Shown here piece after piece: positions 1-64,000 of a DNA stretch of 64,000 nucleotides. The stretch comes from Cytobacillus dafuensis (GTDB lineage: Bacteria; Bacillota; Bacilli; Bacillales; Cytobacillaceae), in the NCBI RefSeq assembly GCF_007995155.1, contig NZ_CP042593.1:600001-664000 (forward strand), read 5' to 3'. How positions within the stretch are numbered: the first letter of the stretch is position 1; every line of letters begins with the position of its first letter. A program made the translations under genes and the position numbers. The notes beneath the pieces were generated by a model. That model made no database searches. It saw only the letters and a list, made by a program, of their open reading frames with translations, and was not told the origin of the DNA.

Positions 1-470
1 CTGCCTTCAAGCTTCATGCCGATTTTTTCGGCAGCGCGCATCATTCTTTTATTGCCGGACCAAGTTGTGATTCCAACTCGTACAAGCGGCATTGACGAAA
101 ACAGATAGTCAACCCAAAGAGTAAGGGCTTCTGTTCCATACCCACCATTCCAATATTCGGGATCATAGATGGCAATCCCAGCCTCAAGCCAATTCGACTC
201 TTTATGCTCCCAGTAATAACTGACGCTACCTATTAACTTGCCATCCGCTTCTATTGCCATTCTTGGAATGGCACCATCTGTTGGTTTAGGAATGAATGTC
301 TTTTTAAAGTTTTCAAACTCTTTGAAAACAAGAGGAAAATACGGTGCATCCCATTTCTTCCACTCTGGATTTTCAGTCCCATAAATATACGTCCAAAAAG
401 TCTTTAGATCCGCCTCCTCAATCGGACGGATTATTACTTTCTGCCCTATTAACGAAAGCAATTTAGTCAT
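1..470 (-). CDS. GNAT N-acetyltransferase, RimJ/RimL type (3' end beyond the window)
   Basis: The gene runs off the left edge, so only about 156 N-terminal residues are visible. Translation from ATG at 470 begins MTKLLSLIGQKVIIRPIEEA, then has the GNAT core: IGSVSYYW, GIAIYDPEYWNGGYGTEAL (acetyl-CoA binding loop region) and VGITTWSGNKRMMRAAEKIG, the usual C-terminal N-x-x-A-x-x-x-x-E-K-x-G motif. A GGGGTGA ribosome site lies just upstream. The family acetylates ribosomal proteins, other proteins or small molecules; the substrate cannot be told. It is divergent from the VOC gene that follows. Confidence 0.85.
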   Translation of the reverse strand, partial: MTKLLSLIGQKVIIRPIEEADLKTFWTYIYGTENPEWKKWDAPYFPLVFKEFENFKKTFIPKPTDGAIPRMAIEADGKLIGSVSYYWEHKESNWLEAGIAIYDPEYWNGGYGTEALTLWVDYLFSSMPLVRVGITTWSGNKRMMRAAEKIGMKLEG

Positions 471-650
471 TCGTTCACCCCGATTCATTATAGTTAACTT
501 TATTGTATCAGATTTATTTTAATAATTAGGAAAATTTAGGGTGAATAATCTGAATTTAGTATCGATTCTTCCAATTGCTAAAAGGGAATTACTTTATTCA
601 TAGAGAATTTTAAGTAAAGTACGATAAATCATAAAAAAGCAGGTGGAAGT

Positions 651-1034
651 ATGATTTTGAAAATGGGGTACATCATTTTGTATGTTGAAAATCTTGAAAA
701 GACAAAGCATTTTTATGGTGAACTATTAGGCTTAGAGCTTAAGAATGAATTTGGTACATACATCGAATATAACACGGGAACTACGATTCTTTCTTTTAAC
801 ACGAGGGAAGATGTCCGTGAGCTTACAGGTCTTCCGATTCCAGATGGTGTAAGAAAGGAACAGACCTTCGAAATTGGATTTGTCACGGAGGAAGTAGAGG
901 TAGTTGTTGATAAGCTTCGTGAAGCAGGAGTTAAAGTACTATTAGAACCTGTTGAAAAACCGTGGGGACAAAAGGTTGCCTATGTGGAAGATCCAGATGG
1001 ACATTATATTGAGATATGTTCACCGATAGAGTAA
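651..1034 (+). CDS. VOC superfamily (glyoxalase/bleomycin-resistance fold) protein
   Basis: A 127-aa single-domain protein of two paired beta-alpha-beta-beta-beta modules. It opens [20 protein letters not shown], typical of the first VOC module, and closes [19 protein letters not shown], where the Glu of YIEI is the usual metal ligand position. Family members include lyases, dioxygenases and antibiotic-binding proteins; this sequence does not decide among them. The RBS GGTGGAAGT precedes ATG 651. The Nudix gene follows within 20 bp, so the two are probably cotranscribed. Confidence 0.85.
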
Positions 1035-1053
1035 AAGAGTGAGGAGAAATTAT

Positions 1054-1533
1054 ATGGATGCCGTGTTTCAAACGGAACGAGCCGTATTTAATTTTCGAGT
1101 TGCTGGTATTTGGATAGTGGATCATCATGTTCTCTTGCATAGGAATGTAGATGATGTCTACTGGGCGCTTCCAGGAGGCAGAGTTGTAATTGGTGAAGAC
1201 ACACAAACAAGTATTGTAAGAGAATTTGCAGAAGAGCTTGGCGCACAGGTAACAGTTGACAGACTGCTGTGGACCAATGAAAATTTCTTTACATACAAAG
1301 GAAAAGAGTTTCACGAGCTAGCCTTCTACTATAAGATTTCTTCAGAAGAGACGGCTAGATTCTTTAAAACGGAGTCATTCTATGGGCTTGAAGGGGATAG
1401 ATGGATCTATCAGTGGATGCCTATTGATGAAATCAACAAAATCGTCTTATTTCCTGAGTTTTTAAAGGAAGGAATAAAGGAAATACCAGATTATACGCAG
1501 CATATTGTTGATAGAGCAAAGAGTAGTATTTAA
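1054..1533 (+). CDS. Nudix hydrolase
   Basis: A 159-aa Nudix-fold protein. The box starts with GGRVVIGEDTQTSIVREFAEELG, which fits G-x5-E-x7-R-E-x2-E-E-x-G, the magnesium-binding helix that cleaves a nucleoside diphosphate linked to another moiety X. I chose ATG 1054 because GAGGAG sits seven bases upstream; an in-frame GTG at 1039 overlaps that ribosome site and is less likely. The substrate is unknown. It lies 19 bp downstream of the VOC gene and may share its transcript. Confidence 0.88.
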   Translation: MDAVFQTERAVFNFRVAGIWIVDHHVLLHRNVDDVYWALPGGRVVIGEDTQTSIVREFAEELGAQVTVDRLLWTNENFFTYKGKEFHELAFYYKISSEETARFFKTESFYGLEGDRWIYQWMPIDEINKIVLFPEFLKEGIKEIPDYTQHIVDRAKSSI

Positions 1534-1561
1534 CTCAACTTTCGCAGCATGAAATAGGTAG

Positions 1562-1690
1562 GAAAGTTTTGAAATAACGTCATTGGGAGATGCAGCGCGA
1601 CTAGAAAATCCCAGAGGTACTGTTACTGAGATGAATCCTAATCATATAAAAAAAGGGTTAATTTGTCGGAGACATCTTGTTCATTATTAA
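1562..1690 (+). pseudogene. Possible C-terminal gene remnant
   Basis: An open frame without a start codon translates to a protein-like stretch containing SLGDAARLENPRGTVTEMNP and ending in HLVHY before TAA. It looks like the tail of a deleted gene, but I do not recognise the family and 43 codons is too short to be sure. Confidence 0.25.
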
Positions 1691-1738
1691 GGTTTTATTT
1701 CATAGAATGAAGTAAAAATTTTGAACTGGAGGTTATGG

Positions 1739-2203
1739 ATGATTACATCAAACCTTAACTCACTGCAACTTTTGGAAGGTTGGTTTGAAAACGATTCAAC
1801 TACAAGGCAAAGGGCAGCATTTCCGCTTTATAAAAGCACAGGAACAAAGAATCTTTCCGTTGTTTACTTTGAGATAGAACCTGGGAATAGTCTTGGTACT
1901 CATACAGATAGTGCTGAAGAAATAATTCTCGTTTTAGAAGGAAAGGCGGAAGCGACTGTCGATAATGAAAAAGGACAATTAACAAAGGGTGAAATGGTTC
2001 TTATTCCTAACATGGTTCCCCACAATATTCGAAACATTGGTTCAGACATTTTAAAGGTAATCGGCTTTTTTTCAAGTCCATACGTGGAATCTACATTTGT
2101 TGAGCCACTTATGCCCATTAACCAGAAAACTGTTGGAACTCCCCCAATTGAAAGTGATAACCCAATGACATGGAATGAAATCTTCAGTAAAATAATGGGT
2201 TAA
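1739..2203 (+). CDS. Cupin-domain protein
   Basis: A 154-aa single-cupin protein. Motif 1 is G-T-H-T-D-S-A-E-E-I-I-L-V-L-E-G (metal ligands His and Glu) and motif 2 is G-E-M-V-L-I-P-N-M-V-P-H-N (ligand His). The domain covers roughly residues 40-120. Cupins of this size are often small-molecule binding or mononuclear metal enzymes; the function is unassigned. ATG 1739 has GGAGGT five bases upstream, and a TTG at 1721 in the same frame is less well placed. A palindromic repeat begins about 60 bp downstream. Confidence 0.82.
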   Translation: MITSNLNSLQLLEGWFENDSTTRQRAAFPLYKSTGTKNLSVVYFEIEPGNSLGTHTDSAEEIILVLEGKAEATVDNEKGQLTKGEMVLIPNMVPHNIRNIGSDILKVIGFFSSPYVESTFVEPLMPINQKTVGTPPIESDNPMTWNEIFSKIMG

Positions 2204-2263
2204 ATAATATGCACATTTGAACGACGATGTTAAACGGAAAAATAAGAAAACGATGTCCCATAA

Positions 2264-2346
2264 GGTGTCTGGCATCCACTTAATACACAGTATCTAGAAT
2301 CGTGCTTGCTTCATGATTCTAGAAATTGTTCGTGGTGCCAGACGCC
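2264..2346. repeat. Nested palindrome with GGTGTCTGGCATCC arms
   Basis: Outer arms GGTGTCTGGCATCCA (2264-2278) and TGGTGCCAGACGCC (2333-2346) pair, and an inner arm TCTAGAATC (2293-2301) pairs with GATTCTAGA (2315-2323). It is an extragenic REP-like element with a TGCCTGGCA-type core, the same core as the palindrome at 51755-51779. It could fold as a terminator for the cupin gene, but no T-tract is obvious. Confidence 0.6.
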
Positions 2347-2588
2347 TTTTCTTTCGTCACCTTTCCTCTAGGGAGCCTCTTTGTTAGATTGAGCATTAAT
2401 GGGAACTGCAGCTAAAAAGAAGGTTTCATCTGACTTGTCTCCTACATACATATAAAGAAGTGGGCGAATGAATGAAAATCTTTTATATGAAAAAAATTCC
2501 TCAATAAATCACACCTTAATCACTCCCTTTCTTCATTCACTAAGTGGTAAAATAGGAAGGTGATTGAGAATGGAGGTTCATATTATTT

Positions 2589-3671
2589 ATGAAAACAAAG
2601 ATTGGACTATTATATGGCGGGAAATCCGCTGAACATGAAGTATCTATGCAAACAGCAATGGCTGTTCTAAAGGCATTAGATTTAGAAAAATTTGAGATAC
2701 ACCCTCTTTATATATCTAAGGATGGACAATGGAATAAAGGACCACAACTAACAGGACCAGTTACGAGCGTAAAAGAACTGGAATTCTCTAACAAAGAAGC
2801 ATTGCCACCGACTGCTTTAGCACCAGCTATGTTTCAAACAGCTAAAGAAGAAAAAAGCTCTTTTGACGTTATTTTCCCACTATTGCACGGACCAAATGGA
2901 GAAGATGGTACTGTGCAAGGATTACTTGAGCTTCTAAATCTTCCTTATGTAGGAAACGGTGTTCTTTCTTCTTCCGCAGGGATGGATAAAGTGATCATGA
3001 AAAATATTTTTGCTCAAGCTGGCTTGCCGCAAGTAAAGTATGTTTGGTTTATTCGCAGTGAATGGGAAAAAGATAAAGAAGAAGCCTATCAAAAGGTAGA
3101 AAGTGAACTTGGGTATCCTTGCTTTGTCAAACCAGCAAACCTTGGCTCTAGTGTCGGCATTAGCAAATGTACGAATCGGGCTGAACTTGAAACAGCGTTT
3201 GCAGAAGCATTCAAATTCGACCGTAAAATTATTATTGAAGAGGGCGTCGTAGCAAGAGAAATTGAAGCAGGCGTTCTGGGAAATGATCATCCTGAATGCT
3301 CAGTGGCTGGAGAAATTGTACCGAAAAAGGATTTTTACGATTATAAGGCAAAATATCAAGATGGAGAAACCGCATTAATTATCCCAGCGGAAATAACTGA
3401 GTCTGAATACAGTGAACTAAAGGAAATGGCGATTCGTGCATTTAAAGCTCTTGATTGTTCAGGACTTGTTAGAGCGGACTTCTTTTTAACCCGTGAAGGA
3501 AAATGGTATATTAATGAAGTAAATACAATGCCAGGTTTTACACCATTTAGCATGTTCCCGCTGCTTTGGAAACACACTGGGGTTGAATACCCTCAGCTAA
3601 TCGAACGCCTTGTGAATTTGGCTATTGAAAGACATACAGAAAAGCAAAATATTAAATACACAATGGAATAA
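2589..3671 (+). CDS. ddl: D-alanine--D-alanine ligase
   Basis: A 360-aa ATP-grasp enzyme that joins two D-alanines for the peptidoglycan stem. It opens [20 protein letters not shown], with the Ddl glycine-rich loop and the catalytic Glu in AEHEVS. It carries [14 protein letters not shown], the ATP-grasp lysine region [16 protein letters not shown] and the metal motif [12 protein letters not shown]. The omega loop reads [11 protein letters not shown]; Tyr there is the D-Ala-D-Ala type, whereas the vancomycin-resistant D-Ala-D-Lac ligases carry Phe. Length and motifs are complete. GGAGGT lies at 2572-2577. murF follows 60 bp on, the standard pairing in Bacillus. Confidence 0.96.
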
Positions 3672-3731
3672 GTTGGGGACACGGCGATTTTGCCGTGTTT
3701 CTTGGCTATTAGGTCTAAGAGGAGACAGTCG

Positions 3732-5105
3732 ATGATAACAAGAACGCTTAAAGAGATATCTAAATGGATAAAGATTGAAAATGAAATATCCGTTTTTAAT
3801 GATGCAGTTATTAGTGGTGTATGCATTGACTCAAGAAAGATTAATTCTGGGAATTTATTCGTCCCATTTAAAGGTGAGAATTCTGATGGTCACCGATTTG
3901 TTGAGGATGCAATAAAAAAAGGTGCTTCTGCAGCCCTTTGGCAAAAGGATGTTCCAAATCCGCCTTTGCATCTCCCTATTTTAGTTGTAGAGAATACACT
4001 AATCGCTTTACAAGAGCTAGCAAGAAATTATCGTGATGCGCTAAATGTACGAGTTGTCGGAGTGACAGGCAGCAATGGCAAAACGACAACAAAAGACATG
4101 ACGGCTAATCTACTGTCTGTTAAATATAAGGTTCAAAAAACAGACGGAAACTTTAATAATGAAATAGGTCTTCCATTAACGATCTTGGGCTTAGAAGAGG
4201 ATACGGAAATCGCTGTCCTTGAGATGGGAATGAGCAGTAAGGGTGAAATTGACTTTCTAACTCGTCTGGCACGCCCAGAGGCAGCCATCATAACAAATAT
4301 TGGCGAATCCCATCTGCTCGATTTAGGGTCAAGAGAGGGAATTGCCGAGGCTAAATTAGAAATTATGAACGGACTTCAAGAAAATGGTTTACTTACTTAT
4401 TATGGGGATGAACCGCTTCTAAATGAACCGCTAACAAATTATGCTGGAAGTTCGAACATTCGAACATTTGGCAGAAGTGAGAAAAGCGATATTTTCCCTG
4501 TGGAAATTGAACAGAATGATACAGGAAGTATCTTTAAAGTAAATACTTCCAATGTGGAGTTCAAGCTTCCAGTCTTAGGAACACATAATGTATTAAATGC
4601 ATTAGCAGCGATGACAGTAGCCGGCTATTTTGGTGTCCTATTTGAAAAGATGAATGAAGGATTCGCAGAACTTAAGCTAACGAATATGAGGACAGAACTT
4701 CTGCAGGGGAAAAAAGGCGAAAAGATTATTAACGATGCCTACAATGCAAGCCCAACCTCAATGCTTGCAGCGATAGAGCTTATTTCTCAACTCCCGGGAT
4801 ATAAAAAGAAAATTCTTGTCCTTGGTGACATGCTAGAATTAGGTCCCCAAGAAAAGGAATTTCACATCAAAATGGGTGAATCGATTGATTCCGATAAAAT
4901 TGACTATGTCTTTACATTTGGAAAGCTAGGGGAATGCATAGCAGAAGGAGCTAAAACGAAATTAGCAGACGATCGAGTATTCGCCTTTACTGAAAAGCTG
5001 CCGCTTATTGAAAAGCTTGAAAAGCTAGTCAATGAGGAAACGATTGTTTTAGTAAAAGCATCGAGAGGCATGAGGTTGGAAGAAATTGTGAAGGCTCTGC
5101 AATAA
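3732..5105 (+). CDS. murF: UDP-MurNAc-tripeptide--D-alanyl-D-alanine ligase
   Basis: A 457-aa Mur ligase that adds the D-Ala-D-Ala made by the upstream Ddl to UDP-MurNAc-tripeptide in the cytoplasm. It shows the N-terminal substrate domain (SRKINSGNLFVPFKGENSDG), the ATP loop GVTGSNGKTTTKDM, the central motif NFNNEIGLPLT and the C-terminal domain starting NDAYNASPTSM. I place the start at ATG 3732, eight bases after AAGAGGAGA; an upstream in-frame TTG at 3690 has no ribosome site. A strong hairpin terminator follows at 5292. Confidence 0.95.
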   Translation: MITRTLKEISKWIKIENEISVFNDAVISGVCIDSRKINSGNLFVPFKGENSDGHRFVEDAIKKGASAALWQKDVPNPPLHLPILVVENTLIALQELARNYRDALNVRVVGVTGSNGKTTTKDMTANLLSVKYKVQKTDGNFNNEIGLPLTILGLEEDTEIAVLEMGMSSKGEIDFLTRLARPEAAIITNIGESHLLDLGSREGIAEAKLEIMNGLQENGLLTYYGDEPLLNEPLTNYAGSSNIRTFGRSEKSDIFPVEIEQNDTGSIFKVNTSNVEFKLPVLGTHNVLNALAAMTVAGYFGVLFEKMNEGFAELKLTNMRTELLQGKKGEKIINDAYNASPTSMLAAIELISQLPGYKKKILVLGDMLELGPQEKEFHIKMGESIDSDKIDYVFTFGKLGECIAEGAKTKLADDRVFAFTEKLPLIEKLEKLVNEETIVLVKASRGMRLEEIVKALQ

Positions 5106-5291
5106 GATGTAACGAAACAAAGCAGTATTTACATCAAAGCAAAAGTCAGCATTGGATCTGTGCTATTAGAGATTAACGAAAAATTGTAACAGCCTTAGAA
5201 CAGAATCTCTCTTTGAGTCGTAGCCTTTTCCTATCAATGGTCCAATATTGAATGAATTGCAAGTAGTGTTTAAAACTGTATTATATAGAAA

Positions 5292-5330
5292 CAAATCCCT
5301 GTTCCATGTGGAACAGGGGATTTGTTTTAT
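5292..5330. terminator. Bidirectional terminator between murF and the sigma operon
   Basis: A near-perfect 13-bp stem with AAATCCCTGTTCC pairing to GGAACAGGGGATTT around an ATGT loop, with T-rich sequence on the plus strand and A-rich on the other. It lies between convergent genes (murF plus, 86-aa gene minus), so it can serve both. Confidence 0.85.
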
Positions 5331-5357
5331 ACATAAGAAAGTACACTTTCGCTTTTC

Positions 5358-5618
5358 TTATAATCCAACCATAAAGTGAAAAATCATTAAAAGCATTCCC
5401 AAAAGTATTGGTGAGATGGCTAAGACGGTTATACTTCCAGCTTTGCTAATATAGCTCTCAAATGGATTAGCCGTTGGAGAGGCAAGATATCGAATCAAAC
5501 GGTCCATTCTATTCCTGTTTAATGGAATATCGGGTATTTCAAATTGATCGGAATCTAAATGCCATTTTAAAAATAAGTCCATTTTTACCAAGGGATTATT
5601 CTGATTTTCTTTGCTCAT
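5358..5618 (-). CDS. Small single-TM protein, probable anti-sigma partner
   Basis: An 86-aa protein with a soluble N-terminal half (about 1-60) and one hydrophobic segment at the C-terminus (SITVLAISPILLGMLLMIFH). Its start overlaps the end of the sigma factor gene by 23 bp, so translation is probably coupled. Small one-helix proteins coded directly behind an ECF sigma gene are commonly anti-sigma factors; that role is inferred from position only, and no zinc-binding anti-sigma motif is visible. Confidence 0.7.
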   Translation of the reverse strand: MSKENQNNPLVKMDLFLKWHLDSDQFEIPDIPLNRNRMDRLIRYLASPTANPFESYISKAGSITVLAISPILLGMLLMIFHFMVGL

Positions 5619-6150
5619 CCTCTTCCACCTCCAAATACTTTCGTAATGCTTTCAAAGAATGATGCAGTCTTGATTTGACTGTTCCAACTGGGATGCCGAT
5701 AATTTCTGCGATTTCTGCATGTGGCATATCATGATAATAGCTTAAAAGGATCACAGCTCTATGGTTCTCTGGTAATTTCATAATAGCTTCTCGAATGGTG
5801 ATTCTATCCGCACTATTAATAGCCTCTTCACTTGATTGAGGTATTAAAAAGGGAATTAAGCTTCTCCATTTTTTTCTTCTATTGAGCTTCGTAATCATTA
5901 AACTATAAGCAATTTGAAATAAATAAGTCTTCACACTGCCCTTATCAGGATGAAAATTATTTTTGTAGCGATGTAATTTCATAAAAGCATCCTGAACAAG
6001 ATCCGCACTTAATTGTTCATCTCTCGTATAGCGAAATAAAAAAGAGAATAAGGAAGGCTTTAACAAAGTATAAAGCTGACCGAAAGCTTCTTCATCCTCT
6101 TCCTTTACGACTCTCATGAAAATGCTCGTTTCAAACGCTTTATCGGTCAT
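5596..6150 (-). CDS. ECF-type RNA polymerase sigma factor
   Basis: A 184-aa sigma-70 family protein with only regions 2 and 4. Region 2 includes LFRYTRDEQLSADLVQDAF and region 4 the helix-turn-helix HAEIAEIIGIPVGTVKSRLH, followed by the usual basic tail. ECF factors respond to envelope or other extracytoplasmic signals and are held by a membrane partner; here candidate partners overlap it on both sides (6140-6511 and 5358-5618). The target promoters are unknown. The operon is inserted between murF and cshA, which I recall as neighbours in B. subtilis. Confidence 0.92.
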   Translation of the reverse strand: MTDKAFETSIFMRVVKEEDEEAFGQLYTLLKPSLFSFLFRYTRDEQLSADLVQDAFMKLHRYKNNFHPDKGSVKTYLFQIAYSLMITKLNRRKKWRSLIPFLIPQSSEEAINSADRITIREAIMKLPENHRAVILLSYYHDMPHAEIAEIIGIPVGTVKSRLHHSLKALRKYLEVEEDEQRKSE

Positions 6151-6511
6151 TTCGGGATATCTCCTTTATCCCCTTGAGAATTTGTGACAGCCTCATTATG
6201 AAATACAGTGAACTCACTATAACCCATACCTGACCTTGGTTAGTAAAAAATTGAACATATGGATTTTCGATTGTTTCCCCACGAGATATTAAGAAATTTA
6301 GTGCTTGAACACAAATAATCGTGTAAACCGCTAAAGATACTGTTACCGTATCAAATACATTCCAACGAAATATGATTTTCGATTTGTGGAAATTAATTTT
6401 TCTATTTTCGCGAACAATATATTTTCTATCCATTGGAATCACTAATAATAAAATGATGACCATCATGATACCGCCTATAATCATTGAGACGATAAAACCG
6501 ATATTATCCAT
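6140..6511 (-). CDS. Three-helix membrane protein, first gene of the sigma operon
   Basis: A 123-aa protein with hydrophobic segments near residues 5-27, about 52-74 and about 93-108, separated by a basic cytoplasmic-type loop (DRKYIVRENRKINFHKSKI). It overlaps the sigma gene start by 11 bp, so the three minus-strand genes form a tightly coupled operon. I do not recognise a family. A role in sensing or in holding the sigma factor is inferred only from the context. Confidence 0.7.
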   Translation of the reverse strand: MDNIGFIVSMIIGGIMMVIILLLVIPMDRKYIVRENRKINFHKSKIIFRWNVFDTVTVSLAVYTIICVQALNFLISRGETIENPYVQFFTNQGQVWVIVSSLYFIMRLSQILKGIKEISRNDR

Positions 6512-6625
6512 ACTCAGATTCCTCTTTTCTTCTGCTTTTGATACTTATACAAATAGAAGGGGGCAGCAGTTCAATAGAGATTCAATATTTTTTTATCTAG
6601 TAATTCGGTTCATGAGTGAGGAAAT

Positions 6626-6881
6626 CCTTTTATCCCGCATTAACGGGCAGTAAGACCCCCACCTTAAGATTGAGAGAGAACTGCCCGTAAAAGCCCGTAA
6701 AATGAACACAGACTAAAAGCGCCACATCGTGTGGCAACGTCTGCGTGACCCACTTCCTGTGGGCCGCAACTAACCATCAGTGGGGGATGAAAGCCGACTA
6801 TGAACGCCACGTCCTGTGGCAACGTCGGCACTAGCACGTCCTGTGCGTCGAAAAACCCCCACTGATGGAGGTTTCACTTTA
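6626..6881 (+). repeat. Structured repeat family A, copy 1 (both hairpin modules)
   Basis: Starts ccttttatcccgcattaacg and ends gtttcacttta, as in the copy at 16911. Conserved blocks are GGGCAGTAAGACCCCCAC, CTGCCCGTAAA, CCATCAGTGGGGGATGAA and CCCCCACTGATGGA; the last two form a long stem. Inside are two hairpin modules. Module X (about 6700-6766) has loops ATCGT and TTCCT, and module Y (about 6792-6850) has GCCAC-GTCCT-GTGGC and GCAC-GTCCT-GTGC. The first arm has lost its 3' half relative to the other copies. The rest of 6512-7004 holds no gene. Confidence 0.85.
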
Positions 6882-7004
6882 TAGTTCCTTCTGAATATAA
6901 ATTTTCAGTAAAATGAAAAATTGAAGTTGCATTTATTTTCCAACCGTCATATAGTGTGTATATAGATATAAACAGTATAACAGTTGTGTTAGGAGGAAAA
7001 ATTA

Positions 7005-7733
7005 ATGAGTGAATGGAAACAAGCGTGTTGGCTTGCGATGTTTGAAGTGAAATCGAATTTGAAGGGGATCATTACACTAGCTGCGATGGCTGTGGGATTA
7101 TCGATATTTTTTACACTAGTGTTTTCTATTTCCGAAATGGAAGATGTTACGATCGTCTATGATATTTTCTTTGTACTTACATTCTGGGTAGTCGCCGCTT
7201 CGTTTAGACCAAAGGAAATACAATTAAAGAAAATGAACGGTGGCACATGGGCATCCCCATATTTTGTTATGCTGAATCAATTGCCAATCACGAAAAACGT
7301 ACTTGTTATGAGTAGATTTATTGGTTTTTTCATAATTTCAATCCCTTTTAATGTTTTAGTTCTTACATTAATTTATGCCCTCTCTACTGAATTCAGGGAA
7401 GCAATGCCGATTACTACTTACATTGTGTTTTCAATTATTTGGCTTTGTATAGGGTTTACAGTTGGGTCTATGTTCCCAGCAAGTGATGTTGGTGAAAAGA
7501 TGAGTATGCTGAAATTAGTTATTTTCAATATTCTCTTCTACGGTGCACTCTTGGCGATTTACGTAGGAATTTTTTATGTATACGGTCAAGGAGTTGTGGC
7601 TTGGACTATGCATGCGGCAAGAGAATGGCCACAATTATCTATCGCTGTATCGCTTCTTATAGCTATCATTAACTTCCTTTTTGCCAAAGGCTATATCTAT
7701 AAAAAAATTGATAAAATTGACTATTTAGTATAG
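7005..7733 (+). CDS. ABC transporter permease-like membrane protein
   Basis: A 242-aa protein with about six hydrophobic segments (for example ITLAAMAVGLSIFFTLVFSI and FFIISIPFNVLVLTLIYAL) and the topology of ABC-2 type permeases. It is followed by a GntR regulator and an ABC ATPase on the same strand, so the three genes probably build one exporter or envelope-response transporter. The start ATG 7005 is preceded by GGAGG. I know similar regulator-ATPase-permease sets in Bacillus (ytr, yhc operons), but the substrate cannot be told. Confidence 0.8.
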   Translation: MSEWKQACWLAMFEVKSNLKGIITLAAMAVGLSIFFTLVFSISEMEDVTIVYDIFFVLTFWVVAASFRPKEIQLKKMNGGTWASPYFVMLNQLPITKNVLVMSRFIGFFIISIPFNVLVLTLIYALSTEFREAMPITTYIVFSIIWLCIGFTVGSMFPASDVGEKMSMLKLVIFNILFYGALLAIYVGIFYVYGQGVVAWTMHAAREWPQLSIAVSLLIAIINFLFAKGYIYKKIDKIDYLV

Positions 7734-7762
7734 AGGAACCAACAAGGAAGGAGGCGATCAGT

Positions 7763-8182
7763 ATGGAACTCCCTATACGACTTTCAAAGGATTCCAGAGT
7801 ACCAATTTATCACCAAATTGAAGAGCAAATCAAAGCCTTAATTGCAGGGGGACAGCTGACAGCAGGGACACCGCTGCCTTCTATACGGGTTCTTTCGAAA
7901 GAGCTTGAAATAAGCGTTATCACGACAAGACGTGCATACCAGAATCTTGAATACGAAGGATTTATTCGAACGACACAAGGAAAGGGTACTTTTGTTGCAG
8001 AGGTAGAGGCCGCTAAGAAGGAAAGTGTGACCGTTTCGGCTGTCTATCAAGCAATCGAGGAGGCAATCGAGACTGCTTTAAGACATGATTATACGATCGA
8101 ACAGATTGAAGGTGTTTTTCGGGAAGTGATAGATAGAATGAAGCATAAAGGGGAATCAAACCGTGATGGAAAATTGGATTGA
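7763..8182 (+). CDS. GntR-family (YtrA-type) transcriptional regulator
   Basis: A 139-aa DNA-binding protein. The N-terminal winged helix starts VPIYHQIEEQIKALIAGGQL and contains the GntR signature LPSIRVLSKELEISVITTRRAYQNLE. The C-terminal part is only about 60 residues, as in the YtrA subfamily, which lacks a large ligand domain. Such regulators sit in, and repress, ABC transporter operons, often those responding to cell-wall antibiotics. It overlaps the ATPase gene by about 20 bp. Confidence 0.9.
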   Translation: MELPIRLSKDSRVPIYHQIEEQIKALIAGGQLTAGTPLPSIRVLSKELEISVITTRRAYQNLEYEGFIRTTQGKGTFVAEVEAAKKESVTVSAVYQAIEEAIETALRHDYTIEQIEGVFREVIDRMKHKGESNRDGKLD

Positions 8183-9053
8183 AATAAATCGTGTAAGGAA
8201 GAAGATAGATGATTTTCAGCTTGGGCCTATAGATGTATCCTTTGAACCTGGAACCATTACAACTATTGTCGGAAATAATGGTGCAGGAAAAAGCACATTA
8301 TTAAAGCTTCTCATGCATCTAGCTCCAATAAATGAAGGAGAGATCAAGGTATTTGATCAAGCTGTAAATGGTCAGAAGGAAGATTGGAAAAGGAAGATCG
8401 CCTATTTGCCGCAAACGGTTATAGGATGTGATTCTTTTAGTGGAAAGCAGCTTAAAGAGCTTGTGTCCAAGTGGTATCCGACCTGGAATCAATCGATTTT
8501 TGACGAGATCGTGGAGAAGTATAGAATCCCTTTAACCAAAAAATATGGGGAATTATCACAAGGTGTTCAGCAAAAGCTTAATCTAGCTTTAACGCTTGCA
8601 AGAGATACGGATATTCTCATTCTTGATGAACCAACTGCTCATATGGATATCCCTGCGAAGCAGATGCTAATGGATCTTCTCGTTCAATGGATGGACTGTG
8701 GAGAAAAGCTAATGATTATCTCCACTCATCAAATAGAAGATATTAGAAAGCTAGCTGATTATTTAGTTATTGTTCGAGAGGGACAATTAATTGGGAAATT
8801 TGAAAAAGAAGAATTATCTGGGCGATACAAAAGATATTGGATGGAGGAGGCGCTTTCTAACGAAACCATCCCAGGAGAAATTGATCGCAAAAATGGACGG
8901 ATTCTTGTCAGCAATCGATTTGAGGAGACGGAGCAATTTCTTACTAATAAGCACTTAAGTTGGCTGAACGAAGAATCTTTAGAAATCGAGGAAATCATTA
9001 CTTATATGCTGACGGACAGAAATAAAAAAGAGGATAAAATAGAAGGTAAGTAA
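8163..9053 (+). CDS. ABC transporter ATP-binding protein
   Basis: A 296-aa ATPase with Walker A GNNGAGKST, Q-loop YLPQTV, a signature degenerated to ELSQGVQQKLNLAL, Walker B ILILDEPTAHMD and switch His in ISTHQIED. The Q in place of the first G of LSGGQ (LSQGVQQ) is common in ABC-2 exporter ATPases. A C-terminal extension of about 90 residues has no obvious motif. GTG 8163 and ATG 8166 are adjacent; GTG sits nine bases from GGGG. It pairs with the permease at 7005-7733. Confidence 0.9.
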   Translation: MMENWIEINRVRKKIDDFQLGPIDVSFEPGTITTIVGNNGAGKSTLLKLLMHLAPINEGEIKVFDQAVNGQKEDWKRKIAYLPQTVIGCDSFSGKQLKELVSKWYPTWNQSIFDEIVEKYRIPLTKKYGELSQGVQQKLNLALTLARDTDILILDEPTAHMDIPAKQMLMDLLVQWMDCGEKLMIISTHQIEDIRKLADYLVIVREGQLIGKFEKEELSGRYKRYWMEEALSNETIPGEIDRKNGRILVSNRFEETEQFLTNKHLSWLNEESLEIEEIITYMLTDRNKKEDKIEGK

Positions 9054-9248
9054 GCCTATTCTTTCGGTCAATCGAATTGAAAAATAATGGAAATATCCAA
9101 ATCCGAAAGAAATTTTAAAGTGGTTTTTCCATTCATGATGAATAAATTTAAAGCAGACGGCCTAAAATATACCAAGCATTTCACTAACATAGTTGGGTGC
9201 AAAAAGTGTATTATAATATATAATTACACTTTGGGTGGTGATGCTGCA

Positions 9249-9932
9249 GTGATTGGCTGTTTATGTATTCATGGCTTTACAGGTGCTCCATCTGAGGTTG
9301 AGCCTCTCGTAGCCTATTTAAAAAAGCGTACGAATTGGGAAATTGCAGTTCCGACATTGCCTGGCCATGGTGAAACTCTTTCCTTAAAAGGAATAGAATA
9401 TAAAAACTGGATTGAGCATGCTGAGCAAGAATTACAGCGACTTATCGAAAAATGTGAAACCGTTTATGTCATTGGTTTTTCAATGGGTGGTTTAATTGCA
9501 AGCTATTTAGCCGTGCATTATCCAGTAAAAAAGCTGGTTTTACTTAGTGCAGCAGCATTATATGTAAGTCCAAAGATTTTATTTAGAGATATGGGTGAAA
9601 TGGTAAAAGATCTCTTCAGAGGTCGCTTGTCAGAAAATGAAATGTTTATAAGATATAAGCGAAAAATTAAAGCAACTCCCATTACAGCGACCCTTCAATT
9701 TCGAAGACTAGTTGCAGCGATCAGGCCGATTTTGAATCAAGTCACAATCCCAACTCTTATTGCGCAGGGAGAAATTGATGGAGTCGTGCCTCCAAAGAGT
9801 GCGCAATACCTCTATCAAAATATTGGAACGACAGCTAAAAAGCTTATTTACTTAAAAGAATCTAAACACCTTATTTGCCATAGTAAGGAAAAGGAAAAGC
9901 TCTTTACTGAAATTCATCATTTTTTAAGCTAA
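9249..9932 (+). CDS. Alpha/beta-hydrolase, carboxylesterase (Est30-like)
   Basis: About 227 residues with the oxyanion loop HGFTGAPSEV, nucleophile elbow GFSMGG, and the acid and base in IAQGEIDGVVPP and ESKHLICH, a full Ser-Asp-His triad. It resembles the small Bacillus/Geobacillus carboxylesterases of roughly 247 aa. The frame stays open upstream to 9087, but that part does not look like this family. GTG 9249 has GGTGGTG eight bases before it and a TATAAT at 9212-9217, so I start there. A terminator follows at 9950. Confidence 0.85.
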   Translation: MIGCLCIHGFTGAPSEVEPLVAYLKKRTNWEIAVPTLPGHGETLSLKGIEYKNWIEHAEQELQRLIEKCETVYVIGFSMGGLIASYLAVHYPVKKLVLLSAAALYVSPKILFRDMGEMVKDLFRGRLSENEMFIRYKRKIKATPITATLQFRRLVAAIRPILNQVTIPTLIAQGEIDGVVPPKSAQYLYQNIGTTAKKLIYLKESKHLICHSKEKEKLFTEIHHFLS

Positions 9933-9949
9933 TATTCGTAATGACAGAT

Positions 9950-10025
9950 AGCCTGTGATAAGTGACAGAATGGAAATCCGCTTTTGAGGGATTGCTTTCT
10001 GCTCACTTCTTGCAGGCTTTTTTTA
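9950..10025 (+). terminator. Long-stem terminator after the esterase gene
   Basis: AGCCTG (9950-9955) pairs with CAGGCT (10013-10018), with an inner AAGTGA/TCACTT stem, followed by TTTTTTT. The apical part is a large loop. Confidence 0.7.
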
Positions 10026-10104
10026 AAAGACCAGGAAAGTTTTTCTGCAACAAATCTAAATGAAAAATAGTCCGAAATGATGAGTTAACTCTTTCTTCCT
10101 TCCA

Positions 10105-10133
10105 TTGCAAACAGGCATGTATAGTGGTAAAAT
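10105..10133 (+). promoter_or_regulatory. Sigma-A promoter for the cshA leader
   Basis: TTGCAA (10105-10110), a 17-bp spacer, then TAAAAT (10128-10133). It would give an untranslated leader of about 240 nt before cshA. Confidence 0.65.
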
Positions 10134-10172
10134 GAACAACAAAGTGCCAAGAGGATTTTCTTTTGAAACCTG

Positions 10173-10202
10173 GACATACTCCTGTTGGAGAATGTCTTTT
10201 TT
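10173..10202 (+). terminator. Terminator-like hairpin inside the cshA leader
   Basis: GACATACTCC pairs with GGAGAATGTC around TGTT (one A-A mismatch), followed directly by six T. It sits about 35 nt after the predicted start site and 170 nt before the gene, the layout of an attenuator. No known riboswitch is recognised in the leader. Confidence 0.6.
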
Positions 10203-10375
10203 CACTTCTATTTAGATTAAATGGGTGCGGAAACTTTATAGATCAGTTTTTGGGCAATTATTATTAAATTATACAATGAACGTATTCCTCACCTTAATTT
10301 TCATTAAAGGGTATCAACTCCAATATCGGTTACATTTTTATTCACTAGTTTTAATTTAGAAGGAGAATGAACACA

Positions 10376-11848
10376 TTGACAAAGTTTCAAGATTTAGGCA
10401 TTAGCCCTGCAACGATGAAGTCATTGAAGAGAATGGGATTTGAAGAAGCAACACCGATACAAGCACAAACGATTCCTTTGAGCTTAGAAAGTAAAGATTT
10501 GATCGGACAAGCTCAAACGGGTACAGGAAAAACAGCCGCGTTTGGAATTCCTATGATTGATAAAATTGATATTGAAAAGGATGTTATTCAAGGTATCGTT
10601 ATTGCACCAACACGTGAGCTTGCGATACAAGTATCAGAAGAATTATACAAAATTGGTTATGGGAAAAGAACAAAAGTATTAGCTATTTACGGCGGACAAG
10701 ATATTAATCGCCAAATTCGTGCTTTGAAAAATCGCCCGCATATCATTGTTGGTACGCCTGGACGAATTTTAGACCATATTAACCGTAAAACTTTGCGCCT
10801 TGAAAATGTTCATACAGCGATTCTTGATGAGGCAGATGAAATGCTGAATATGGGCTTTATTGAGGATATTGAGGCCATTCTTGCACAAATTCCTGAAGAG
10901 CGCCAAACATTATTATTCTCAGCGACAATGCCGCCTCCAATTCAAAGAATGGCTGAACGTTTCATGAAGGATCCTCAAATCGTTCGTGTAAAGACAAAGG
11001 AAGTAACAGTTCCTTTAATTGAACAGTACTATGTAGAAGTACAGGAAAGAAGCAAATTTGATATTTTGACAAGACTTCTTGATATACAGTCTCCTGAGCT
11101 TGCTATTATATTCGGACGCACAAAGCGCAGAGTCGACGAGCTTTCAGAGGCATTAAATCTAAGAGGCTATAATGCTGAAGGAATTCATGGGGATTTAAGC
11201 CAAGCAAAGCGTATTTCTGTATTACGGAAATTCAAAGAAGGTTCCATTGATGTTCTAGTAGCGACTGATGTAGCAGCGCGCGGTCTAGATATTTCTGGTG
11301 TCACACATGTATATAATTTTGATATTCCACAGGATCCTGAAAGCTATGTACACAGAATTGGCCGAACAGGACGTGCTGGAAAAACGGGTGTGGCGATGAC
11401 TTTTATCACCCCTAGGGAAAAGTCCTATTTACAAGTTGTTGAAAGAACGACAAAAAGAAAAATGGACAGAATGATGCCGCCAACTTTAGACGAAGCTCTT
11501 GAAGGTCAACAAAAAGCTGTTATTGAACGTATTTTGCAGTCGGTAGAATCGAATAATCTGCAATATTATAAGCAGGCAGCAGATGAGTTGTTAGAGCAGC
11601 AAGATGCAACGATCATTGTTCAGGCTGTATTGAAAATGCTAACAAAAGAGCCAGATACAACACCTGTTAAGTTAACGGAAGAAAAGCCGTTGCCTTCGAA
11701 AAGAGATCGTAGACCAGATGACCGAAACAGGTCCTATAGTGGTGGCCAAAGAGGAAGACAAAAAGCACCAGTAAGGTCTCGCCAAAGCTCTACAGGAAAA
11801 CGCCACAATAATGACAGAAACCGAAGCAATTCAAATAGTGTTCGTTAA
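10376..11848 (+). CDS. cshA: DEAD-box ATP-dependent RNA helicase CshA
   Basis: About 490 residues with Q-motif [11 protein letters not shown], Walker A AQTGTGKT (about 46-53), PTRELA, TPGR, DEAD (about 151-154), SAT, ARGLD and [13 protein letters not shown], plus a basic, Ser/Arg/Asn-rich tail as in the main Bacillus RNA-degradosome helicase. It unwinds RNA and acts in ribosome maturation and mRNA decay. ATG 10367 lies one base from AAGGAG, too close, so I prefer TTG 10376 with a 10-nt spacing. A long leader with a terminator-like hairpin precedes it, and ydbS-ydbT follow as in B. subtilis. Confidence 0.95.
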
Positions 11849-11852
11849 AGCA

Positions 11853-11885
11853 GAAGAGAGCATGCAGGCATGCTCTCTTCTTTTG
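11853..11885 (+). terminator. cshA terminator
   Basis: A perfect stem with GAAGAGAGCATG pairing to the complementary TGCTCTCTTC arm around CAGG, followed by TTTT. Confidence 0.9.
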
Positions 11886-11890
11886 TGCCA

Positions 11891-12023
11891 CGTTAAGAAA
11901 GTATAAATTGTCAGCGAAGAAGAAGATTCGACGTAGTTGCCAATTTTAGGAATTAAGTATAAGTGCAACTACGCCTCTGTCTTCGCCTTTCCAAGGCTCG
12001 CCAATCGGCGAGTTTTCTTTATC
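11891..12023. repeat. Structured repeat family C, copy 1
   Basis: Starts CGTTAAGAAAGTATAAATTG and ends GAGTTTTCTTTATC, matching 17856-18103 nearly base for base except for an insert in the second copy. Arms GCGAAGAAGAAGATTCGACG onward and GCAACTACGCCTCTGTCTTC form an imperfect inverted repeat, and GGCTCGCCAATCGGCGAG is a terminal hairpin. Confidence 0.8.
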
Positions 12024-12035
12024 GACAAAGCCTTC

Positions 12036-12446
12036 TTAAGCTTTTGTCATATTGAGATCCCATATGATCCCATAGGCATCTTTTACTTTTGCGTATTTTG
12101 CACCCCAGAAGGTATCTTGCAGCTCCATCAAAATAGAGCCGTTCTTACTTAAGCGATCATAAATCATTTGAATTTCTTCTTCGTTCTCGAATTCTAAAGC
12201 TAATGAGATGTTATTACCTAACTGTACGGAATCATTCAAAAATGAATCGGAAGCCATGAGGAATAGGTCGTCTTTTTTAAATTGTGCATGCATGACTCGA
12301 TCATCTGCTTCTGGTGGAGTTGGGAAATCTGCCTCACCGAAGGTTTGAAGATTCAATATTTCTCCTCCGAAAACTTCTTTATAATATTCTAGCGCCTCTT
12401 TTGCATTTCCGTTAAATGTTAAATATGGTGTTGCTTGACCTTTCAT
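12036..12446 (-). CDS. PhnB/YjdN-type VOC-fold protein
   Basis: 136 residues opening KGQATPYLTFNGNAKEALEY and containing VFGGEILNLQTFGEADFPTP, typical of the PhnB-like glyoxalase subfamily (sometimes called 3-demethylubiquinone methyltransferase-like). The usual end, AYGIIWDLNM, is present. The function of the family is unclear. I start at ATG 12446, eight bases after AGGAGTGAT. The frame stays open far upstream through repeat DNA, which is not coding. It is flanked by family C and family B repeats. Confidence 0.85.
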   Translation of the reverse strand: MKGQATPYLTFNGNAKEALEYYKEVFGGEILNLQTFGEADFPTPPEADDRVMHAQFKKDDLFLMASDSFLNDSVQLGNNISLALEFENEEEIQMIYDRLSKNGSILMELQDTFWGAKYAKVKDAYGIIWDLNMTKA

Positions 12447-12600
12447 ATGTATCACTCCTAAATTAATTTGATCTCTACCATATTTACCATTATATATACT
12501 TTCTAAACAAAAATAAAGAACAAATGTTCCTGTTAAAGAAAAAAATCCGAAAACATTTCCACTAATTAATGGTAAAATAAATAAAGTCATTTTCTTTATA

Positions 12601-12874
12601 AAATAAGAAAGCATAACTTTTCTCGAGTTTGAGAATTGTCTAGCTCCAGCGCCTACCCCCAACGTACAGGACGTACTAGTGTCGACAATGCGACAAGGAC
12701 GTCGCGTTTTTGTCGACCTCGAGGTCATAAGCCAGTCCGCCAAGAAAGTTAAAGAACAACTTTCCCGTCGGCCTGTCTTATGCTTGTCGGGGGTGAGCAC
12801 TAAGGAAAGCTGCTTTGAATAATCATCGCAGGAACAATCTGACTTTTGATTGTTTCGAAGGCGCTTGCGCTTTT
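12601..12874. repeat. Structured repeat family B, copy 1, with two inserted hairpin blocks
   Basis: Shares AGCTCCAGCGCCTACC, CTCGAGGTCATAAG, GTCCGCCAAGAAAGTTAAAG and GGCGCTTGCGCTTTTC with 24870-25031. The ends GCGCC/GGCGC pair. Relative to that copy it has an insert at about 12660-12717 holding GTACAGGACGTAC and GCGACAAGGACGTCGC, and another at about 12800-12860. Read on the minus strand the first insert gives hairpins with GTCCT loops. The rest of 12447-12901 holds no gene. Confidence 0.85.
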
Positions 12875-12901
12875 CTTAAATGAATTTTCAGGAGGTACAT
12901 C

Positions 12902-13381
12902 ATGATTTTGGAACCGCAAAAAAGAATATCTGAAAGAGGCTTGAAGGTATGGAGAATTTCGGGTGTCATCCATTCATTGTTTTCTCTTTTGCTTTCAGGG
13001 GGACTTATCGGACTAACGATTGCCTTTGATTGGCCCATTTGGATAATCGGAGCTGCACTTATTTTTTATGCCATTGATACATATTTATTTGTTATGCTCA
13101 TTCCTACATTGAGATGGAAGCGATGGAGGTATGAGGTACGAGAGAATGAAATTGAGCTGCAGCACGGTGTGTTTGTAATAAAAAGAACACTTGTGCCAAT
13201 GATTCGAGTTCAGCATGTTGATACGAAACAAGGGCCTATTTTGCGAAAATACAAGTTAGCAACTGTTGCTGTATCAACTGCTGCTACAGTCCATGAAATC
13301 CCGGCATTGGATATGAATGAGGCTGAGGAACTGCGATTCTTCATCTCGAAGCTTGCAAGGGTGGCTGATGAAGATGTCTGA
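12902..13381 (+). CDS. ydbS: Membrane protein with bacterial PH domain, YdbS-like
   Basis: 159 residues with two membrane helices (about 20-65, HSLFSLLLSGGLIGLTIAF then IIGAALIFYAIDTYLFVML) and one bPH2 domain, RYEVRENEIELQHGVFVIKR through IRVQHVDTKQGPILRKYKLA. The length equals the 159 aa I recall for B. subtilis YdbS. It overlaps ydbT by eight bases. The pair is conserved behind cshA. In Bacillus, YdbS/YdbT have been linked to tolerance of a bacteriocin (amylocyclicin), from memory. Confidence 0.88.
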   Translation: MILEPQKRISERGLKVWRISGVIHSLFSLLLSGGLIGLTIAFDWPIWIIGAALIFYAIDTYLFVMLIPTLRWKRWRYEVRENEIELQHGVFVIKRTLVPMIRVQHVDTKQGPILRKYKLATVAVSTAATVHEIPALDMNEAEELRFFISKLARVADEDV

Positions 13382-14801
13382 ACCGAAAAGACTCCATCCT
13401 ATTTCAACAGTTGTTAATGCCTTAAAACAATTAAAGGACTTAATCATCCCCTTTCTTGTTTTTGTTGTATTCGGCAGTAAAAATGGTGGCTTTCAACTGA
13501 TTTTTCCAGCCGTTATCGTTGTAATTGTACTTATTGGCGGAATTCTATCTTGGTTAAGATATACCTATCGTTTGGAAGAGGGCGAGCTGCGGATCGAATA
13601 TGGTATTTTTGTGCGAAAAAGGAGATATATTCCATTCGAACGCATACAGAGTCTTGATTTATCGGAAGGTATTTTACAGCGGCCATTTGGTTTAGTAAGG
13701 GTGAAGGTAGAAACAGCAGGCTCTAGTAAAGGAGAGGCTGAAGCGGTACTAACTGCAATACCGAAAGAAGAAGCAAATCTTATTCAACAGACAATATTTT
13801 CTGCCAAGAACGAGGCTAATCATACTCATACAGAGGAAAATGTTGAAAAGAGCAGGGATGAAACACTGTACAAAATATCCACTAATGAGCTATTTCTCCT
13901 TGCATCTACATCTGGGGGAGCCGGTGTCGTTCTATCAGCTGTAGCGGCATTCGTATCCCAATTTGAAGAAATTATCCCGTATGATAAAGTATTTAATCGT
14001 TTTGAAAGCTTTATTGCAAGTGGAGTAATTTTAATAAGTATTCTTGTATTTATTGGCTTTTTAATTGCATGGGCAATTGCTTTAGTCAGAACGATGGTTA
14101 AGTATGCTGGATTTACTGTAAATAAAGCAGGCGAAGATCTTATTATTACAAGAGGACTTTTAGAAAAGCGTCAGCTGACAATCCCTTTACATCGAATTCA
14201 AGCAGTTCGAGTATCAGAAAATTTAATTAGACAGCCGCTTGGCTATTGTACCGTTTTTCTTGAAAGTGCAGGTGGTTCAGCTTTAGATGCAGAAAGCTCT
14301 AAAGTTATGATTTTGCCGATTGTTAAGAAAAATAGAGTATCTGAGATATTATCTCCGTATTTAACCGATTATCATTTTGAGCCTGGTATCACCCCTGCTC
14401 CAATTAGGGCTTTAAAAAGATATTTATTAAGAGGATTGCTTTGGAGTTTGCCAGTAGCAGCTATTCCAGTCATATTTTTTAGACCATGGGGATATTTAGC
14501 GCTTCTGTTAGTTGTCATTTCCGCTATAGTATCTTATTTTAATTTTAAAGACGCAGGATGGAATTTGGATCATCATCAGCTTACGTTAAGATTTCGTACG
14601 ATAAATAAAAATACGATTTTTATGAAGAGAAGTCGTATTCAATCTTTAAGCATTAAGGAAAGCCATTTTCAAAGGAAAAAGGAACTGGCAACCATTCATG
14701 CTAAGGTTATGTCAGGTTCAGGAGGAACAGGCGGTAAGGTGGTTGATTTGGAGAAAGAGGATGTATACGAGTTATATAAATGGTATTCCTATACAAAGTA
14801 A
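13374..14801 (+). CDS. ydbT: Membrane protein with tandem bacterial PH domains, YdbT-like
   Basis: About 475 residues with alternating membrane helix pairs and three bPH2 domains. The first contains YRLEEGELRIEYGIFVRKRR, the second VNKAGEDLIITRGLLEKRQL and the third HHQLTLRFRTINKNTIFMKR; each carries the I-x-R-I-Q-x-[VL] strand. It forms an operon with ydbS, and the two products are expected to act together in the membrane. I start at ATG 13374, about nine bases after AAGGGTGG; ATG 13368 is also possible. Confidence 0.88.
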   Translation: MSEPKRLHPISTVVNALKQLKDLIIPFLVFVVFGSKNGGFQLIFPAVIVVIVLIGGILSWLRYTYRLEEGELRIEYGIFVRKRRYIPFERIQSLDLSEGILQRPFGLVRVKVETAGSSKGEAEAVLTAIPKEEANLIQQTIFSAKNEANHTHTEENVEKSRDETLYKISTNELFLLASTSGGAGVVLSAVAAFVSQFEEIIPYDKVFNRFESFIASGVILISILVFIGFLIAWAIALVRTMVKYAGFTVNKAGEDLIITRGLLEKRQLTIPLHRIQAVRVSENLIRQPLGYCTVFLESAGGSALDAESSKVMILPIVKKNRVSEILSPYLTDYHFEPGITPAPIRALKRYLLRGLLWSLPVAAIPVIFFRPWGYLALLLVVISAIVSYFNFKDAGWNLDHHQLTLRFRTINKNTIFMKRSRIQSLSIKESHFQRKKELATIHAKVMSGSGGTGGKVVDLEKEDVYELYKWYSYTK

Positions 14802-14825
14802 GCGCCGAAATGGCGCTTTTTTTAT
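14801..14825 (+). terminator. ydbST terminator
   Basis: AGCGCC/GGCGCT stem with a GAAAT loop followed by eight T, starting inside the ydbT stop codon. Confidence 0.9.
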
Positions 14826-15133
14826 TATGATAAAATTCCTATAAGAATGACAAAATTTTGTGACAAAAATCCTTATTTAAATCTAGCTAAAACATTCCAA
14901 ATACCTATATAATAATAGTAATTTGTTAAAATGAGACAAAAATTGTAATTCCGTTAAAAGATTCATAGTAAGATCGGTAGTGAAAATGGACTAGCTTTCT
15001 TTAAGATGCAAGCCTACTCCGAGTGATTGATTTTACCCTTCCGCTTCCCGAAGGATAGATTGATGAGAGCTCAAATTGCGTCCTTTAGAAATATGGTCGA
15101 AGTGGATAATGTGGAACACAGGAGGGAATGGAC
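14826..15133 (+). other. Intergenic leader before the chemoreceptor gene
   Basis: About 300 bp without a gene. A short hairpin, CCTTCCGCTTCCCGAAGG, lies near 15039-15056. TAAA-N15-TCGGTAGT near 14957 loosely recalls a sigma-D motility promoter (TAAA-N15-GCCGATAA) but does not match well. No known riboswitch is recognised. Confidence 0.35.
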
Positions 15134-16105
15134 ATGTTTGCGACAAAGAAAAAAAATAATCAGCTGCTAGAGGAAAATTTAGAATTAAAAAACCGTTTAA
15201 AAATTATTTTTGAGAAGGCTCAAAATGATGAAGAATTTCTTAATAATTTTATTAATAACTTTAATAACGAATTAAATATTGCTATTGAACAGCATGAAAA
15301 AGTAAATGGACAGCATAATGCCCTTGCTGAATTAGTCGAAAAAATTATGGAACGTTTTGATAAAGTGAATGATATTAGCCAATTGTCTTATGATAAATCA
15401 CTAGGATTACATGAAAAAGGTCAAAATTTAATTGAGTCGACTATTGATATGGTAAAGATTTCAGAGGAAGGAAGAGATTCTGTCAGTAAGGTAGAAGGTC
15501 TAATTGCCAAGCTAGGAGAACAATTAAATGAAACCTCAGAGAAAATGAATCAATTAAATGAACGATCAAAGGAAATTGAAATGATTGTGAAAGTAATTAA
15601 AGAAATTGCTGACCAAACCAATTTATTAGCGCTTAATGCATCTATTGAAGCAGCAAGGGCTGGCGAACATGGCAAGGGTTTTGCGGTAGTTGCTGAAGAA
15701 GTTAGAAAACTTGCGGAAAATACGGCAGAAAGCACTCATAATATTAGCGTCCTCACACAAAATATTCAAAAAGATATCGAGGATTCTTTACAGTCAACAA
15801 GTAGAAGTACGGGATTAATCGAGGACGGAATCCAGCTAAGCACAGATACGACTAGTAAAATTAATTACATATTAACTTTCATCAATAATGTTCAATCTGA
15901 GGTAAAGGACGTCATTAGCACGATTGAGGAGCAAAGGAATTTCTCTAATGACGTTATGGATGAAATAAAAGAAACAAAATCGATTTTTGAACAGGCGAAT
16001 GAATTGATTACTCGACATATTCATGATGCAAGCATTGTTGATGAGAAATTAGAAGTTGGAATCAAGCAAATTGCGGAATTAAGTAATTGGGGTAAAGAGC
16101 TGTAG
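15134..16105 (+). CDS. Soluble methyl-accepting chemotaxis protein
   Basis: 323 residues without a membrane segment. The N-terminal third is coiled coil with no recognised sensor domain; from about residue 100 it is MCP signalling helix, with the hairpin tip [20 protein letters not shown] followed by [20 protein letters not shown], the CheA/CheW contact site. It is therefore a cytoplasmic chemoreceptor, similar in layout to small soluble Bacillus transducers. I start at ATG 15134, seven bases after GGAGGG; ATG 15128 is too close to it. No che or fli genes are near. Confidence 0.9.
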
Positions 16106-16131
16106 GGAAATCAGTGTAACAGTTTAATTAG

Positions 16132-16163
16132 AAAAAGAGCATCAAATTTTGATGCTCTTTTTA
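16132..16163. terminator. Bidirectional terminator
   Basis: AAAAAGAGCATCAAA pairs with TTTTGATGCTCTTTTT between the convergent chemoreceptor and lipoprotein genes. Confidence 0.9.
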
Positions 16164-16186
16164 ACTTCGTATATTGAATATAAATA

Positions 16187-16909
16187 TTAATTAACCTCTA
16201 TAACAAATGTGTAGGACACTTCACCGTTAGACCATTTTGCTACTACTTCATAAATATACCGGCCCTTATTTGCTGGAAATGTAATTTGTTTTCCCTCCAA
16301 AGCTATTTTCTTTCTATCAGAATCCCATAAATACGCACTTAAATTTGGGTTTTGTTCAATCTCAATGGTCGCTTTACTATTCGGTTCCACAACAATTGCT
16401 TTGAAATTTTCTGCAATCTGTGTAGGGGATGCGGCGTCAGTTTGAGTAGTTTGATTGCCTTTTTTCCACTCAAAGCCTCCCCTAGTCATTTCATATCGGG
16501 TTTCATTGATTTTAACAATACCTTTTAAATCAGGTGGGAATTTCTCATTTTTAAAATTGAATTTTGGTAAAGAGTGTTGAACAGTTTCGTTTCCGCTATG
16601 GGAATGTTCAATATGTAATGCATTAGCTTGAGCTGGATATGATTCATCAATCCCACCATCTATCCAAATGACAACTTCTTGCCCTTTTTTATAATTATTG
16701 ATATCTTCGTTGTCGTTTAATGTTACCCAAATTAAGCCGGTTTCTGCATCATCAACTAAAATACGGCTTCCCTCAATGTCTATCTGTGTAATGATGCCCT
16801 TTTTATCATATTCTCCTTTAACAGTATCTTCCTCTTGAATACAGCCTACTAAGGTAAAACATAATAGAATTAAAAAAGTGAAATGTTTTTTAATATGAAT
16901 TTTATTCAC
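16187..16909 (-). CDS. Lipoprotein with DUF3221-like domain
   Basis: 240 residues with a lipoprotein signal (about 1-23, lipobox LVGC) for membrane anchoring by Cys. After it comes a beta-rich domain, GIITQIDIEGSRILVDDAE...LIWVTL, resembling DUF3221, then a C-terminal Ig-like half ending FPANKGRYIYEVVAKWSNGE. Function unknown. The apparent start is GTG 16909, but GGGG lies immediately against it and the sequence two bases upstream already belongs to repeat family A, so insertion of the repeat may have replaced the native start region. Confidence 0.8.
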   Translation of the reverse strand: MNKIHIKKHFTFLILLCFTLVGCIQEEDTVKGEYDKKGIITQIDIEGSRILVDDAETGLIWVTLNDNEDINNYKKGQEVVIWIDGGIDESYPAQANALHIEHSHSGNETVQHSLPKFNFKNEKFPPDLKGIVKINETRYEMTRGGFEWKKGNQTTQTDAASPTQIAENFKAIVVEPNSKATIEIEQNPNLSAYLWDSDRKKIALEGKQITFPANKGRYIYEVVAKWSNGEVSYTFVIEVN

Positions 16910-16910
16910 C

Positions 16911-17067
16911 CCTTTTATCCCGCATTAACGGGCAGTAAGACCCCCACCTCAAGATTGAGAGAGAAGCGAGGAAGATAGGTGGGGGACAACTGCCCGTAAA
17001 AGCCCGATTGGTTCAACTAACCATCAGTGGGGATGAAAAAAACCCCACTGATGGAAGTTTCACTTTA
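16911..17067 (+). repeat. Structured repeat family A, copy 2 (no hairpin modules)
   Basis: Has both long stems: GGGCAGTAAGACCCCCACCT pairs with AGGTGGGGGA...CTGCCCGT, and CCATCAGTGGGGATGAAA pairs with CCCCACTGATGG. It carries neither module X nor module Y. It begins two bases from the start codon of the divergent lipoprotein gene. Confidence 0.85.
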
Positions 17068-17098
17068 CCTTAGTAGACGAGGAATGTTAATAAAGGTT

Positions 17099-17701
17099 TC
17101 ACTTAAGAAGTTTCCCTTTTTTAGACAGTAATGCTAAGCCTAATAGAAAACCTGTAAGGAGTCCGAATAAGTGGGCAGTTACATTGATATTTGGCTGTAA
17201 AAAGGTCATGATCAACCCGATGACCATAATCGTTAAGATGATCTGTGAATTTCCTTTTGATATAAGATCTTTTCTGATCTTCGTAGCTGCAGCGTAAAAA
17301 CCGAATAAACCAAAGATGGCCCCGCTTGAACCGACGTGTATGTAAGTTAGTGGTTCCAGAACAAGCGTCGCGACATTTGCTGCAATGCCTGAGATGAGAT
17401 AAACGAAAATAAATTTCCATTTTCCAATCATTTGTTCTAAAGCAGGTCCAAAAAGGACAAGGGAAAAACTATTAAAAAGCATATGAGGAAAATCGCTATG
17501 CATAAAAATTGGTGTGATTAGGCGCCAATACTGCCCCTCTACAATATAAAGGTTAACCCCGGCAAAATTCTCATAAAGCCATAAATTCGGGAAAAATGGC
17601 AAGACTGAAATGAAATAAAGTACAATATGAATAGTGATGATAATAGAAACAATCGGATAAAAACGTAAAAATTCTTTAAAGCTTTCCGTCCTTGTAAACA
17701 T
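17099..17701 (-). CDS. ydcA: Rhomboid intramembrane serine protease
   Basis: 200 residues with about six membrane helices. The catalytic serine is in GSSGAIFG and the catalytic histidine in VTAHLFGLLTG; HMLFNSFSLVLFGPALE is the conserved second helix. It cleaves membrane-spanning substrates within the bilayer; the substrate is unknown. It sits between ydbT and acpS on the opposite strand, matching the place of ydcA in B. subtilis. The stretch upstream of it, 17702-18178, contains only repeats. Confidence 0.93.
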   Translation of the reverse strand: MFTRTESFKEFLRFYPIVSIIITIHIVLYFISVLPFFPNLWLYENFAGVNLYIVEGQYWRLITPIFMHSDFPHMLFNSFSLVLFGPALEQMIGKWKFIFVYLISGIAANVATLVLEPLTYIHVGSSGAIFGLFGFYAAATKIRKDLISKGNSQIILTIMVIGLIMTFLQPNINVTAHLFGLLTGFLLGLALLSKKGKLLK

Positions 17702-17749
17702 AAGGTTCCTCTTTTCTCAGCTAACAGGATAATTTAAGTCTATTAGCGT

Positions 17750-17853
17750 ACTAAAGTAAATTGTGTGTTCATTTAAATATCTGCTAATAAGATCGCATAA
17801 GAAAAACTAAGGCATTTGCCAAAAAGGACTTGGCGAACGCCAAGTTTTTCTAA
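17750..17853. repeat. Structured repeat family D, copy 1
   Basis: CTAAAGTAAA at the start, then a hairpin region in which AGAAAAACT pairs with AGTTTTTCT around GGCATTTGCC and CTTGGCGAACGCCAAG. The same layout with compensated arms (AGAAAGACT/AGTCTTTCT) occurs at 32768-32871. It is joined end to end with the following family C element. Confidence 0.7.
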
Positions 17854-17855
17854 CA

Positions 17856-18103
17856 CGTTAAGAAAGTATAAATTGTCAGCGCAGAAGATGATCTGACGTA
17901 GTTTCGATTTTAGGAATTAAGTACGACGGACAGGATGTCCTAGTCGGGCGAATGCCACAGGATAAGGAAAGCTTCGTTAGAGATACATGGCACGACCAAA
18001 AGAGAAGCTTTTGGGAGGACGTGGCATACATGAGCGCGATAAGTGCAACTACGCCTCTGTCTTAGCCTTTCCAAGGCTCGCCAATCGGCGAGTTTTCTTT
18101 ATC
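17856..18103. repeat. Structured repeat family C, copy 2, with inserted hairpin module
   Basis: Matches 11891-12023 at both ends. An insert of about 115 bp (roughly 17924-18040) splits it. Read on the minus strand the insert holds GGAC-ATCCT-GTCC, again an RUCCU-loop hairpin, plus a longer stem built on AGAAGCTTTTGGGAGGACG and its partner. Confidence 0.8.
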
Positions 18104-18178
18104 ATTATCACGCTATCTGCGATAATATCTTTACTATTGTTTATGCTCATATTATATGAAATAGAAGGAAGATGAAAG

Positions 18179-18529
18179 ATGATTTCTGGAATTGGAATTG
18201 ATATTGTAGAGCTTGATCGGATCAGAAAAATATATGAGAGGCAAGAGAAGTTCGCTGAACGCATTTTGACCTCTAAAGAAAGAGCAGAATTTAAAGCATT
18301 ATCAAATGAACGAAAATCGGAATATTTAGCGGGAAGGTTCGCTGCCAAAGAAGCCTTCTCTAAAGCAATGGGAACAGGAATTGGCGAAGCCTTATCTTTC
18401 TTAGATATTGAAATTGAAAAGGATGAAAGAGGAAAGCCATATTTTTCTAAACCATTGACAAAAGGTGTTCATTTATCCATTTCTCACAGCAAAGAATATG
18501 CCGTAGCGCAAGTGGTTATTGAAAAGTAA
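18179..18529 (+). CDS. acpS: Holo-[acyl-carrier-protein] synthase
   Basis: 116 residues. It transfers phosphopantetheine from CoA to a serine of ACP, turning on fatty-acid synthesis. Both family signatures are there: MISGIGIDIVELDRI with the metal-binding Asp, and AGRFAAKEAFSKAMGTGIG with the second acidic ligand. The C-terminal LSISHSKEYAVAQVVI is also standard. The trimer-forming small type (about 120 aa) fits. It lies before ydcC and alr as in B. subtilis. Confidence 0.96.
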   Translation: MISGIGIDIVELDRIRKIYERQEKFAERILTSKERAEFKALSNERKSEYLAGRFAAKEAFSKAMGTGIGEALSFLDIEIEKDERGKPYFSKPLTKGVHLSISHSKEYAVAQVVIEK

Positions 18530-18871
18530 TGTCTAAAGTGTTTAACCGTTATAGCACCTTGCATTGGAATTAAAAAAGCTTGTCATTCTTCCTAGCATAT
18601 TCCTTATGGTTGTCTCATATATTCATAGTGCAATAGGAGAGACAAGGAATTGGTGATGTGAATTTAAATGGCCAATCCTCTATCTCCTCCACGATTAGCG
18701 CAATTCAAAGTCAGCTTTCAACATGAATAATCTATCTGAAAGAAAGACTTCAGTCATTCTCTGTTATATAGGTGATTGGGTAAAAGTTCGGATATACGAC
18801 TCCATGTTGAATAGACTTTCGTGCTGTGGATGGACAAATACACGCAAATAGAGGCAAAAGGGGTTGAAGGA
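18530..18871. other. Intergenic region with no recognised element
   Basis: About 340 bp between acpS and ydcC. I see no gene, strong terminator, clear promoter or copy of the repeat families. Confidence 0.5.
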
Positions 18872-19879
18872 ATGAGAAGAAAATGGTTCATGCTGCTAGT
18901 CGGGCTTTTGGCAGTGATTGCATTGTCTGCTTGTGGATCGAAATCCAAAGATGATGTAATTAAGGATTTGAATGGAAAGATTGAGGAAATGAAGGGCTAT
19001 AAAGCAACTGCGAAAATGACATTGGAGATGGGGGCTGAACCACAAATATATGAAATCGAAGTTTGGCATAAAGATCCATCTTACTACCGTGTCAATCTCA
19101 AAAATGCCCAGAAGGATCAAAGTCAAATGATTCTCCGCAATGATGAAGGAGTATTTGTTCTTACACCAGCGCTTAATAAAAGCTTTCGATTCCAAAGCGA
19201 TTGGCCTCAAAACAGCAGTCAGGCTTATTTATACGAATCTTTAGTAAAGGATATTGTCGAGGATAAAGTAGCTAAATTCTCGGAAACGAAGAATCATTAC
19301 GTTTTTGAAACAAAAACAAGATATCAAAATAATCAAATGCTGCCAACACAAGAAATTACTTTGAAGAAGTCTGACCTATCACCAGTGAGTGTAAAGGTTA
19401 TGGATACGGATAAAAATGCTCTTGTGAAAGTAGAATTTTCTGAAGTGAAATTTAATGCCTCTTTTGATAAAAAAGATTTTGATATGCAAAAAAATATGAC
19501 CGGAGCCCAGCTTCATGTTCCTGTTTTAGCGGAAGTAGATAATGAAGAGTTCTCTGTGAAGTATCCTTCTGAATTCCCGGGTGCAAATTTAGTCGATGAA
19601 AAAGAACTGAAGACAGATAACGGAAAACGAGTCATCTTAACATATGATGGAGAGAAGTCCTTCACTCTCATTCAGGAAAAGTCGGTTGTGATGCCGGTAT
19701 CCACTTTTACTACTGTCAAAGGGGAGCCAGTCGATTTAGGCTTTACAATTGGTGCTCTTTCAAATAATACGATTAAGTGGACATATCAGGGAGTCGATTA
19801 TGTTATTGCATCTACAGACTTAACGAAAAAGGAACTGGTAGAGGTTGCACAATCTGTTCAAGAAAGCACAGTGAAATAA
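18872..19879 (+). CDS. ydcC: Lipoprotein YdcC (LolA-like fold)
   Basis: 335 residues. Signal MRRKWFMLLVGLLAVIALSA with lipobox LSAC marks a membrane-anchored lipoprotein. The mature part resembles the outer-membrane-lipoprotein-carrier-like domain: KGYKATAKMTLEMG, then YYRVNLKNAQKDQSQMILRN, a convex sheet rich in short strands. Its cellular role in Bacillus is not settled. ATG 18872 follows a purine-rich AAAAGGGGTTGAAGGA. It lies between acpS and alr, the conserved order. Confidence 0.88.
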   Translation: MRRKWFMLLVGLLAVIALSACGSKSKDDVIKDLNGKIEEMKGYKATAKMTLEMGAEPQIYEIEVWHKDPSYYRVNLKNAQKDQSQMILRNDEGVFVLTPALNKSFRFQSDWPQNSSQAYLYESLVKDIVEDKVAKFSETKNHYVFETKTRYQNNQMLPTQEITLKKSDLSPVSVKVMDTDKNALVKVEFSEVKFNASFDKKDFDMQKNMTGAQLHVPVLAEVDNEEFSVKYPSEFPGANLVDEKELKTDNGKRVILTYDGEKSFTLIQEKSVVMPVSTFTTVKGEPVDLGFTIGALSNNTIKWTYQGVDYVIASTDLTKKELVEVAQSVQESTVK

Positions 19880-19887
19880 TTCCTTAG

Positions 19888-19910
19888 AGGCTCTGAAAAG
19901 GGCCTTTTTT
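19888..19910 (+). terminator. ydcC terminator
   Basis: AGGCTC/GGGCCT stem around TGAAAA, followed by TTTTT. Confidence 0.75.
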
Positions 19911-19948
19911 GATGCCTGTTTTATCCCCCTAAAATTAGGAAAAATAAT

Positions 19949-19977
19949 TTGACAACCTGTCGACAGAGTTCGATAAT
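19949..19977 (+). promoter_or_regulatory. alr promoter
   Basis: Perfect -35 TTGACA (19949-19954), 17-bp spacer, -10 GATAAT (19972-19977), about 35 bp before alr. Confidence 0.8.
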
Positions 19978-20011
19978 CTTAATTATATAAATTGAAGAAG
20001 GTGTCAAAAGG

Positions 20012-21181
20012 ATGGGGACTATTGTGGATTTTCAAACGGCATTTTTTAGGGATACTTGGGCGGAAATAAATTTGGATCATATTTCATATAATATTGAAAA
20101 AATGAGAGAGAATTTGCGTGCTGATGTTAAGGTTTTTGCTGTTGTAAAAGCGAATGCTTACGGGCATGGAGATTTTGAAATTGCTAGTACGGCGCTTGCG
20201 GCAGGTGCTTCCTATTTAGCTGTGGCCATTTTGGACGAGGCTCTTTCTTTAAGGAAAAAAGGAATAACAGCACCTATTCTAGTTCTTGGAGCCTGTAGAC
20301 CGGAGCATGCTGGAATTGCAGCGGAAAATAACATTACGTTAACCGTTTTTGATCATGAGTGGCTAAAGAATGCAAGACATTACGTTGGAGCAGACCATCA
20401 ACTAGTGATACATGTAAAATTGGATACTGGGATGGGAAGATTAGGCATTCGTAGGCGAGATGAGCTTGAAGAGCTTGAGGCAGCCATCAATTCTGATCCC
20501 TTTATTAAAATGGAGGGTGTATACACACATTTTGCAACAGCAGACGAACTCGATACCCAATATTTCAAGAAACAATTGAATCAGTTTCAAGAAATGATTT
20601 CTTGGTTTAAGATAACACCTGACATTATTCATACAAGCAACAGTGCTGCTGCATTGAGATTTCCTGAAGCTCATTTAACTGCAGTAAGATTGGGGATATC
20701 CATGTATGGCTTAACTCCATCGCTAGAAATAGAGCCTCTTCTTCCTTTTTCATTAAAAACGGCTTTTACGCTGCATACGAAACTCGTTAATGTCAAAAAG
20801 GTGCAAAAAGGGGATAAAATTAGCTACGGATCAACGTATGAAGCATCAGAAGACGAATGGATTGGTACGCTGCCAATTGGGTATGCAGATGGATGGCTGC
20901 GAAAGCTTCAGGGACAAGAGGTTCTTATAAACGGAAAAAGAGCACCTATTGTAGGAAGAATTTGCATGGACCAATGTATGGTAAAACTTCCATCGCCATT
21001 ACCAGTAGGGACAGATGTTACTTTAATTGGACAGCAGGGCGAAGAACAAATTACTGTCGATGAAATTGCAAAAAGGCTTCAAACCATTAATTATGAAATT
21101 ACATGTATAATGGGTAGTAGAATACCAAGGGTCTATAAGAAAAATGGCGAAGTGACTAAGATTATTAACAACCTGCTATAA
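20012..21181 (+). CDS. alr: Alanine racemase
   Basis: 389 residues. This PLP enzyme makes D-alanine for Ddl and teichoic acids. The PLP lysine is in [12 protein letters not shown]; the catalytic tyrosine is in [10 protein letters not shown]; the substrate region [12 protein letters not shown] and the earlier GMGRLGIR are standard. AAGGTG lies eight bases before ATG 20012, and a strong sigma-A promoter is upstream. It precedes the ndoAI-ndoA toxin-antitoxin pair, as in other bacilli. Confidence 0.96.
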
Positions 21182-21385
21182 TCAGGATATTATTCATAAA
21201 ATATTAAAAATGAACAAAGAAAAGCTGATTCATAATAATATTATTTCATCTTATGCATAAAAGGATATTTTTTTGGCGGATAATATTGAAGAATTGATAA
21301 ATCCCCTTTGCATTGTATCGGTTTGATGATAATATTAAAAATGGTAGATATAAATGGTGTGTAGTGATGGTGGAGGTGTTTGTTT

Positions 21386-21667
21386 GTGTCTGAGTCCAGC
21401 GCAACAACAGAGATAATGGTTAAATTACCGCAACATCTTTTAACCGAGTTAGATGGCTTTGTTAAGCAGGAAAACGTAAATCGGAGTGAATTCATTTATC
21501 AAGCAACCAAAATGTATTTGCGCGAACGAAAAAAAAGACAAATTCGTGAATCCATGAGACGCGGCTATATGGAAATGGCGAAAATAAACTTGACGATTGC
21601 ATCTGAAGCATTTCTAGCAGAATTCGAGGCGGAACACACAGTTGAACGTCTAGTAAGCGGAGGGTAA
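21386..21667 (+). CDS. ndoAI: Antitoxin EndoAI (MazE-type, ribbon-helix-helix)
   Basis: 93 residues beginning [20 protein letters not shown], the same length and closely similar to B. subtilis EndoAI. The N-terminal ribbon-helix-helix binds DNA; the C-terminal [20 protein letters not shown] and ERLVSGG bind and block the toxin. I start at GTG 21386, eight bases after GGAGGT; an in-frame TTG at 21380 is too close. The toxin gene follows five bases on. Confidence 0.93.
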
Positions 21668-21671
21668 TCCT

Positions 21672-22022
21672 TTGATTGTCAAACGTGGTGACGTTTATTT
21701 TGCAGACCTATCCCCAGTTGTTGGTTCAGAACAAGGTGGCGTCCGTCCAGTGCTTGTCATCCAAAACGACATCGGGAATCGGTTTAGTCCCACAGTAATT
21801 GTTGCAGCAATCACTGCTCAAATTCAAAAAGCTAAGCTGCCTACTCATGTTGAAATTGATGCAAAGCGCTACGGCTTTGAAAGGGATTCAGTCATCTTGT
21901 TAGAGCAGATTCGAACAATCGATAAACAGCGCTTAACCGATAAGATAACTTCTCTCGATGACGAAATGATGGAAAAAGTGGATGAAGCCGTACAAATTAG
22001 CTTAGGTCTCATCGAATTTTAA
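21672..22022 (+). CDS. ndoA: mRNA interferase EndoA (MazF toxin)
   Basis: 116 residues starting at TTG 21672, nearly identical from memory to B. subtilis Endo[46 protein letters not shown] and [11 protein letters not shown]. It cuts mRNA at UACAU in B. subtilis and is held by the antitoxin coded just upstream. In B. subtilis the rsbR-to-rsbX stress operon follows; here a terminator and a repeat follow and then tex. Confidence 0.96.
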
Positions 22023-22107
22023 TATGTATACGCTCTTCAATGTGGAGCGGATTATTTGCATGCATTTTTTACGTTTTATTTTATTAAAAAATACAATCAT
22101 CTACCCA

Positions 22108-22136
22108 TGACAAGCACTCAGTGCTTGTCATTTTTT
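22108..22136 (+). terminator. ndoA terminator
   Basis: TGACAAGCAC/GTGCTTGTCA perfect stem with a TCA loop, followed by TTTTTT. Confidence 0.92.
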
Positions 22137-22200
22137 ATTTTATAGGAAATTATATTTTTCGCTATCTGTTGATAACTTGAGATATAGTTTATCTACGTTC

Positions 22201-22313
22201 AGCTCCAGCGCCTACCTCCTCGAGGTCACAAGCCAATCCTCCCAGAAAGGTAAAGAACACCTTTCCGTGAGGCTCGTCTTGTGCTTGTCGGAGGTGAGCA
22301 AGGCGCTTGCGCA
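22201..22313. repeat. Structured repeat family B, copy 2 (compact)
   Basis: AGCTCCAGCGCCTACC at the left, CTCGAGGTCACAAG, AAGGTAAAGAACACCTTTCC and AAGGCGCTTGCGC at the right. It lacks the inserts of copy 1 and the long 5' flank of copies 1 and 3. It occupies the place where the sigB operon lies in B. subtilis. Confidence 0.85.
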
Positions 22314-22407
22314 TTTGTTCTTTGGAGCAAGCCAAATGCTGCTGTATGAAACTCTAGAAAGAATTTGGTAAAATATAATACAAGACTTAATGCTGGAGGT
22401 AGGGTTC

Positions 22408-24585
22408 TTGGAAACAACGATTGCAAAACAAAATCAATTTTTAGAAACGATTGCAAAAGAACAATCATTATCAGTAAAGCAGGTTAAACATACAATTGGT
22501 CTTCTTGAAGAGGGAAATACAGTTCCTTTTATTGCCCGTTATCGGAAGGAACAAACTGGCGCATTGGACGAGGTTCAAATCCGCAATATTATGGAGCGCT
22601 GGCAATACATACAAAATCTTGAGCAGCGTAAAGATGAAGTTCTTCGACTCATTGATGAACAAGGAAAACTAACAGATGATCTAAAGAACCAAATTCAAAG
22701 GGCTGAGAAGCTTCAGGAAATAGAGGATTTATATCGTCCATATAAACAGAAGCGCCGTACAAAAGCGACCGTTGCAAAGGAAAAAGGCTTAGAGCCATTT
22801 GCTGAGTGGATGATGACCTTTCCGTTGAAAGAATTACCTGAGGAAAAGGCGAAGGAATTCCTCTCAGAAGAAAAAGAAGTGAATACTATTGAGGACGCCA
22901 TTTCTGGTGCAAAGGATATCATTGCGGAATGGGTTTCAGATGATGCGGATAGCAGGAAGTGGATTCGTCAAGAAACGGCGAAAACTGGAACAATCGAATC
23001 TGCTGTTAAGGACGAAACGAAGGATGAGAAAAAGGTTTTTGAAATGTACTACGAATATGAAGAACCCATTTCAAAAATCGTTCCACATCGTACACTGGCG
23101 CTAAATCGCGGTGAAAGTGAAGAAATTTTGCGCATTAGCATTAAGCCGAACATCGATTTCATTTTAAAATATCTTCATAAAAAATGGGTGAAGAATGAGA
23201 GTTCGAAAGTAGCAGCACTTGTACAAGAGGCTTATGAAGACGGCTACAAACGATTAATTCAGCCATCCATTGAAAGAGAAATTCGCAATGAATTAACCGA
23301 AAAAGCAGAAGAGCAAGCAATCAAGATCTTCTCTGAGAACTTGCGAAATTTATTATTGCAGCCACCATTAAAAGGGAAAGTAGTATTGGCTGTTGATCCT
23401 GCATATCGAACAGGCTGCAAGCTAGCAGTGGTTGATGAAACGGGAAAGGTTCTCAAAATAGGGGTTATTTATCCGCATCCCCCAGTTTCAAAGGCGAAAG
23501 AAGCGAAAGCGCAAATTATTGATATCATCCATGATTTTAAGGTGAAGATGATTGCCGTAGGAAATGGAACTGCATCCCGTGAGACAGAACAATTTATTGC
23601 AGATATTTTGAAAGAGTTAAAAGAGGAAGTATTCTATTTAATTGTAAATGAAGCAGGTGCCAGCGTATATTCTGCTTCGGATCTAGCTAGAGAGGAATTT
23701 CCTGATCTTCAAGTTGAGGAAAGAAGTGCGGTTTCAATTGGACGCCGCCTGCAGGACCCGTTAGCAGAGCTTGTAAAGATTGATCCGAAGTCTGTTGGAG
23801 TTGGACAATATCAGCATGATGTATCTCAAAAAAGATTAACCGAATCTTTAGCATTTGTAGTGGAGACAGCGGTTAACCAAGTTGGTGTGAATGTAAACAC
23901 GGCCTCGCCATCGTTGCTGCAATATGTAGCAGGTCTCTCCAAAACAGTTGCGAACAATATTGTGAAGATGCGAGAGGAAGAAGGGAAATTCTCGAATCGC
24001 AAGCAGCTTAAAAAGATACCGCGCCTTGGAGCAAAAACATATGAGCAGGCAATTGGATTCTTAAGAATTGTAGATGGTTCTGAACCATTAGATCGTACAG
24101 GAATCCACCCTGAAAGCTATCCAGAAGTAATCAAGCTGTTAAATAATCTAGGCTTTAAAACAAGTGACTTAGGATCTGCCGCTTTGAAGGAATCACTTTC
24201 ACAACTAAATGTGGCAGAAGTTGCCGAAGAATTAGGAATGGGCGAATTAACATTAAAGGATATCATTGATGCTTTAGTGAGACCTGCAAGGGATCCTCGT
24301 GATGATTTGCCACAGCCTCTTTTAAAGAAGGATGTCCTTCAGCTAGAAGACTTACATACTGGAATGGAACTTCAAGGAACCGTACGTAATGTTGTCGATT
24401 TCGGTGCCTTTGTCGATATTGGGGTTAAACAGGATGGGCTTGTTCATATCTCTAAACTAAGTCGCCAATTTGTGAAACACCCACTTAATATCGTCTCAGT
24501 AGGAGATGTCGTTACCGTTTGGGTTGATTCAGTTGATAAAACCAAAGGGCGCGTCTCTTTAACGATGTTAGCTCCTAGCAAGTAA
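22408..24585 (+). CDS. tex: Tex family RNA-binding protein
   Basis: About 725 residues. An N-terminal Tex helical domain (IARYRKEQTGALDEVQIRNI) is followed by a YqgF/RNase H-like domain (VVLAVDPAYRTGCKLAVVDE), a helix-hairpin-helix block (ASPSLLQYVAGLSKTVANNI) and a C-terminal S1 RNA-binding domain (LHTGMELQGTVRNVVDFGAF). Tex proteins act on transcription and RNA and are conserved in most bacteria; the precise task is unsettled. TTG 22408 has GGAGGT seven bases upstream and is preferred over ATG 22390, which precedes the ribosome site. B. subtilis YdcI is about 719 aa. Confidence 0.94.
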   Translation: METTIAKQNQFLETIAKEQSLSVKQVKHTIGLLEEGNTVPFIARYRKEQTGALDEVQIRNIMERWQYIQNLEQRKDEVLRLIDEQGKLTDDLKNQIQRAEKLQEIEDLYRPYKQKRRTKATVAKEKGLEPFAEWMMTFPLKELPEEKAKEFLSEEKEVNTIEDAISGAKDIIAEWVSDDADSRKWIRQETAKTGTIESAVKDETKDEKKVFEMYYEYEEPISKIVPHRTLALNRGESEEILRISIKPNIDFILKYLHKKWVKNESSKVAALVQEAYEDGYKRLIQPSIEREIRNELTEKAEEQAIKIFSENLRNLLLQPPLKGKVVLAVDPAYRTGCKLAVVDETGKVLKIGVIYPHPPVSKAKEAKAQIIDIIHDFKVKMIAVGNGTASRETEQFIADILKELKEEVFYLIVNEAGASVYSASDLAREEFPDLQVEERSAVSIGRRLQDPLAELVKIDPKSVGVGQYQHDVSQKRLTESLAFVVETAVNQVGVNVNTASPSLLQYVAGLSKTVANNIVKMREEEGKFSNRKQLKKIPRLGAKTYEQAIGFLRIVDGSEPLDRTGIHPESYPEVIKLLNNLGFKTSDLGSAALKESLSQLNVAEVAEELGMGELTLKDIIDALVRPARDPRDDLPQPLLKKDVLQLEDLHTGMELQGTVRNVVDFGAFVDIGVKQDGLVHISKLSRQFVKHPLNIVSVGDVVTVWVDSVDKTKGRVSLTMLAPSK

Positions 24586-24601
24586 TTAAATATTTGTATG
24601 G

Positions 24602-24639
24602 AATCGAGCATGAAATGATTGGTTTTGTGCTCGATTTTT
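24602..24639 (+). terminator. tex terminator 1
   Basis: AATCGAGCA/TGCTCGATT stem followed by TTT. Confidence 0.75.
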
Positions 24640-24647
24640 CTATTTAT

Positions 24648-24683
24648 AGCTTGAGGATACAATGAGTCCTCAAGCTTTTTTTT
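24648..24683 (+). terminator. tex terminator 2
   Basis: AGCTTGAGGA/TCCTCAAGCT perfect stem followed by seven T, directly behind terminator 1. The remaining part of 24586-25106 before the repeat holds no gene. Confidence 0.9.
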
Positions 24684-24869
24684 GAGAATCTGGTGAATCA
24701 TTTATTAAATATACTGCTTTAGGAACAGTGTTTTTTCCTGTAAAAAAACCAGCATTGGTTTAATAATTTTATTTGTGATCGATCCTTTTCAAAAAAAGCA
24801 CGCTGCATTTGATTTTGAAACCATACAGGCATCTAAATACCTCCCTGATATACATCCTATTGTACTTTT

Positions 24870-25031
24870 TAAAAAATAAGAAAGTATAACTTTTCTCGAG
24901 TTTGAGAATTGTCTAGCTCCAGCGCCTACCCCCTCGAGGTCATAAGACAGTCCGCCAAGAAAGTTAAAGAACAACTTTCCCGTCGGCCTGTCTTATGCTT
25001 GTCGGGGGTGAGCAAGGCGCTTGCGCTTTTC
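24870..25031. repeat. Structured repeat family B, copy 3
   Basis: Begins AAAAAATAAGAAAGTATAAC and ends GGCGCTTGCGCTTTTC. Almost identical to copy 1 apart from that copy's two inserts. Paired blocks are GCGCCTACCCCC with GGGGGTGAGCAAGGCGC, and CATAAGACAG with CTGTCTTATG. Confidence 0.85.
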
Positions 25032-25106
25032 TATATGAATGGGTATATATAATGTATGTTATAATAGGTTGTCATGTTCACACTAAATTAAAGGGAGAAT
25101 AATGGG

Positions 25107-25580
25107 ATGGATGACTTAGAATTACAAAAGCTTGTTGAGGAAATTTCTCATAATAGTTTTAGGAAACCATTTCGGCATAAGGCTTTCTTTAATTCAAGAC
25201 TGCGCTCTACAGGAGGGCGTTACATGCTGAACACTCATGATATAGAGATAAATAGAAAATACCTTGATCAACTTGGACATGATGAATTATGCGGTATTAT
25301 CAAACATGAACTTTGCCATTACCATCTTCATATAGAAGGAAAAGGATATAAGCATAGAGATAAAGATTTTAAACATTTAATGATGCAAGTTGGTGCTCCA
25401 AGATTTTGCTCACCGCTTCCTGAGCGAATGAAAAGAAAGGTAAGTAAGAGGATAATCATTTATATTTGCAATGATTGTGAACAAATTTATGAGAGAAAAA
25501 GAAAGATCAATACTCAAAAGTATGTTTGCGGAACATGCAAGGGAAAATTAAGGATAAAAGAAGAATTAATATGTAATTAA
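25107..25580 (+). CDS. ydcK: SprT-like zinc metalloprotease-fold protein
   Basis: 157 residues. The zinc-binding helix [15 protein letters not shown] carries HExxH-like HELCH plus a further His, the SprT signature. The C-terminus has a zinc ribbon, with Cys pairs in [16 protein letters not shown] and [10 protein letters not shown]. SprT/Spartan relatives degrade DNA-protein crosslinks in eukaryotes; the bacterial role is unproven. ATG 25107 follows GGGAG by nine bases. It is the last protein gene before the tRNA cluster, as in B. subtilis. Confidence 0.92.
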
Positions 25581-25598
25581 TTTTTTTAAAAAATATTA

Positions 25599-25627
25599 TT
25601 GACTTTTCATTGCTAGGTTTTTATAAT
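25599..25627 (+). promoter_or_regulatory. tRNA cluster promoter
   Basis: TTGACT (25599-25604), 17-bp spacer, TATAAT (25622-25627), about 100 bp before tRNA-Asn. Confidence 0.85.
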
Positions 25628-25725
25628 TGTAAGAGTCGATAAGATGACAGACGAAATTAACGCTTTATAAAATGAGTCTTGATTGCTTGATTTAATCGAC
25701 TTTTCGAGTGAATAATACTAATTAT

Positions 25726-25800
25726 TCCGCAGTAGCTCAGTGGTAGAGCATTCGGCTGTTAACCGAACGGTCGTAGGTTCGAATCCTACCTGCGGAGCCA
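25726..25800 (+). tRNA. tRNA-Asn (GTT)
   Basis: Acceptor TCCGCAG/CTGCGGA, anticodon loop CTGTTAA, T-loop GGTTCGAATCC and encoded CCA. Confidence 0.96.
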
Positions 25801-25804
25801 TTAT

Positions 25805-25895
25805 GGGGAAGTACTCAAGAGGCTGAAGAGGCGCCCCTGCTAAGGGTGTAGGTCGCGTAAGCGGCGCGAGGGTTCAAATCCCTCCTTCTCCGCCA
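25805..25895 (+). tRNA. tRNA-Ser (GCT)
   Basis: A 91-nt class II tRNA with a long variable arm. Acceptor GGGGAAG pairs with CTTCTCC; anticodon GCT; CCA encoded. Confidence 0.95.
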
Positions 25896-25912
25896 GAACT
25901 AATTCAAACGAT

Positions 25913-25984
25913 GGCCCGTTGGTCAAGCGGTTAAGACACCGCCCTTTCACGGCGGTAACACGGGTTCGAATCCCGTACGGGTCA
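25913..25984 (+). tRNA. tRNA-Glu (TTC)
   Basis: Acceptor GGCCCGT/ACGGGTC, anticodon TTC in CCTTTCACG. CCA is not encoded. Confidence 0.95.
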
Positions 25985-26006
25985 CTTTCAAACAAATTAA
26001 CTTAAT

Positions 26007-26083
26007 GGTCCGGTAGTTCAGTTGGTTAGAATGCCTGCCTGTCACGCAGGAGGTCGCGGGTTCGAGTCCCGTCCGGACCGCCA
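26007..26083 (+). tRNA. tRNA-Asp (GTC), copy 1
   Basis: Acceptor GGTCCGG/CCGGACC, anticodon GTC, CCA encoded. Identical to the copy at 32252-32328. Confidence 0.96.
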
Positions 26084-26155
26084 TTTCTTTGGGAAGTACT
26101 TGAAAGATTAATCAAGTAACTAATTCGAAGAAGTATTTCATAAAGATTTCATTAG

Positions 26156-26230
26156 TGGGCTATAGCCAAGCGGTAAGGCATCGCACTTTGACTGCGACAT
26201 GCGTTGGTTCGAATCCAGCTAGCCCAGCCA
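26156..26230 (+). tRNA. tRNA-Gln (TTG)
   Basis: Acceptor TGGGCTA/TAGCCCA, anticodon TTG, CCA encoded. Confidence 0.95.
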
Positions 26231-26238
26231 ATTTGTAT

Positions 26239-26314
26239 GAGCCATTAGCTCAGTCGGTAGAGCATCTGACTTTTAATCAGAGGGTCGAAGGTTCGAGTCC
26301 TTCATGGCTCACCA
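26239..26314 (+). tRNA. tRNA-Lys (TTT)
   Basis: Acceptor GAGCCAT/ATGGCTC, anticodon TTT, CCA encoded. Confidence 0.96.
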
Positions 26315-26380
26315 TCTTTTCTCAGACAATAAGTCGGATTGGATTTATCTTTTAAGAATTTCTTTTAGTTTTATATTTTT

Positions 26381-26465
26381 GCGGGTGTGGCGGAATTGGC
26401 AGACGCACCAGACTTAGGATCTGGCGCCGCAAGGCGTGGGGGTTCGACTCCCTTCACCCGCACCA
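26381..26465 (+). tRNA. tRNA-Leu (TAG)
   Basis: An 85-nt class II tRNA. Acceptor GCGGGTG/CACCCGC, anticodon TAG, variable arm CGCCGCAAGGCG, CCA encoded. Confidence 0.95.
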
Positions 26466-26525
26466 TTAGTTACCAGTTGAATTGTTTGCCGATTTCTGTT
26501 ATTATTGTTTTTATCACTTTATTAA

Positions 26526-26611
<86 letters not shown>

Positions 26612-26621
26612 AAAAAACTTG

Positions 26622-26650
26622 TTGACATCAAAAGTGAAATGATATATAAT
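26622..26650 (+). promoter_or_regulatory. Perfect consensus promoter inside the tRNA cluster
   Basis: TTGACA (26622-26627), 17 bp, TATAAT (26645-26650). It lies between tRNA-Leu(GAG) and tRNA-Arg and would drive tRNA-Arg, -Pro and -Gly, and probably the rRNA operon, since no other clear promoter is seen before 16S. Confidence 0.9.
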
Positions 26651-26671
26651 ATGTAAGTCGCTTTAATAAAT

Positions 26672-26748
<77 letters not shown>

Positions 26749-26752
26749 TTTA

Positions 26753-26829
26753 CGGGAAGTAGCTCAGCTTGGTAGAGCACTTGGTTTGGGACCAAGGGGT
26801 CGCAGGTTCGAATCCTGTCTTCCCGACCA
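26753..26829 (+). tRNA. tRNA-Pro (TGG)
   Basis: Acceptor CGGGAAG/CTTCCCG, anticodon TGG, CCA encoded. Confidence 0.95.
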
Positions 26830-26852
26830 GTAGAAAAATACATTAATAATAA

Positions 26853-26926
26853 GCGGGTGTAGTTTAGTGGTAAAACCTCAGCCTTCCAAGCTGATGATGA
26901 GGGTTCGATTCCCTTCACCCGCTCCA
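26853..26926 (+). tRNA. tRNA-Gly (TCC)
   Basis: Acceptor GCGGGTG/CACCCGC, anticodon TCC, CCA encoded. Last tRNA before the 16S leader. Confidence 0.95.
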
Positions 26927-27127
26927 ATCGAAAAATCGCTCCTGCGCCGCAGTAGATCGAGGAAGTAAATCCTCAGCTCGTCGCAAGGCAGCATGATGAA
27001 TTCGCACTGATGTAACTCACGATGTGATTGAAGTCAGTAGCCTTGTTCTTTGAAAACTGAACGAACAAATACGTCAACGTTAATTCAAAGTCTTTTTATA
27101 AGACATTTTTAAGAGCTAATCTTACTC
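26927..27127 (+). other. rRNA leader
   Basis: Contains the antitermination-type box TGTTCTTTGAAAACTGAACG about 80 bp before 16S; a similar TTGTTCTTTGAAAACTAGAT recurs in the 16S-23S spacer. No promoter is obvious in it. Confidence 0.7.
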
Positions 27128-28689
<1,562 letters not shown>

Positions 28690-28893
28690 ATAGAAGTATT
28701 TCATACTTCTTAAATAAGACGTTTCTTGTTCGTTCAGTTTTGAGAGAATAATCTCTCAAAACTTTTGTTCTTTGAAAACTAGATAATGAAATGAAGAAGA
28801 ATAACCGAGTAATCGCCATTTTAGTTTTCTCTCTTATTTATTCATTGAGTAAGAGTACAAACCATGAGGACAACGTTAATCGTTGGCCGAAGT

Positions 28894-31828
<2,935 letters not shown>

Positions 31829-31896
31829 AATTGATTACTCGATTTCTTCTTCAACATTATCTAGTTTTGAGGGAACAAAACCTCAATTTTATACAG

Positions 31897-32013
<117 letters not shown>

Positions 32014-32025
32014 TTGTAATAATAT

Positions 32026-32045
32026 TATTGTCGCGGGGTGGAGCA
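32026..32045 (+). repeat. 20-bp copy of the tRNA-fMet 5' end and its flank
   Basis: TATTGTCGCGGGGTGGAGCA occurs here and again at 32169-32188, where it is the start of tRNA-fMet. After it the sequence diverges, so this is a broken or seeded partial copy. The 130 bp between hold no other tRNA; a hairpin AGCTGCTGCTTGAATCAGCT is near 32089. Confidence 0.75.
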
Positions 32046-32174
32046 ACGAAGCGTTACTTCACTGAATAATCTGCGAGTTGTACCGATCGAGCTGCTGCTT
32101 GAATCAGCTTTCTGAGATCGGGACAGTCCTACTACTATTTAGTAGCATGGGAAAAATGCAATAAATACTATTGT

Positions 32175-32248
<74 letters not shown>

Positions 32249-32251
32249 TAT

Positions 32252-32328
32252 GGTCCGGTAGTTCAGTTGGTTAGAATGCCTGCCTGTCACGCAGGAGGTC
32301 GCGGGTTCGAGTCCCGTCCGGACCGCCA
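32252..32328 (+). tRNA. tRNA-Asp (GTC), copy 2
   Basis: Same sequence as 26007-26083, CCA encoded. It is the last gene of the rRNA-tRNA unit. Confidence 0.96.
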
Positions 32329-32348
32329 TATACATATTACAGAAATAC

Positions 32349-32373
32349 AACGAAACTAAGTTTCGTTTTTTTT
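32349..32373 (+). terminator. rRNA/tRNA operon terminator
   Basis: AACGAAAC/GTTTCGTT stem with a TAA loop followed by a run of T. Confidence 0.92.
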
Positions 32374-32492
32374 ATGTTTAATGTTTGCACTTTAATAAGA
32401 AGTCCGACCTAAAGTTGGAAGGTTTCCATATTAATGTTCAGCATTTTTTGCTTGGTATCATAAAATCATGTAAACTATACAAAGAAGATATT

Positions 32493-32519
32493 CCTTAGGA
32501 TTTATCCTAAGGTTTTTTT
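32493..32519 (+). terminator. Second terminator
   Basis: CCTTAGGA/TCCTAAGG stem, TTTA loop, seven T. No gene lies between it and the previous terminator; the stretch 32374-33063 holds only this and two repeats. Confidence 0.85.
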
Positions 32520-32540
32520 GGCTATAAGGAAAGTTTAAGT

Positions 32541-32760
32541 TTATCACAGATTAACGGGCAGTAAGACCCCCACTACAAGGTTGCGAGAGAATCAAAGAAA
32601 CCTAAGTGGGGGATCGACTGCCCGTAAAGGCCCATAAAATGAACACAGACTAAAAGCGCCACATCGTGTGGCAACGTCTGCGTGACCCACTTCCTGTGGG
32701 CCGCAACTAACCATCAGTGGGGGATGAAAGAAAACCCCTACTGATGGAAGTTTCACTTTA
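32541..32760 (+). repeat. Structured repeat family A, copy 3 (module X only)
   Basis: TTATCACAGATTAACGGGCA at the left, GTTTCACTTTA at the right. Module X (about 32638-32703) is present with GCCACATCGTGTGGC and CCCACTTCCTGTGGG; module Y is absent and replaced by AAAG. Confidence 0.85.
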
Positions 32761-32767
32761 TTAACAT

Positions 32768-32871
32768 GCTAAAGTAAAATTGAAATTTTGTTTATGTCTC
32801 TGCTAAAAATGTTACATAAGAAAGACTAGGGCATCCGCCGGAAGGAATTGGCGAATACCAAGTCTTTCTAA
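32768..32871. repeat. Structured repeat family D, copy 2
   Basis: GCTAAAGTAAA then AGAAAGACTAGGGCATCCGC and GAATACCAAGTCTTTCT. AGAAAGACT pairs with AGTCTTTCT. Compared with 17750-17853 both sides of this stem changed together. As there, it sits beside another repeat, here joined to family A. Confidence 0.65.
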
Positions 32872-33063
32872 TTCATTCAGATGGAATTGAAAGTAAATGA
32901 ATAGCGGTGTGAGAAACAAAGATAATTTCATGCTGATAATATGATTAAAAGATAAATTAACTTCATTGTTATTGCTATAAGGAAAGTCTGCGGGTAGAAG
33001 AATGTAACATTATCAGCTAGTGTATATATCATTTTAAGACAAAATAAAGGTGATACAGTTAAA

Positions 33064-33519
33064 ATGAAACCATTTGAATTTATTTCGAGTAAACCTGAAG
33101 AAACCATTGAATTTTCTAAAAGTCTTGCGAAGCTACTAAAGGCTGGGGATGTTATTGCTCTTGAAGGCGACCTTGGTGCGGGGAAGACAACTTTTACGAA
33201 AGGTTTGGCCCTTGGATTAGAAATTAAAAAAAATGTAAACAGTCCCACCTTTACAATTATAAAAGAATATCAAGGCAGATTGCCTCTATATCATATGGAT
33301 GTGTATCGAGTAGAGGATTCATTTGAGGATCTTGGGTTTGATGAATATTTTGATGGTAATGGCGTAACCGTTGTGGAGTGGGCGCATTTAATTGCTGAGC
33401 AGCTTCCTGAGGAGCTATTAACGATTTATTTATATCTTGGTGAAAATGGTTCAAGAAGGCTTGTTCTAGAACCAAAAGGACAAAGATATGAGGAGCTATG
33501 TAAGGAGATATTATTATGA
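33064..33519 (+). CDS. tsaE: tRNA t6A biosynthesis ATPase TsaE
   Basis: 151 residues. Walker A GDLGAGKTTFTKG, the switch-like SPTFTIIKEYQG, Walker B-like LYHMDVYR and a late VTVVEWAHL are the TsaE (YjeE) hallmarks. It works with TsaB and TsaD to put threonylcarbamoyl on A37 of ANN-decoding tRNAs. The stop overlaps tsaB by ATGA. In B. subtilis thiL precedes it; here two repeats do. Confidence 0.96.
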   Translation: MKPFEFISSKPEETIEFSKSLAKLLKAGDVIALEGDLGAGKTTFTKGLALGLEIKKNVNSPTFTIIKEYQGRLPLYHMDVYRVEDSFEDLGFDEYFDGNGVTVVEWAHLIAEQLPEELLTIYLYLGENGSRRLVLEPKGQRYEELCKEILL

Positions 33520-34220
33520 AGGTTCTTTCAATCGATACATCCAATTACACATTAGGTGTTGCACTATTAGATGGAGATCAAGTAAAAGGGGAATATATTA
33601 CAAATTTAAAAAAGAATCATTCCGTAAGGGTCATGCCAGCTATAGAATCTTTAATGAATGATTGTGATATGAAGCCTGCTGATCTTGAAAAAATTGTTGT
33701 GGCAAAAGGGCCAGGTTCTTATACGGGTGTGAGAATTGGGGTTACAATAGCAAAAACATTAGCTTGGACATTAAACATTCCTTTAGTTGGTGTATCAAGT
33801 CTTGAGGGGTCTGCAGCATCAGCTGGCAGATATTTTGATGGATGCATTTCTCCACTATTTGATGCGCGCAGAGGACAAATTTATACTGGCCTATATCAGT
33901 TCCAGCAAGGACAATTATATTCAATTCAGAAGGACCAACTTTTATTATCAATGGATTGGGCAGCTATTCTAAAAGAACGTGATGAAAAAATACTTTTCAT
34001 CGGCAATGATTTACCAATTCATCAACCTATTATTGAAGAGATTCTTGGAGACCAAGCAGTATTTGCTGAAATCACTGAGCAAAATCCTCGCCCATCAGAA
34101 CTAGCATTATTAGGACGGGATAGAGATGGAGAGGATATTCATTCTTTTGTTCCAAATTATATTCGTTTAGCTGAGGCAGAATCAAATTGGATCAAAGCAA
34201 ATAAAGAAAAAAAGATTTAA
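33516..34220 (+). CDS. tsaB: t6A biosynthesis scaffold TsaB
   Basis: 234 residues of the ASKHA fold. It begins MKVLSIDTSNYTLGVALLDG and has KGPGSYTGVRIGVTIAKTLA and PLFDARRGQIYTGLYQ, typical TsaB. It lacks the metal-binding histidines of TsaD and acts as the dimer partner. It overlaps tsaE by four bases and is followed by rimI at 18 bp. Confidence 0.95.
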   Translation: MKVLSIDTSNYTLGVALLDGDQVKGEYITNLKKNHSVRVMPAIESLMNDCDMKPADLEKIVVAKGPGSYTGVRIGVTIAKTLAWTLNIPLVGVSSLEGSAASAGRYFDGCISPLFDARRGQIYTGLYQFQQGQLYSIQKDQLLLSMDWAAILKERDEKILFIGNDLPIHQPIIEEILGDQAVFAEITEQNPRPSELALLGRDRDGEDIHSFVPNYIRLAEAESNWIKANKEKKI

Positions 34221-34238
34221 GGATAAGGAAGTAACAAT

Positions 34239-34688
34239 ATGAATAAATCTTTAACTTTTCGATTATTGAATGAAAATGATGTTGATGAGATCCATGAAAT
34301 TGAGCTTGCATCTTTTTCTATGCCGTGGACGAAAGAGGCATTTTATAATGAATTTACACAAAATAAATTTGCTGTTTATGTAGGCTTAGAAGATGACGGG
34401 AAAATCATTGGCTATTGTGGTGTATGGATTGTCCTTGATGAGGCTCATATTACAAATGTTGCGATTCTGCCTCAATACCGCGGGATGAAACTGGGTGAAG
34501 CCTTAATGAGAAATGTAATGGAGGTAGCCGCCAATAACGGAGCTAAGACGATGACTCTTGAGGTCCGTGTTACCAATCATGTCGCGCAATCTCTTTATCG
34601 CAAGCTAGGATTTCAAGATGGTGCAATCAGAAAGAATTATTATACAGATAATCAAGAGGATGCTTTAGTAATGTGGGTGAATTTATAA
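34239..34688 (+). CDS. rimI: Ribosomal protein S18-alanine N-acetyltransferase RimI
   Basis: 149-residue GNAT protein. [20 protein letters not shown] is the acetyl-CoA motif A and [20 protein letters not shown] the RimI-typical motif B with Asn and Tyr. RimI acetylates the N-terminus of S18 in E. coli. It sits in the conserved tsaE-tsaB-rimI-tsaD operon, and its stop TAA shares a base with the tsaD ATG. Confidence 0.95.
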
Positions 34689-35710
34689 TGGGAAAAGATC
34701 AATGGATAATGGGAATAGAAACAAGCTGTGATGAAACATCAGTAGCAATTGTTAAAAACGGACGGGAAATTGCTTCAAATGTAGTAGCTTCACAAATAGA
34801 AAGTCACAAACGATTTGGAGGCGTTGTTCCCGAAATTGCTTCACGTCATCATGTGGAACAAATAACGATTGTGCTTGAAGAAGCATTAAATCAGGCTAAT
34901 ATTAGCTTTGCTGATTTAGATGCGATCACAGTAACAGAAGGTCCTGGATTAGTGGGAGCACTTCTTATCGGTGTTAACGCAGCCAAAGCGGTCGCTTTTG
35001 CACATGGAATTCCATTAATCGGGGTACATCATATTGCAGGCCATATTTATGCGAATCGTCTCGTTGCTGAGATGGAATTTCCATTGCTTTCACTTGTTGT
35101 TTCAGGAGGACATACAGAGCTTGTCTTTATGAAGGAGCATGGACATTTTGAAGTAATTGGTGAAACTAGAGATGATGCTGCAGGCGAGGCGTATGATAAA
35201 GTTGCAAGAACTTTAAGCCTGCCTTATCCTGGAGGACCTCATATTGATCGTCTTGCTCAAGAAGGAGAGCCTATCATCCCTCTACCAAGAGCATGGCTAG
35301 AGGAAGGATCCTATGATTTTAGTTTTAGTGGATTAAAATCAGCAGTTATCAACACAGTCCACAATGCGGAACAGCGTGGGGAAAAGATATCCCCAGAAGA
35401 TTTGGCAGCAAGCTTTCAACAAAGCGTCATTGATGTGCTCGTAACAAAAACGGTTAATGCAGTTCAGGAATATAAAGTAAAACAAGTATTGTTAGCTGGC
35501 GGTGTGGCTGCAAATAAAGGTTTACGTGCCGCTTTGCAGGAAGTTTTTGAAAATTCAACAGATATTCAGCTCATTATTCCGCCTCTATCCTTATGTACGG
35601 ACAATGCAGCTATGATTGCTGCAGCAGGGAGTATCTTATTCGAAAAAGGGATTCGGTCAACGATGGCACTGAATGCCAATCCAGGCCTCGATATTTCTAT
35701 CCACAACTAA
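34688..35710 (+). CDS. tsaD: tRNA threonylcarbamoyltransferase TsaD
   Basis: 340 residues. It transfers threonylcarbamoyl to A37 of tRNA with TsaB and TsaE. The metal histidines are in [14 protein letters not shown] (about 113-119); [25 protein letters not shown] and [13 protein letters not shown] are family signatures. The start ATG 34688 overlaps the rimI stop (TAATG). A DnaA-box cluster follows directly. Confidence 0.96.
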
Positions 35711-35754
35711 AACATTGATAGGTAATAGTCCTCATTAAATGGGGACTATTTTCA

Positions 35755-35889
35755 TGTGGATAAAAATAGGAATACACGTATTTAATTGTGTATAATGTGG
35801 ATAAAAACACAATAAATTGTGGATAATGTGGAGAAGTCTGTGGAATCCCTCTATTTCAGTCCATTATATGTGAATATTTTTGTGGATAA
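35755..35889. promoter_or_regulatory. Cluster of DnaA boxes downstream of tsaD
   Basis: TGTGGATAA (reverse of TTATCCACA) occurs at 35755, 35796, 35818 and 35881; TGTGTATAA, which also fits TTATNCACA, is at 35787; a one-mismatch TGTGGAGAA is at 35827. All are in the same orientation, with 35787/35796 and 35818/35827 directly abutting. Confidence 0.85.
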
Positions 35890-35895
35890 GAAAAA

Positions 35896-35927
35896 GACCA
35901 AGAGGGAGAATCTCCTGGTCGATTTTC
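35896..35927. terminator. Bidirectional terminator between tsaD and ydiF
   Basis: GACCAAGAGGGAGA pairs imperfectly with TCTCCTGGTC; GATTTTCT follows on plus and CTTTTTCTT on minus. Confidence 0.75.
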
Positions 35928-35940
35928 TAAAAATCTTTCA

Positions 35941-37863
35941 TTAATCAGCAAGTACTGTCCACTCTTCAACTAATGCTTCTAATTTAGCCTTCGTTTCGTT
36001 ATTCTCTTTTGTAATCTCCATGACTCTTTCATGGTCTTGATACACATCGGGTTCGCAGAGGAGTTGCTCAAATTCAGCAATTTTCATTTCTAACGCTTCA
36101 ATTTGTTTCTCGACTTCTTCTAGTCTTCTTTGTCTCTGTCTTTCAATTTTTTTAGCTTCCTTATCCATTTGATAAGAGCTTTTTTCTTGATTTACTTGCT
36201 GTGGAGAAGAAGGAATTTTAGATGAAGCCAGTGTTTTTAACTCTTCTTGTTCTTGCTTTTTTTCAACATAATAATCGTAATCACCTAGATATTCAGTCGC
36301 TCCCTTTTCACTAAGCTCAAGAACTTTGGTTGTAATTCGATTAATAAAGTAACGGTCGTGGGATACAAATAGAATGGTACCAGGGTAATCAATTAATGCA
36401 TTCTCTAGAATTTCTTTACTATCTAAATCAAGATGGTTTGTAGGCTCGTCCAGGATTAAGAAATTAGCCTTTTGCATCATTAACTTAGCTAAGGCTAGAC
36501 GCGCCTTCTCACCTCCGCTTAATGTTGAGACTGTTTTTAAGACGTCATCTCCAGAGAAAAGAAAGTTACCTAACACGGTCCGAATTTCTTTTTCTGGTTT
36601 TAGTGGATAATCGTCCCAAAGCTCGTTAAGCACACGCTTATTCGATGTAAGCTCAGCCTGTTCTTGATCGTAATAGCCAATAGCTACATTTGAACCGAAG
36701 TTCAGATCACCTTCAAGAAGGGGCAGCTTGTTGATAATAGTTTTTAAAAGTGTGGATTTGCCAATTCCGTTTGGACCAACAAGGGCAAAGCTTTCACCCC
36801 GAGTGATACGGAAAGAAATATCCTTTGAAATCATCTCTCCACTATAACCGACAGCAACAGAATGAGCCTTCAATACTTCATTCCCTGATTGTTTATCAAT
36901 TTGGAATCCAAATGAAGCTGATTTTTCATCACCAAGTGGACGATCCATTAGGTCCATTCTTTCTAGCTGTTTTCTTCTGCTTTGCGCTCTTTTTGTCGTG
37001 GAGGCTCTCGCTAGATTACGCTGAATAAAATCCTGCAGCTTAGCTACTTCTTCCTGCTGTTTCTCATAGAGCTTCATTTCGCGTTCATAGTTTGCGGCCA
37101 TTTGGTCAAGATAGGAGCTGTAGTTCCCTAAATATTTTCGAATTTGATTTCTTGATAATTCATACACCTGTGTAACGACTTTATCTAAAAAGTATCGATC
37201 ATGGGAGACGATTAGAATGGCTCCATCGTATCCTTGTAAATATTGCTCTAGCCAGGATAATGTATCAATATCTAAATGGTTCGTAGGCTCGTCCAATATT
37301 AATATATCGGGTTTCTTTAATAACAGTTTTCCTAAAGCAAGCCTTGTTTTCTGTCCGCCGCTTAATGTAGATATTTTTGTATCATAACTAAAGGATTGGA
37401 AATTCAATCCGTGAAGGACAGAGCGGATGTCTGATTCGTATTGATAGCCTCCTAATTCTTTAAATTGAACCTGCCGTTCGTCATACTCTTTTAAAATTCG
37501 ATCATAATCTTCCTGATTTGCCATTGCTTCAGGCTCAGACATTCTCTCTTCAAGCCTGCGTAAATTCTTCTCGAGCTTTTGCAAATGATCGAATACAGTT
37601 AGCATTTCGTCCCAAATCGAACGCTCGGATTCAAGGCCTGTATTTTGTGCTAGATAGCCAATTTCTACTTCCTTTGGCTTGATAATATCTCCAGAATCAT
37701 GGGACATTTGACCAGCAATAATTTTTAAAAGTGTGGATTTACCGGCTCCATTGCGTCCAACAAGGGCAATTCTGTCGCGAGTTTGTACTTCAAGCTTTAT
37801 ATTCGATAAAATAACTTCGGCACCGAAGTTTTTTATTAATTGATTGACTTGTAATAAAATCAT
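35941..37863 (-). CDS. ydiF: ABC-F family ATPase YdiF
   Basis: 640 residues with two ABC cassettes and no membrane segment. Walker A GRNGAGKST and GPNGIGKST, signatures LSGGQKTRLAL and LSGGEKARLAL, Walker B ILDEPTNHLD in both. The linker between them is helical and basic, including FIQRNLARASTTKRAQSRRK. A charged C-terminal coiled coil follows, about residues 550-635. ABC-F proteins act on the ribosome, some giving antibiotic resistance; the resistance role is not shown here. It lies at the ydiF place between tsaD and moaC. Confidence 0.94.
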   Translation of the reverse strand: MILLQVNQLIKNFGAEVILSNIKLEVQTRDRIALVGRNGAGKSTLLKIIAGQMSHDSGDIIKPKEVEIGYLAQNTGLESERSIWDEMLTVFDHLQKLEKNLRRLEERMSEPEAMANQEDYDRILKEYDERQVQFKELGGYQYESDIRSVLHGLNFQSFSYDTKISTLSGGQKTRLALGKLLLKKPDILILDEPTNHLDIDTLSWLEQYLQGYDGAILIVSHDRYFLDKVVTQVYELSRNQIRKYLGNYSSYLDQMAANYEREMKLYEKQQEEVAKLQDFIQRNLARASTTKRAQSRRKQLERMDLMDRPLGDEKSASFGFQIDKQSGNEVLKAHSVAVGYSGEMISKDISFRITRGESFALVGPNGIGKSTLLKTIINKLPLLEGDLNFGSNVAIGYYDQEQAELTSNKRVLNELWDDYPLKPEKEIRTVLGNFLFSGDDVLKTVSTLSGGEKARLALAKLMMQKANFLILDEPTNHLDLDSKEILENALIDYPGTILFVSHDRYFINRITTKVLELSEKGATEYLGDYDYYVEKKQEQEELKTLASSKIPSSPQQVNQEKSSYQMDKEAKKIERQRQRRLEEVEKQIEALEMKIAEFEQLLCEPDVYQDHERVMEITKENNETKAKLEALVEEWTVLAD

Positions 37864-37974
37864 TTTTTTTCACCTCTATGTTATAGAGATAGTGTAACCC
37901 ATTCATATATGATGGGCAATAAAGGAGTGTTTGTGTGAGAAGCACTCTCTTAAAATTTTTTATTTACTGTGTGG

Positions 37975-38189
37975 TTATCGCAGATTAACGGGCAGTAAGA
38001 CCCCCATTTCAAGGATTCGCGTATGCAAAGAAGAGTAAGTGGGGGATCAACTGCCCGTAAATGCCCGATTGGTTCAACTAACCATCAGTGGGGGATGAAG
38101 GCCGACTAAGAACGCCACGTCCTGTGGTAACGTCGGCACTAGCACGTCCTGTGCGTCGAAAAACCCCCACTGATGGAAGTTTCACTTTA
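37975..38189 (+). repeat. Structured repeat family A, copy 4 (module Y only)
   Basis: Both long stems plus module Y (about 38100-38158: GCCACGTCCTGTGG and GCACGTCCTGTGC). Module X is absent and replaced by ATTGGTTC, as in copy 2. Confidence 0.85.
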
Positions 38190-38250
38190 TTTAAACATAT
38201 AATTTCTCTATAATAGTCGTGTTAGTAAGGATTTCCTAATCAAATCTTAT

Positions 38251-38268
38251 TTGTGAAAAGCCTTACAA
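38251..38268. promoter_or_regulatory. Candidate Rex operator
   Basis: TTGTGAAAAGCCTTACAA; the left half matches the Rex consensus TTGTGAA fully, the right half 5 of 7. It lies 53 bp before moaC-rex, so autoregulation is possible. Confidence 0.4.
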
Positions 38269-38320
38269 TGTTTACACATTTGGATAAAAATAGTGTATGA
38301 TTTGATTGTGAGGTGTTATT

Positions 38321-38809
38321 ATGACTGAGTTTACACATTTTAATCAAGAAGGCAGAGCAAAAATGGTCGATGTTAGTGATAAGCCGGAAACGGTTCGTAC
38401 GGCGATTGCTCACTCAAGTATTACAGTTAATAAAGAAATATATGAAAATATTGCTTCGAATAAAATGAAAAAAGGCGATGTACTTGCGGTTGCCCAGGTT
38501 GCGGGTGTAATGGCTTGCAAGAAAACGTGGGAAATCATCCCTATGTGCCATCCGATTCCACTAACTGGAGTGGATATTTCATTCTCATGGAAGATTGTAC
38601 AAGATGAGTACATACTTTTTATTACTGCTACTGTCAAAACAAAGGGTAACACAGGTGTAGAGATGGAAGCGCTAACAGCTGCATCTGTATGTGCGCTTAC
38701 CGTATATGATATGTGTAAAGCGGTTGATAAAGGGATGGTTATCGGTAAAACGTATTTAGTTGAAAAAACTGGTGGTAAGAATGGAGATTTTAAGCGAGAG
38801 ATTGAATAG
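38321..38809 (+). CDS. moaC: Cyclic pyranopterin monophosphate synthase MoaC
   Basis: 162 residues. It acts in the first stage of molybdenum cofactor synthesis, after MoaA. Signatures [34 protein letters not shown] and [24 protein letters not shown] helices are complete, including the active-site K-x-x in [10 protein letters not shown]. No other moa gene is in the window. rex begins 27 bp downstream, as in B. subtilis ydiG-ydiH. Confidence 0.95.
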
Positions 38810-38835
38810 TTAGAATTTGGAGAGGAGATACATAT

Positions 38836-39483
38836 ATGGCAAGTGAATCAATGAAAATTCCACAAGCAACTGCAAAACGTCTCCCTTTATATTATCGTTT
38901 TCTTAAAAATTTGCATGCTTCTGGAAAGCAGAGGGTATCATCGGCAGAATTAAGTGATGCTGTAAAGGTTGATTCTGCAACGATAAGAAGGGACTTCTCT
39001 TATTTCGGAGCTTTAGGGAAAAAGGGGTATGGGTATAACGTCAATTACTTGCTCTCTTTTTTTCGGAAAACTTTGGATCAGGATGAACTGATAAAGGTAG
39101 CCCTTATAGGGGTTGGTAATTTAGGGACTGCGTTCTTGAATTATAATTTTCTTAAAAACAATAATACGAAAATTGAAGTTGCTTTTGATGTGGACGAGGG
39201 GAAGGTTGGAACCCATATTAGTGATGTCCCTATTTTTCATATGAATGATCTTGAAAAAGTCATCCAAGATCAACAGATTCAAGTAGTCATATTAACTGTT
39301 CCTGCTCCAGCAGCCCAATCAATTGCGGACAGAATTGCTCAAAGCCATGTGAAGGGCATTTTGAATTTTACACCAGCCCGGCTTTCGGTTCCACCTACAA
39401 TTAGAATTCACCATATCGATTTAGCAGTCGAGCTTCAATCACTTATCTACTTTTTAAAGCATTATCCAGCAGAAAATGATTAA
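38836..39483 (+). CDS. rex: Redox-sensing transcriptional repressor Rex
   Basis: 215 residues. An N-terminal winged helix ([20 protein letters not shown], then [20 protein letters not shown]) is followed by a Rossmann domain with [15 protein letters not shown]. Rex senses NADH/NAD+ and represses fermentation and respiration genes under oxidised conditions. In B. subtilis tatAy-tatCy follow; here a terminator and convergent ydiK follow instead. Confidence 0.96.
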
Positions 39484-39538
39484 TGCTTTCTAGAATCTAA
39501 GGCTGTAGCAATCATAATCCATATCCTAACCAAAAGAA

Positions 39539-39567
39539 ATGAGCCTCCACGAAGGCTCATTTTTTTG
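39539..39567. terminator. rex terminator
   Basis: ATGAGCCT/AGGCTCAT stem around CCACGA, followed by seven T. The ydiK stop lies within its tail on the other strand. Confidence 0.9.
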
Positions 39568-39763
39568 GTTGACTATTTTTTATTTTAAAGTGAAACGCAA
39601 CCAATCGTAAGCCTGTACCTAAGTCCATGGTTGCTATAATAATGAATAGATAGGTAAACATTCCCCAGGTTTGTTCATTTTGAGTATTCTGGATTGCCAT
39701 TAGGGTAAAGAGGATTCCAAGAATGATATAGATAATGCCTGAAAACAATGGTGTCCTTTTCAT
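39557..39763 (-). CDS. ydiK: Small membrane protein YdiK (DUF4305)
   Basis: 68 residues with two membrane helices, FSGIIYIILGILFTLMAIQ and WGMFTYLFIIIATMDLGTGL, and a basic tail. The sequence pattern matches Bacillus YdiK. Function unknown. It overlaps the end of ydiL by four bases, so it is translated in the same operon. Confidence 0.85.
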   Translation of the reverse strand: MKRTPLFSGIIYIILGILFTLMAIQNTQNEQTWGMFTYLFIIIATMDLGTGLRLVAFHFKIKNSQPKK

Positions 39764-40494
39764 AAAAATCCTCCAATAAAGCTTTGAATTTTTTCCATAT
39801 CCTTAAGCCAGTTTTCAATATTGTCTTTGTTTAGCTGCAGGATGACGACGAATGTATTCATTGCCACATGGGCAAAAATCGGTACGATGATGCGCTTTGT
39901 TTTGACATAGAGAAAGGCAAATGTAAAACCCATTGCAGAATATAAAAGGATATGTTCGATTTCGGCATGGGCAAGCGCGAAAATAACAGAGCTAATTAAA
40001 GCTGCCAGAAAAAAGTTCATTCTCTTGTGGAGCGAACCGAAAAGGATTTTTCGAAAAACAATTTCCTCTAAGATGGGACCGATCACAGAGCTGACAATGA
40101 TGATGATAGGTGAAGCTTGAATAAGCTGCATAATTTGCTGTGTGTTTTCAGAGCCCATTTCAATTCCAATTAAGCTCTCAATATTGGCTGCAATCGTTTG
40201 TGCGAAAAAAGCAAGGAAAACACCGCCAATGGCCCACGTAATAGAAGAAGCAGCAGAAGCTGAATTCCTCATTAAAGTGTGATCTTTCATTTCTTTTCGC
40301 AGCAATACTAAAGTGATGATTAATGTAATGGTAAAGCTGATCACAATCCATGAAGTTACCGAGATAATCTCCATTTCCTGCATACTTTTTCCTAAAAGGG
40401 TTCCGATATAAGCAACGAGCGGAACTCCAATGACGCCTGATAATTGCATGGTTATATAAACAATGAGAATGATCCAGTATTCTTTTTTCACCAA
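39760..40494 (-). CDS. ydiL: CPBP (Abi) family intramembrane metalloprotease YdiL
   Basis: 244 residues with about seven helices. Motif 1 EEIVFRKILFG holds the two catalytic glutamates and Arg; motif 2 is ALAHAEIEHIL (His) and motif 3 IFAHVAMNTF (His and Asn). CPBP proteases are related to CAAX-prenyl endopeptidases and to some bacteriocin-immunity proteins. The substrate is unknown. It is divergent from groES, as in B. subtilis. Confidence 0.92.
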   Translation of the reverse strand: MVKKEYWIILIVYITMQLSGVIGVPLVAYIGTLLGKSMQEMEIISVTSWIVISFTITLIITLVLLRKEMKDHTLMRNSASAASSITWAIGGVFLAFFAQTIAANIESLIGIEMGSENTQQIMQLIQASPIIIIVSSVIGPILEEIVFRKILFGSLHKRMNFFLAALISSVIFALAHAEIEHILLYSAMGFTFAFLYVKTKRIIVPIFAHVAMNTFVVILQLNKDNIENWLKDMEKIQSFIGGFL

Positions 40495-40645
40495 TTTATC
40501 TCCTTATTAATAGTGTACACTAAACTACATTTTACTCATAAAAAGGTACATGTTTCAAATAGTACACTCAAAATGAATTTTTGAATCTAAACTTAACTAT
40601 CGGTGAGGACATATAATTTTTTTTTGAAAAAATTGAGCTTCACTC

Positions 40646-40674
40646 TTGCAAATAGATAGGAGATTCTTTAATAT
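40646..40674 (+). promoter_or_regulatory. groESL promoter
   Basis: TTGCAA (40646-40651), 17 bp, TAATAT (40669-40674), followed ten bases on by CIRCE. Confidence 0.8.
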
Positions 40675-40684
40675 ATTAATTGTG

Positions 40685-40711
40685 TTAGCACTCAAGGTTA
40701 GAGAGTGCTAA
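40685..40711 (+). promoter_or_regulatory. CIRCE operator (HrcA site)
   Basis: Exact TTAGCACTC-N9-GAGTGCTAA. It overlaps the expected transcription start, so HrcA represses groESL until heat shock. Confidence 0.98.
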
Positions 40712-40749
40712 TAAAATAAATTACATATTTATTGAGGAGGTTGTTTCAC

Positions 40750-41034
40750 TTGTTAAAGCCACTAGGTGATCGAATTATTATCGAGCTTGTTGAAACTGAA
40801 GAAAAAACTGCAAGCGGCATCGTTTTGCCGGACACTGCTAAAGAAAAGCCTCAAGAAGGCAATGTTGTTGCTGTAGGAACTGGCCGCGTTCTTGAGAACG
40901 GTGAGCGTGTAGCCCTTGAAGTTGCTGAAGGCGACCGTATTATCTTCTCAAAATATGCTGGTACTGAAGTGAAGTACGAAGGCAAAGAATATTTAATTTT
41001 ACGCGAAAACGACATTCTTGCTGTTATCGGCTAA
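40750..41034 (+). CDS. groES: Co-chaperonin GroES
   Basis: 94 residues from a TTG start, beginning [20 protein letters not shown] and ending [14 protein letters not shown]. It forms the heptameric lid of GroEL; the mobile loop is [26 protein letters not shown] lies nine bases before TTG 40750, the same start as in B. subtilis; an upstream in-frame start would remove the ribosome site. The promoter and CIRCE are just upstream. Confidence 0.97.
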
Positions 41035-42724
<1,690 letters not shown>

Positions 42725-42806
42725 CTGCCTCTCAATCCCTTGATATGACTGGGTTTGTTGGTAAGATGAGAGTGGTTTGCTAACATTTTGCTAACATTGA
42801 GGTAAA

Positions 42807-43297
42807 TTAACGGAGGCTTCTCATGAGTTCAGCGAACTTTTGAGAGGCTTCTTTTTTCATTTCTTGGGTGACGTGAAGGTACACGTTTTTCGTAATCTGA
42901 TCATCGGTATGACCAAGCCTGTCCATAATTTGTTCGAGTGATACACCTGCCTCGGCTAGAAGCGATGTATGTGTATGGCGTAAAGAATGCGGTGTTAACT
43001 CAGGATTTTAGGTCAGCAATTTTAAGTAGCCTTACCATTCTGTTTTGTACAGTCTTGATGACAATGGGATTACCGTATTGTCGTTCCATTTTTGCAAAGA
43101 TAAAGTCCTCATTATGGTAAGTATCCCCTAACCGCTTGACGACTTCATCTTGAACATTTTTATGTTCCCTCAAAGCGCCTATTACCTCTTCATCGACAAT
43201 GATTTTTCGTCGTAATTTTCTAGTCTTTGGTGTAACAAGCTGATATTCCAAAGTATTATTCGTGGGATTGTAATAGGTTTTGGTGATGCTAATCGTC
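42807..43297 (-). pseudogene. Tyrosine integrase remnant 1
   Basis: The C-terminal ~160 residues of an integrase very like the one at 53022-54125: FQLVTPKTRK-type strand, FAKMERQYGNP, then after a one-base insertion near 43005 SLRHTHTSLLAEAGVSLEQI and MDRLGHTDDQITKNVY. The N-terminal two thirds are gone. Its reading end, EASQKFAELMRSLR, may show the intact C-terminus that the full-length copy has lost by a two-base change. Confidence 0.88.
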
Positions 43298-43514
43298 TAA
43301 TTTTTGACCAACTAAGCACATACCTAGGGGTATATCAATATGAAAAAAACAGTATATAGTTTTTTTGCATGGAATAGAAATATTTTTAAAAAGCTAAACA
43401 CCGTTACATCAATATGTCTGCCATTACCATCCAAGCCATGTGATGTGTGCAGTTAATAATATTTATGGCTTATTAATAAACCTGTAAACAAATGCTAACA
43501 TTTCTCTTCCGATT

Positions 43515-43560
43515 AGAGGCTTCTCATTAATTGAGCAAATTTATGAGAAGCCTCTTTTTT
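43515..43560 (+). terminator. Terminator at the end of integrase remnant 2
   Basis: AGAGGCTTCTCAT/ATGAGAAGCCTCT perfect stem followed by TTTTT. It overlaps the end of the integrase frame; degraded versions are at 42811 and 45217. It would stop transcription coming from groEL. Confidence 0.85.
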
Positions 43561-43760
43561 CATTTCTTTCGTAACATGAAGATAAACGTTCTTAGTAGTT
43601 TCATCATCACAGTGACCTAATTGATCCTCTAAGGCGTACTCTCGCTTTTGCAAGTAACGATGTATGCGAATGGAGCAAAGTGTGAGGTGTCAGCTCTGAA
43701 TTTAATTCTGCTAACTTCAGTAATCCCAAGTAAGAACCCTTCGTTGTCAGCATAAACTCC
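43520..43760 (-). pseudogene. Tyrosine integrase remnant 2
   Basis: LLKLAELNSELTPHTLLHSH and TSLLAKA are recognisable as the His-x-x-Arg box of an integrase, now with several frame breaks and the catalytic Arg lost. Only about 75 codons remain. It is more decayed than remnant 1. Confidence 0.75.
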
Positions 43761-43883
43761 CATACTGCTGAATAGATGGAATTTGAATATACGTGAATAC
43801 GCACGATAAATAAAGATATCTCGTATATTGACTATATGGTGTATACGTGATATACTTAGGATAATTAAGAAAAGGAGATGATG

Positions 43884-44666
43884 ATGTTGGTTATAAAAGA
43901 TGACGATAACACGTTAAACCGTATTGCCACTGCCCTTGAGGAAATTAATGTTACATTAAAGCAGATATTAGGAGAAAGAACTCCAAATTTACTGCAAAAT
44001 GTTCAGAATACTTCGTTTGGTTCACTTGAATTGGAATTTTTCTCAAATATTACTCAGGTATATGTGGAAGAAGAAAGAATTAAAGTCGAGAAGAACTTAA
44101 AGAGAAAGTCAGCCGTTCGAGTTTCAAATGAATTAGGAATACGTATGGTAAATTTCTTTAATAGGCATTTAACAAATTTAACCGCATTAACATATGATGG
44201 ATACATTCTTTTTAAGAAGGAAGATGAAAATAAAGCACTTTTCCGCTTTCAAACTGATCTAGGTTTTAATAGAGGCGAAGCCTATTACGATGCTATTAAG
44301 CATGGAGTGGAACTTGCTAAAAAATTGGGGGTACCAATTTCAAACCTTTTCTTCATGATTGGTTCAATTCATAACAGCATTGACAATTCTCATGTAAAAA
44401 AAATATTAGGTACTACTGATATTCCAGACAATTCAATATTACTTTCCCCTTCTTATCATGACTTATTGGTAAAGTACCTTAATGCTTATATTGAGTCTAT
44501 ACCGTATTTAGTTAATCCACATAAACAGATCTTTTTACTTACATCCTCTGTTCATCCTAACGTACTTGCGTGGGAGATTTTTAATAAGAACCAAAGTATT
44601 CCGCAAAATATTAAGTTTTTAGAGCCATCTGTTACAGAGTTGATTAAGACTCTTGAACTGATTTAA
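43884..44666 (+). CDS. Island protein of unknown function
   Basis: 260 residues with no signal peptide or membrane helix. The N-terminal 35 residues look like a coiled coil (NTLNRIATALEEINVTLKQI). The rest is a mixed alpha/beta domain with RFQTDLGFNRGEAYYDAIKH and a C-terminal part FLLTSSVHPNVLAWEIF. I do not recognise the family. Three ATG codons follow AAAGGAG; I use the third (43884) for its six-base spacing. A broken small gene follows. Position within the island array suggests cargo, possibly defence, but nothing in the sequence shows that. Confidence 0.7.
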   Translation: MLVIKDDDNTLNRIATALEEINVTLKQILGERTPNLLQNVQNTSFGSLELEFFSNITQVYVEEERIKVEKNLKRKSAVRVSNELGIRMVNFFNRHLTNLTALTYDGYILFKKEDENKALFRFQTDLGFNRGEAYYDAIKHGVELAKKLGVPISNLFFMIGSIHNSIDNSHVKKILGTTDIPDNSILLSPSYHDLLVKYLNAYIESIPYLVNPHKQIFLLTSSVHPNVLAWEIFNKNQSIPQNIKFLEPSVTELIKTLELI

Positions 44667-44680
44667 TGGGGGGAGCATAC

Positions 44681-44856
44681 GTGCAAAATTTCATGGCCAC
44701 TAATAAAGGTAAAAGATATAATGTATTTGAAAGAAATCTACTTGATGATTAGAAAATGAAGCAAAAAAATTAGCAAAAAATATGAATCGAACTATTGCGG
44801 GGATTAGTAAACAACTTGAAATAAGGATTGGTAAATACTGGACAAAAATTTTTTAA
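44681..44856 (+). pseudogene. Small protein gene broken by a one-base deletion
   Basis: MATNKGKRYNVFERNLLDD stops at TAG; restoring one base near 44748 continues LENEAKKLAKNMNRTIAGIS to TAA at 44856. About 55 residues originally, charged and helical. It is the second gene after 43884-44666 and probably its former partner. Confidence 0.6.
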
Positions 44857-44876
44857 TGAAGGAAAAGACTAAATTA

Positions 44877-44905
44877 AAAGCATGGACCTGTTGTCCATGC
44901 TTTTA
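44877..44905 (+). terminator. Terminator
   Basis: AAAAGCATGGAC/GTCCATGCTTTT stem with a CTGTT loop. Confidence 0.88.
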
Positions 44906-44965
44906 TGGTATTTAAATATAAGTTTAGGTTTAGCCATAAGTTTTCAATAATTAATCCCATTAAAC

Positions 44966-45123
44966 GATATGCTAACATATTTGCTAAAGTAATCAAGTGA
45001 AAATGGTAAATTACCGTTAAAGTTGTTACATCTCAGATTCTGCAAAACCTTAATATAACGCACTTTTTGCACATATCGTTAAAGATATTACACACTCTCA
45101 GCTTACGGGCGGCATGATGTAAT
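44966..45123. repeat. Right arm and attachment site 2
   Basis: TAACATATTTGCTAAAG, GGTAAATTACCGTTAAAG, GCACTTTTTGCACATATCG and then gggcggcatgatgtaat at 45107-45123. The same order of blocks occurs at 61064-61197 and 63627-63774. The arm contains paired and repeated GCTAA and GTTAA units, likely integrase arm sites. Confidence 0.8.
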
Positions 45124-45214
45124 TTAACATTAAAAATCCTTATATATCAGGGGTCTAAAGGCGAAAATATCATTTTAGGTGCCGAAAAGGTGCCTGAACC
45201 TTTTCGAATAAAAA

Positions 45215-45480
45215 TTAGAGGCTTCTCATTAGTTGAGCAAACTTTTGGGAAGCTTTTTTTTCTGTCTTTTGTAATGTGTAAATAAACTTGCGTTGTCGTT
45301 TCATCTTCTGTATGACCAAGTCGATCCATAATTTCAAGTAATTCAACACCAGCTTCTGTTAACAAAGAAGTATGCGTATGTCTTAATGTATGTGGTGTTA
45401 ACCGTTTGTTAATAGAAGTTGTTTTCTTTAACAAGCTTTCCTTCCGATTTTCTATTGTCTTAATAAATTTACCAATATGA
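45215..45480 (-). pseudogene. Tyrosine integrase remnant 3
   Basis: KRLTPHTLRHTHTSLLTEAG and EIMDRLGHTEDETTTQVYLH keep His-x-x-Arg, GH and the tyrosine, but the protein starts inside KFIKTIENRKESLLKKTTS with nothing before it, so only about 85 C-terminal residues are left. It differs in sequence from remnant 1 and the intact integrase, so it comes from a separate insertion. It starts just after attachment site 2. Confidence 0.82.
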
Positions 45481-45719
45481 GGAAAATGGGTTAAAAACCA
45501 GCAAAATAATAATATTTATTTTTATCATAGGCCATAAATTTTTTTCTTGAATAAACGCGAAATCCCTGTTGAATTTCTTTACCATATAAGTCAAAAATCA
45601 CGAGAATAATAAACAAAAAAGTCAAAATTTCCTATATTAATAGCAAGAAGATTAAAGTAGTATGATACCTGTAGTTTAGAATTTTCAAAATAAAACAAAA
45701 GAGAGGAGTAAATTTTACA

Positions 45720-48521
45720 GTGAAATTTAAAGTATTTATCCATTTGTTGCTAGGGATTATGTTGGTTTTATCTACTGTTTCTCCAGAAATTGTCCTAGGA
45801 AAAGGGAATGATAGGAGCAGTTCTACTAAAGTAGAGGCAGAGACATCACAATTGCCGGATCAAAATGCGAAACAGTTAATAAACGAGGCAATGGAACAAA
45901 TTGAAGCATTTCCGGAACCTCAGGAAGTTCCCAAAAATCATAAACGAGTAGAATACGCGCTTTTTGAATTACAAGCTGCTGTTGACGGCAATTTTGAAAC
46001 AAACAATGCGATAAAGTCCTCAGAGTTTTTTGACCACAGCCTGAACTCATTGAACATCCTTGAAAACCACCCTCAGACTCCATCAGATAAAATAGACCCA
46101 GTCATAGATAAAGTTATTTCAGCAAACAGAATTGTTACCGATAAGCTTCTGACATTGCTTGAAAGCAATACAGAAATGTTTGATAAAAAAGTTCAAAAAC
46201 TGTTAGAGGAAGCCCATAAGGACTATGAAAAAGGCGTAGATTTTGAAACTAAAAATAACAGACAACAATCGATTCATTTTTACAAAAAAGCATGGACAAG
46301 CGCTCAAGAGCTAAAAGAAAAAGCAAAGCGAATTCTTGACTCGGATGGGGACGGTTTGCTGGATGAAGTAGAAAAGAAGTTAGGAACTAACCTGCAGGAA
46401 AAGGATACCGATCATGACGGATTGCTGGATGGATTTGAAATTTTACAGCAATATACCTCTCCGCTTAAGAAAGATACAAATAATGATGGGACGCCTGATG
46501 GGGAAGAGGATACCGATCAAGACGGTTTAAATAATTTCCAAGAACAAAAAGCGGGCACTAATCCGGTCTTAAAGGATAGTGATGCAGACGGTTTGGATGA
46601 TCATTTTGAATTAGTGGAATTCGGTACCTCCCCATTATTGAAGGATACCGATCATGACGGGTTGGACGATGCCGGTGAATATCATGCTGGAAGCGATCCT
46701 CATAAAAATGATTCGGACCATGACCGGCTATATGATGGGCTTGAAAGCTTTACCCAAACCTTTACCGAAAAAGAATCAGGTGTAGTCCTTGAAATCAGCG
46801 GAATAGGGGATCTATCACGAGCTGTTAAATTGATCAATGTTTCAGATCAAGTGATTTTCCAAGATGTTCCCGGAGCTGTTTCAGAGTTTGTTGATATTTC
46901 TTTAAATCAGGAATTTGAACACGCAACAGTTAAGATCCCGATTGAAAAAAGCGACATCCCGAATGGCGACCTTGAAAGTGTGAAGATGTATATTTATGAT
47001 AAAGAAAAGCACACATTCACCCCACTTGAAAAACAAAAAGTGGACGCTGAAAAGGGATATATCATCGGAGAAACGACTCAATTTTCCGTCTTTACGCTTA
47101 TCTATACACCTCAGTGGGAAGAGGCACAGCAAAATGAAGCTAGCAGTATAAAGACAAGCGCAGCCGGTTTATCCTACACCATTACCAATGATCCGGAAGT
47201 CGACGATTCGGATGGAGATGGATTGACTGATGAAGAGGAATTGTCCTATGGAACGCTGGTGTATTACCATGATTCGGATATGGATGGCCTGGATGATGGA
47301 AATGAACTGGATATGGGATTCAATCCATTTGAAGAAAATGCAGACGGGGATTCATTTACGGATCTTGAAGAGTTTAATAACAAAACTGACCCAGATATCT
47401 ACGACAAGGAATGGACCGATTATATTCAGGAACTGCTGCTAGGGGCGTCGGTGAACGAATTTGCTTCAACACTGGTCGATTGGGGCTGGATGGACGAGGA
47501 AACCTATGACTCTGTTGCCTTCCTGCTTGGGCAATTGGTTGCGGGGTACCTTGCGTATGGGGATATCGTTGAAGCTGCAGCTGAATTCACTCAAGCAGAT
47601 GTCGGTGCTGGATTGTTCGCCCTCTTTGGCTTTATTCCGGCTGTCGGTGATATTGGAAAGACCGTTGAAAAAGTCGTGAATTTCGTTAAACGGGTACCTA
47701 AAAACATCATCGCTGGGACCTATGAGATGATTCTTAAAAACTTTGCTGATCAACCAAAATTATTCTCAGCTATCCTTGATGCCATAACAGGCGGAGCATC
47801 TAAACAATTAAGAGATATGGGCTCTTCTGATAAAATGATAGCCCAGCTAGGGAAGAATGGAAATGATCTTAAACGAATAGCGAAGCTAACAAGAGCCAAA
47901 TTTGGTGACGAAACACTTAATGCGGCGCAAAAAGCAATCATTGACCGGAAGATTCGCGATCACTGGGGAACCAATCTGACCGCCAGAAAAAGAGCGGAAG
48001 CGTTTGGTACCGAAGCGGCCATTTGGTACTACGAACTGCTGGGGTATAAGCTTTTATATGCCCAGCGGGATAAAGATCCAAGGGTGAAGGCGCGCACGGG
48101 TCCAGATATTATCATGAAAACCCCATCCGGCGAGCTATTCATCATTGAAGCCAAAGGCTCCTACTCTAAAAACGGGAAGTTGAATGATGGCAAAAAACGA
48201 GGGGTGCGCTTGGCCTCAAAAGTCAGCGGGCAATACCGTCTATATTTATCGAGGGAATGGTTGACAACCAACAGCGAAAGGTACATGGATAAATTTGAAG
48301 ATGCTATCCGAAACAATACCATATCCCCAGAAGAGAAAGAGGCCTATGATCTATTAAAAGATGTGATTGATAATGGGGCATCCTACAAGAGTTCAGTTGT
48401 GTATGGAGGTATTCGGGATGCCAAGTCTGTCATCGAGGCGGGGAAAGAAATGGATGACTACCTCGAAAACATTCTTAAGGATACCGACGCAATTGATTTT
48501 ATTTTAATTCACAGCATTTAA
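45720..48521 (+). CDS. Secreted calcium-repeat protein with C-terminal nuclease toxin domain
   Basis: 933 residues. Signal peptide (about 1-27), helical region (about 45-205), then thrombospondin type 3-like calcium repeats at about 207-340 (DSDGDGLLDEVEKKLG, DTDHDGLLDGFEI and others) and about 480-545, with a beta domain between. A glycine-rich hydrophobic stretch, LFGFIPAVGDIGKTVEKVVN, resembles pre-toxin regions of polymorphic toxins. The C-terminus (about 790-815) has GPDIIMKTPSGELFIIEAKG, an Asp ... Glu-x-Lys PD-(D/E)XK nuclease core. The start is GTG 45720 behind GAGAGGAG. A probable immunity gene follows 65 bp on. Confidence 0.82.
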   Translation: MKFKVFIHLLLGIMLVLSTVSPEIVLGKGNDRSSSTKVEAETSQLPDQNAKQLINEAMEQIEAFPEPQEVPKNHKRVEYALFELQAAVDGNFETNNAIKSSEFFDHSLNSLNILENHPQTPSDKIDPVIDKVISANRIVTDKLLTLLESNTEMFDKKVQKLLEEAHKDYEKGVDFETKNNRQQSIHFYKKAWTSAQELKEKAKRILDSDGDGLLDEVEKKLGTNLQEKDTDHDGLLDGFEILQQYTSPLKKDTNNDGTPDGEEDTDQDGLNNFQEQKAGTNPVLKDSDADGLDDHFELVEFGTSPLLKDTDHDGLDDAGEYHAGSDPHKNDSDHDRLYDGLESFTQTFTEKESGVVLEISGIGDLSRAVKLINVSDQVIFQDVPGAVSEFVDISLNQEFEHATVKIPIEKSDIPNGDLESVKMYIYDKEKHTFTPLEKQKVDAEKGYIIGETTQFSVFTLIYTPQWEEAQQNEASSIKTSAAGLSYTITNDPEVDDSDGDGLTDEEELSYGTLVYYHDSDMDGLDDGNELDMGFNPFEENADGDSFTDLEEFNNKTDPDIYDKEWTDYIQELLLGASVNEFASTLVDWGWMDEETYDSVAFLLGQLVAGYLAYGDIVEAAAEFTQADVGAGLFALFGFIPAVGDIGKTVEKVVNFVKRVPKNIIAGTYEMILKNFADQPKLFSAILDAITGGASKQLRDMGSSDKMIAQLGKNGNDLKRIAKLTRAKFGDETLNAAQKAIIDRKIRDHWGTNLTARKRAEAFGTEAAIWYYELLGYKLLYAQRDKDPRVKARTGPDIIMKTPSGELFIIEAKGSYSKNGKLNDGKKRGVRLASKVSGQYRLYLSREWLTTNSERYMDKFEDAIRNNTISPEEKEAYDLLKDVIDNGASYKSSVVYGGIRDAKSVIEAGKEMDDYLENILKDTDAIDFILIHSI

Positions 48522-48586
48522 ACGAAGATTTAAGCAGGAAGGAAGGAGAAGCTCCTTCTTTTCCTGCATTTGTGAGGTGATCATAT

Positions 48587-49201
48587 ATGTCCAAAGAAAT
48601 AAAAATAGATGCCAACAAGCTGAGTCAAAAGGTTGAGTTTCTCGATTCAGTTGGCTTGAAGTCGTGGTCTGATTACGAGGCATATGCAAGATGTTTATCT
48701 TTTTTTGATGAAAAAGAAAAAGCCGCAGAGTATTTTATAGAGGCAGCGAAGCTTATTGAAAAACCAATAGCTGTCTTTGAAAAGAAGAACCAAAAAGAAT
48801 ACAGCCGTTTAAAATTGGTTCAAGCCAATTATTACCGCCTGGCAGGGGAGAGAGAGAAAAGTATGCAACAATATAGAGAACTCTCGAACCTGCTGGAGGA
48901 CTTATTTCATTATGGTGGGGACAAAGAACAAAGTGAAGGAGTGTTAACAAATCTCAGTTATTGCCATTTCTTTCTTTCAGACTACGAGAAGTCGATCTTT
49001 TTTGGAAAGAGGGTAAAAGAATGGGTTCCAATCTCACTGGGTTTTTCAGAAGGAATTTTCTATGATGATCAAGTAAGAATCGAAGCCACAATGGTCGATG
49101 TAATAGAAGACTTCAAAAGAGAAAAAAGTCTGCTTTATTATACAGGAGCAGAGGTTTCATTGTGGGACTGGTATGAGATTGGGAAAGATTTGCTAGAATG
49201 A
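48587..49201 (+). CDS. Probable immunity protein for the nuclease toxin
   Basis: 204 residues, no signal peptide, all-helical with TPR-like spacing: WSDYEAYARCLSFFDEKEKA, YYRLAGEREKSMQQYRELSN, LSYCHFFLSDYEKSIFFGKR. Acidic, as expected for a nuclease inhibitor. It lies immediately behind the toxin on the same strand with AGGTGA before ATG 48587. The role is inferred from position; the family is not one I can name. Confidence 0.65.
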   Translation: MSKEIKIDANKLSQKVEFLDSVGLKSWSDYEAYARCLSFFDEKEKAAEYFIEAAKLIEKPIAVFEKKNQKEYSRLKLVQANYYRLAGEREKSMQQYRELSNLLEDLFHYGGDKEQSEGVLTNLSYCHFFLSDYEKSIFFGKRVKEWVPISLGFSEGIFYDDQVRIEATMVDVIEDFKREKSLLYYTGAEVSLWDWYEIGKDLLE

Positions 49202-49332
49202 TTTCTGCTGATTCTTTTTATTGGCCCAAAGGGAGTTTAGTTGGACAAATTAACTATTATTTTCAGCAGGACCTGCAAAGTTATCAAGCTGGATTTAAAG
49301 AAGGTAGTTTTATAAATCAAGTAGAAAATTAA
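49198..49332 (+). CDS. Small 44-residue reading frame coupled to the immunity gene
   Basis: ATG 49198 overlaps the immunity stop (ATGA). It translates MISADSFYWPKGSLVGQINY, then YFQQDLQSYQAGFKEGSFIN. The sequence looks like protein rather than random DNA. It ends 12 bases before attachment site 3, so it may be a gene whose 3' part was cut off by recombination at that site. Confidence 0.4.
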   Translation: MISADSFYWPKGSLVGQINYYFQQDLQSYQAGFKEGSFINQVEN

Positions 49333-49344
49333 AATTAGAGCTTT

Positions 49345-49363
49345 CGGCATGATGTAATTTAAC
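49345..49363 (+). other. Attachment site 3
   Basis: cggcatgatgtaatttaac, identical over these 19 bases to site 2 with its flank (except that site 2 has an extra ggg). The preceding right arm is not visible. Confidence 0.7.
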
Positions 49364-49445
49364 TATTCATCTTTGAGATTATGGTTAAGTGCTTTTTTCG
49401 ACCAACCTAAGAACTGGACAAGTAAATGATTTATTTCTCAAATAT

Positions 49446-49479
49446 AGACTACTTCCTAAAAATAGGGGGTAGTCTTTTC
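49446..49479. terminator. Terminator-like hairpin
   Basis: AGACTAC/GTAGTCT around TTCCTAAAAATAGGGG, itself partly paired, followed by TTTTC. Confidence 0.6.
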
Positions 49480-49506
49480 AGTAGTAAATTATCATTAAAT
49501 TTAAAT

Positions 49507-49553
49507 AAAAAAGGAATCTAATCTATTTTGCTTAGAGTAGATTCCTTTTTTAT
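49507..49553. terminator. phoX terminator
   Basis: AAGGAATCTA/TAGATTCCTT stem with A-run and T-run flanks, just after the phoX stop on the minus strand. Confidence 0.85.
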
Positions 49554-49568
49554 TTTATTATTAGCAAG

Positions 49569-51341
49569 TTATTGATTGTCTTTAATATCTTTTCCGTTAT
49601 TGCCAAGAGAAGGCAGACCAGAAATATAACCTACATTTCCTGGGCTTTGAGAACCAGCCATTAGATAAGTAAAACCATTTAAGTTATCAATTGCTTGGAT
49701 ACCTGTTACTTCTCCGCCATCAGGAGCGGAAAGAATACGTGACAGTTTCTTTGTATCAACATTATAAGCCCAACCAAAGTTGTTGACATGATTGCCGCCA
49801 TCCTCTGCAATAAATAAAGTTCTCATTTTTTCAGAGTATACGATATTATCAGGGTTAGCAATTTTATCAACGTTTGCTTTGTTACCATCCTCATCCTTCA
49901 CAGGGAGGTCTTCTCCCATTAGCAGACCAGCCATTTCATTTGCTACATATTTACTGTCAATTTTATTTCCGTCACCGTCTTTTTGATTTTCAGCTAAATT
50001 CAGTTCATAGATGCCGCCAGCATTAATTTTAGGGACATGAATATCATCTGTAGGATCAGTAGGATTTGCTGTCATTCCACCGCTAATTGTAGACATGGTC
50101 ATATATAATTTGTTATCAGCCTTATTCATTTCTACTGTTTCCATTTTGTTGAATTCAGCTGTTGCTCCTTGAAGGGCCCCATAACGGCGTGATTCTAGGA
50201 AGGCTGCTGCTTTTTCCATTCCAGGTTTAACCTTTAACCATTCATCTCTTCCGCCTGCTTTTGTTCTTGTGAATCCATTTGCTTTTGCGTATTCTGCATT
50301 TGTAGTAGTTTCAAAGATATCACTGAATTTTGTGCTTTGCGCTAATTCCTTAATTTCTTTATCAGTAGCGTGACCTAATTTAATCCATTCTAACTTCGCG
50401 GACCCGCCATTTTCTTCACCTGTTTGAATCCATTTTGCCGCATATAAAGAACCTGCTGATAAGTTTTTAGCCTGATCAGCGACATACATAAATGCCATAG
50501 TGTAGCTGCCGTCATCACCAAAGTAAACAGTACGATTATCTGGTGCTACTTTTACATTTTCAATGGAAAGACGCCCCATACTATAATGTTTTACTGCAGT
50601 AGCTTTACCTTTTTCATCAATTGAGACTTCTGGAACATAGCCGTATAGATAAGGATTACCAATGGCAGTTGGATCTTGATAATAATTACGTGCAAACTGG
50701 GTAACGGAAGATTTTTCAGGATTTGCTTCATGTGCTTTTGCATCAGGCTCATATTCCTCGCTGCCTAAATGTGTATTCCATGGAGATAAGGAACCTGCGC
50801 AAGGAGTCCAAATTCCGCCATCAGCTGAAAAATCAATTGGGGTAATATCTGTAACAGTTAATTCTCCAGTTTCTTTATTTTGTTCTACTGTATTTAACAT
50901 CATCGTTTCGGACATGTTTCCTAGTTCACTAGAAGGCAGACTTTCATAATGATTCACCATATATAATTTTCCATTTACCTTTAAAAGAGTGTTACTATCT
51001 GGAGCAGAAGAAATATAAGGTGTACCATCAGCTTTTGTAATCATCTTTCCATTTACATCGTAAGTCGCACCTGCAATTTTCCCGTTAATCACTTCACCAG
51101 GTGTGAACAAGGACTTATATTCAAGAGGCAAAGTTTGTTGAGTACCATTTTTGTATGTAACTTTAACGGATGCTTCACTGTACATTTTGGAACGTTCTTC
51201 ATTCGTGTCAGGAGCTGCCATTCCTATAAACTCTACTTTTTCTACTGGAATGTTTTTACTAGATTCGGCAAATACATTCGCAGCTGTTGGGAATAGAACA
51301 GCTAAACTCAATAATGGAGCAACATATTTTACTTTTTTCAT
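49569..51341 (-). CDS. phoX: PhoX-family alkaline phosphatase (DUF839)
   Basis: 590 residues. A Sec-type signal MKKVKYVAPLLSLAVLFPTA ends AFA at about 25; there is no twin-arginine motif, unlike many PhoX proteins. WTPCAGSLSPWNTHLGSEEY, VYFGDDGSYTMAFMYVADQA and IVYSEKMRTLFIAEDGGNHV fit the iron/calcium-dependent PhoX beta-propeller, including the active-site Cys region. It would release phosphate from organic esters outside the cell. GGAGG precedes the start. It lies between attachment sites 3 and 4, so it appears to be island cargo; no PHO box is certain. Confidence 0.87.
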   Translation of the reverse strand: MKKVKYVAPLLSLAVLFPTAANVFAESSKNIPVEKVEFIGMAAPDTNEERSKMYSEASVKVTYKNGTQQTLPLEYKSLFTPGEVINGKIAGATYDVNGKMITKADGTPYISSAPDSNTLLKVNGKLYMVNHYESLPSSELGNMSETMMLNTVEQNKETGELTVTDITPIDFSADGGIWTPCAGSLSPWNTHLGSEEYEPDAKAHEANPEKSSVTQFARNYYQDPTAIGNPYLYGYVPEVSIDEKGKATAVKHYSMGRLSIENVKVAPDNRTVYFGDDGSYTMAFMYVADQAKNLSAGSLYAAKWIQTGEENGGSAKLEWIKLGHATDKEIKELAQSTKFSDIFETTTNAEYAKANGFTRTKAGGRDEWLKVKPGMEKAAAFLESRRYGALQGATAEFNKMETVEMNKADNKLYMTMSTISGGMTANPTDPTDDIHVPKINAGGIYELNLAENQKDGDGNKIDSKYVANEMAGLLMGEDLPVKDEDGNKANVDKIANPDNIVYSEKMRTLFIAEDGGNHVNNFGWAYNVDTKKLSRILSAPDGGEVTGIQAIDNLNGFTYLMAGSQSPGNVGYISGLPSLGNNGKDIKDNQ

Positions 51342-52046
51342 ATTAATACCTCCGTTTTATTCATTTTTTTGAAAGTTCAATTTAATTATAGAAAAGCAAT
51401 GTAAAGTTAGCGTGGTGAAAGTATAAATATTGTAGAATGAAGCAAAAACAGGATTTTTGGTCTATTTTTTTGAAGGAATGCCTCAAATTTTTTGTGATTT
51501 TAATGAAAAACATGAGTGAATGTAGTGCTAATAGAATAGGGTTGTTAGAATCATAGGGATAAAATCATGAGTAATGTTGAAATATTTCCTTTACTTATCT
51601 TTGCAAAGCAATTGAAAGTGGTTTAATAATCTCTAAGTATTTTTGATTAGTAGTCTATAAGAAATATAAGAGAAGGTAAGAGGGGTTTGGGGATCTCGAA
51701 AAGAATGTAATCGACCTCAAAAGGAAAAAAGTCCAATGGAAGGATGAGATGGAGGCGAACAGTGCCAGGCACTGTTCGCATTGATCTTCTTCACTCTACG
51801 CCAAAACAAGCTTAAAGAAGTGGGCGGAGTAGGATCGTCTACTGATTTAATAAGGGTTGTTTCTTCAGCTTGATATTTTATGTTCGTCCTTTTACAAAGT
51901 CACCTGTACTATACTTTTTATTAAACAAGACCATTGATGCTATAAATGTTAGGTATTTACACAATTTTGCATAGACAATCATCTAAAACTTTTACAGTTT
52001 AATATAATGGTTTTAAATTTATTAAGTAATTAAAGGAGAGATATTT
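51342..52046. other. Long intergenic region upstream of phoX
   Basis: About 700 bp without a gene. The only clear structure is the palindrome at 51755-51779. A TATAAT-like TATAATTAAA lies on the minus strand about 50 bp before phoX, a possible -10 without a clear -35. Confidence 0.5.
51755..51779. repeat. Palindrome with GTGCCAGGCAC core
   Basis: GCGAACAGTG CCAGG CACTGTTCGC, a perfect 10-bp stem with a five-base centre and no T-tract. Same core as the element at 2264-2346. Confidence 0.7.
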
Positions 52047-52664
52047 ATGCAGTATCACTTTTATCCTTTTCGACCTCATGGTGATCCTATGTTCCAAGAT
52101 GTTCCTCCTGCAAGCGGCTCCTATTATGTACCTGGATCTTATTCTGTACCTAGCTCCTTTTATGTACCAACCTATTCTGTACCTGGCAACTATTCTAAAC
52201 CCGGCTCCTATTACGTACCTAGATCTTATTCTGTACCTGGATGTAAAAAATGCAGGGATCTCCCACCAATAGATGTTGAGAGCTTGCCAATTGACGTCTC
52301 TACTGAGATGGAGTATGTTGACGAATGGGACATTCATAACAGGCAGCCACTTGTGGTGACGTGGCCGGGATCTCTCCGCAGGGGCGATTGTACGATGGAG
52401 GATAGAAAGCTTACCCTCTTTCCTGACGGAAGGGCCGTGTGGTATGCTCGAGTGAAGTCAAGTGGTTCAGGTGATGCATGGGTATTTTACGGTGGAATCT
52501 CTCTTAAAGACAGAAACGGCGCTGTACTTTGGACTAGTCCAAAGCTCGTAGGACCCCAAAATATGCCGGAAGACCGTTGGATAGAATGGAACCAGGAGTT
52601 CCCCTACCCAAAAGTTTGGTTTAGACATTTTGGCAAAGCAACAATTCACAAGCCGCACTGCTGA
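52047..52664 (+). CDS. Tyr/Pro/Ser-repeat protein with C-terminal DUF6294-like domain
   Basis: 205 residues. Residues about 23-65 are imperfect repeats of SYYVPGSYSVP type. The C-terminal domain, GDCTMEDRKLTLFPDGRAVW then GDAWVFYGGISLKDRNGAVL, is beta-rich and resembles DUF6294. Two Cys (CKKC) link the parts. No signal peptide. Repeats of this kind are found in spore-coat or surface proteins, but that is only a resemblance. AGGAGAGA precedes ATG 52047. It lies just before attachment site 4. Confidence 0.65.
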   Translation: MQYHFYPFRPHGDPMFQDVPPASGSYYVPGSYSVPSSFYVPTYSVPGNYSKPGSYYVPRSYSVPGCKKCRDLPPIDVESLPIDVSTEMEYVDEWDIHNRQPLVVTWPGSLRRGDCTMEDRKLTLFPDGRAVWYARVKSSGSGDAWVFYGGISLKDRNGAVLWTSPKLVGPQNMPEDRWIEWNQEFPYPKVWFRHFGKATIHKPHC

Positions 52665-52909
52665 CACAACGATAGTCGTTACTTCTGGGATGCACACTTA
52701 TAGGTTTTGCCTAAAAACATGGAATAAGAGCTGATAGCTGTGTAAAAGGTAAAGAAAAGTCTCCTCACCCAATGCTCATAAAAATGCTCTTAATTATGCT
52801 CATAGGTATTTTTTCTCCTGTTGTAAAATATTTTAAGTGAAAAATGAAAACCCTATAATATCAATGATTCTATAGATATATTTATACCTATTATTTACCT
52901 TGATGAATT

Positions 52910-52925
52910 GGCGGCATGATGTAAT
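52910..52925 (+). other. Attachment site 4
   Basis: ggcggcatgatgtaat, followed by CCTTGATATGACTGGGTT and the left arm seen after groEL (about 42735-42820), nearly identical over more than 80 bp. The intact integrase lies directly behind it. Confidence 0.82.
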
Positions 52926-53021
52926 AACGCCCTCAAACCCTTGATATGACTGGGTTTTGTAGTAAGATGAGAGTGGTTTGCTAACATTTTGCTAACATTG
53001 AGGTAAATTAACGGAGGCTTC

Positions 53022-54125
53022 TCATGAGTTCAGCGAACTTTTGAGAGAGGCTTCTTTTTTCATTTCTTGGGTTACGTGAAGGTATACGTTTTTCGTAATC
53101 TGATCATTGGTATGACCAAGCCTGTCCATAATTTGTTCGAGTGATACACCTGCCTCAGCAAGAAGTGACGTATGAGTGTGTCTTAGACTATGCGGAGTCA
53201 AATCTTCATTTAGGCTAGCTATTCTAAGCAGCCTTTTCATTCGGTCTCGGACATTTTTAATTATGATGGGATAACCAAATTGTCGTTCCATTTTGGCAAA
53301 AATAAAATCGTGGTTAAAATAAATAGTACCTAACCGCTCTATTACCCTTTCTTGAACCTTTTTATGCTCCTTCAAAGCCTCTATCACCTCTTCGTCTACA
53401 ATGATTTTTCTTCTTGATTTTCTTGTCTTTGGAGTAACCAGTTGAAATTTAAGCGCATTGTTGCTTGGATTGTAATACGTTTTCGTGATGCTGATCGTGT
53501 GGTTCACGAAATCGACATCCTTCCACTTGAGTGCCACTAATTCACCAACTCGAATACCAGTATAGGAAAGAACCAGATACATCAAGTAATCGTGTTCCAA
53601 ACCATGTTCCTTGGCTGTATTTAAAAACAGGGCAAGCTCTTCTTTTTCAAGATACTTTGGAACTTCTTCTTCCTCTAATTGTTCAATGGTTTTCTTATCC
53701 TTCTTTACATAAGCAAACTCTGTCGGATCCTTTTTAATTAGCTCCAATTCTAATGCTTTTCGGAAAATCATTCTTCCTGTGTGGTTGACTCCATCCCTTG
53801 TACTGTCTGAATATCCTTGATCCTTTAGGTCATTTAGCGCATCTTGATACATTTTTCTGTTAATGTCCTTTAATTTTAGCTGTGAGAAATAGGGTAACAA
53901 CTTACTGATTTCGTGTTCTCGTACTCTGATGGTTCCGGGCTTTACATCTTTTGCTTCGCTGTAAACGGGAAGCCACTCTTTTGTAAAGTCGCTAAAAATT
54001 TTATCTGTTTCCTCTAAATATGTTCCTTGGTTTAATTCATGAATTAGAGTGGCAGCAAATTCTTCAGCTTTTTGCTTAGTATTAAACCCGCTTTTTACCT
54101 TTAGCTCTTGTAGAATTTTTTGCAT
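53022..54125 (-). CDS. Tyrosine recombinase / integrase
   Basis: 367 residues. A short N-terminal arm-binding part (KSGFNTKQKAEEFAATLIHE), a SAM-like core-binding domain (about 43-140) and the catalytic domain with R192 (YTGIRVGEL), K233 (VTPKTRK), H312 and R315 (HSLRHTH), H338 (RLGH) and Y348 (TKNVYLH). All catalytic residues are present, so it may be active. AAGGAGG stands seven bases before ATG 54125. Most relatives have about 30 more N-terminal residues. The tail SLKSSLNS differs from remnant 1, probably by a two-base insertion. It likely serves the groEL-end sites. Confidence 0.92.
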   Translation of the reverse strand: MQKILQELKVKSGFNTKQKAEEFAATLIHELNQGTYLEETDKIFSDFTKEWLPVYSEAKDVKPGTIRVREHEISKLLPYFSQLKLKDINRKMYQDALNDLKDQGYSDSTRDGVNHTGRMIFRKALELELIKKDPTEFAYVKKDKKTIEQLEEEEVPKYLEKEELALFLNTAKEHGLEHDYLMYLVLSYTGIRVGELVALKWKDVDFVNHTISITKTYYNPSNNALKFQLVTPKTRKSRRKIIVDEEVIEALKEHKKVQERVIERLGTIYFNHDFIFAKMERQFGYPIIIKNVRDRMKRLLRIASLNEDLTPHSLRHTHTSLLAEAGVSLEQIMDRLGHTNDQITKNVYLHVTQEMKKEASLKSSLNS

Positions 54126-54267
54126 GTTGTAACCTCCTTTGAAGAGTTCGGAAACTTGAAATGACTTCCTTTGAAACTCCATATGATTCACATATTTCAT
54201 AGATTTTATAAAGATCTAGTTTGATAGTTTGGACTTCACTAGGATTTTGCTCTTTGCTCATTGGCAA
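54082..54267 (-). CDS. Small helical protein overlapping the integrase start
   Basis: 61 residues, mostly charged helix (DLYKIYEICESYGVSKEVIS, then a basic tail RRLQHAKNSTRAKGKKRV). AGAGGAA precedes its start. The last 44 bp overlap the integrase gene in another frame, suggesting coupling. Position and basic tail would suit an excisionase-like or regulatory protein, but no helix-turn-helix is clear. Confidence 0.4.
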   Translation of the reverse strand: MPMSKEQNPSEVQTIKLDLYKIYEICESYGVSKEVISSFRTLQRRLQHAKNSTRAKGKKRV

Positions 54268-54295
54268 TTCCTCTTTCTTTAAATTTTGAGAAGAA

Positions 54296-54351
54296 AAAAC
54301 CGCAGCACATGATGATCTCCAGAATGGATAAAATCAAGTAACTGCGGTTTT
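54296..54351 (-). promoter_or_regulatory. Hairpin with ACCGCAG/CTGCGGT arms in the integrase leader
   Basis: AAAACCGCAG (54296-54305) pairs with CTGCGGTTTT (54342-54351) around 36 nt. On the minus strand it is followed by T-rich DNA just before the 61-residue gene, so it could attenuate the integrase operon. Confidence 0.45.
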
Positions 54352-54535
54352 CGCTTGTTGGTTACTGGATCTAGGTGAATTAATTTACCGGTAAAATTCA
54401 TGAATCATAATATCTTGTGATTTTGCAGACTTTAATAGATAACAAATATTTATTTGGATGAAATTTTTGGTAAAATAAACAGAGAGATGTCGAAATGTGA
54501 AGAATAATGAAATTATCGATAAAGAAGGTATTACA

Positions 54536-54862
54536 ATGCGTGATCCAAGAAGGATTAAAAGAGTATTATCATTGCTCCAGCAAATATGGGAATATCAGCC
54601 GGACGTACGTTTTAACCAACTCATTAGCAATTTACAGAGCCTATATTCGCAGCAACACGATAATTACGGAAGACGTGAAGTGTATAAGAAAGAGTTCATT
54701 GATTTAGAGAAGGCTTCATACTTGGATTTCTTTTTTCTTGAAGACGATAAGTGGGAAGAATTTTTAGCCTCTTATCTTTCTAGTATCGAAGAAGCAAAAG
54801 AACAGTGGCAAGAAAAGATAGATGACCAGATGATAAATGAGGGAAATTATTACAAAAGCTAA
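54536..54862 (+). CDS. DUF1040-like small protein upstream of the primase-RT
   Basis: 108 residues opening MRDPRRIKRVLSLLQQIWEY, then QPDVRFNQLISNLQSLY, which resembles the DUF1040/YihD-like family (MRDP-x-R-I ... D-x-R-x-x-Q-L-I). A negatively charged helical C-terminus follows. I start at ATG 54536, seven bases after AAGAAGGT; GTG 54497 upstream is weaker. It is 64 bp from the giant gene on the same strand and is a candidate accessory or antitoxin-like partner. Confidence 0.72.
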   Translation: MRDPRRIKRVLSLLQQIWEYQPDVRFNQLISNLQSLYSQQHDNYGRREVYKKEFIDLEKASYLDFFFLEDDKWEEFLASYLSSIEEAKEQWQEKIDDQMINEGNYYKS

Positions 54863-54926
54863 ATCAATAAAATTTTTTATTGAAAATATAGATGACAAAA
54901 GCAATAAGGTAGGAGGGATTATTTTA

Positions 54927-57900
54927 ATGACTAATGTAAATCTGTTGAGCAAAAAAATAGATAATAATAATTTAAAGGAAATCTCTAAAGTACTTGAAAG
55001 GAGATTCTTTTATAATAAAGAAGCTTACGGGAAACAACAATTTGATGATAATAGAGTTGTTGTATATAAAACTATATATAATAAAATTGATCCTAATGTA
55101 ATCAAAAATGCTATAGAAAATAAGCAAGCTATAATGGCCTATCAACAAAAATTCGATAAATTAAAATGGCTCTGCCTTGATTTTGATATAAAAAGCTCTG
55201 TACTTTACGAGGATTATAATTTTCATGAAGATAGCCTATATAAACCAATGTTAATAAATGACCTACATAAGATAATAGAGACATTACATAATTACAACAT
55301 AAAATACTTGCTTGAATACTCTGGTAATAGAGGATTTCACGTTTGGATTTTTTTGGATAAAGAAATTAATAAACAGTTGGGTAGCACCTTGCTAAATGGC
55401 ATATTAAGCCTTACTAAGTTTGATTATATTGATAAAAAAGACAGTCCTATTACAGTAGATAAGTTCCCTAAAAATAATAAACCAAAGGGAAATAAAATTG
55501 GTCTAGGTGTAAAAGTCCCTCTTTCCTATCACTTGAAAAGTAATTCATATTCGTATGTGATTGATGATTATAAAAACCTCTTTCCTCTTATTGAGATAAC
55601 AGAGAAATTCTTAATCGATCAAAAACTTCTAATTGAACAAGTGGAGCATAACTCTGTTGATCGCCTAATTGATATCTTAAATATAAATTCCTTAGAGGAA
55701 ACTAAAGAGTTTGATAGAGTTACGGGGAAAACAGAAAGACAGTTTCATTTAAATCAAATAATTAAAATGTTATCGAAATGTAAAGTTTACGAGTATATAT
55801 TCTCTAAAGATATTAATCAGTTAACAGAGCTTGACCGCACAGTGCTTGTTGGGACAATAGTTAGATTAAAAACAAAAGATAACATAGCCTTTGGAAAGGA
55901 TTTGTTAATCGAGTATTTTTCACGTGATGCTGATATATATAACGAAGAAATTACGAAAGAAAAGCTTTTTTTAATGGAAAACTATTTTCCTCCTTCATTA
56001 ACCTATTTGCAAAATAAATATAATATAAAATGCAATTATTGCGAATCGCAATCAATATCTAATGTACTTGAGCTATTAGATGATATTGAAATTGAAACCA
56101 AGTCACAAAATTTAGATATCCTAAAATGGGTAATAAAGTCAGAGAAAAAATATTTAACTCAAAATGATGAAATACCTCTAAACTATGTATATGATAGTTT
56201 AGATAGCCTTAATGAAGAAAAACTTTCTCATTTGCTGGAAGAAATAAAGTTCGGAAAATTCCCTAATATCACTTTTAACAAATTTATTCGGAACGAAGAA
56301 GATAAAGAAAGGATTTTATTTGGTTTATCAGCAAGAGATCGTGTACTTACGACTGCAATTATGTTCGAAATAAACAAAATATTATATGGAGAGTTTAGTT
56401 CAAGTAATTCATATAGTTATAGGCTAAATTATGATTTTAAAAAAAATGATATATTTGTTAACTGGAATACGCTCTGGTTAAATTATGTAAAGGATATTGA
56501 GGATAAGATTTTAAACGAAGCATACGATAATTATTATATTCTTAAATTGGATATAAAGAGTTTCTACGAAGAAATTAATCAAGTTTTTTTGAGAGAAATG
56601 TTGTATAGTAAACCAACTCCAATGGTAGAACTAGTGTTAAGAAATTTAAATACTACTGAAAAAAAATTTTATATTAATATGTGTGAGTATTTAATCTATG
56701 CTGCTGAAAGAACCTCAGAAAAAGGCGTACCACAAGGACCAGCTTTTGCTCGTTATTTAGCAGAAATATATTTGTCTTCTTTGGACCGACTTATTAACAG
56801 TAAGCTAATAGAAGGATTCGAACATTATTTTAGGTATGTAGATGATTTGGTAATAGTTCTTGAAACCAAAGAGAAAGCTGAAGAATTATTTAATTTGATT
56901 AAAACTCATTTAGGGACAAGGGACCTAGAATTAAATCACAAGGTAAAGAAAGGATACGTTTCGGACTTAAAGTATGATGTAATAAGTCAGGATTTAGAGA
57001 AGTATTTTATTGATGGTATAGATGAGGCAACTGCACCTAAGAAAGTAATTGATAAGGCAATTACCCTATTAAACAAGATGTTTAGAAACCAAGAAGAAAA
57101 CATTAACATAAAGCATTTGCCCTTTTTTTTAACACATTTAATTAATAATGACTACATACAATCAAAACTTGAAGAAATAATATTAGAGATTACAAGTAGT
57201 ATTATAGGTAGAGGTAGTTTGTTTAAGCATTTTTATAAAAATATAATTTTTGGTAACCTTGAAAAAGTAGATTTGAAATTTTATGACCATATTTATGGGT
57301 TATCTAGAGCAAATTTCATCAATGAGTTATCAAGAAATATCGAAAAAGTACCAATAGTGACAATTGAACAAATATTGAAGTATTATGTAAATGAAGAATT
57401 GGAACCATACGAGAAGATAGAATTATACAGAGTAATCTTAAAAAGTGGATGTAATTTAAGAATCATCTATGATGAACAGGATTTGGATATTTTTATAATG
57501 TTGTTGCAACACACTAAAGCTATTAAATGGGATCAAGATTTATTAAATCAGATTCTTAAATATCTCCAGAGTATTGAAGATAAAATTAATATTCTCAAAA
57601 TCATGGATAAAATACTTACTAATTCTCATGAATTAGATGATAATACGAGACTAGTTGAAACTCTTTATATTACTTTATCTGAGCATGCTCAGTATGTATA
57701 TAAAGATCATATAAAACAATTAATATTTAATTTAATTGCGTACCTTTCTTTGTATATTGATGAAAATAAGATCATTGAAATTTGGTGCAACTTTCACAAT
57801 CTATATCAAATGACAGTGGAATCAATTAGTACTCAGGAATGGTATAACTACGAAAAACTTATAAATAAGAACCAAATCAAAGATGGGTCTGTAATTTTTA

Positions 57901-60263
57901 TTCTAACTAGGATCTTTAAGAAAGAAGGTATAGATCTTAACCTAGGTACAAATAAAACCGAGGAAGATTATGCTTTATATTTATTTCTTTATTTATTTGA
58001 AAATAAGGAATTTAGTGGTAGAGAAGAAATGAAGCATAAGGTAAGGGAGATTACTAAAGATAAAAATATACAGTTTCTTGATTGGTGTCTGAGCGAAGAT
58101 TCTAGATATTTCCCAAATGATGAGACCGCAATAAAAAACATTCGTTATAATAACCGAATAGTAATGATGAAAAATAATGAACTGTTAGTCCGAGGAAGAC
58201 CTGAAATATTTGTAGACTATAGTGAAAGTATTATTGAATCTGAAAGTTGGTATGACAATAGTCAATATAAATTTATGAAATTAAATATCCAAGAAAGATT
58301 AATGAACTTGGAAGAAAAAATAAATTCTATGAATTTGTTTAAGGCACTTGATTTTGTTCTTAAAGTTAAAAGTGAAAGTGAATTTAATGGTAAGTACGTT
58401 AATGTATTTGAGAGAGGTGCTTTTATAGAGTCAAATAATTCATTGAACCTTACATTTAGTAAATATGATAAGGTTTTGGTTTTAGAAAAATCAGAGCCAA
58501 TTTTAAATAATAAAGTTAAATTTACAGACGAATTAATTAATACTCTTTTAAAAGCAAGAATTGCTCCGTTGTCTTATACATTTGGTCCATTAGAATATCA
58601 CATAAATGTTAATGACTTTAAGGATGATTTTATACCTAAAAGCATAACTAATAATGAAGAAATAATTGTTTACTTAGAAATTTTTAATAATAATTTAGAA
58701 AAATATCTATTAACAGAAGGAGAAAATATTTATTCAATAGAGCTTTCAAAACTAATGAGTATTAGAGATTATGTAAATACAATTGAGAATAAAAAGAACC
58801 TTATATCAGATATAAGAACTAAAATACAAATAAATAGGTCTTCAAGTAACATCAAAATCCTAAATTTATATAATTCTCTTTACAAGAATAATACATTTGA
58901 GAAGCATCTAATCTATTCAGCTAGTAAAGTTAACGTAAATTCTTTAACTCAAGTTATAAATGATATTATAGGATCTATAAAGTCCAACATGGAGTTCGAC
59001 GATATAAACTTTATTGTTGATTTCTTAATAAAAGAATTGGCGAAAGTAACCAAATTATCTACTGATATTACTCAGCTTAATTTTGTTGAAATAGAAAGGC
59101 ATATTAATGACGAGTCATTAATTAAAATCTCTAAGATAGATTTTCCAATTGAAGACATATCTTTTTATGAATTCGGTTCTAATGAAGACCAAAAAGAACT
59201 TACATCGAAAGAAATTTACAGGCTATTAGATTTAAATTATCTCTATTTTGATGGGAATTTATTAGTTGCTTTACCAAATGCTTTAGGTAAGACAATAGAA
59301 ATTATAGAAAATAAAAAAGGTAACTACGATAAAAAAAATCTTGTTATAAATGCAACCATTAGAAATACAGATTATTATTTAGAGGCCTTGGATGTTATAA
59401 GACTACAAAGCGATGTTTCAAGAAATGAAGCCGACAGAAGATTAAATACATTTTTATTAGACGTTGAATCTAAATATTATGAATCGATTCTAAAAGTAGT
59501 ATCATCCTATAGATGTTTTACCGAGGAAGATATGAAATCGTTTGTAGATATAATTAAGGAAAAGGTTGATCATAGTAATGGTAATGATTGTTTCTTCCCT
59601 TTAAAATCAAAAAATGATGATAATGGTTTGCATCAAATATTATATTTAAGATATAAAGAAACATTCGAGAGAGATACAATTTATGAGAAAAGAATTAACG
59701 GTGACATCGATAAGTTAAAAAAGCAAAACAAATTTGATGAATTAATACTGATTTCTGATTTGGGATTAAGTGGTAGTCAATTGAAAAATACATTAAATAG
59801 TTATATATCTGTAACGAAAGGGAAGAATCTTAAAAAAGGCTTTCATACTATAAAAGATGGTGGCATCTTTAAAGATAATTTACTTAATTCAAGTCAAATT
59901 ACGTTTCTTAATTGTATCTATACGGATACTTTCAGGGAAACAGTAATTGAATATTTTATTAATGAGTTAGGTTATCCCGGTAAACTCAATTTTATAGGTA
60001 TAGAAATCTCTTTTAAGGAACATTTATTTAATACAAAGGTAAAGAATAAACGCCATAAAGATTTATTTATTGAATTTGTAAAAAAGTATTATTCTGCAGA
60101 AAATCTAAGGGTACAAGGAAAGTGTTATTTCGAGTATTTAGAACAAATTGAGAAGGCAGACACAAGAAATATGCTTATTGCAAGGTATAAGAGTATGCCT
60201 AAGTATCATAATGTTGTATTTACAAAAAATACCTCATTGCTAAAGTATAGAGATGATCAATAG
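54927..60263 (+). CDS. Primase - reverse transcriptase - PRTase-like fusion protein (UG/DRT-type defence candidate)
   Basis: 1778 residues, strongly AT-rich. Residues about 80-145 are an archaeo-eukaryotic primase core: metal motif WLCLDFDIK (D85, D87) and SGNRGFHVWIF (S132, H138), with a CNYC pair at 369-372. Residues about 465-700 are a reverse transcriptase: motif A LKLDIKSFYEEI (D542), motif B KGVPQGPAFARYLAEIYL (599-616), motif C FRYVDDLVI (YVDD 637-640). About 700-1590 is long and helical without recognised domains. Near 1606, LILISDLGLSGSQLKNTL resembles a phosphoribosyltransferase PRPP loop. Start ATG 54927 follows AGGAGG by ten bases; the frame opens earlier at 54837 inside the upstream gene. 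No intron RNA, maturase or endonuclease domain is seen, so a defence RT is more likely than a group II intron. Confidence 0.85.
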   Translation: MTNVNLLSKKIDNNNLKEISKVLERRFFYNKEAYGKQQFDDNRVVVYKTIYNKIDPNVIKNAIENKQAIMAYQQKFDKLKWLCLDFDIKSSVLYEDYNFHEDSLYKPMLINDLHKIIETLHNYNIKYLLEYSGNRGFHVWIFLDKEINKQLGSTLLNGILSLTKFDYIDKKDSPITVDKFPKNNKPKGNKIGLGVKVPLSYHLKSNSYSYVIDDYKNLFPLIEITEKFLIDQKLLIEQVEHNSVDRLIDILNINSLEETKEFDRVTGKTERQFHLNQIIKMLSKCKVYEYIFSKDINQLTELDRTVLVGTIVRLKTKDNIAFGKDLLIEYFSRDADIYNEEITKEKLFLMENYFPPSLTYLQNKYNIKCNYCESQSISNVLELLDDIEIETKSQNLDILKWVIKSEKKYLTQNDEIPLNYVYDSLDSLNEEKLSHLLEEIKFGKFPNITFNKFIRNEEDKERILFGLSARDRVLTTAIMFEINKILYGEFSSSNSYSYRLNYDFKKNDIFVNWNTLWLNYVKDIEDKILNEAYDNYYILKLDIKSFYEEINQVFLREMLYSKPTPMVELVLRNLNTTEKKFYINMCEYLIYAAERTSEKGVPQGPAFARYLAEIYLSSLDRLINSKLIEGFEHYFRYVDDLVIVLETKEKAEELFNLIKTHLGTRDLELNHKVKKGYVSDLKYDVISQDLEKYFIDGIDEATAPKKVIDKAITLLNKMFRNQEENINIKHLPFFLTHLINNDYIQSKLEEIILEITSSIIGRGSLFKHFYKNIIFGNLEKVDLKFYDHIYGLSRANFINELSRNIEKVPIVTIEQILKYYVNEELEPYEKIELYRVILKSGCNLRIIYDEQDLDIFIMLLQHTKAIKWDQDLLNQILKYLQSIEDKINILKIMDKILTNSHELDDNTRLVETLYITLSEHAQYVYKDHIKQLIFNLIAYLSLYIDENKIIEIWCNFHNLYQMTVESISTQEWYNYEKLINKNQIKDGSVIFILTRIFKKEGIDLNLGTNKTEEDYALYLFLYLFENKEFSGREEMKHKVREITKDKNIQFLDWCLSEDSRYFPNDETAIKNIRYNNRIVMMKNNELLVRGRPEIFVDYSESIIESESWYDNSQYKFMKLNIQERLMNLEEKINSMNLFKALDFVLKVKSESEFNGKYVNVFERGAFIESNNSLNLTFSKYDKVLVLEKSEPILNNKVKFTDELINTLLKARIAPLSYTFGPLEYHINVNDFKDDFIPKSITNNEEIIVYLEIFNNNLEKYLLTEGENIYSIELSKLMSIRDYVNTIENKKNLISDIRTKIQINRSSSNIKILNLYNSLYKNNTFEKHLIYSASKVNVNSLTQVINDIIGSIKSNMEFDDINFIVDFLIKELAKVTKLSTDITQLNFVEIERHINDESLIKISKIDFPIEDISFYEFGSNEDQKELTSKEIYRLLDLNYLYFDGNLLVALPNALGKTIEIIENKKGNYDKKNLVINATIRNTDYYLEALDVIRLQSDVSRNEADRRLNTFLLDVESKYYESILKVVSSYRCFTEEDMKSFVDIIKEKVDHSNGNDCFFPLKSKNDDNGLHQILYLRYKETFERDTIYEKRINGDIDKLKKQNKFDELILISDLGLSGSQLKNTLNSYISVTKGKNLKKGFHTIKDGGIFKDNLLNSSQITFLNCIYTDTFRETVIEYFINELGYPGKLNFIGIEISFKEHLFNTKVKNKRHKDLFIEFVKKYYSAENLRVQGKCYFEYLEQIEKADTRNMLIARYKSMPKYHNVVFTKNTSLLKYRDDQ

Positions 60264-60338
60264 GAAAGGTTGGAATATTTCCGAAAATATACTTAATGCC
60301 CAAGGGGATTATTTACATCGTTTTCACACAACCACACC

Positions 60339-60370
60339 AGAAACCCTTATAAAATAAGGGTTTCTATCCC
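60339..60370 (+). terminator. Terminator after the primase-RT gene
   Basis: AGAAACCCTTA/TAAGGGTTTCT perfect stem, loop TAAAA; the T-tract is weak (ATCCC), so termination may be partial. Confidence 0.65.
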
Positions 60371-60428
60371 ATTTATATCCCGACCACCAGTATCTTCAGA
60401 AAATGCTTGATTTTCTTCTTTTGAAAAA

Positions 60429-60464
60429 ATAAGACACCATTAAAAATAAGGTGTCTTATCTTTG
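60429..60464. terminator. Second hairpin downstream of the primase-RT gene
   Basis: ATAAGACACC/GGTGTCTTAT stem around ATTAAAAATAA, followed by CTTTG on plus. Confidence 0.65.
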
Positions 60465-60598
60465 ACTTACAGATTGAACTAACAATATTTAAGTTATGTA
60501 ATTTAGGATAGATACATACTTTTACTTAGATATCTTTATAAGCACTTTTTCCTGCATTCTTTTAATTTCATTGCCAAATATTCGGACTAAAGAGGAAT

Positions 60599-60961
60599 AT
60601 GCTCTTTTGGCATCAAACTAAAAAAATACATGGAATTAGGGGAGAAAAAGATCCTTATGGAAGTAAACTAAGATGGAAAACAACATATATCTGTGAAGAA
60701 TGAGATGAAGTTTGGGTTGCTAATTTTTGTAGTTCTTGTTCGTATGATAACAGAGGATTGAGAAATATGGTGATTAATGGGAAAAAACACAGATATCCAA
60801 GGCCTCTATATAAATATCCAGCCAATAATTTTAATATACAGGTTGAGGATAACTGGGATGTTCATTGTCCTACGTGCAATAAAACGGCTAACTATAGGAT
60901 AAATTTTATTACAAAAGATGATATTCTAAAAGGAACAATTATATTAGGTAAAAATCCTTAA
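60599..60961 (+). pseudogene. Zinc-ribbon protein interrupted by an in-frame TGA
   Basis: About 120 codons: MLFWHQTKKIHGIRGEKDPY, then KTTYICEE, TGA at 60701, then DEVWVANFCSSCSYDNRGLR and VHCPTCNKTANYR. Cys pairs on both sides of the stop (C-x-x-C twice) show that it was one zinc-binding protein. Lies between the defence candidate and a bare right arm, so it was probably the last gene of that island. Confidence 0.65.
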
Positions 60962-61063
60962 TGATAAAAAATTGCAACACCTGAATATTTACGCATATAA
61001 ACCGTGTAAATTCATAGTTGTTAAAAAAGTTAATGGTTATTTAAAATACCTGAAACTAATGGC

Positions 61064-61197
61064 TAACATTTTGCTAAAGCAATCCTTTAAAAAAAATGGT
61101 AAATCTCCGTTAAAGATGTTACAGCTAAAAACATCCAAAACGTTGATTTACCGCACTTTTTGCACTTGAAGTTAACAATATTACATTCTAGCAGACT
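61064..61197. repeat. Right arm without attachment core
   Basis: GCTAACATTTTGCTAAAGC, GGTAAATCTCCGTTAAAG, AAAACATCCAAAACGTTG, ACCGCACTTTTTGCACTTG and CTAGCAGACTAC match 63627-63757 closely, but where gggcggcatgatg should follow the sequence is aaaacattaa. It marks a former island end whose core was lost. Confidence 0.8.
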
Positions 61198-61322
61198 ACA
61201 AAACATTAATTTCTATCAAGAAAATATATGTAGTGGAAGTATTTAATTCGTGATAGTTGTATACACCTAGTGGACACTCATAGAAGGGCAGGCACGAAGG
61301 CTCACTGCTCTTTTTGTTGTTG

Positions 61323-61796
61323 TTATTTTTGCTTTTCGAGCTTAACCGTTGTAGTTGTCCCCATAGCAGAAGCCTCATAACTTAATACGCCGTTTTGATA
61401 TGTCATAGTTTTAGTATCATCACTTGAAGCAAGTAAAGCATTTTCAGTTATACTATGGTCATTTTTTGAATCCCATTTATAGGGCGCGTCAGTAGTTGTT
61501 GGAGCGACAAAAGAGCCAGCCCAATAAAGTGATTTTGTATCGCCTTTATCACTTACCCAATAAATTTCAATCGTATCACCGCTTATTGTAGCAGCTTGAT
61601 AAGATTCATCAGACTTGCTATTCGCTTGTTTCCATTCGCCCGTCAAGTCAGGTATTTGCTTTTCGGGAGCTTTGCTTTCAGTTGCATTTGTAGGGGGGGT
61701 GCCGCCGTTTCCCGAACTCTTCAGCGTGGAGCTACACCCCGTAAATAGGATCATGAGCAGAGCCATGCAAGAGGTAATAATTGCCGTTTTTTTCAC
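61323..61796 (-). CDS. Small lipoprotein
   Basis: 157 residues. Signal about 1-22 with lipobox FTGC; then a Ser/Thr/Pro-rich linker and a domain DLTGEWKQANSKSDESYQAA through TIEIYWVSDKGDTKSLYWAG, a lipocalin/beta-barrel-like fold seen in small Bacillus lipoproteins. Function unknown. GTG 61796 has AGGAGG nine bases before it, so the longer upstream frame is not used. Confidence 0.8.
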   Translation of the reverse strand: MKKTAIITSCMALLMILFTGCSSTLKSSGNGGTPPTNATESKAPEKQIPDLTGEWKQANSKSDESYQAATISGDTIEIYWVSDKGDTKSLYWAGSFVAPTTTDAPYKWDSKNDHSITENALLASSDDTKTMTYQNGVLSYEASAMGTTTTVKLEKQK

Positions 61797-61809
61797 TTTC
61801 GTTATCCTC

Positions 61810-61992
61810 CTAATTTTGATTTCTGTAGTAATCTTCAGACTCGTAAATGTTCGAACTTGAAATGCTATTTTTATGCCCACATTCCGTACATTGCCAGATA
61901 TATTTATGGTCATCAAAGCCTGACTGACCATTTAGGTATGAATTGCAACGGTCACACCTGCAATCAACATCAGGGAATCTTTCATTCTTAAG
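61810..61992 (-). pseudogene. Zinc-ribbon protein without a usable start codon
   Basis: 60 codons: FPDVDCRCDRCNSYLNGQSG and YIWQCTECGHKNSISSSNIY give two Cys-x-x-Cys knuckles of a zinc ribbon. AAAGGTGATT lies at ribosome-site distance from codon CTT at 61992, where a start codon is expected; no ATG, GTG or TTG is in frame. Either the start was mutated or it is very unusual. Confidence 0.5.
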
Positions 61993-62035
61993 CTATAATC
62001 ACCTTTCCGATAATCTGTAAGAATCAAATAGTCTA

Positions 62036-62479
62036 CTAGAACTTTTTAATTTGTTTTATAAGTGAACACTGCAATGCTTTTGAAATTGGAAGGTGAATGA
62101 TATGCTCAATAAGTTCTTCTTTTGTTTTCTCGCCTGTAGAGTAATCAGCCTTTAAAACTTTTCCGCCAATAAAAGATAGCATCTTTTGCGTGCCTCCATA
62201 CGTCGTTCCGGCACCGAGTAGCAGTGTAGCAATACCACCTTTTACACCCACACCGCCAATCCCGAAACCTTTCAGAGCTTGCAAAATGGCTGCTCCCCCA
62301 TTATAGCTTGATGTTTTTACTGCAAACTCAAAAACAGCATAAGGGATTGCAACTGAAGTTACTAAAGATATTACATTATCTAAACCTATTGGGAGATTCC
62401 TTTCTTGCTTTTCTTCAGTTATAATGGTTGATTTGTCCTCCTCTGATGTGTATTTCATAGTTAACGAGTTTGTATCCAT
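62036..62479 (-). CDS. Glycine-rich membrane-associated protein coupled to the MerR gene
   Basis: 147 residues. A polar N-terminus, then hydrophobic and Gly-rich stretches ISLVTSVAIPYAVFEFAV and GFGIGGVGVKGGIATLLLGA, and a charged end. The start ATG shares its A with the MerR stop (TAATG), so the two are translated together. Family not recognised; a membrane effector controlled by the MerR regulator is an inference. Confidence 0.65.
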   Translation of the reverse strand: MDTNSLTMKYTSEEDKSTIITEEKQERNLPIGLDNVISLVTSVAIPYAVFEFAVKTSSYNGGAAILQALKGFGIGGVGVKGGIATLLLGAGTTYGGTQKMLSFIGGKVLKADYSTGEKTKEELIEHIIHLPISKALQCSLIKQIKKF

Positions 62480-63360
62480 TATCTTCGTCCTCCTTCTTCT
62501 TCTCTTTGCTCCACCGTAAAATTGTCACAATAAACCTGAATTGCTTTTGCTATATAATCAGTAGTTTCTTTTCCGAGACTACTGGTGAACAACATATCAA
62601 CATCTCCTCCAGCTGCGAAAGTTTTCCCAATCAGTGAAAAGTTGCCGAGTGACATAGGATGATCCTTATCTTTGTTCATATAGTCATACAATTTTTCAAC
62701 ATGCTCCTGCACCTCTTTTGAACTTACATCCTTGTCGACAAATTTCATAAATTCATCCATCAACTCGTTATTTGTCCGTATTTCGTTAAAATCGGTAACA
62801 CTTAATATGTTTTTTGCCATTTCAAGTATTTCAAGTAATTCAGATGTCTCATACTCGTACCACTCCTTTTCCGGTAGTGTGAGAAGTTCTTCAGCTTTTT
62901 GAATTAATTTAGAATCAAGAGGATTATTTATTCCTTCTGTATTATTTGTAAACATATTCATGTTATAAGTGTTTTTAGATTTCTCTATAAATTCCTCAAA
63001 TGTAATATCACCGTATTCTTTAAAATTGAGAGGAATGATTCCAGTCAATTTAATTGTGTTTGCATATCCAATTAGATTCTCTAACCGCGCCTTTTTTTTA
63101 TTTAATATTTTAATTTGGTTTCCTATCGAATCTCTCAGGTCAACGTCTGGATTATTCATCATCTCCTGAATATCATTTAGTGAGTATCCCAATTCACTCA
63201 ACAATAAAATCTTAAAGAGCTTTTCCACTGCCATATCATCATATAGTCGATAACCAGACTCTGTGCGTACTGTTGGTGATAAAAGTCCAATTTCATCATA
63301 ATAATGCAGAGTACGCCTAGTCACGCCAATTGATTTACATACTTCGTGTACCTTCTTCAT
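62479..63360 (-). CDS. MerR-family transcriptional regulator
   Basis: 293 residues. N-terminal MerR helix-turn-helix, VHEVCKSIGVTRRTLHYYDE then IGLLSPTVRTESGYRLYDDM, a dimerisation coiled coil (about 85-120) and a C-terminal domain of about 170 residues resembling TipAS-like ligand domains (EWYEYETSELLEILEMAKNI). AAAAGGAGG precedes ATG 63360. The promoter upstream has the MerR layout with a dyad in the spacer. Confidence 0.9.
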   Translation of the reverse strand: MKKVHEVCKSIGVTRRTLHYYDEIGLLSPTVRTESGYRLYDDMAVEKLFKILLLSELGYSLNDIQEMMNNPDVDLRDSIGNQIKILNKKKARLENLIGYANTIKLTGIIPLNFKEYGDITFEEFIEKSKNTYNMNMFTNNTEGINNPLDSKLIQKAEELLTLPEKEWYEYETSELLEILEMAKNILSVTDFNEIRTNNELMDEFMKFVDKDVSSKEVQEHVEKLYDYMNKDKDHPMSLGNFSLIGKTFAAGGDVDMLFTSSLGKETTDYIAKAIQVYCDNFTVEQREEEGGRR

Positions 63361-63386
63361 AAGAAGTCCTCCTTTTAATTAACTAT

Positions 63387-63417
63387 AGTTTATACTATCA
63401 CGTAACGTTACAGTCAA
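63387..63417 (-). promoter_or_regulatory. MerR-type promoter with operator dyad
   Basis: On the minus strand TTGACT (63417-63412), then GTAACGTTAC (63411-63402), a perfect palindrome, then TATAAA after 17 bp or TAAACT after 19 bp. Long spacers with a central dyad are the MerR hallmark. Confidence 0.65.
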
Positions 63418-63626
63418 CCTTTATTAATATTTTTAAAGTGGACTGTACGAGAAGGTTTGATTCAAAGGAATGGGTAGTTTAAAATAAAATTAAGTTATTA
63501 GGAGAAAAACGATGAAATAGTGAAAATTTGTTGATATGTTCCCTCAAATGGAGACATCCATTTTGTCCATTCGACCCAAGTAGAGTGTGAAAACAACTGT
63601 ATCAACATATCTGTTTGAAGTTGCTA

Positions 63627-63774
63627 ACATTTTGCTAACGTCTTCCCCCGAAAAACGGTAAATCCTCGTTAAAGATGTTACAACCAAAAACATCCAAAAC
63701 GTTGATTTACCGCACTTTATGCACTCAACGTTAACAATATTACACTCTAGCAGACTACGGGCGGCATGATGTGA
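63627..63774. repeat. Right arm and attachment site 5
   Basis: GCTAACATTTTGCTAACG, GGTAAATCCTCGTTAAAG, AAAACATCCAAAACGTTG, ACCGCACTTTATGCACTC and CTAGCAGACTAC, then ggGCGGCATGATGTGAT at 63759-63774 (one base differs from groEL, TGTAAT to TGTGAT). Probably the outer right end of the island row. Confidence 0.8.
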
Positions 63775-63852
63775 TGCTTAAAAAACTACTCATACCAAAG
63801 GTTTGGGGGCGGTGGATTGTGGTTTGTTAACATTGGAGTTATGAATTGTAGC

Positions 63853-63900
63853 AAATACAAACAGCCATCATTGTATAGGTGCTGGCTGTTTGTATTTTTA
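63853..63900 (+). terminator. Strong terminator after attachment site 5
   Basis: AAATACAAACAGCC pairs with GGCTGTTTGTATTT, followed by TTA. It may be the original groESL terminator, now 21 kb from groEL. The rest of 63775-64000 shows no gene. Confidence 0.8.
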
Positions 63901-64000
63901 ATCAGTTGGACTTAACCCTACCGGTTTAAGAAATAAATTCTATGTTGGAAGGAAGGATTATTTTTTTGTTGGATTTAAACCCATACCTATCCTAAAAATA

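Follow-up and report, generated by a model that had tools for sequence, protein, structure and literature searches.

The DNA analysed here, referred to as the window, is a stretch of 64,000 nucleotides from Cytobacillus dafuensis (NZ_CP042593.1, positions 600,001 to 664,000). It encodes a giant protein that joins a primase and a reverse transcriptase (RT) to a long C-terminal half. The locus raises two questions: to which family this protein belongs, and what its C-terminal half might contribute. The features of the gene are as follows.

54911..54917, forward strand: ribosome-binding site AGGAGGG, 9 nt 5' of the start codon at 54927 (sequence)
54927..60263, forward strand: UG10-large (DRT7-type) primase-RT-PRTase-CE-like protein, 1778 aa (translation, RT_UG10_large match)
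55068..55577, forward strand: AEP primase-polymerase core, residues 48-217, with D85, D87, H138 and D178 (Pfam, PDB, NCBIfam, conservation)
56325..56942, forward strand: reverse transcriptase, residues 467-672, with D542, PQG and YVDD (Pfam, PADLOC, conservation)
57384..59366, forward strand: middle, about residues 820-1480 (RT_UG10_large sole match in PADLOC)
58047..58511, forward strand: conserved core of the middle, about residues 1041-1195, common to the partner gene of small UG10 (hhalign 96.1, E 3.5e-9)
59424..60260, forward strand: PRTase-CE-like C-terminal domain, about residues 1500-1778 (Pfam, hhalign with controls)
59742..59780, forward strand: degenerate PRPP-loop motif LILISDLGLSGSQ, residues 1606-1618 (sequence, alignments of relatives)

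Family assignment of the giant protein

Translation gives a single open frame of 1778 codons without an internal stop. The motifs lie where a preliminary description, made from the sequence alone, had placed them: LDFD (D85/D87), SGNRGFH (H138), LDIKSFY (D542), VPQGPAF and YVDD (residues 637-640, with D639/D640), and ILISDLGLSGSQ, which ends at Q1618. The start at 54927 is favoured over an upstream in-frame ATG at 54837 because AGGAGGG stands 9 nt before it. Scans for promoters (51 found versus 47.4 expected) and terminators (2 versus 1.5) stayed at chance level. In the full-length protein, Pfam matches AEP-TOTE at residues 48-217 (E 1e-14) and RVT_1 at 467-672 (E 2.4e-14), and past residue 680 it returns DUF5824 alone (E 0.23). 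The NCBIfam profile of the CRISPR-associated PrimPol_Msp matches residues 26-344 with an E-value of 3.2e-23, under its cut-off. The nearest PDB primases by sequence are 7nqd/7nqf (E 1.9e-10, or 1e-20 using the family profile), which we take to be a CRISPR-associated primase-polymerase and for which the PDB lists a TPR_REGION protein. The primase and the RT read from the letters are thus both borne out.

UG10 was named from G2L-3 and is marked by valine in YVDD (PMC4244168), its fusion to a primase is in print (PMC8934634), and a preprint that PMC13174585 cites calls it DRT7 in its title. The PADLOC model RT_UG10_large (2023) spans residues 16-1777 of the window protein and positions 2-1686 of its own 1688, with 1595 bits, and is the best PADLOC match of each of five pieces scanned singly. 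Residues 800-1110, 1110-1480 and 1480-1778 match it with E-values of 1.8e-62, 5.9e-52 and 3.6e-72, and for these three pieces no second PADLOC model comes within E 0.1. The primase lies N-terminal to the RT according to Pfam, PADLOC and NCBIfam, and the valine of YVDD is present in all 66 UG10 rows compared. The window protein belongs to UG10/DRT7, an already described kind, as the preliminary description had proposed. The same description overstated its case in suggesting that the middle and the PRTase-like end may be undescribed, as the matches of the three C-terminal pieces indicate that both are standard for the family. Compared with PDB sequences, the middle gave only a designed helical construct (E 0.16), and its profile comparison with itself, run without a positive control, returned no internal repeat. 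Class 1 UG RTs carry a HEAT-like alphaRep (PMC13174585), which may also be present in this middle.

Two other origins of the protein have to be weighed against this assignment. An RT from a group II intron or a retron, with passengers fused to it, would account for the distant likeness to group II maturases (TIGR04416, 62 bits versus a cut-off of 300). However, the RT piece alone scores 512 bits to RT_UG10_large versus 84 bits for the best non-UG10 PADLOC model, and the valine in YVDD is the one described for UG10 (PMC4244168). In addition, the placement of the RT in a tree, proposed earlier as a check, set 66 UG10 rows on one side of a branch (support 90/93). The 32 other RTs, which were not named individually and mostly come from genomes of the same class as the window, fall on the opposite side, so that no clustering of the UG10 RTs with them was seen. 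The twelve small UG10 rows formed one group (100/99) on the same side as the large ones. The other UG groups were compared with the window RT by PADLOC profile score only, and none is in the tree. At the gathering score, Rfam has no match in 52500-64000, neither an msr-msd RNA, which would accompany a retron-type RT, nor an intron RNA around the RT gene. This origin is accordingly regarded as having a negligible probability. A primase-polymerase of the CRISPR-adaptation or TOTE type, outside the DRT systems, is suggested by the matches of the primase domain to AEP-TOTE and the CRISPR-associated PrimPol. Against it stand the 1595 bits to UG10_large versus 45 bits to PrimPol in PADLOC, and no cas gene was seen among the neighbouring ORFs scanned (seven against PADLOC, ten against Pfam), so that this origin is very improbable.

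A protein search with 7991 scored candidates returned 26 relatives with 27-65% identity and 60-100% coverage, and a scan of genome contigs with two peptide patterns found 46 loci. The 66 sequences compared by size fall into 50 large (at least 1500 aa), four of 1116-1138 aa and twelve small ones (826-866 aa). D85, D87 and H138 of the AEP core are kept in 49 of the 50 large proteins, with a gap in the remaining one, and D542, D639 and D640 of the RT in all 50. All six residues are kept in the four mid-size and the twelve small proteins. These counts left out P0007, P0018, L050, L065, L068, L071 and L075, which are partial or broken. Since there are 26 relatives and the catalytic residues are kept nearly throughout, the architecture is more than chance. 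The mid-size proteins are P0024, P0025, L033 and L035, of which L033 and L035 stop 110 and 64 bases short of the contig end. In Chryseobacterium sp. CH21, the UG10 gene is disrupted and lies in several frames (L065:9977-15567), and in Pseudoduganella aquatica a second RT frame lies convergently, immediately downstream of UG10 (L054:15409-16800, reverse strand).

The UG10 system is rare. Among 398 genomes of the class, one has a full-length match and the next best scores 61 bits across 152 positions, and at E up to 1e-100 the only one of 193 family genomes with a match is the window's own. Nineteen stretches of viral contigs fit a pattern and none is a UG10 relative, and seven phage records match at RT level only. 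A plasmid search gave three records, of which one is UG10-like: Peribacillus muralis NZ_CP017081.1, where a stretch at 262-2676, close to the start of the record, covers 44% of the query with 33% identity. No plasmid was found with the small-UG10 partner of L047 as query.

The C-terminal domain and the retron effectors

In the full-length window protein (P0001), Pfam returns no PRTase-CE at E up to 1. When the last ~280 residues are searched alone, PRTase-CE (PF24390) is the sole match, with an E-value of 0.022 and 15.1 bits versus a cut-off of 27 bits. Because this score lies under the curated cut-off, the domain is called PRTase-CE-like and not a listed member. Across the family, 12 of 25 UG10-large C-termini match PRTase-CE at E up to 10, and the next Pfam family is matched by two. 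Among ten C-termini of relatives scanned singly, L037 (30.5 bits) and L067 (28.8 bits) exceed the cut-off, L051 and L052 match more weakly, and six have no match at E up to 1.

In a comparison of profiles, against a reference profile built from seven PRTase-CE proteins, the UG10 C-terminus scored 96.0 in hhalign (E 4.5e-9), co-linear over 242 columns. The controls remained far below this value, with 40 column shuffles at no more than 0.3, the reversed profile at 0.1 and seven other UG10 regions at no more than 3.1. With only the nearer relatives included, region 1480-1778 scored 80.7. The C-terminal alignments hold 27 rows (A4) and 25 rows (A5), and L034 and the P proteins are absent from both. 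Two divergent UG10-like proteins, L072 and L073, are left out of A5, as their ends, which appear membrane-bound by eye, are not alignable to the PRTase-like domain. A search of the C-terminal profile against PDB sequences found no PRTase. Against 3405 length-suited proteins it gave two matches and no standalone non-UG10 relative; these two align to window residues 1574-1778 and 1578-1778 and are probably pieces of UG10 proteins.

The loop differs between UG10 and the PRTase-CE proteins. In UG10 it reads D...SGxQ, with D/E1611 in 49 of 50 large proteins (D in 44, E in five), S1615 in 41, G1616 in 49 and Q1618 in 47. Position 1610, directly before D1611, varies, and the window protein has S1610-D1611. 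An acidic pair, DD, is invariant in the seven PRTase-CE proteins and characterizes their PRPP loop, whereas the window protein and the UG10 loop in general are without the first acid of the pair. Across the domain, K1560, D1564, G1567, R1582, D/E1611, G1616, Q1618 and R1753 are each kept in 46-50 of the 50 large proteins. Taken as a whole, the profile comparisons provide good support for reading the last ~280 residues as a diverged PRTase-CE domain and a homologue of the type III-A retron PRTase effector. The PRTase-like end of the preliminary description is thereby upheld at the level of profiles, while the window fragment itself stays under the Pfam cut-off.

Scanned against PADLOC, L078, L080 and L079 (the gene of P0030) are recognised by PRTase_III-A, the model of the type III-A retron effector. 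L079 and L080 adjoin RTs with the VTG motif, a retron mark (PMC4244168). Type III retrons combine a PRTase with a DNA-binding winged-helix protein, and in the retron logic the RT complex holds the effector in check (PMC12548924). The mode of action of retron PRTase effectors was called unknown in 2022 (PMC9122126).

Fused and split forms and their genomic setting

The neighbourhoods of UG10 were compared in the window and 25 of the 46 loci, all taken as large, and in ten loci taken as small, with L033, L035, L048, L049, L050, L065, L068, L071, L072, L073 and L075 outside this comparison. In all ten small-type loci, a same-strand gene lies directly downstream of UG10, encoding 854-1111 aa in nine of them. 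Taking the longest frame, this partner starts within the first gene in seven loci, 3-28 bases from its end, and beyond it in two, at distances of 29 and 53 bases. With L048, L049, L050, L068 and L071 added, a partner is present in 13 of 15 small-type loci (L046-L049, L058-L064, L068 and L070); it was not found in L050, where the gene runs off the contig, or in L071, which is a fragment. Within this count, L047-L049 are near-copies, the partner of L060 is interrupted, that of L049 is cut at the contig end, and L068 and L071 are incomplete and classed as small by the RT gene, not by the tree.

In profile-profile comparisons, nine partners scored 98.3 against the C-terminal half of large UG10 (E 1.8e-14, 586 columns) and 95.6 against its PRTase-like domain, versus 0.3 against residues 1-800 and no more than 0.4 in 30 shuffles. 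Their similarity to the retron PRTases is weak (4.0 as a whole and 27.0 for the C-terminal part). In PADLOC, the partner of L046 matches RT_UG10_large at 974-1677 (E 6.2e-10), one other has a weak match to another model and seven have none. None of the Pfam families matched recurs in a second one of these partners, and the best E-value is 0.0056. Because the partner genes match its C-terminal half, the large protein is best seen as two modules in one chain, and UG10 looks like a polymerase module and a C-terminal module that are either fused or split. A search of the literature, the main UG10 papers excepted, returned no description of this fused or split organisation, which is not claimed to be unpublished. 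Of the loop, the split partners keep only D...xG.(A/S)T. Since the first loop acid is lost in UG10 and the partners are degenerate in this way and match the retron PRTases weakly, the PRTase-CE-like domain may not be catalytic.

The gene itself is carried in an array of integrative elements, for which the following features are relevant.

41080..42723, forward strand: groEL, 547 aa, whose last codons and stop form the attachment core (Cpn60_TCP1, E 3.5e-80)
52913..52925, forward strand: attachment core GGCATGATGTAAT, putative left end of the UG10 unit (core copies in genome)
53022..54200, reverse strand: intact tyrosine integrase, 392 aa, preceding the UG10 gene (Phage_integrase, E 4.8e-29)
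54497..54862, forward strand: ORF, 121 aa, passenger that is not UG10-specific
63763..63775, forward strand: one-mismatch copy of the attachment core, probable right end of the present UG10 unit (core copies in window)

The 4.9-Mb genome contains exactly six copies of the 13-base core GGCATGATGTAAT, which equals the 3' end and stop codon of groEL. The six share one strand and lie between 642712 and 678791. Within the window, copies start at 42712, 45111, 49346, 52913 and, with one mismatch, 63763; outside it they start at genome positions 667848 and 678779. A displaced groEL end was recognized by eye at the right-most copy. Remnants of integrases related to the intact one stand beside two other copies (42704-43296, 43512-43723 and 45214-45464). 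The copies are tandem attachment sites where integrative elements form an array next to the 3' end of groEL, which confirms and extends the earlier view of the gene as cargo on an island with an intact integrase. The UG10 unit would run from 52913 to about 63763, and a right-end repeat at 61092-61199 without an attachment core suggests an older unit end near 61.2 kb. The core is found in 33 of 36 genomes of the genus, mostly in one to three copies, and tyrosine-integrase-like ORFs lie within 6 kb of UG10 in L032 (a fragment), L038, L051, L060, L061 and L067.

The 121-aa ORF directly upstream was considered as a partner of UG10 and rejected. It is regarded as a passenger because it has matches at E up to 1e-5 in 12 of 193 family genomes, counting its own, versus one of 193 for UG10 at E up to 1e-100, and no match was found at E up to 1e-3 in the other UG10 loci compared. 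The same array holds a type II cytosine methyltransferase (L101:6044-7603, genome 666044-667603) with a long added C-terminal part that appears restriction-enzyme-like by eye. At 45720-49201, a 933-aa protein with TSP3 repeats and an end that is nuclease-like by eye only is followed by a 204-aa gene, and the two are possibly a toxin and its immunity protein. Eleven tRNA genes are clustered at 25726-26926.

Proposed working and comparison with known systems

An anti-phage function and DNA synthesis, the latter template-independent or protein-templated, have been reported for DRT7, partly in preprints, and are called provisional (cited in PMC13174585, PMC13213688 and PMC13314766). DRT7 is described as a fusion of RT and primase-polymerase for which preprint data point to protein-primed, protein-templated DNA rich in poly(A)/poly(T), again provisionally (PMC13213688, PMC13314766). 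The DRT7 summaries in PMC13213688 mention these DNA products and not a C-terminal domain. DNA synthesis on infection is taken here as a provisional property of the family, following the cited work of others.

We consider it somewhat more likely than not that UG10-large is an anti-phage system of one protein with two modules, in which the PRTase-CE-like domain arrests or kills the infected cell. Residues 1 to ~820, with the primase-polymerase and the RT, would form the DNA-making module, and residues ~820-1778 a second module, with a diverged PRTase-CE domain at its end that belongs to the same family as the type III-A retron effector. Upon infection, the RT would start DNA without a nucleic-acid template, and the primase-polymerase would help to build or complete the product. 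The state of this product, or of the polymerase module, would then control the PRTase-CE-like domain, leading to arrest or death of the infected cell. The domain is read as an effector by analogy with its nearest known relatives, the effectors of retrons, which an RT complex keeps in check; it could be the effector or its regulator, controlled by DNA.

In the chief rival explanation, the weapon is the synthesised DNA, as has been summarised for DRT4 and DRT9, and the PRTase-CE-like domain serves only as a sensor or scaffold binding nucleotide or DNA ends. The lost loop acid, the further degeneration of the loop in the split partners and the weak similarity of these partners to retron PRTases would fit such a role. 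However, the residues from K1560 to R1753 listed above are conserved beyond the apparent need of a scaffold, and the closest non-UG10 relatives found are retron effectors. This explanation is a serious possibility, though one we hold for less probable than arrest or killing by the C-terminal domain.

In a broader picture, UG10/DRT7 would consist of a primase-RT polymerase module and an effector module that derives from PRTase-CE and belongs to the family of the type III-A retrons. A single giant protein would hold both, or, in a clade known mainly from Firmicutes, a pair of neighbouring genes would encode them. Two distinct RT-based defence systems would then have wired DNA synthesis to the same effector family, a proposal for which we see the chances as evenly balanced. 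The uncharacterised end of DRT7 gains a testable identity and a comparison partner in the retron PRTase effectors. Since the halves are separate genes in some bacteria, polymerase and effector could be expressed and mutated separately. Small UG10 may also have been recorded as a single gene although it usually comes with a partner.

Compared with known systems, the window protein agrees with UG10/DRT7, as represented by RT_UG10_large, in domain order, full length, YVDD, primase, middle and C-terminal domain. No feature was found that distinguishes it from this family, in which its nearest full-length relatives are 60-64% identical. PMC12596737 places the DRT7 primase at the C-terminus, whereas it is N-terminal in the window protein. 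With RT_UG10_small of PADLOC it has the primase and the RT in common (826-866 aa in the twelve counted), but it carries fused the C-terminal half that is there a separate downstream gene. The AEP core is common to the CRISPR-associated primase-polymerase (7nqd/7nqf), whereas here it is one domain of a far larger protein and no CRISPR setting was seen. With the PRTase effector of type III-A retrons (PF24390, with PF24409), it shares a homologous, co-linear C-terminal domain. In those retrons, however, the PRTase is a separate gene, with the loop DD..GSG, beside a retron RT, whereas in the window protein the PRTase-CE-like domain is fused to a UG10 RT and the loop reads SD...SGxQ.
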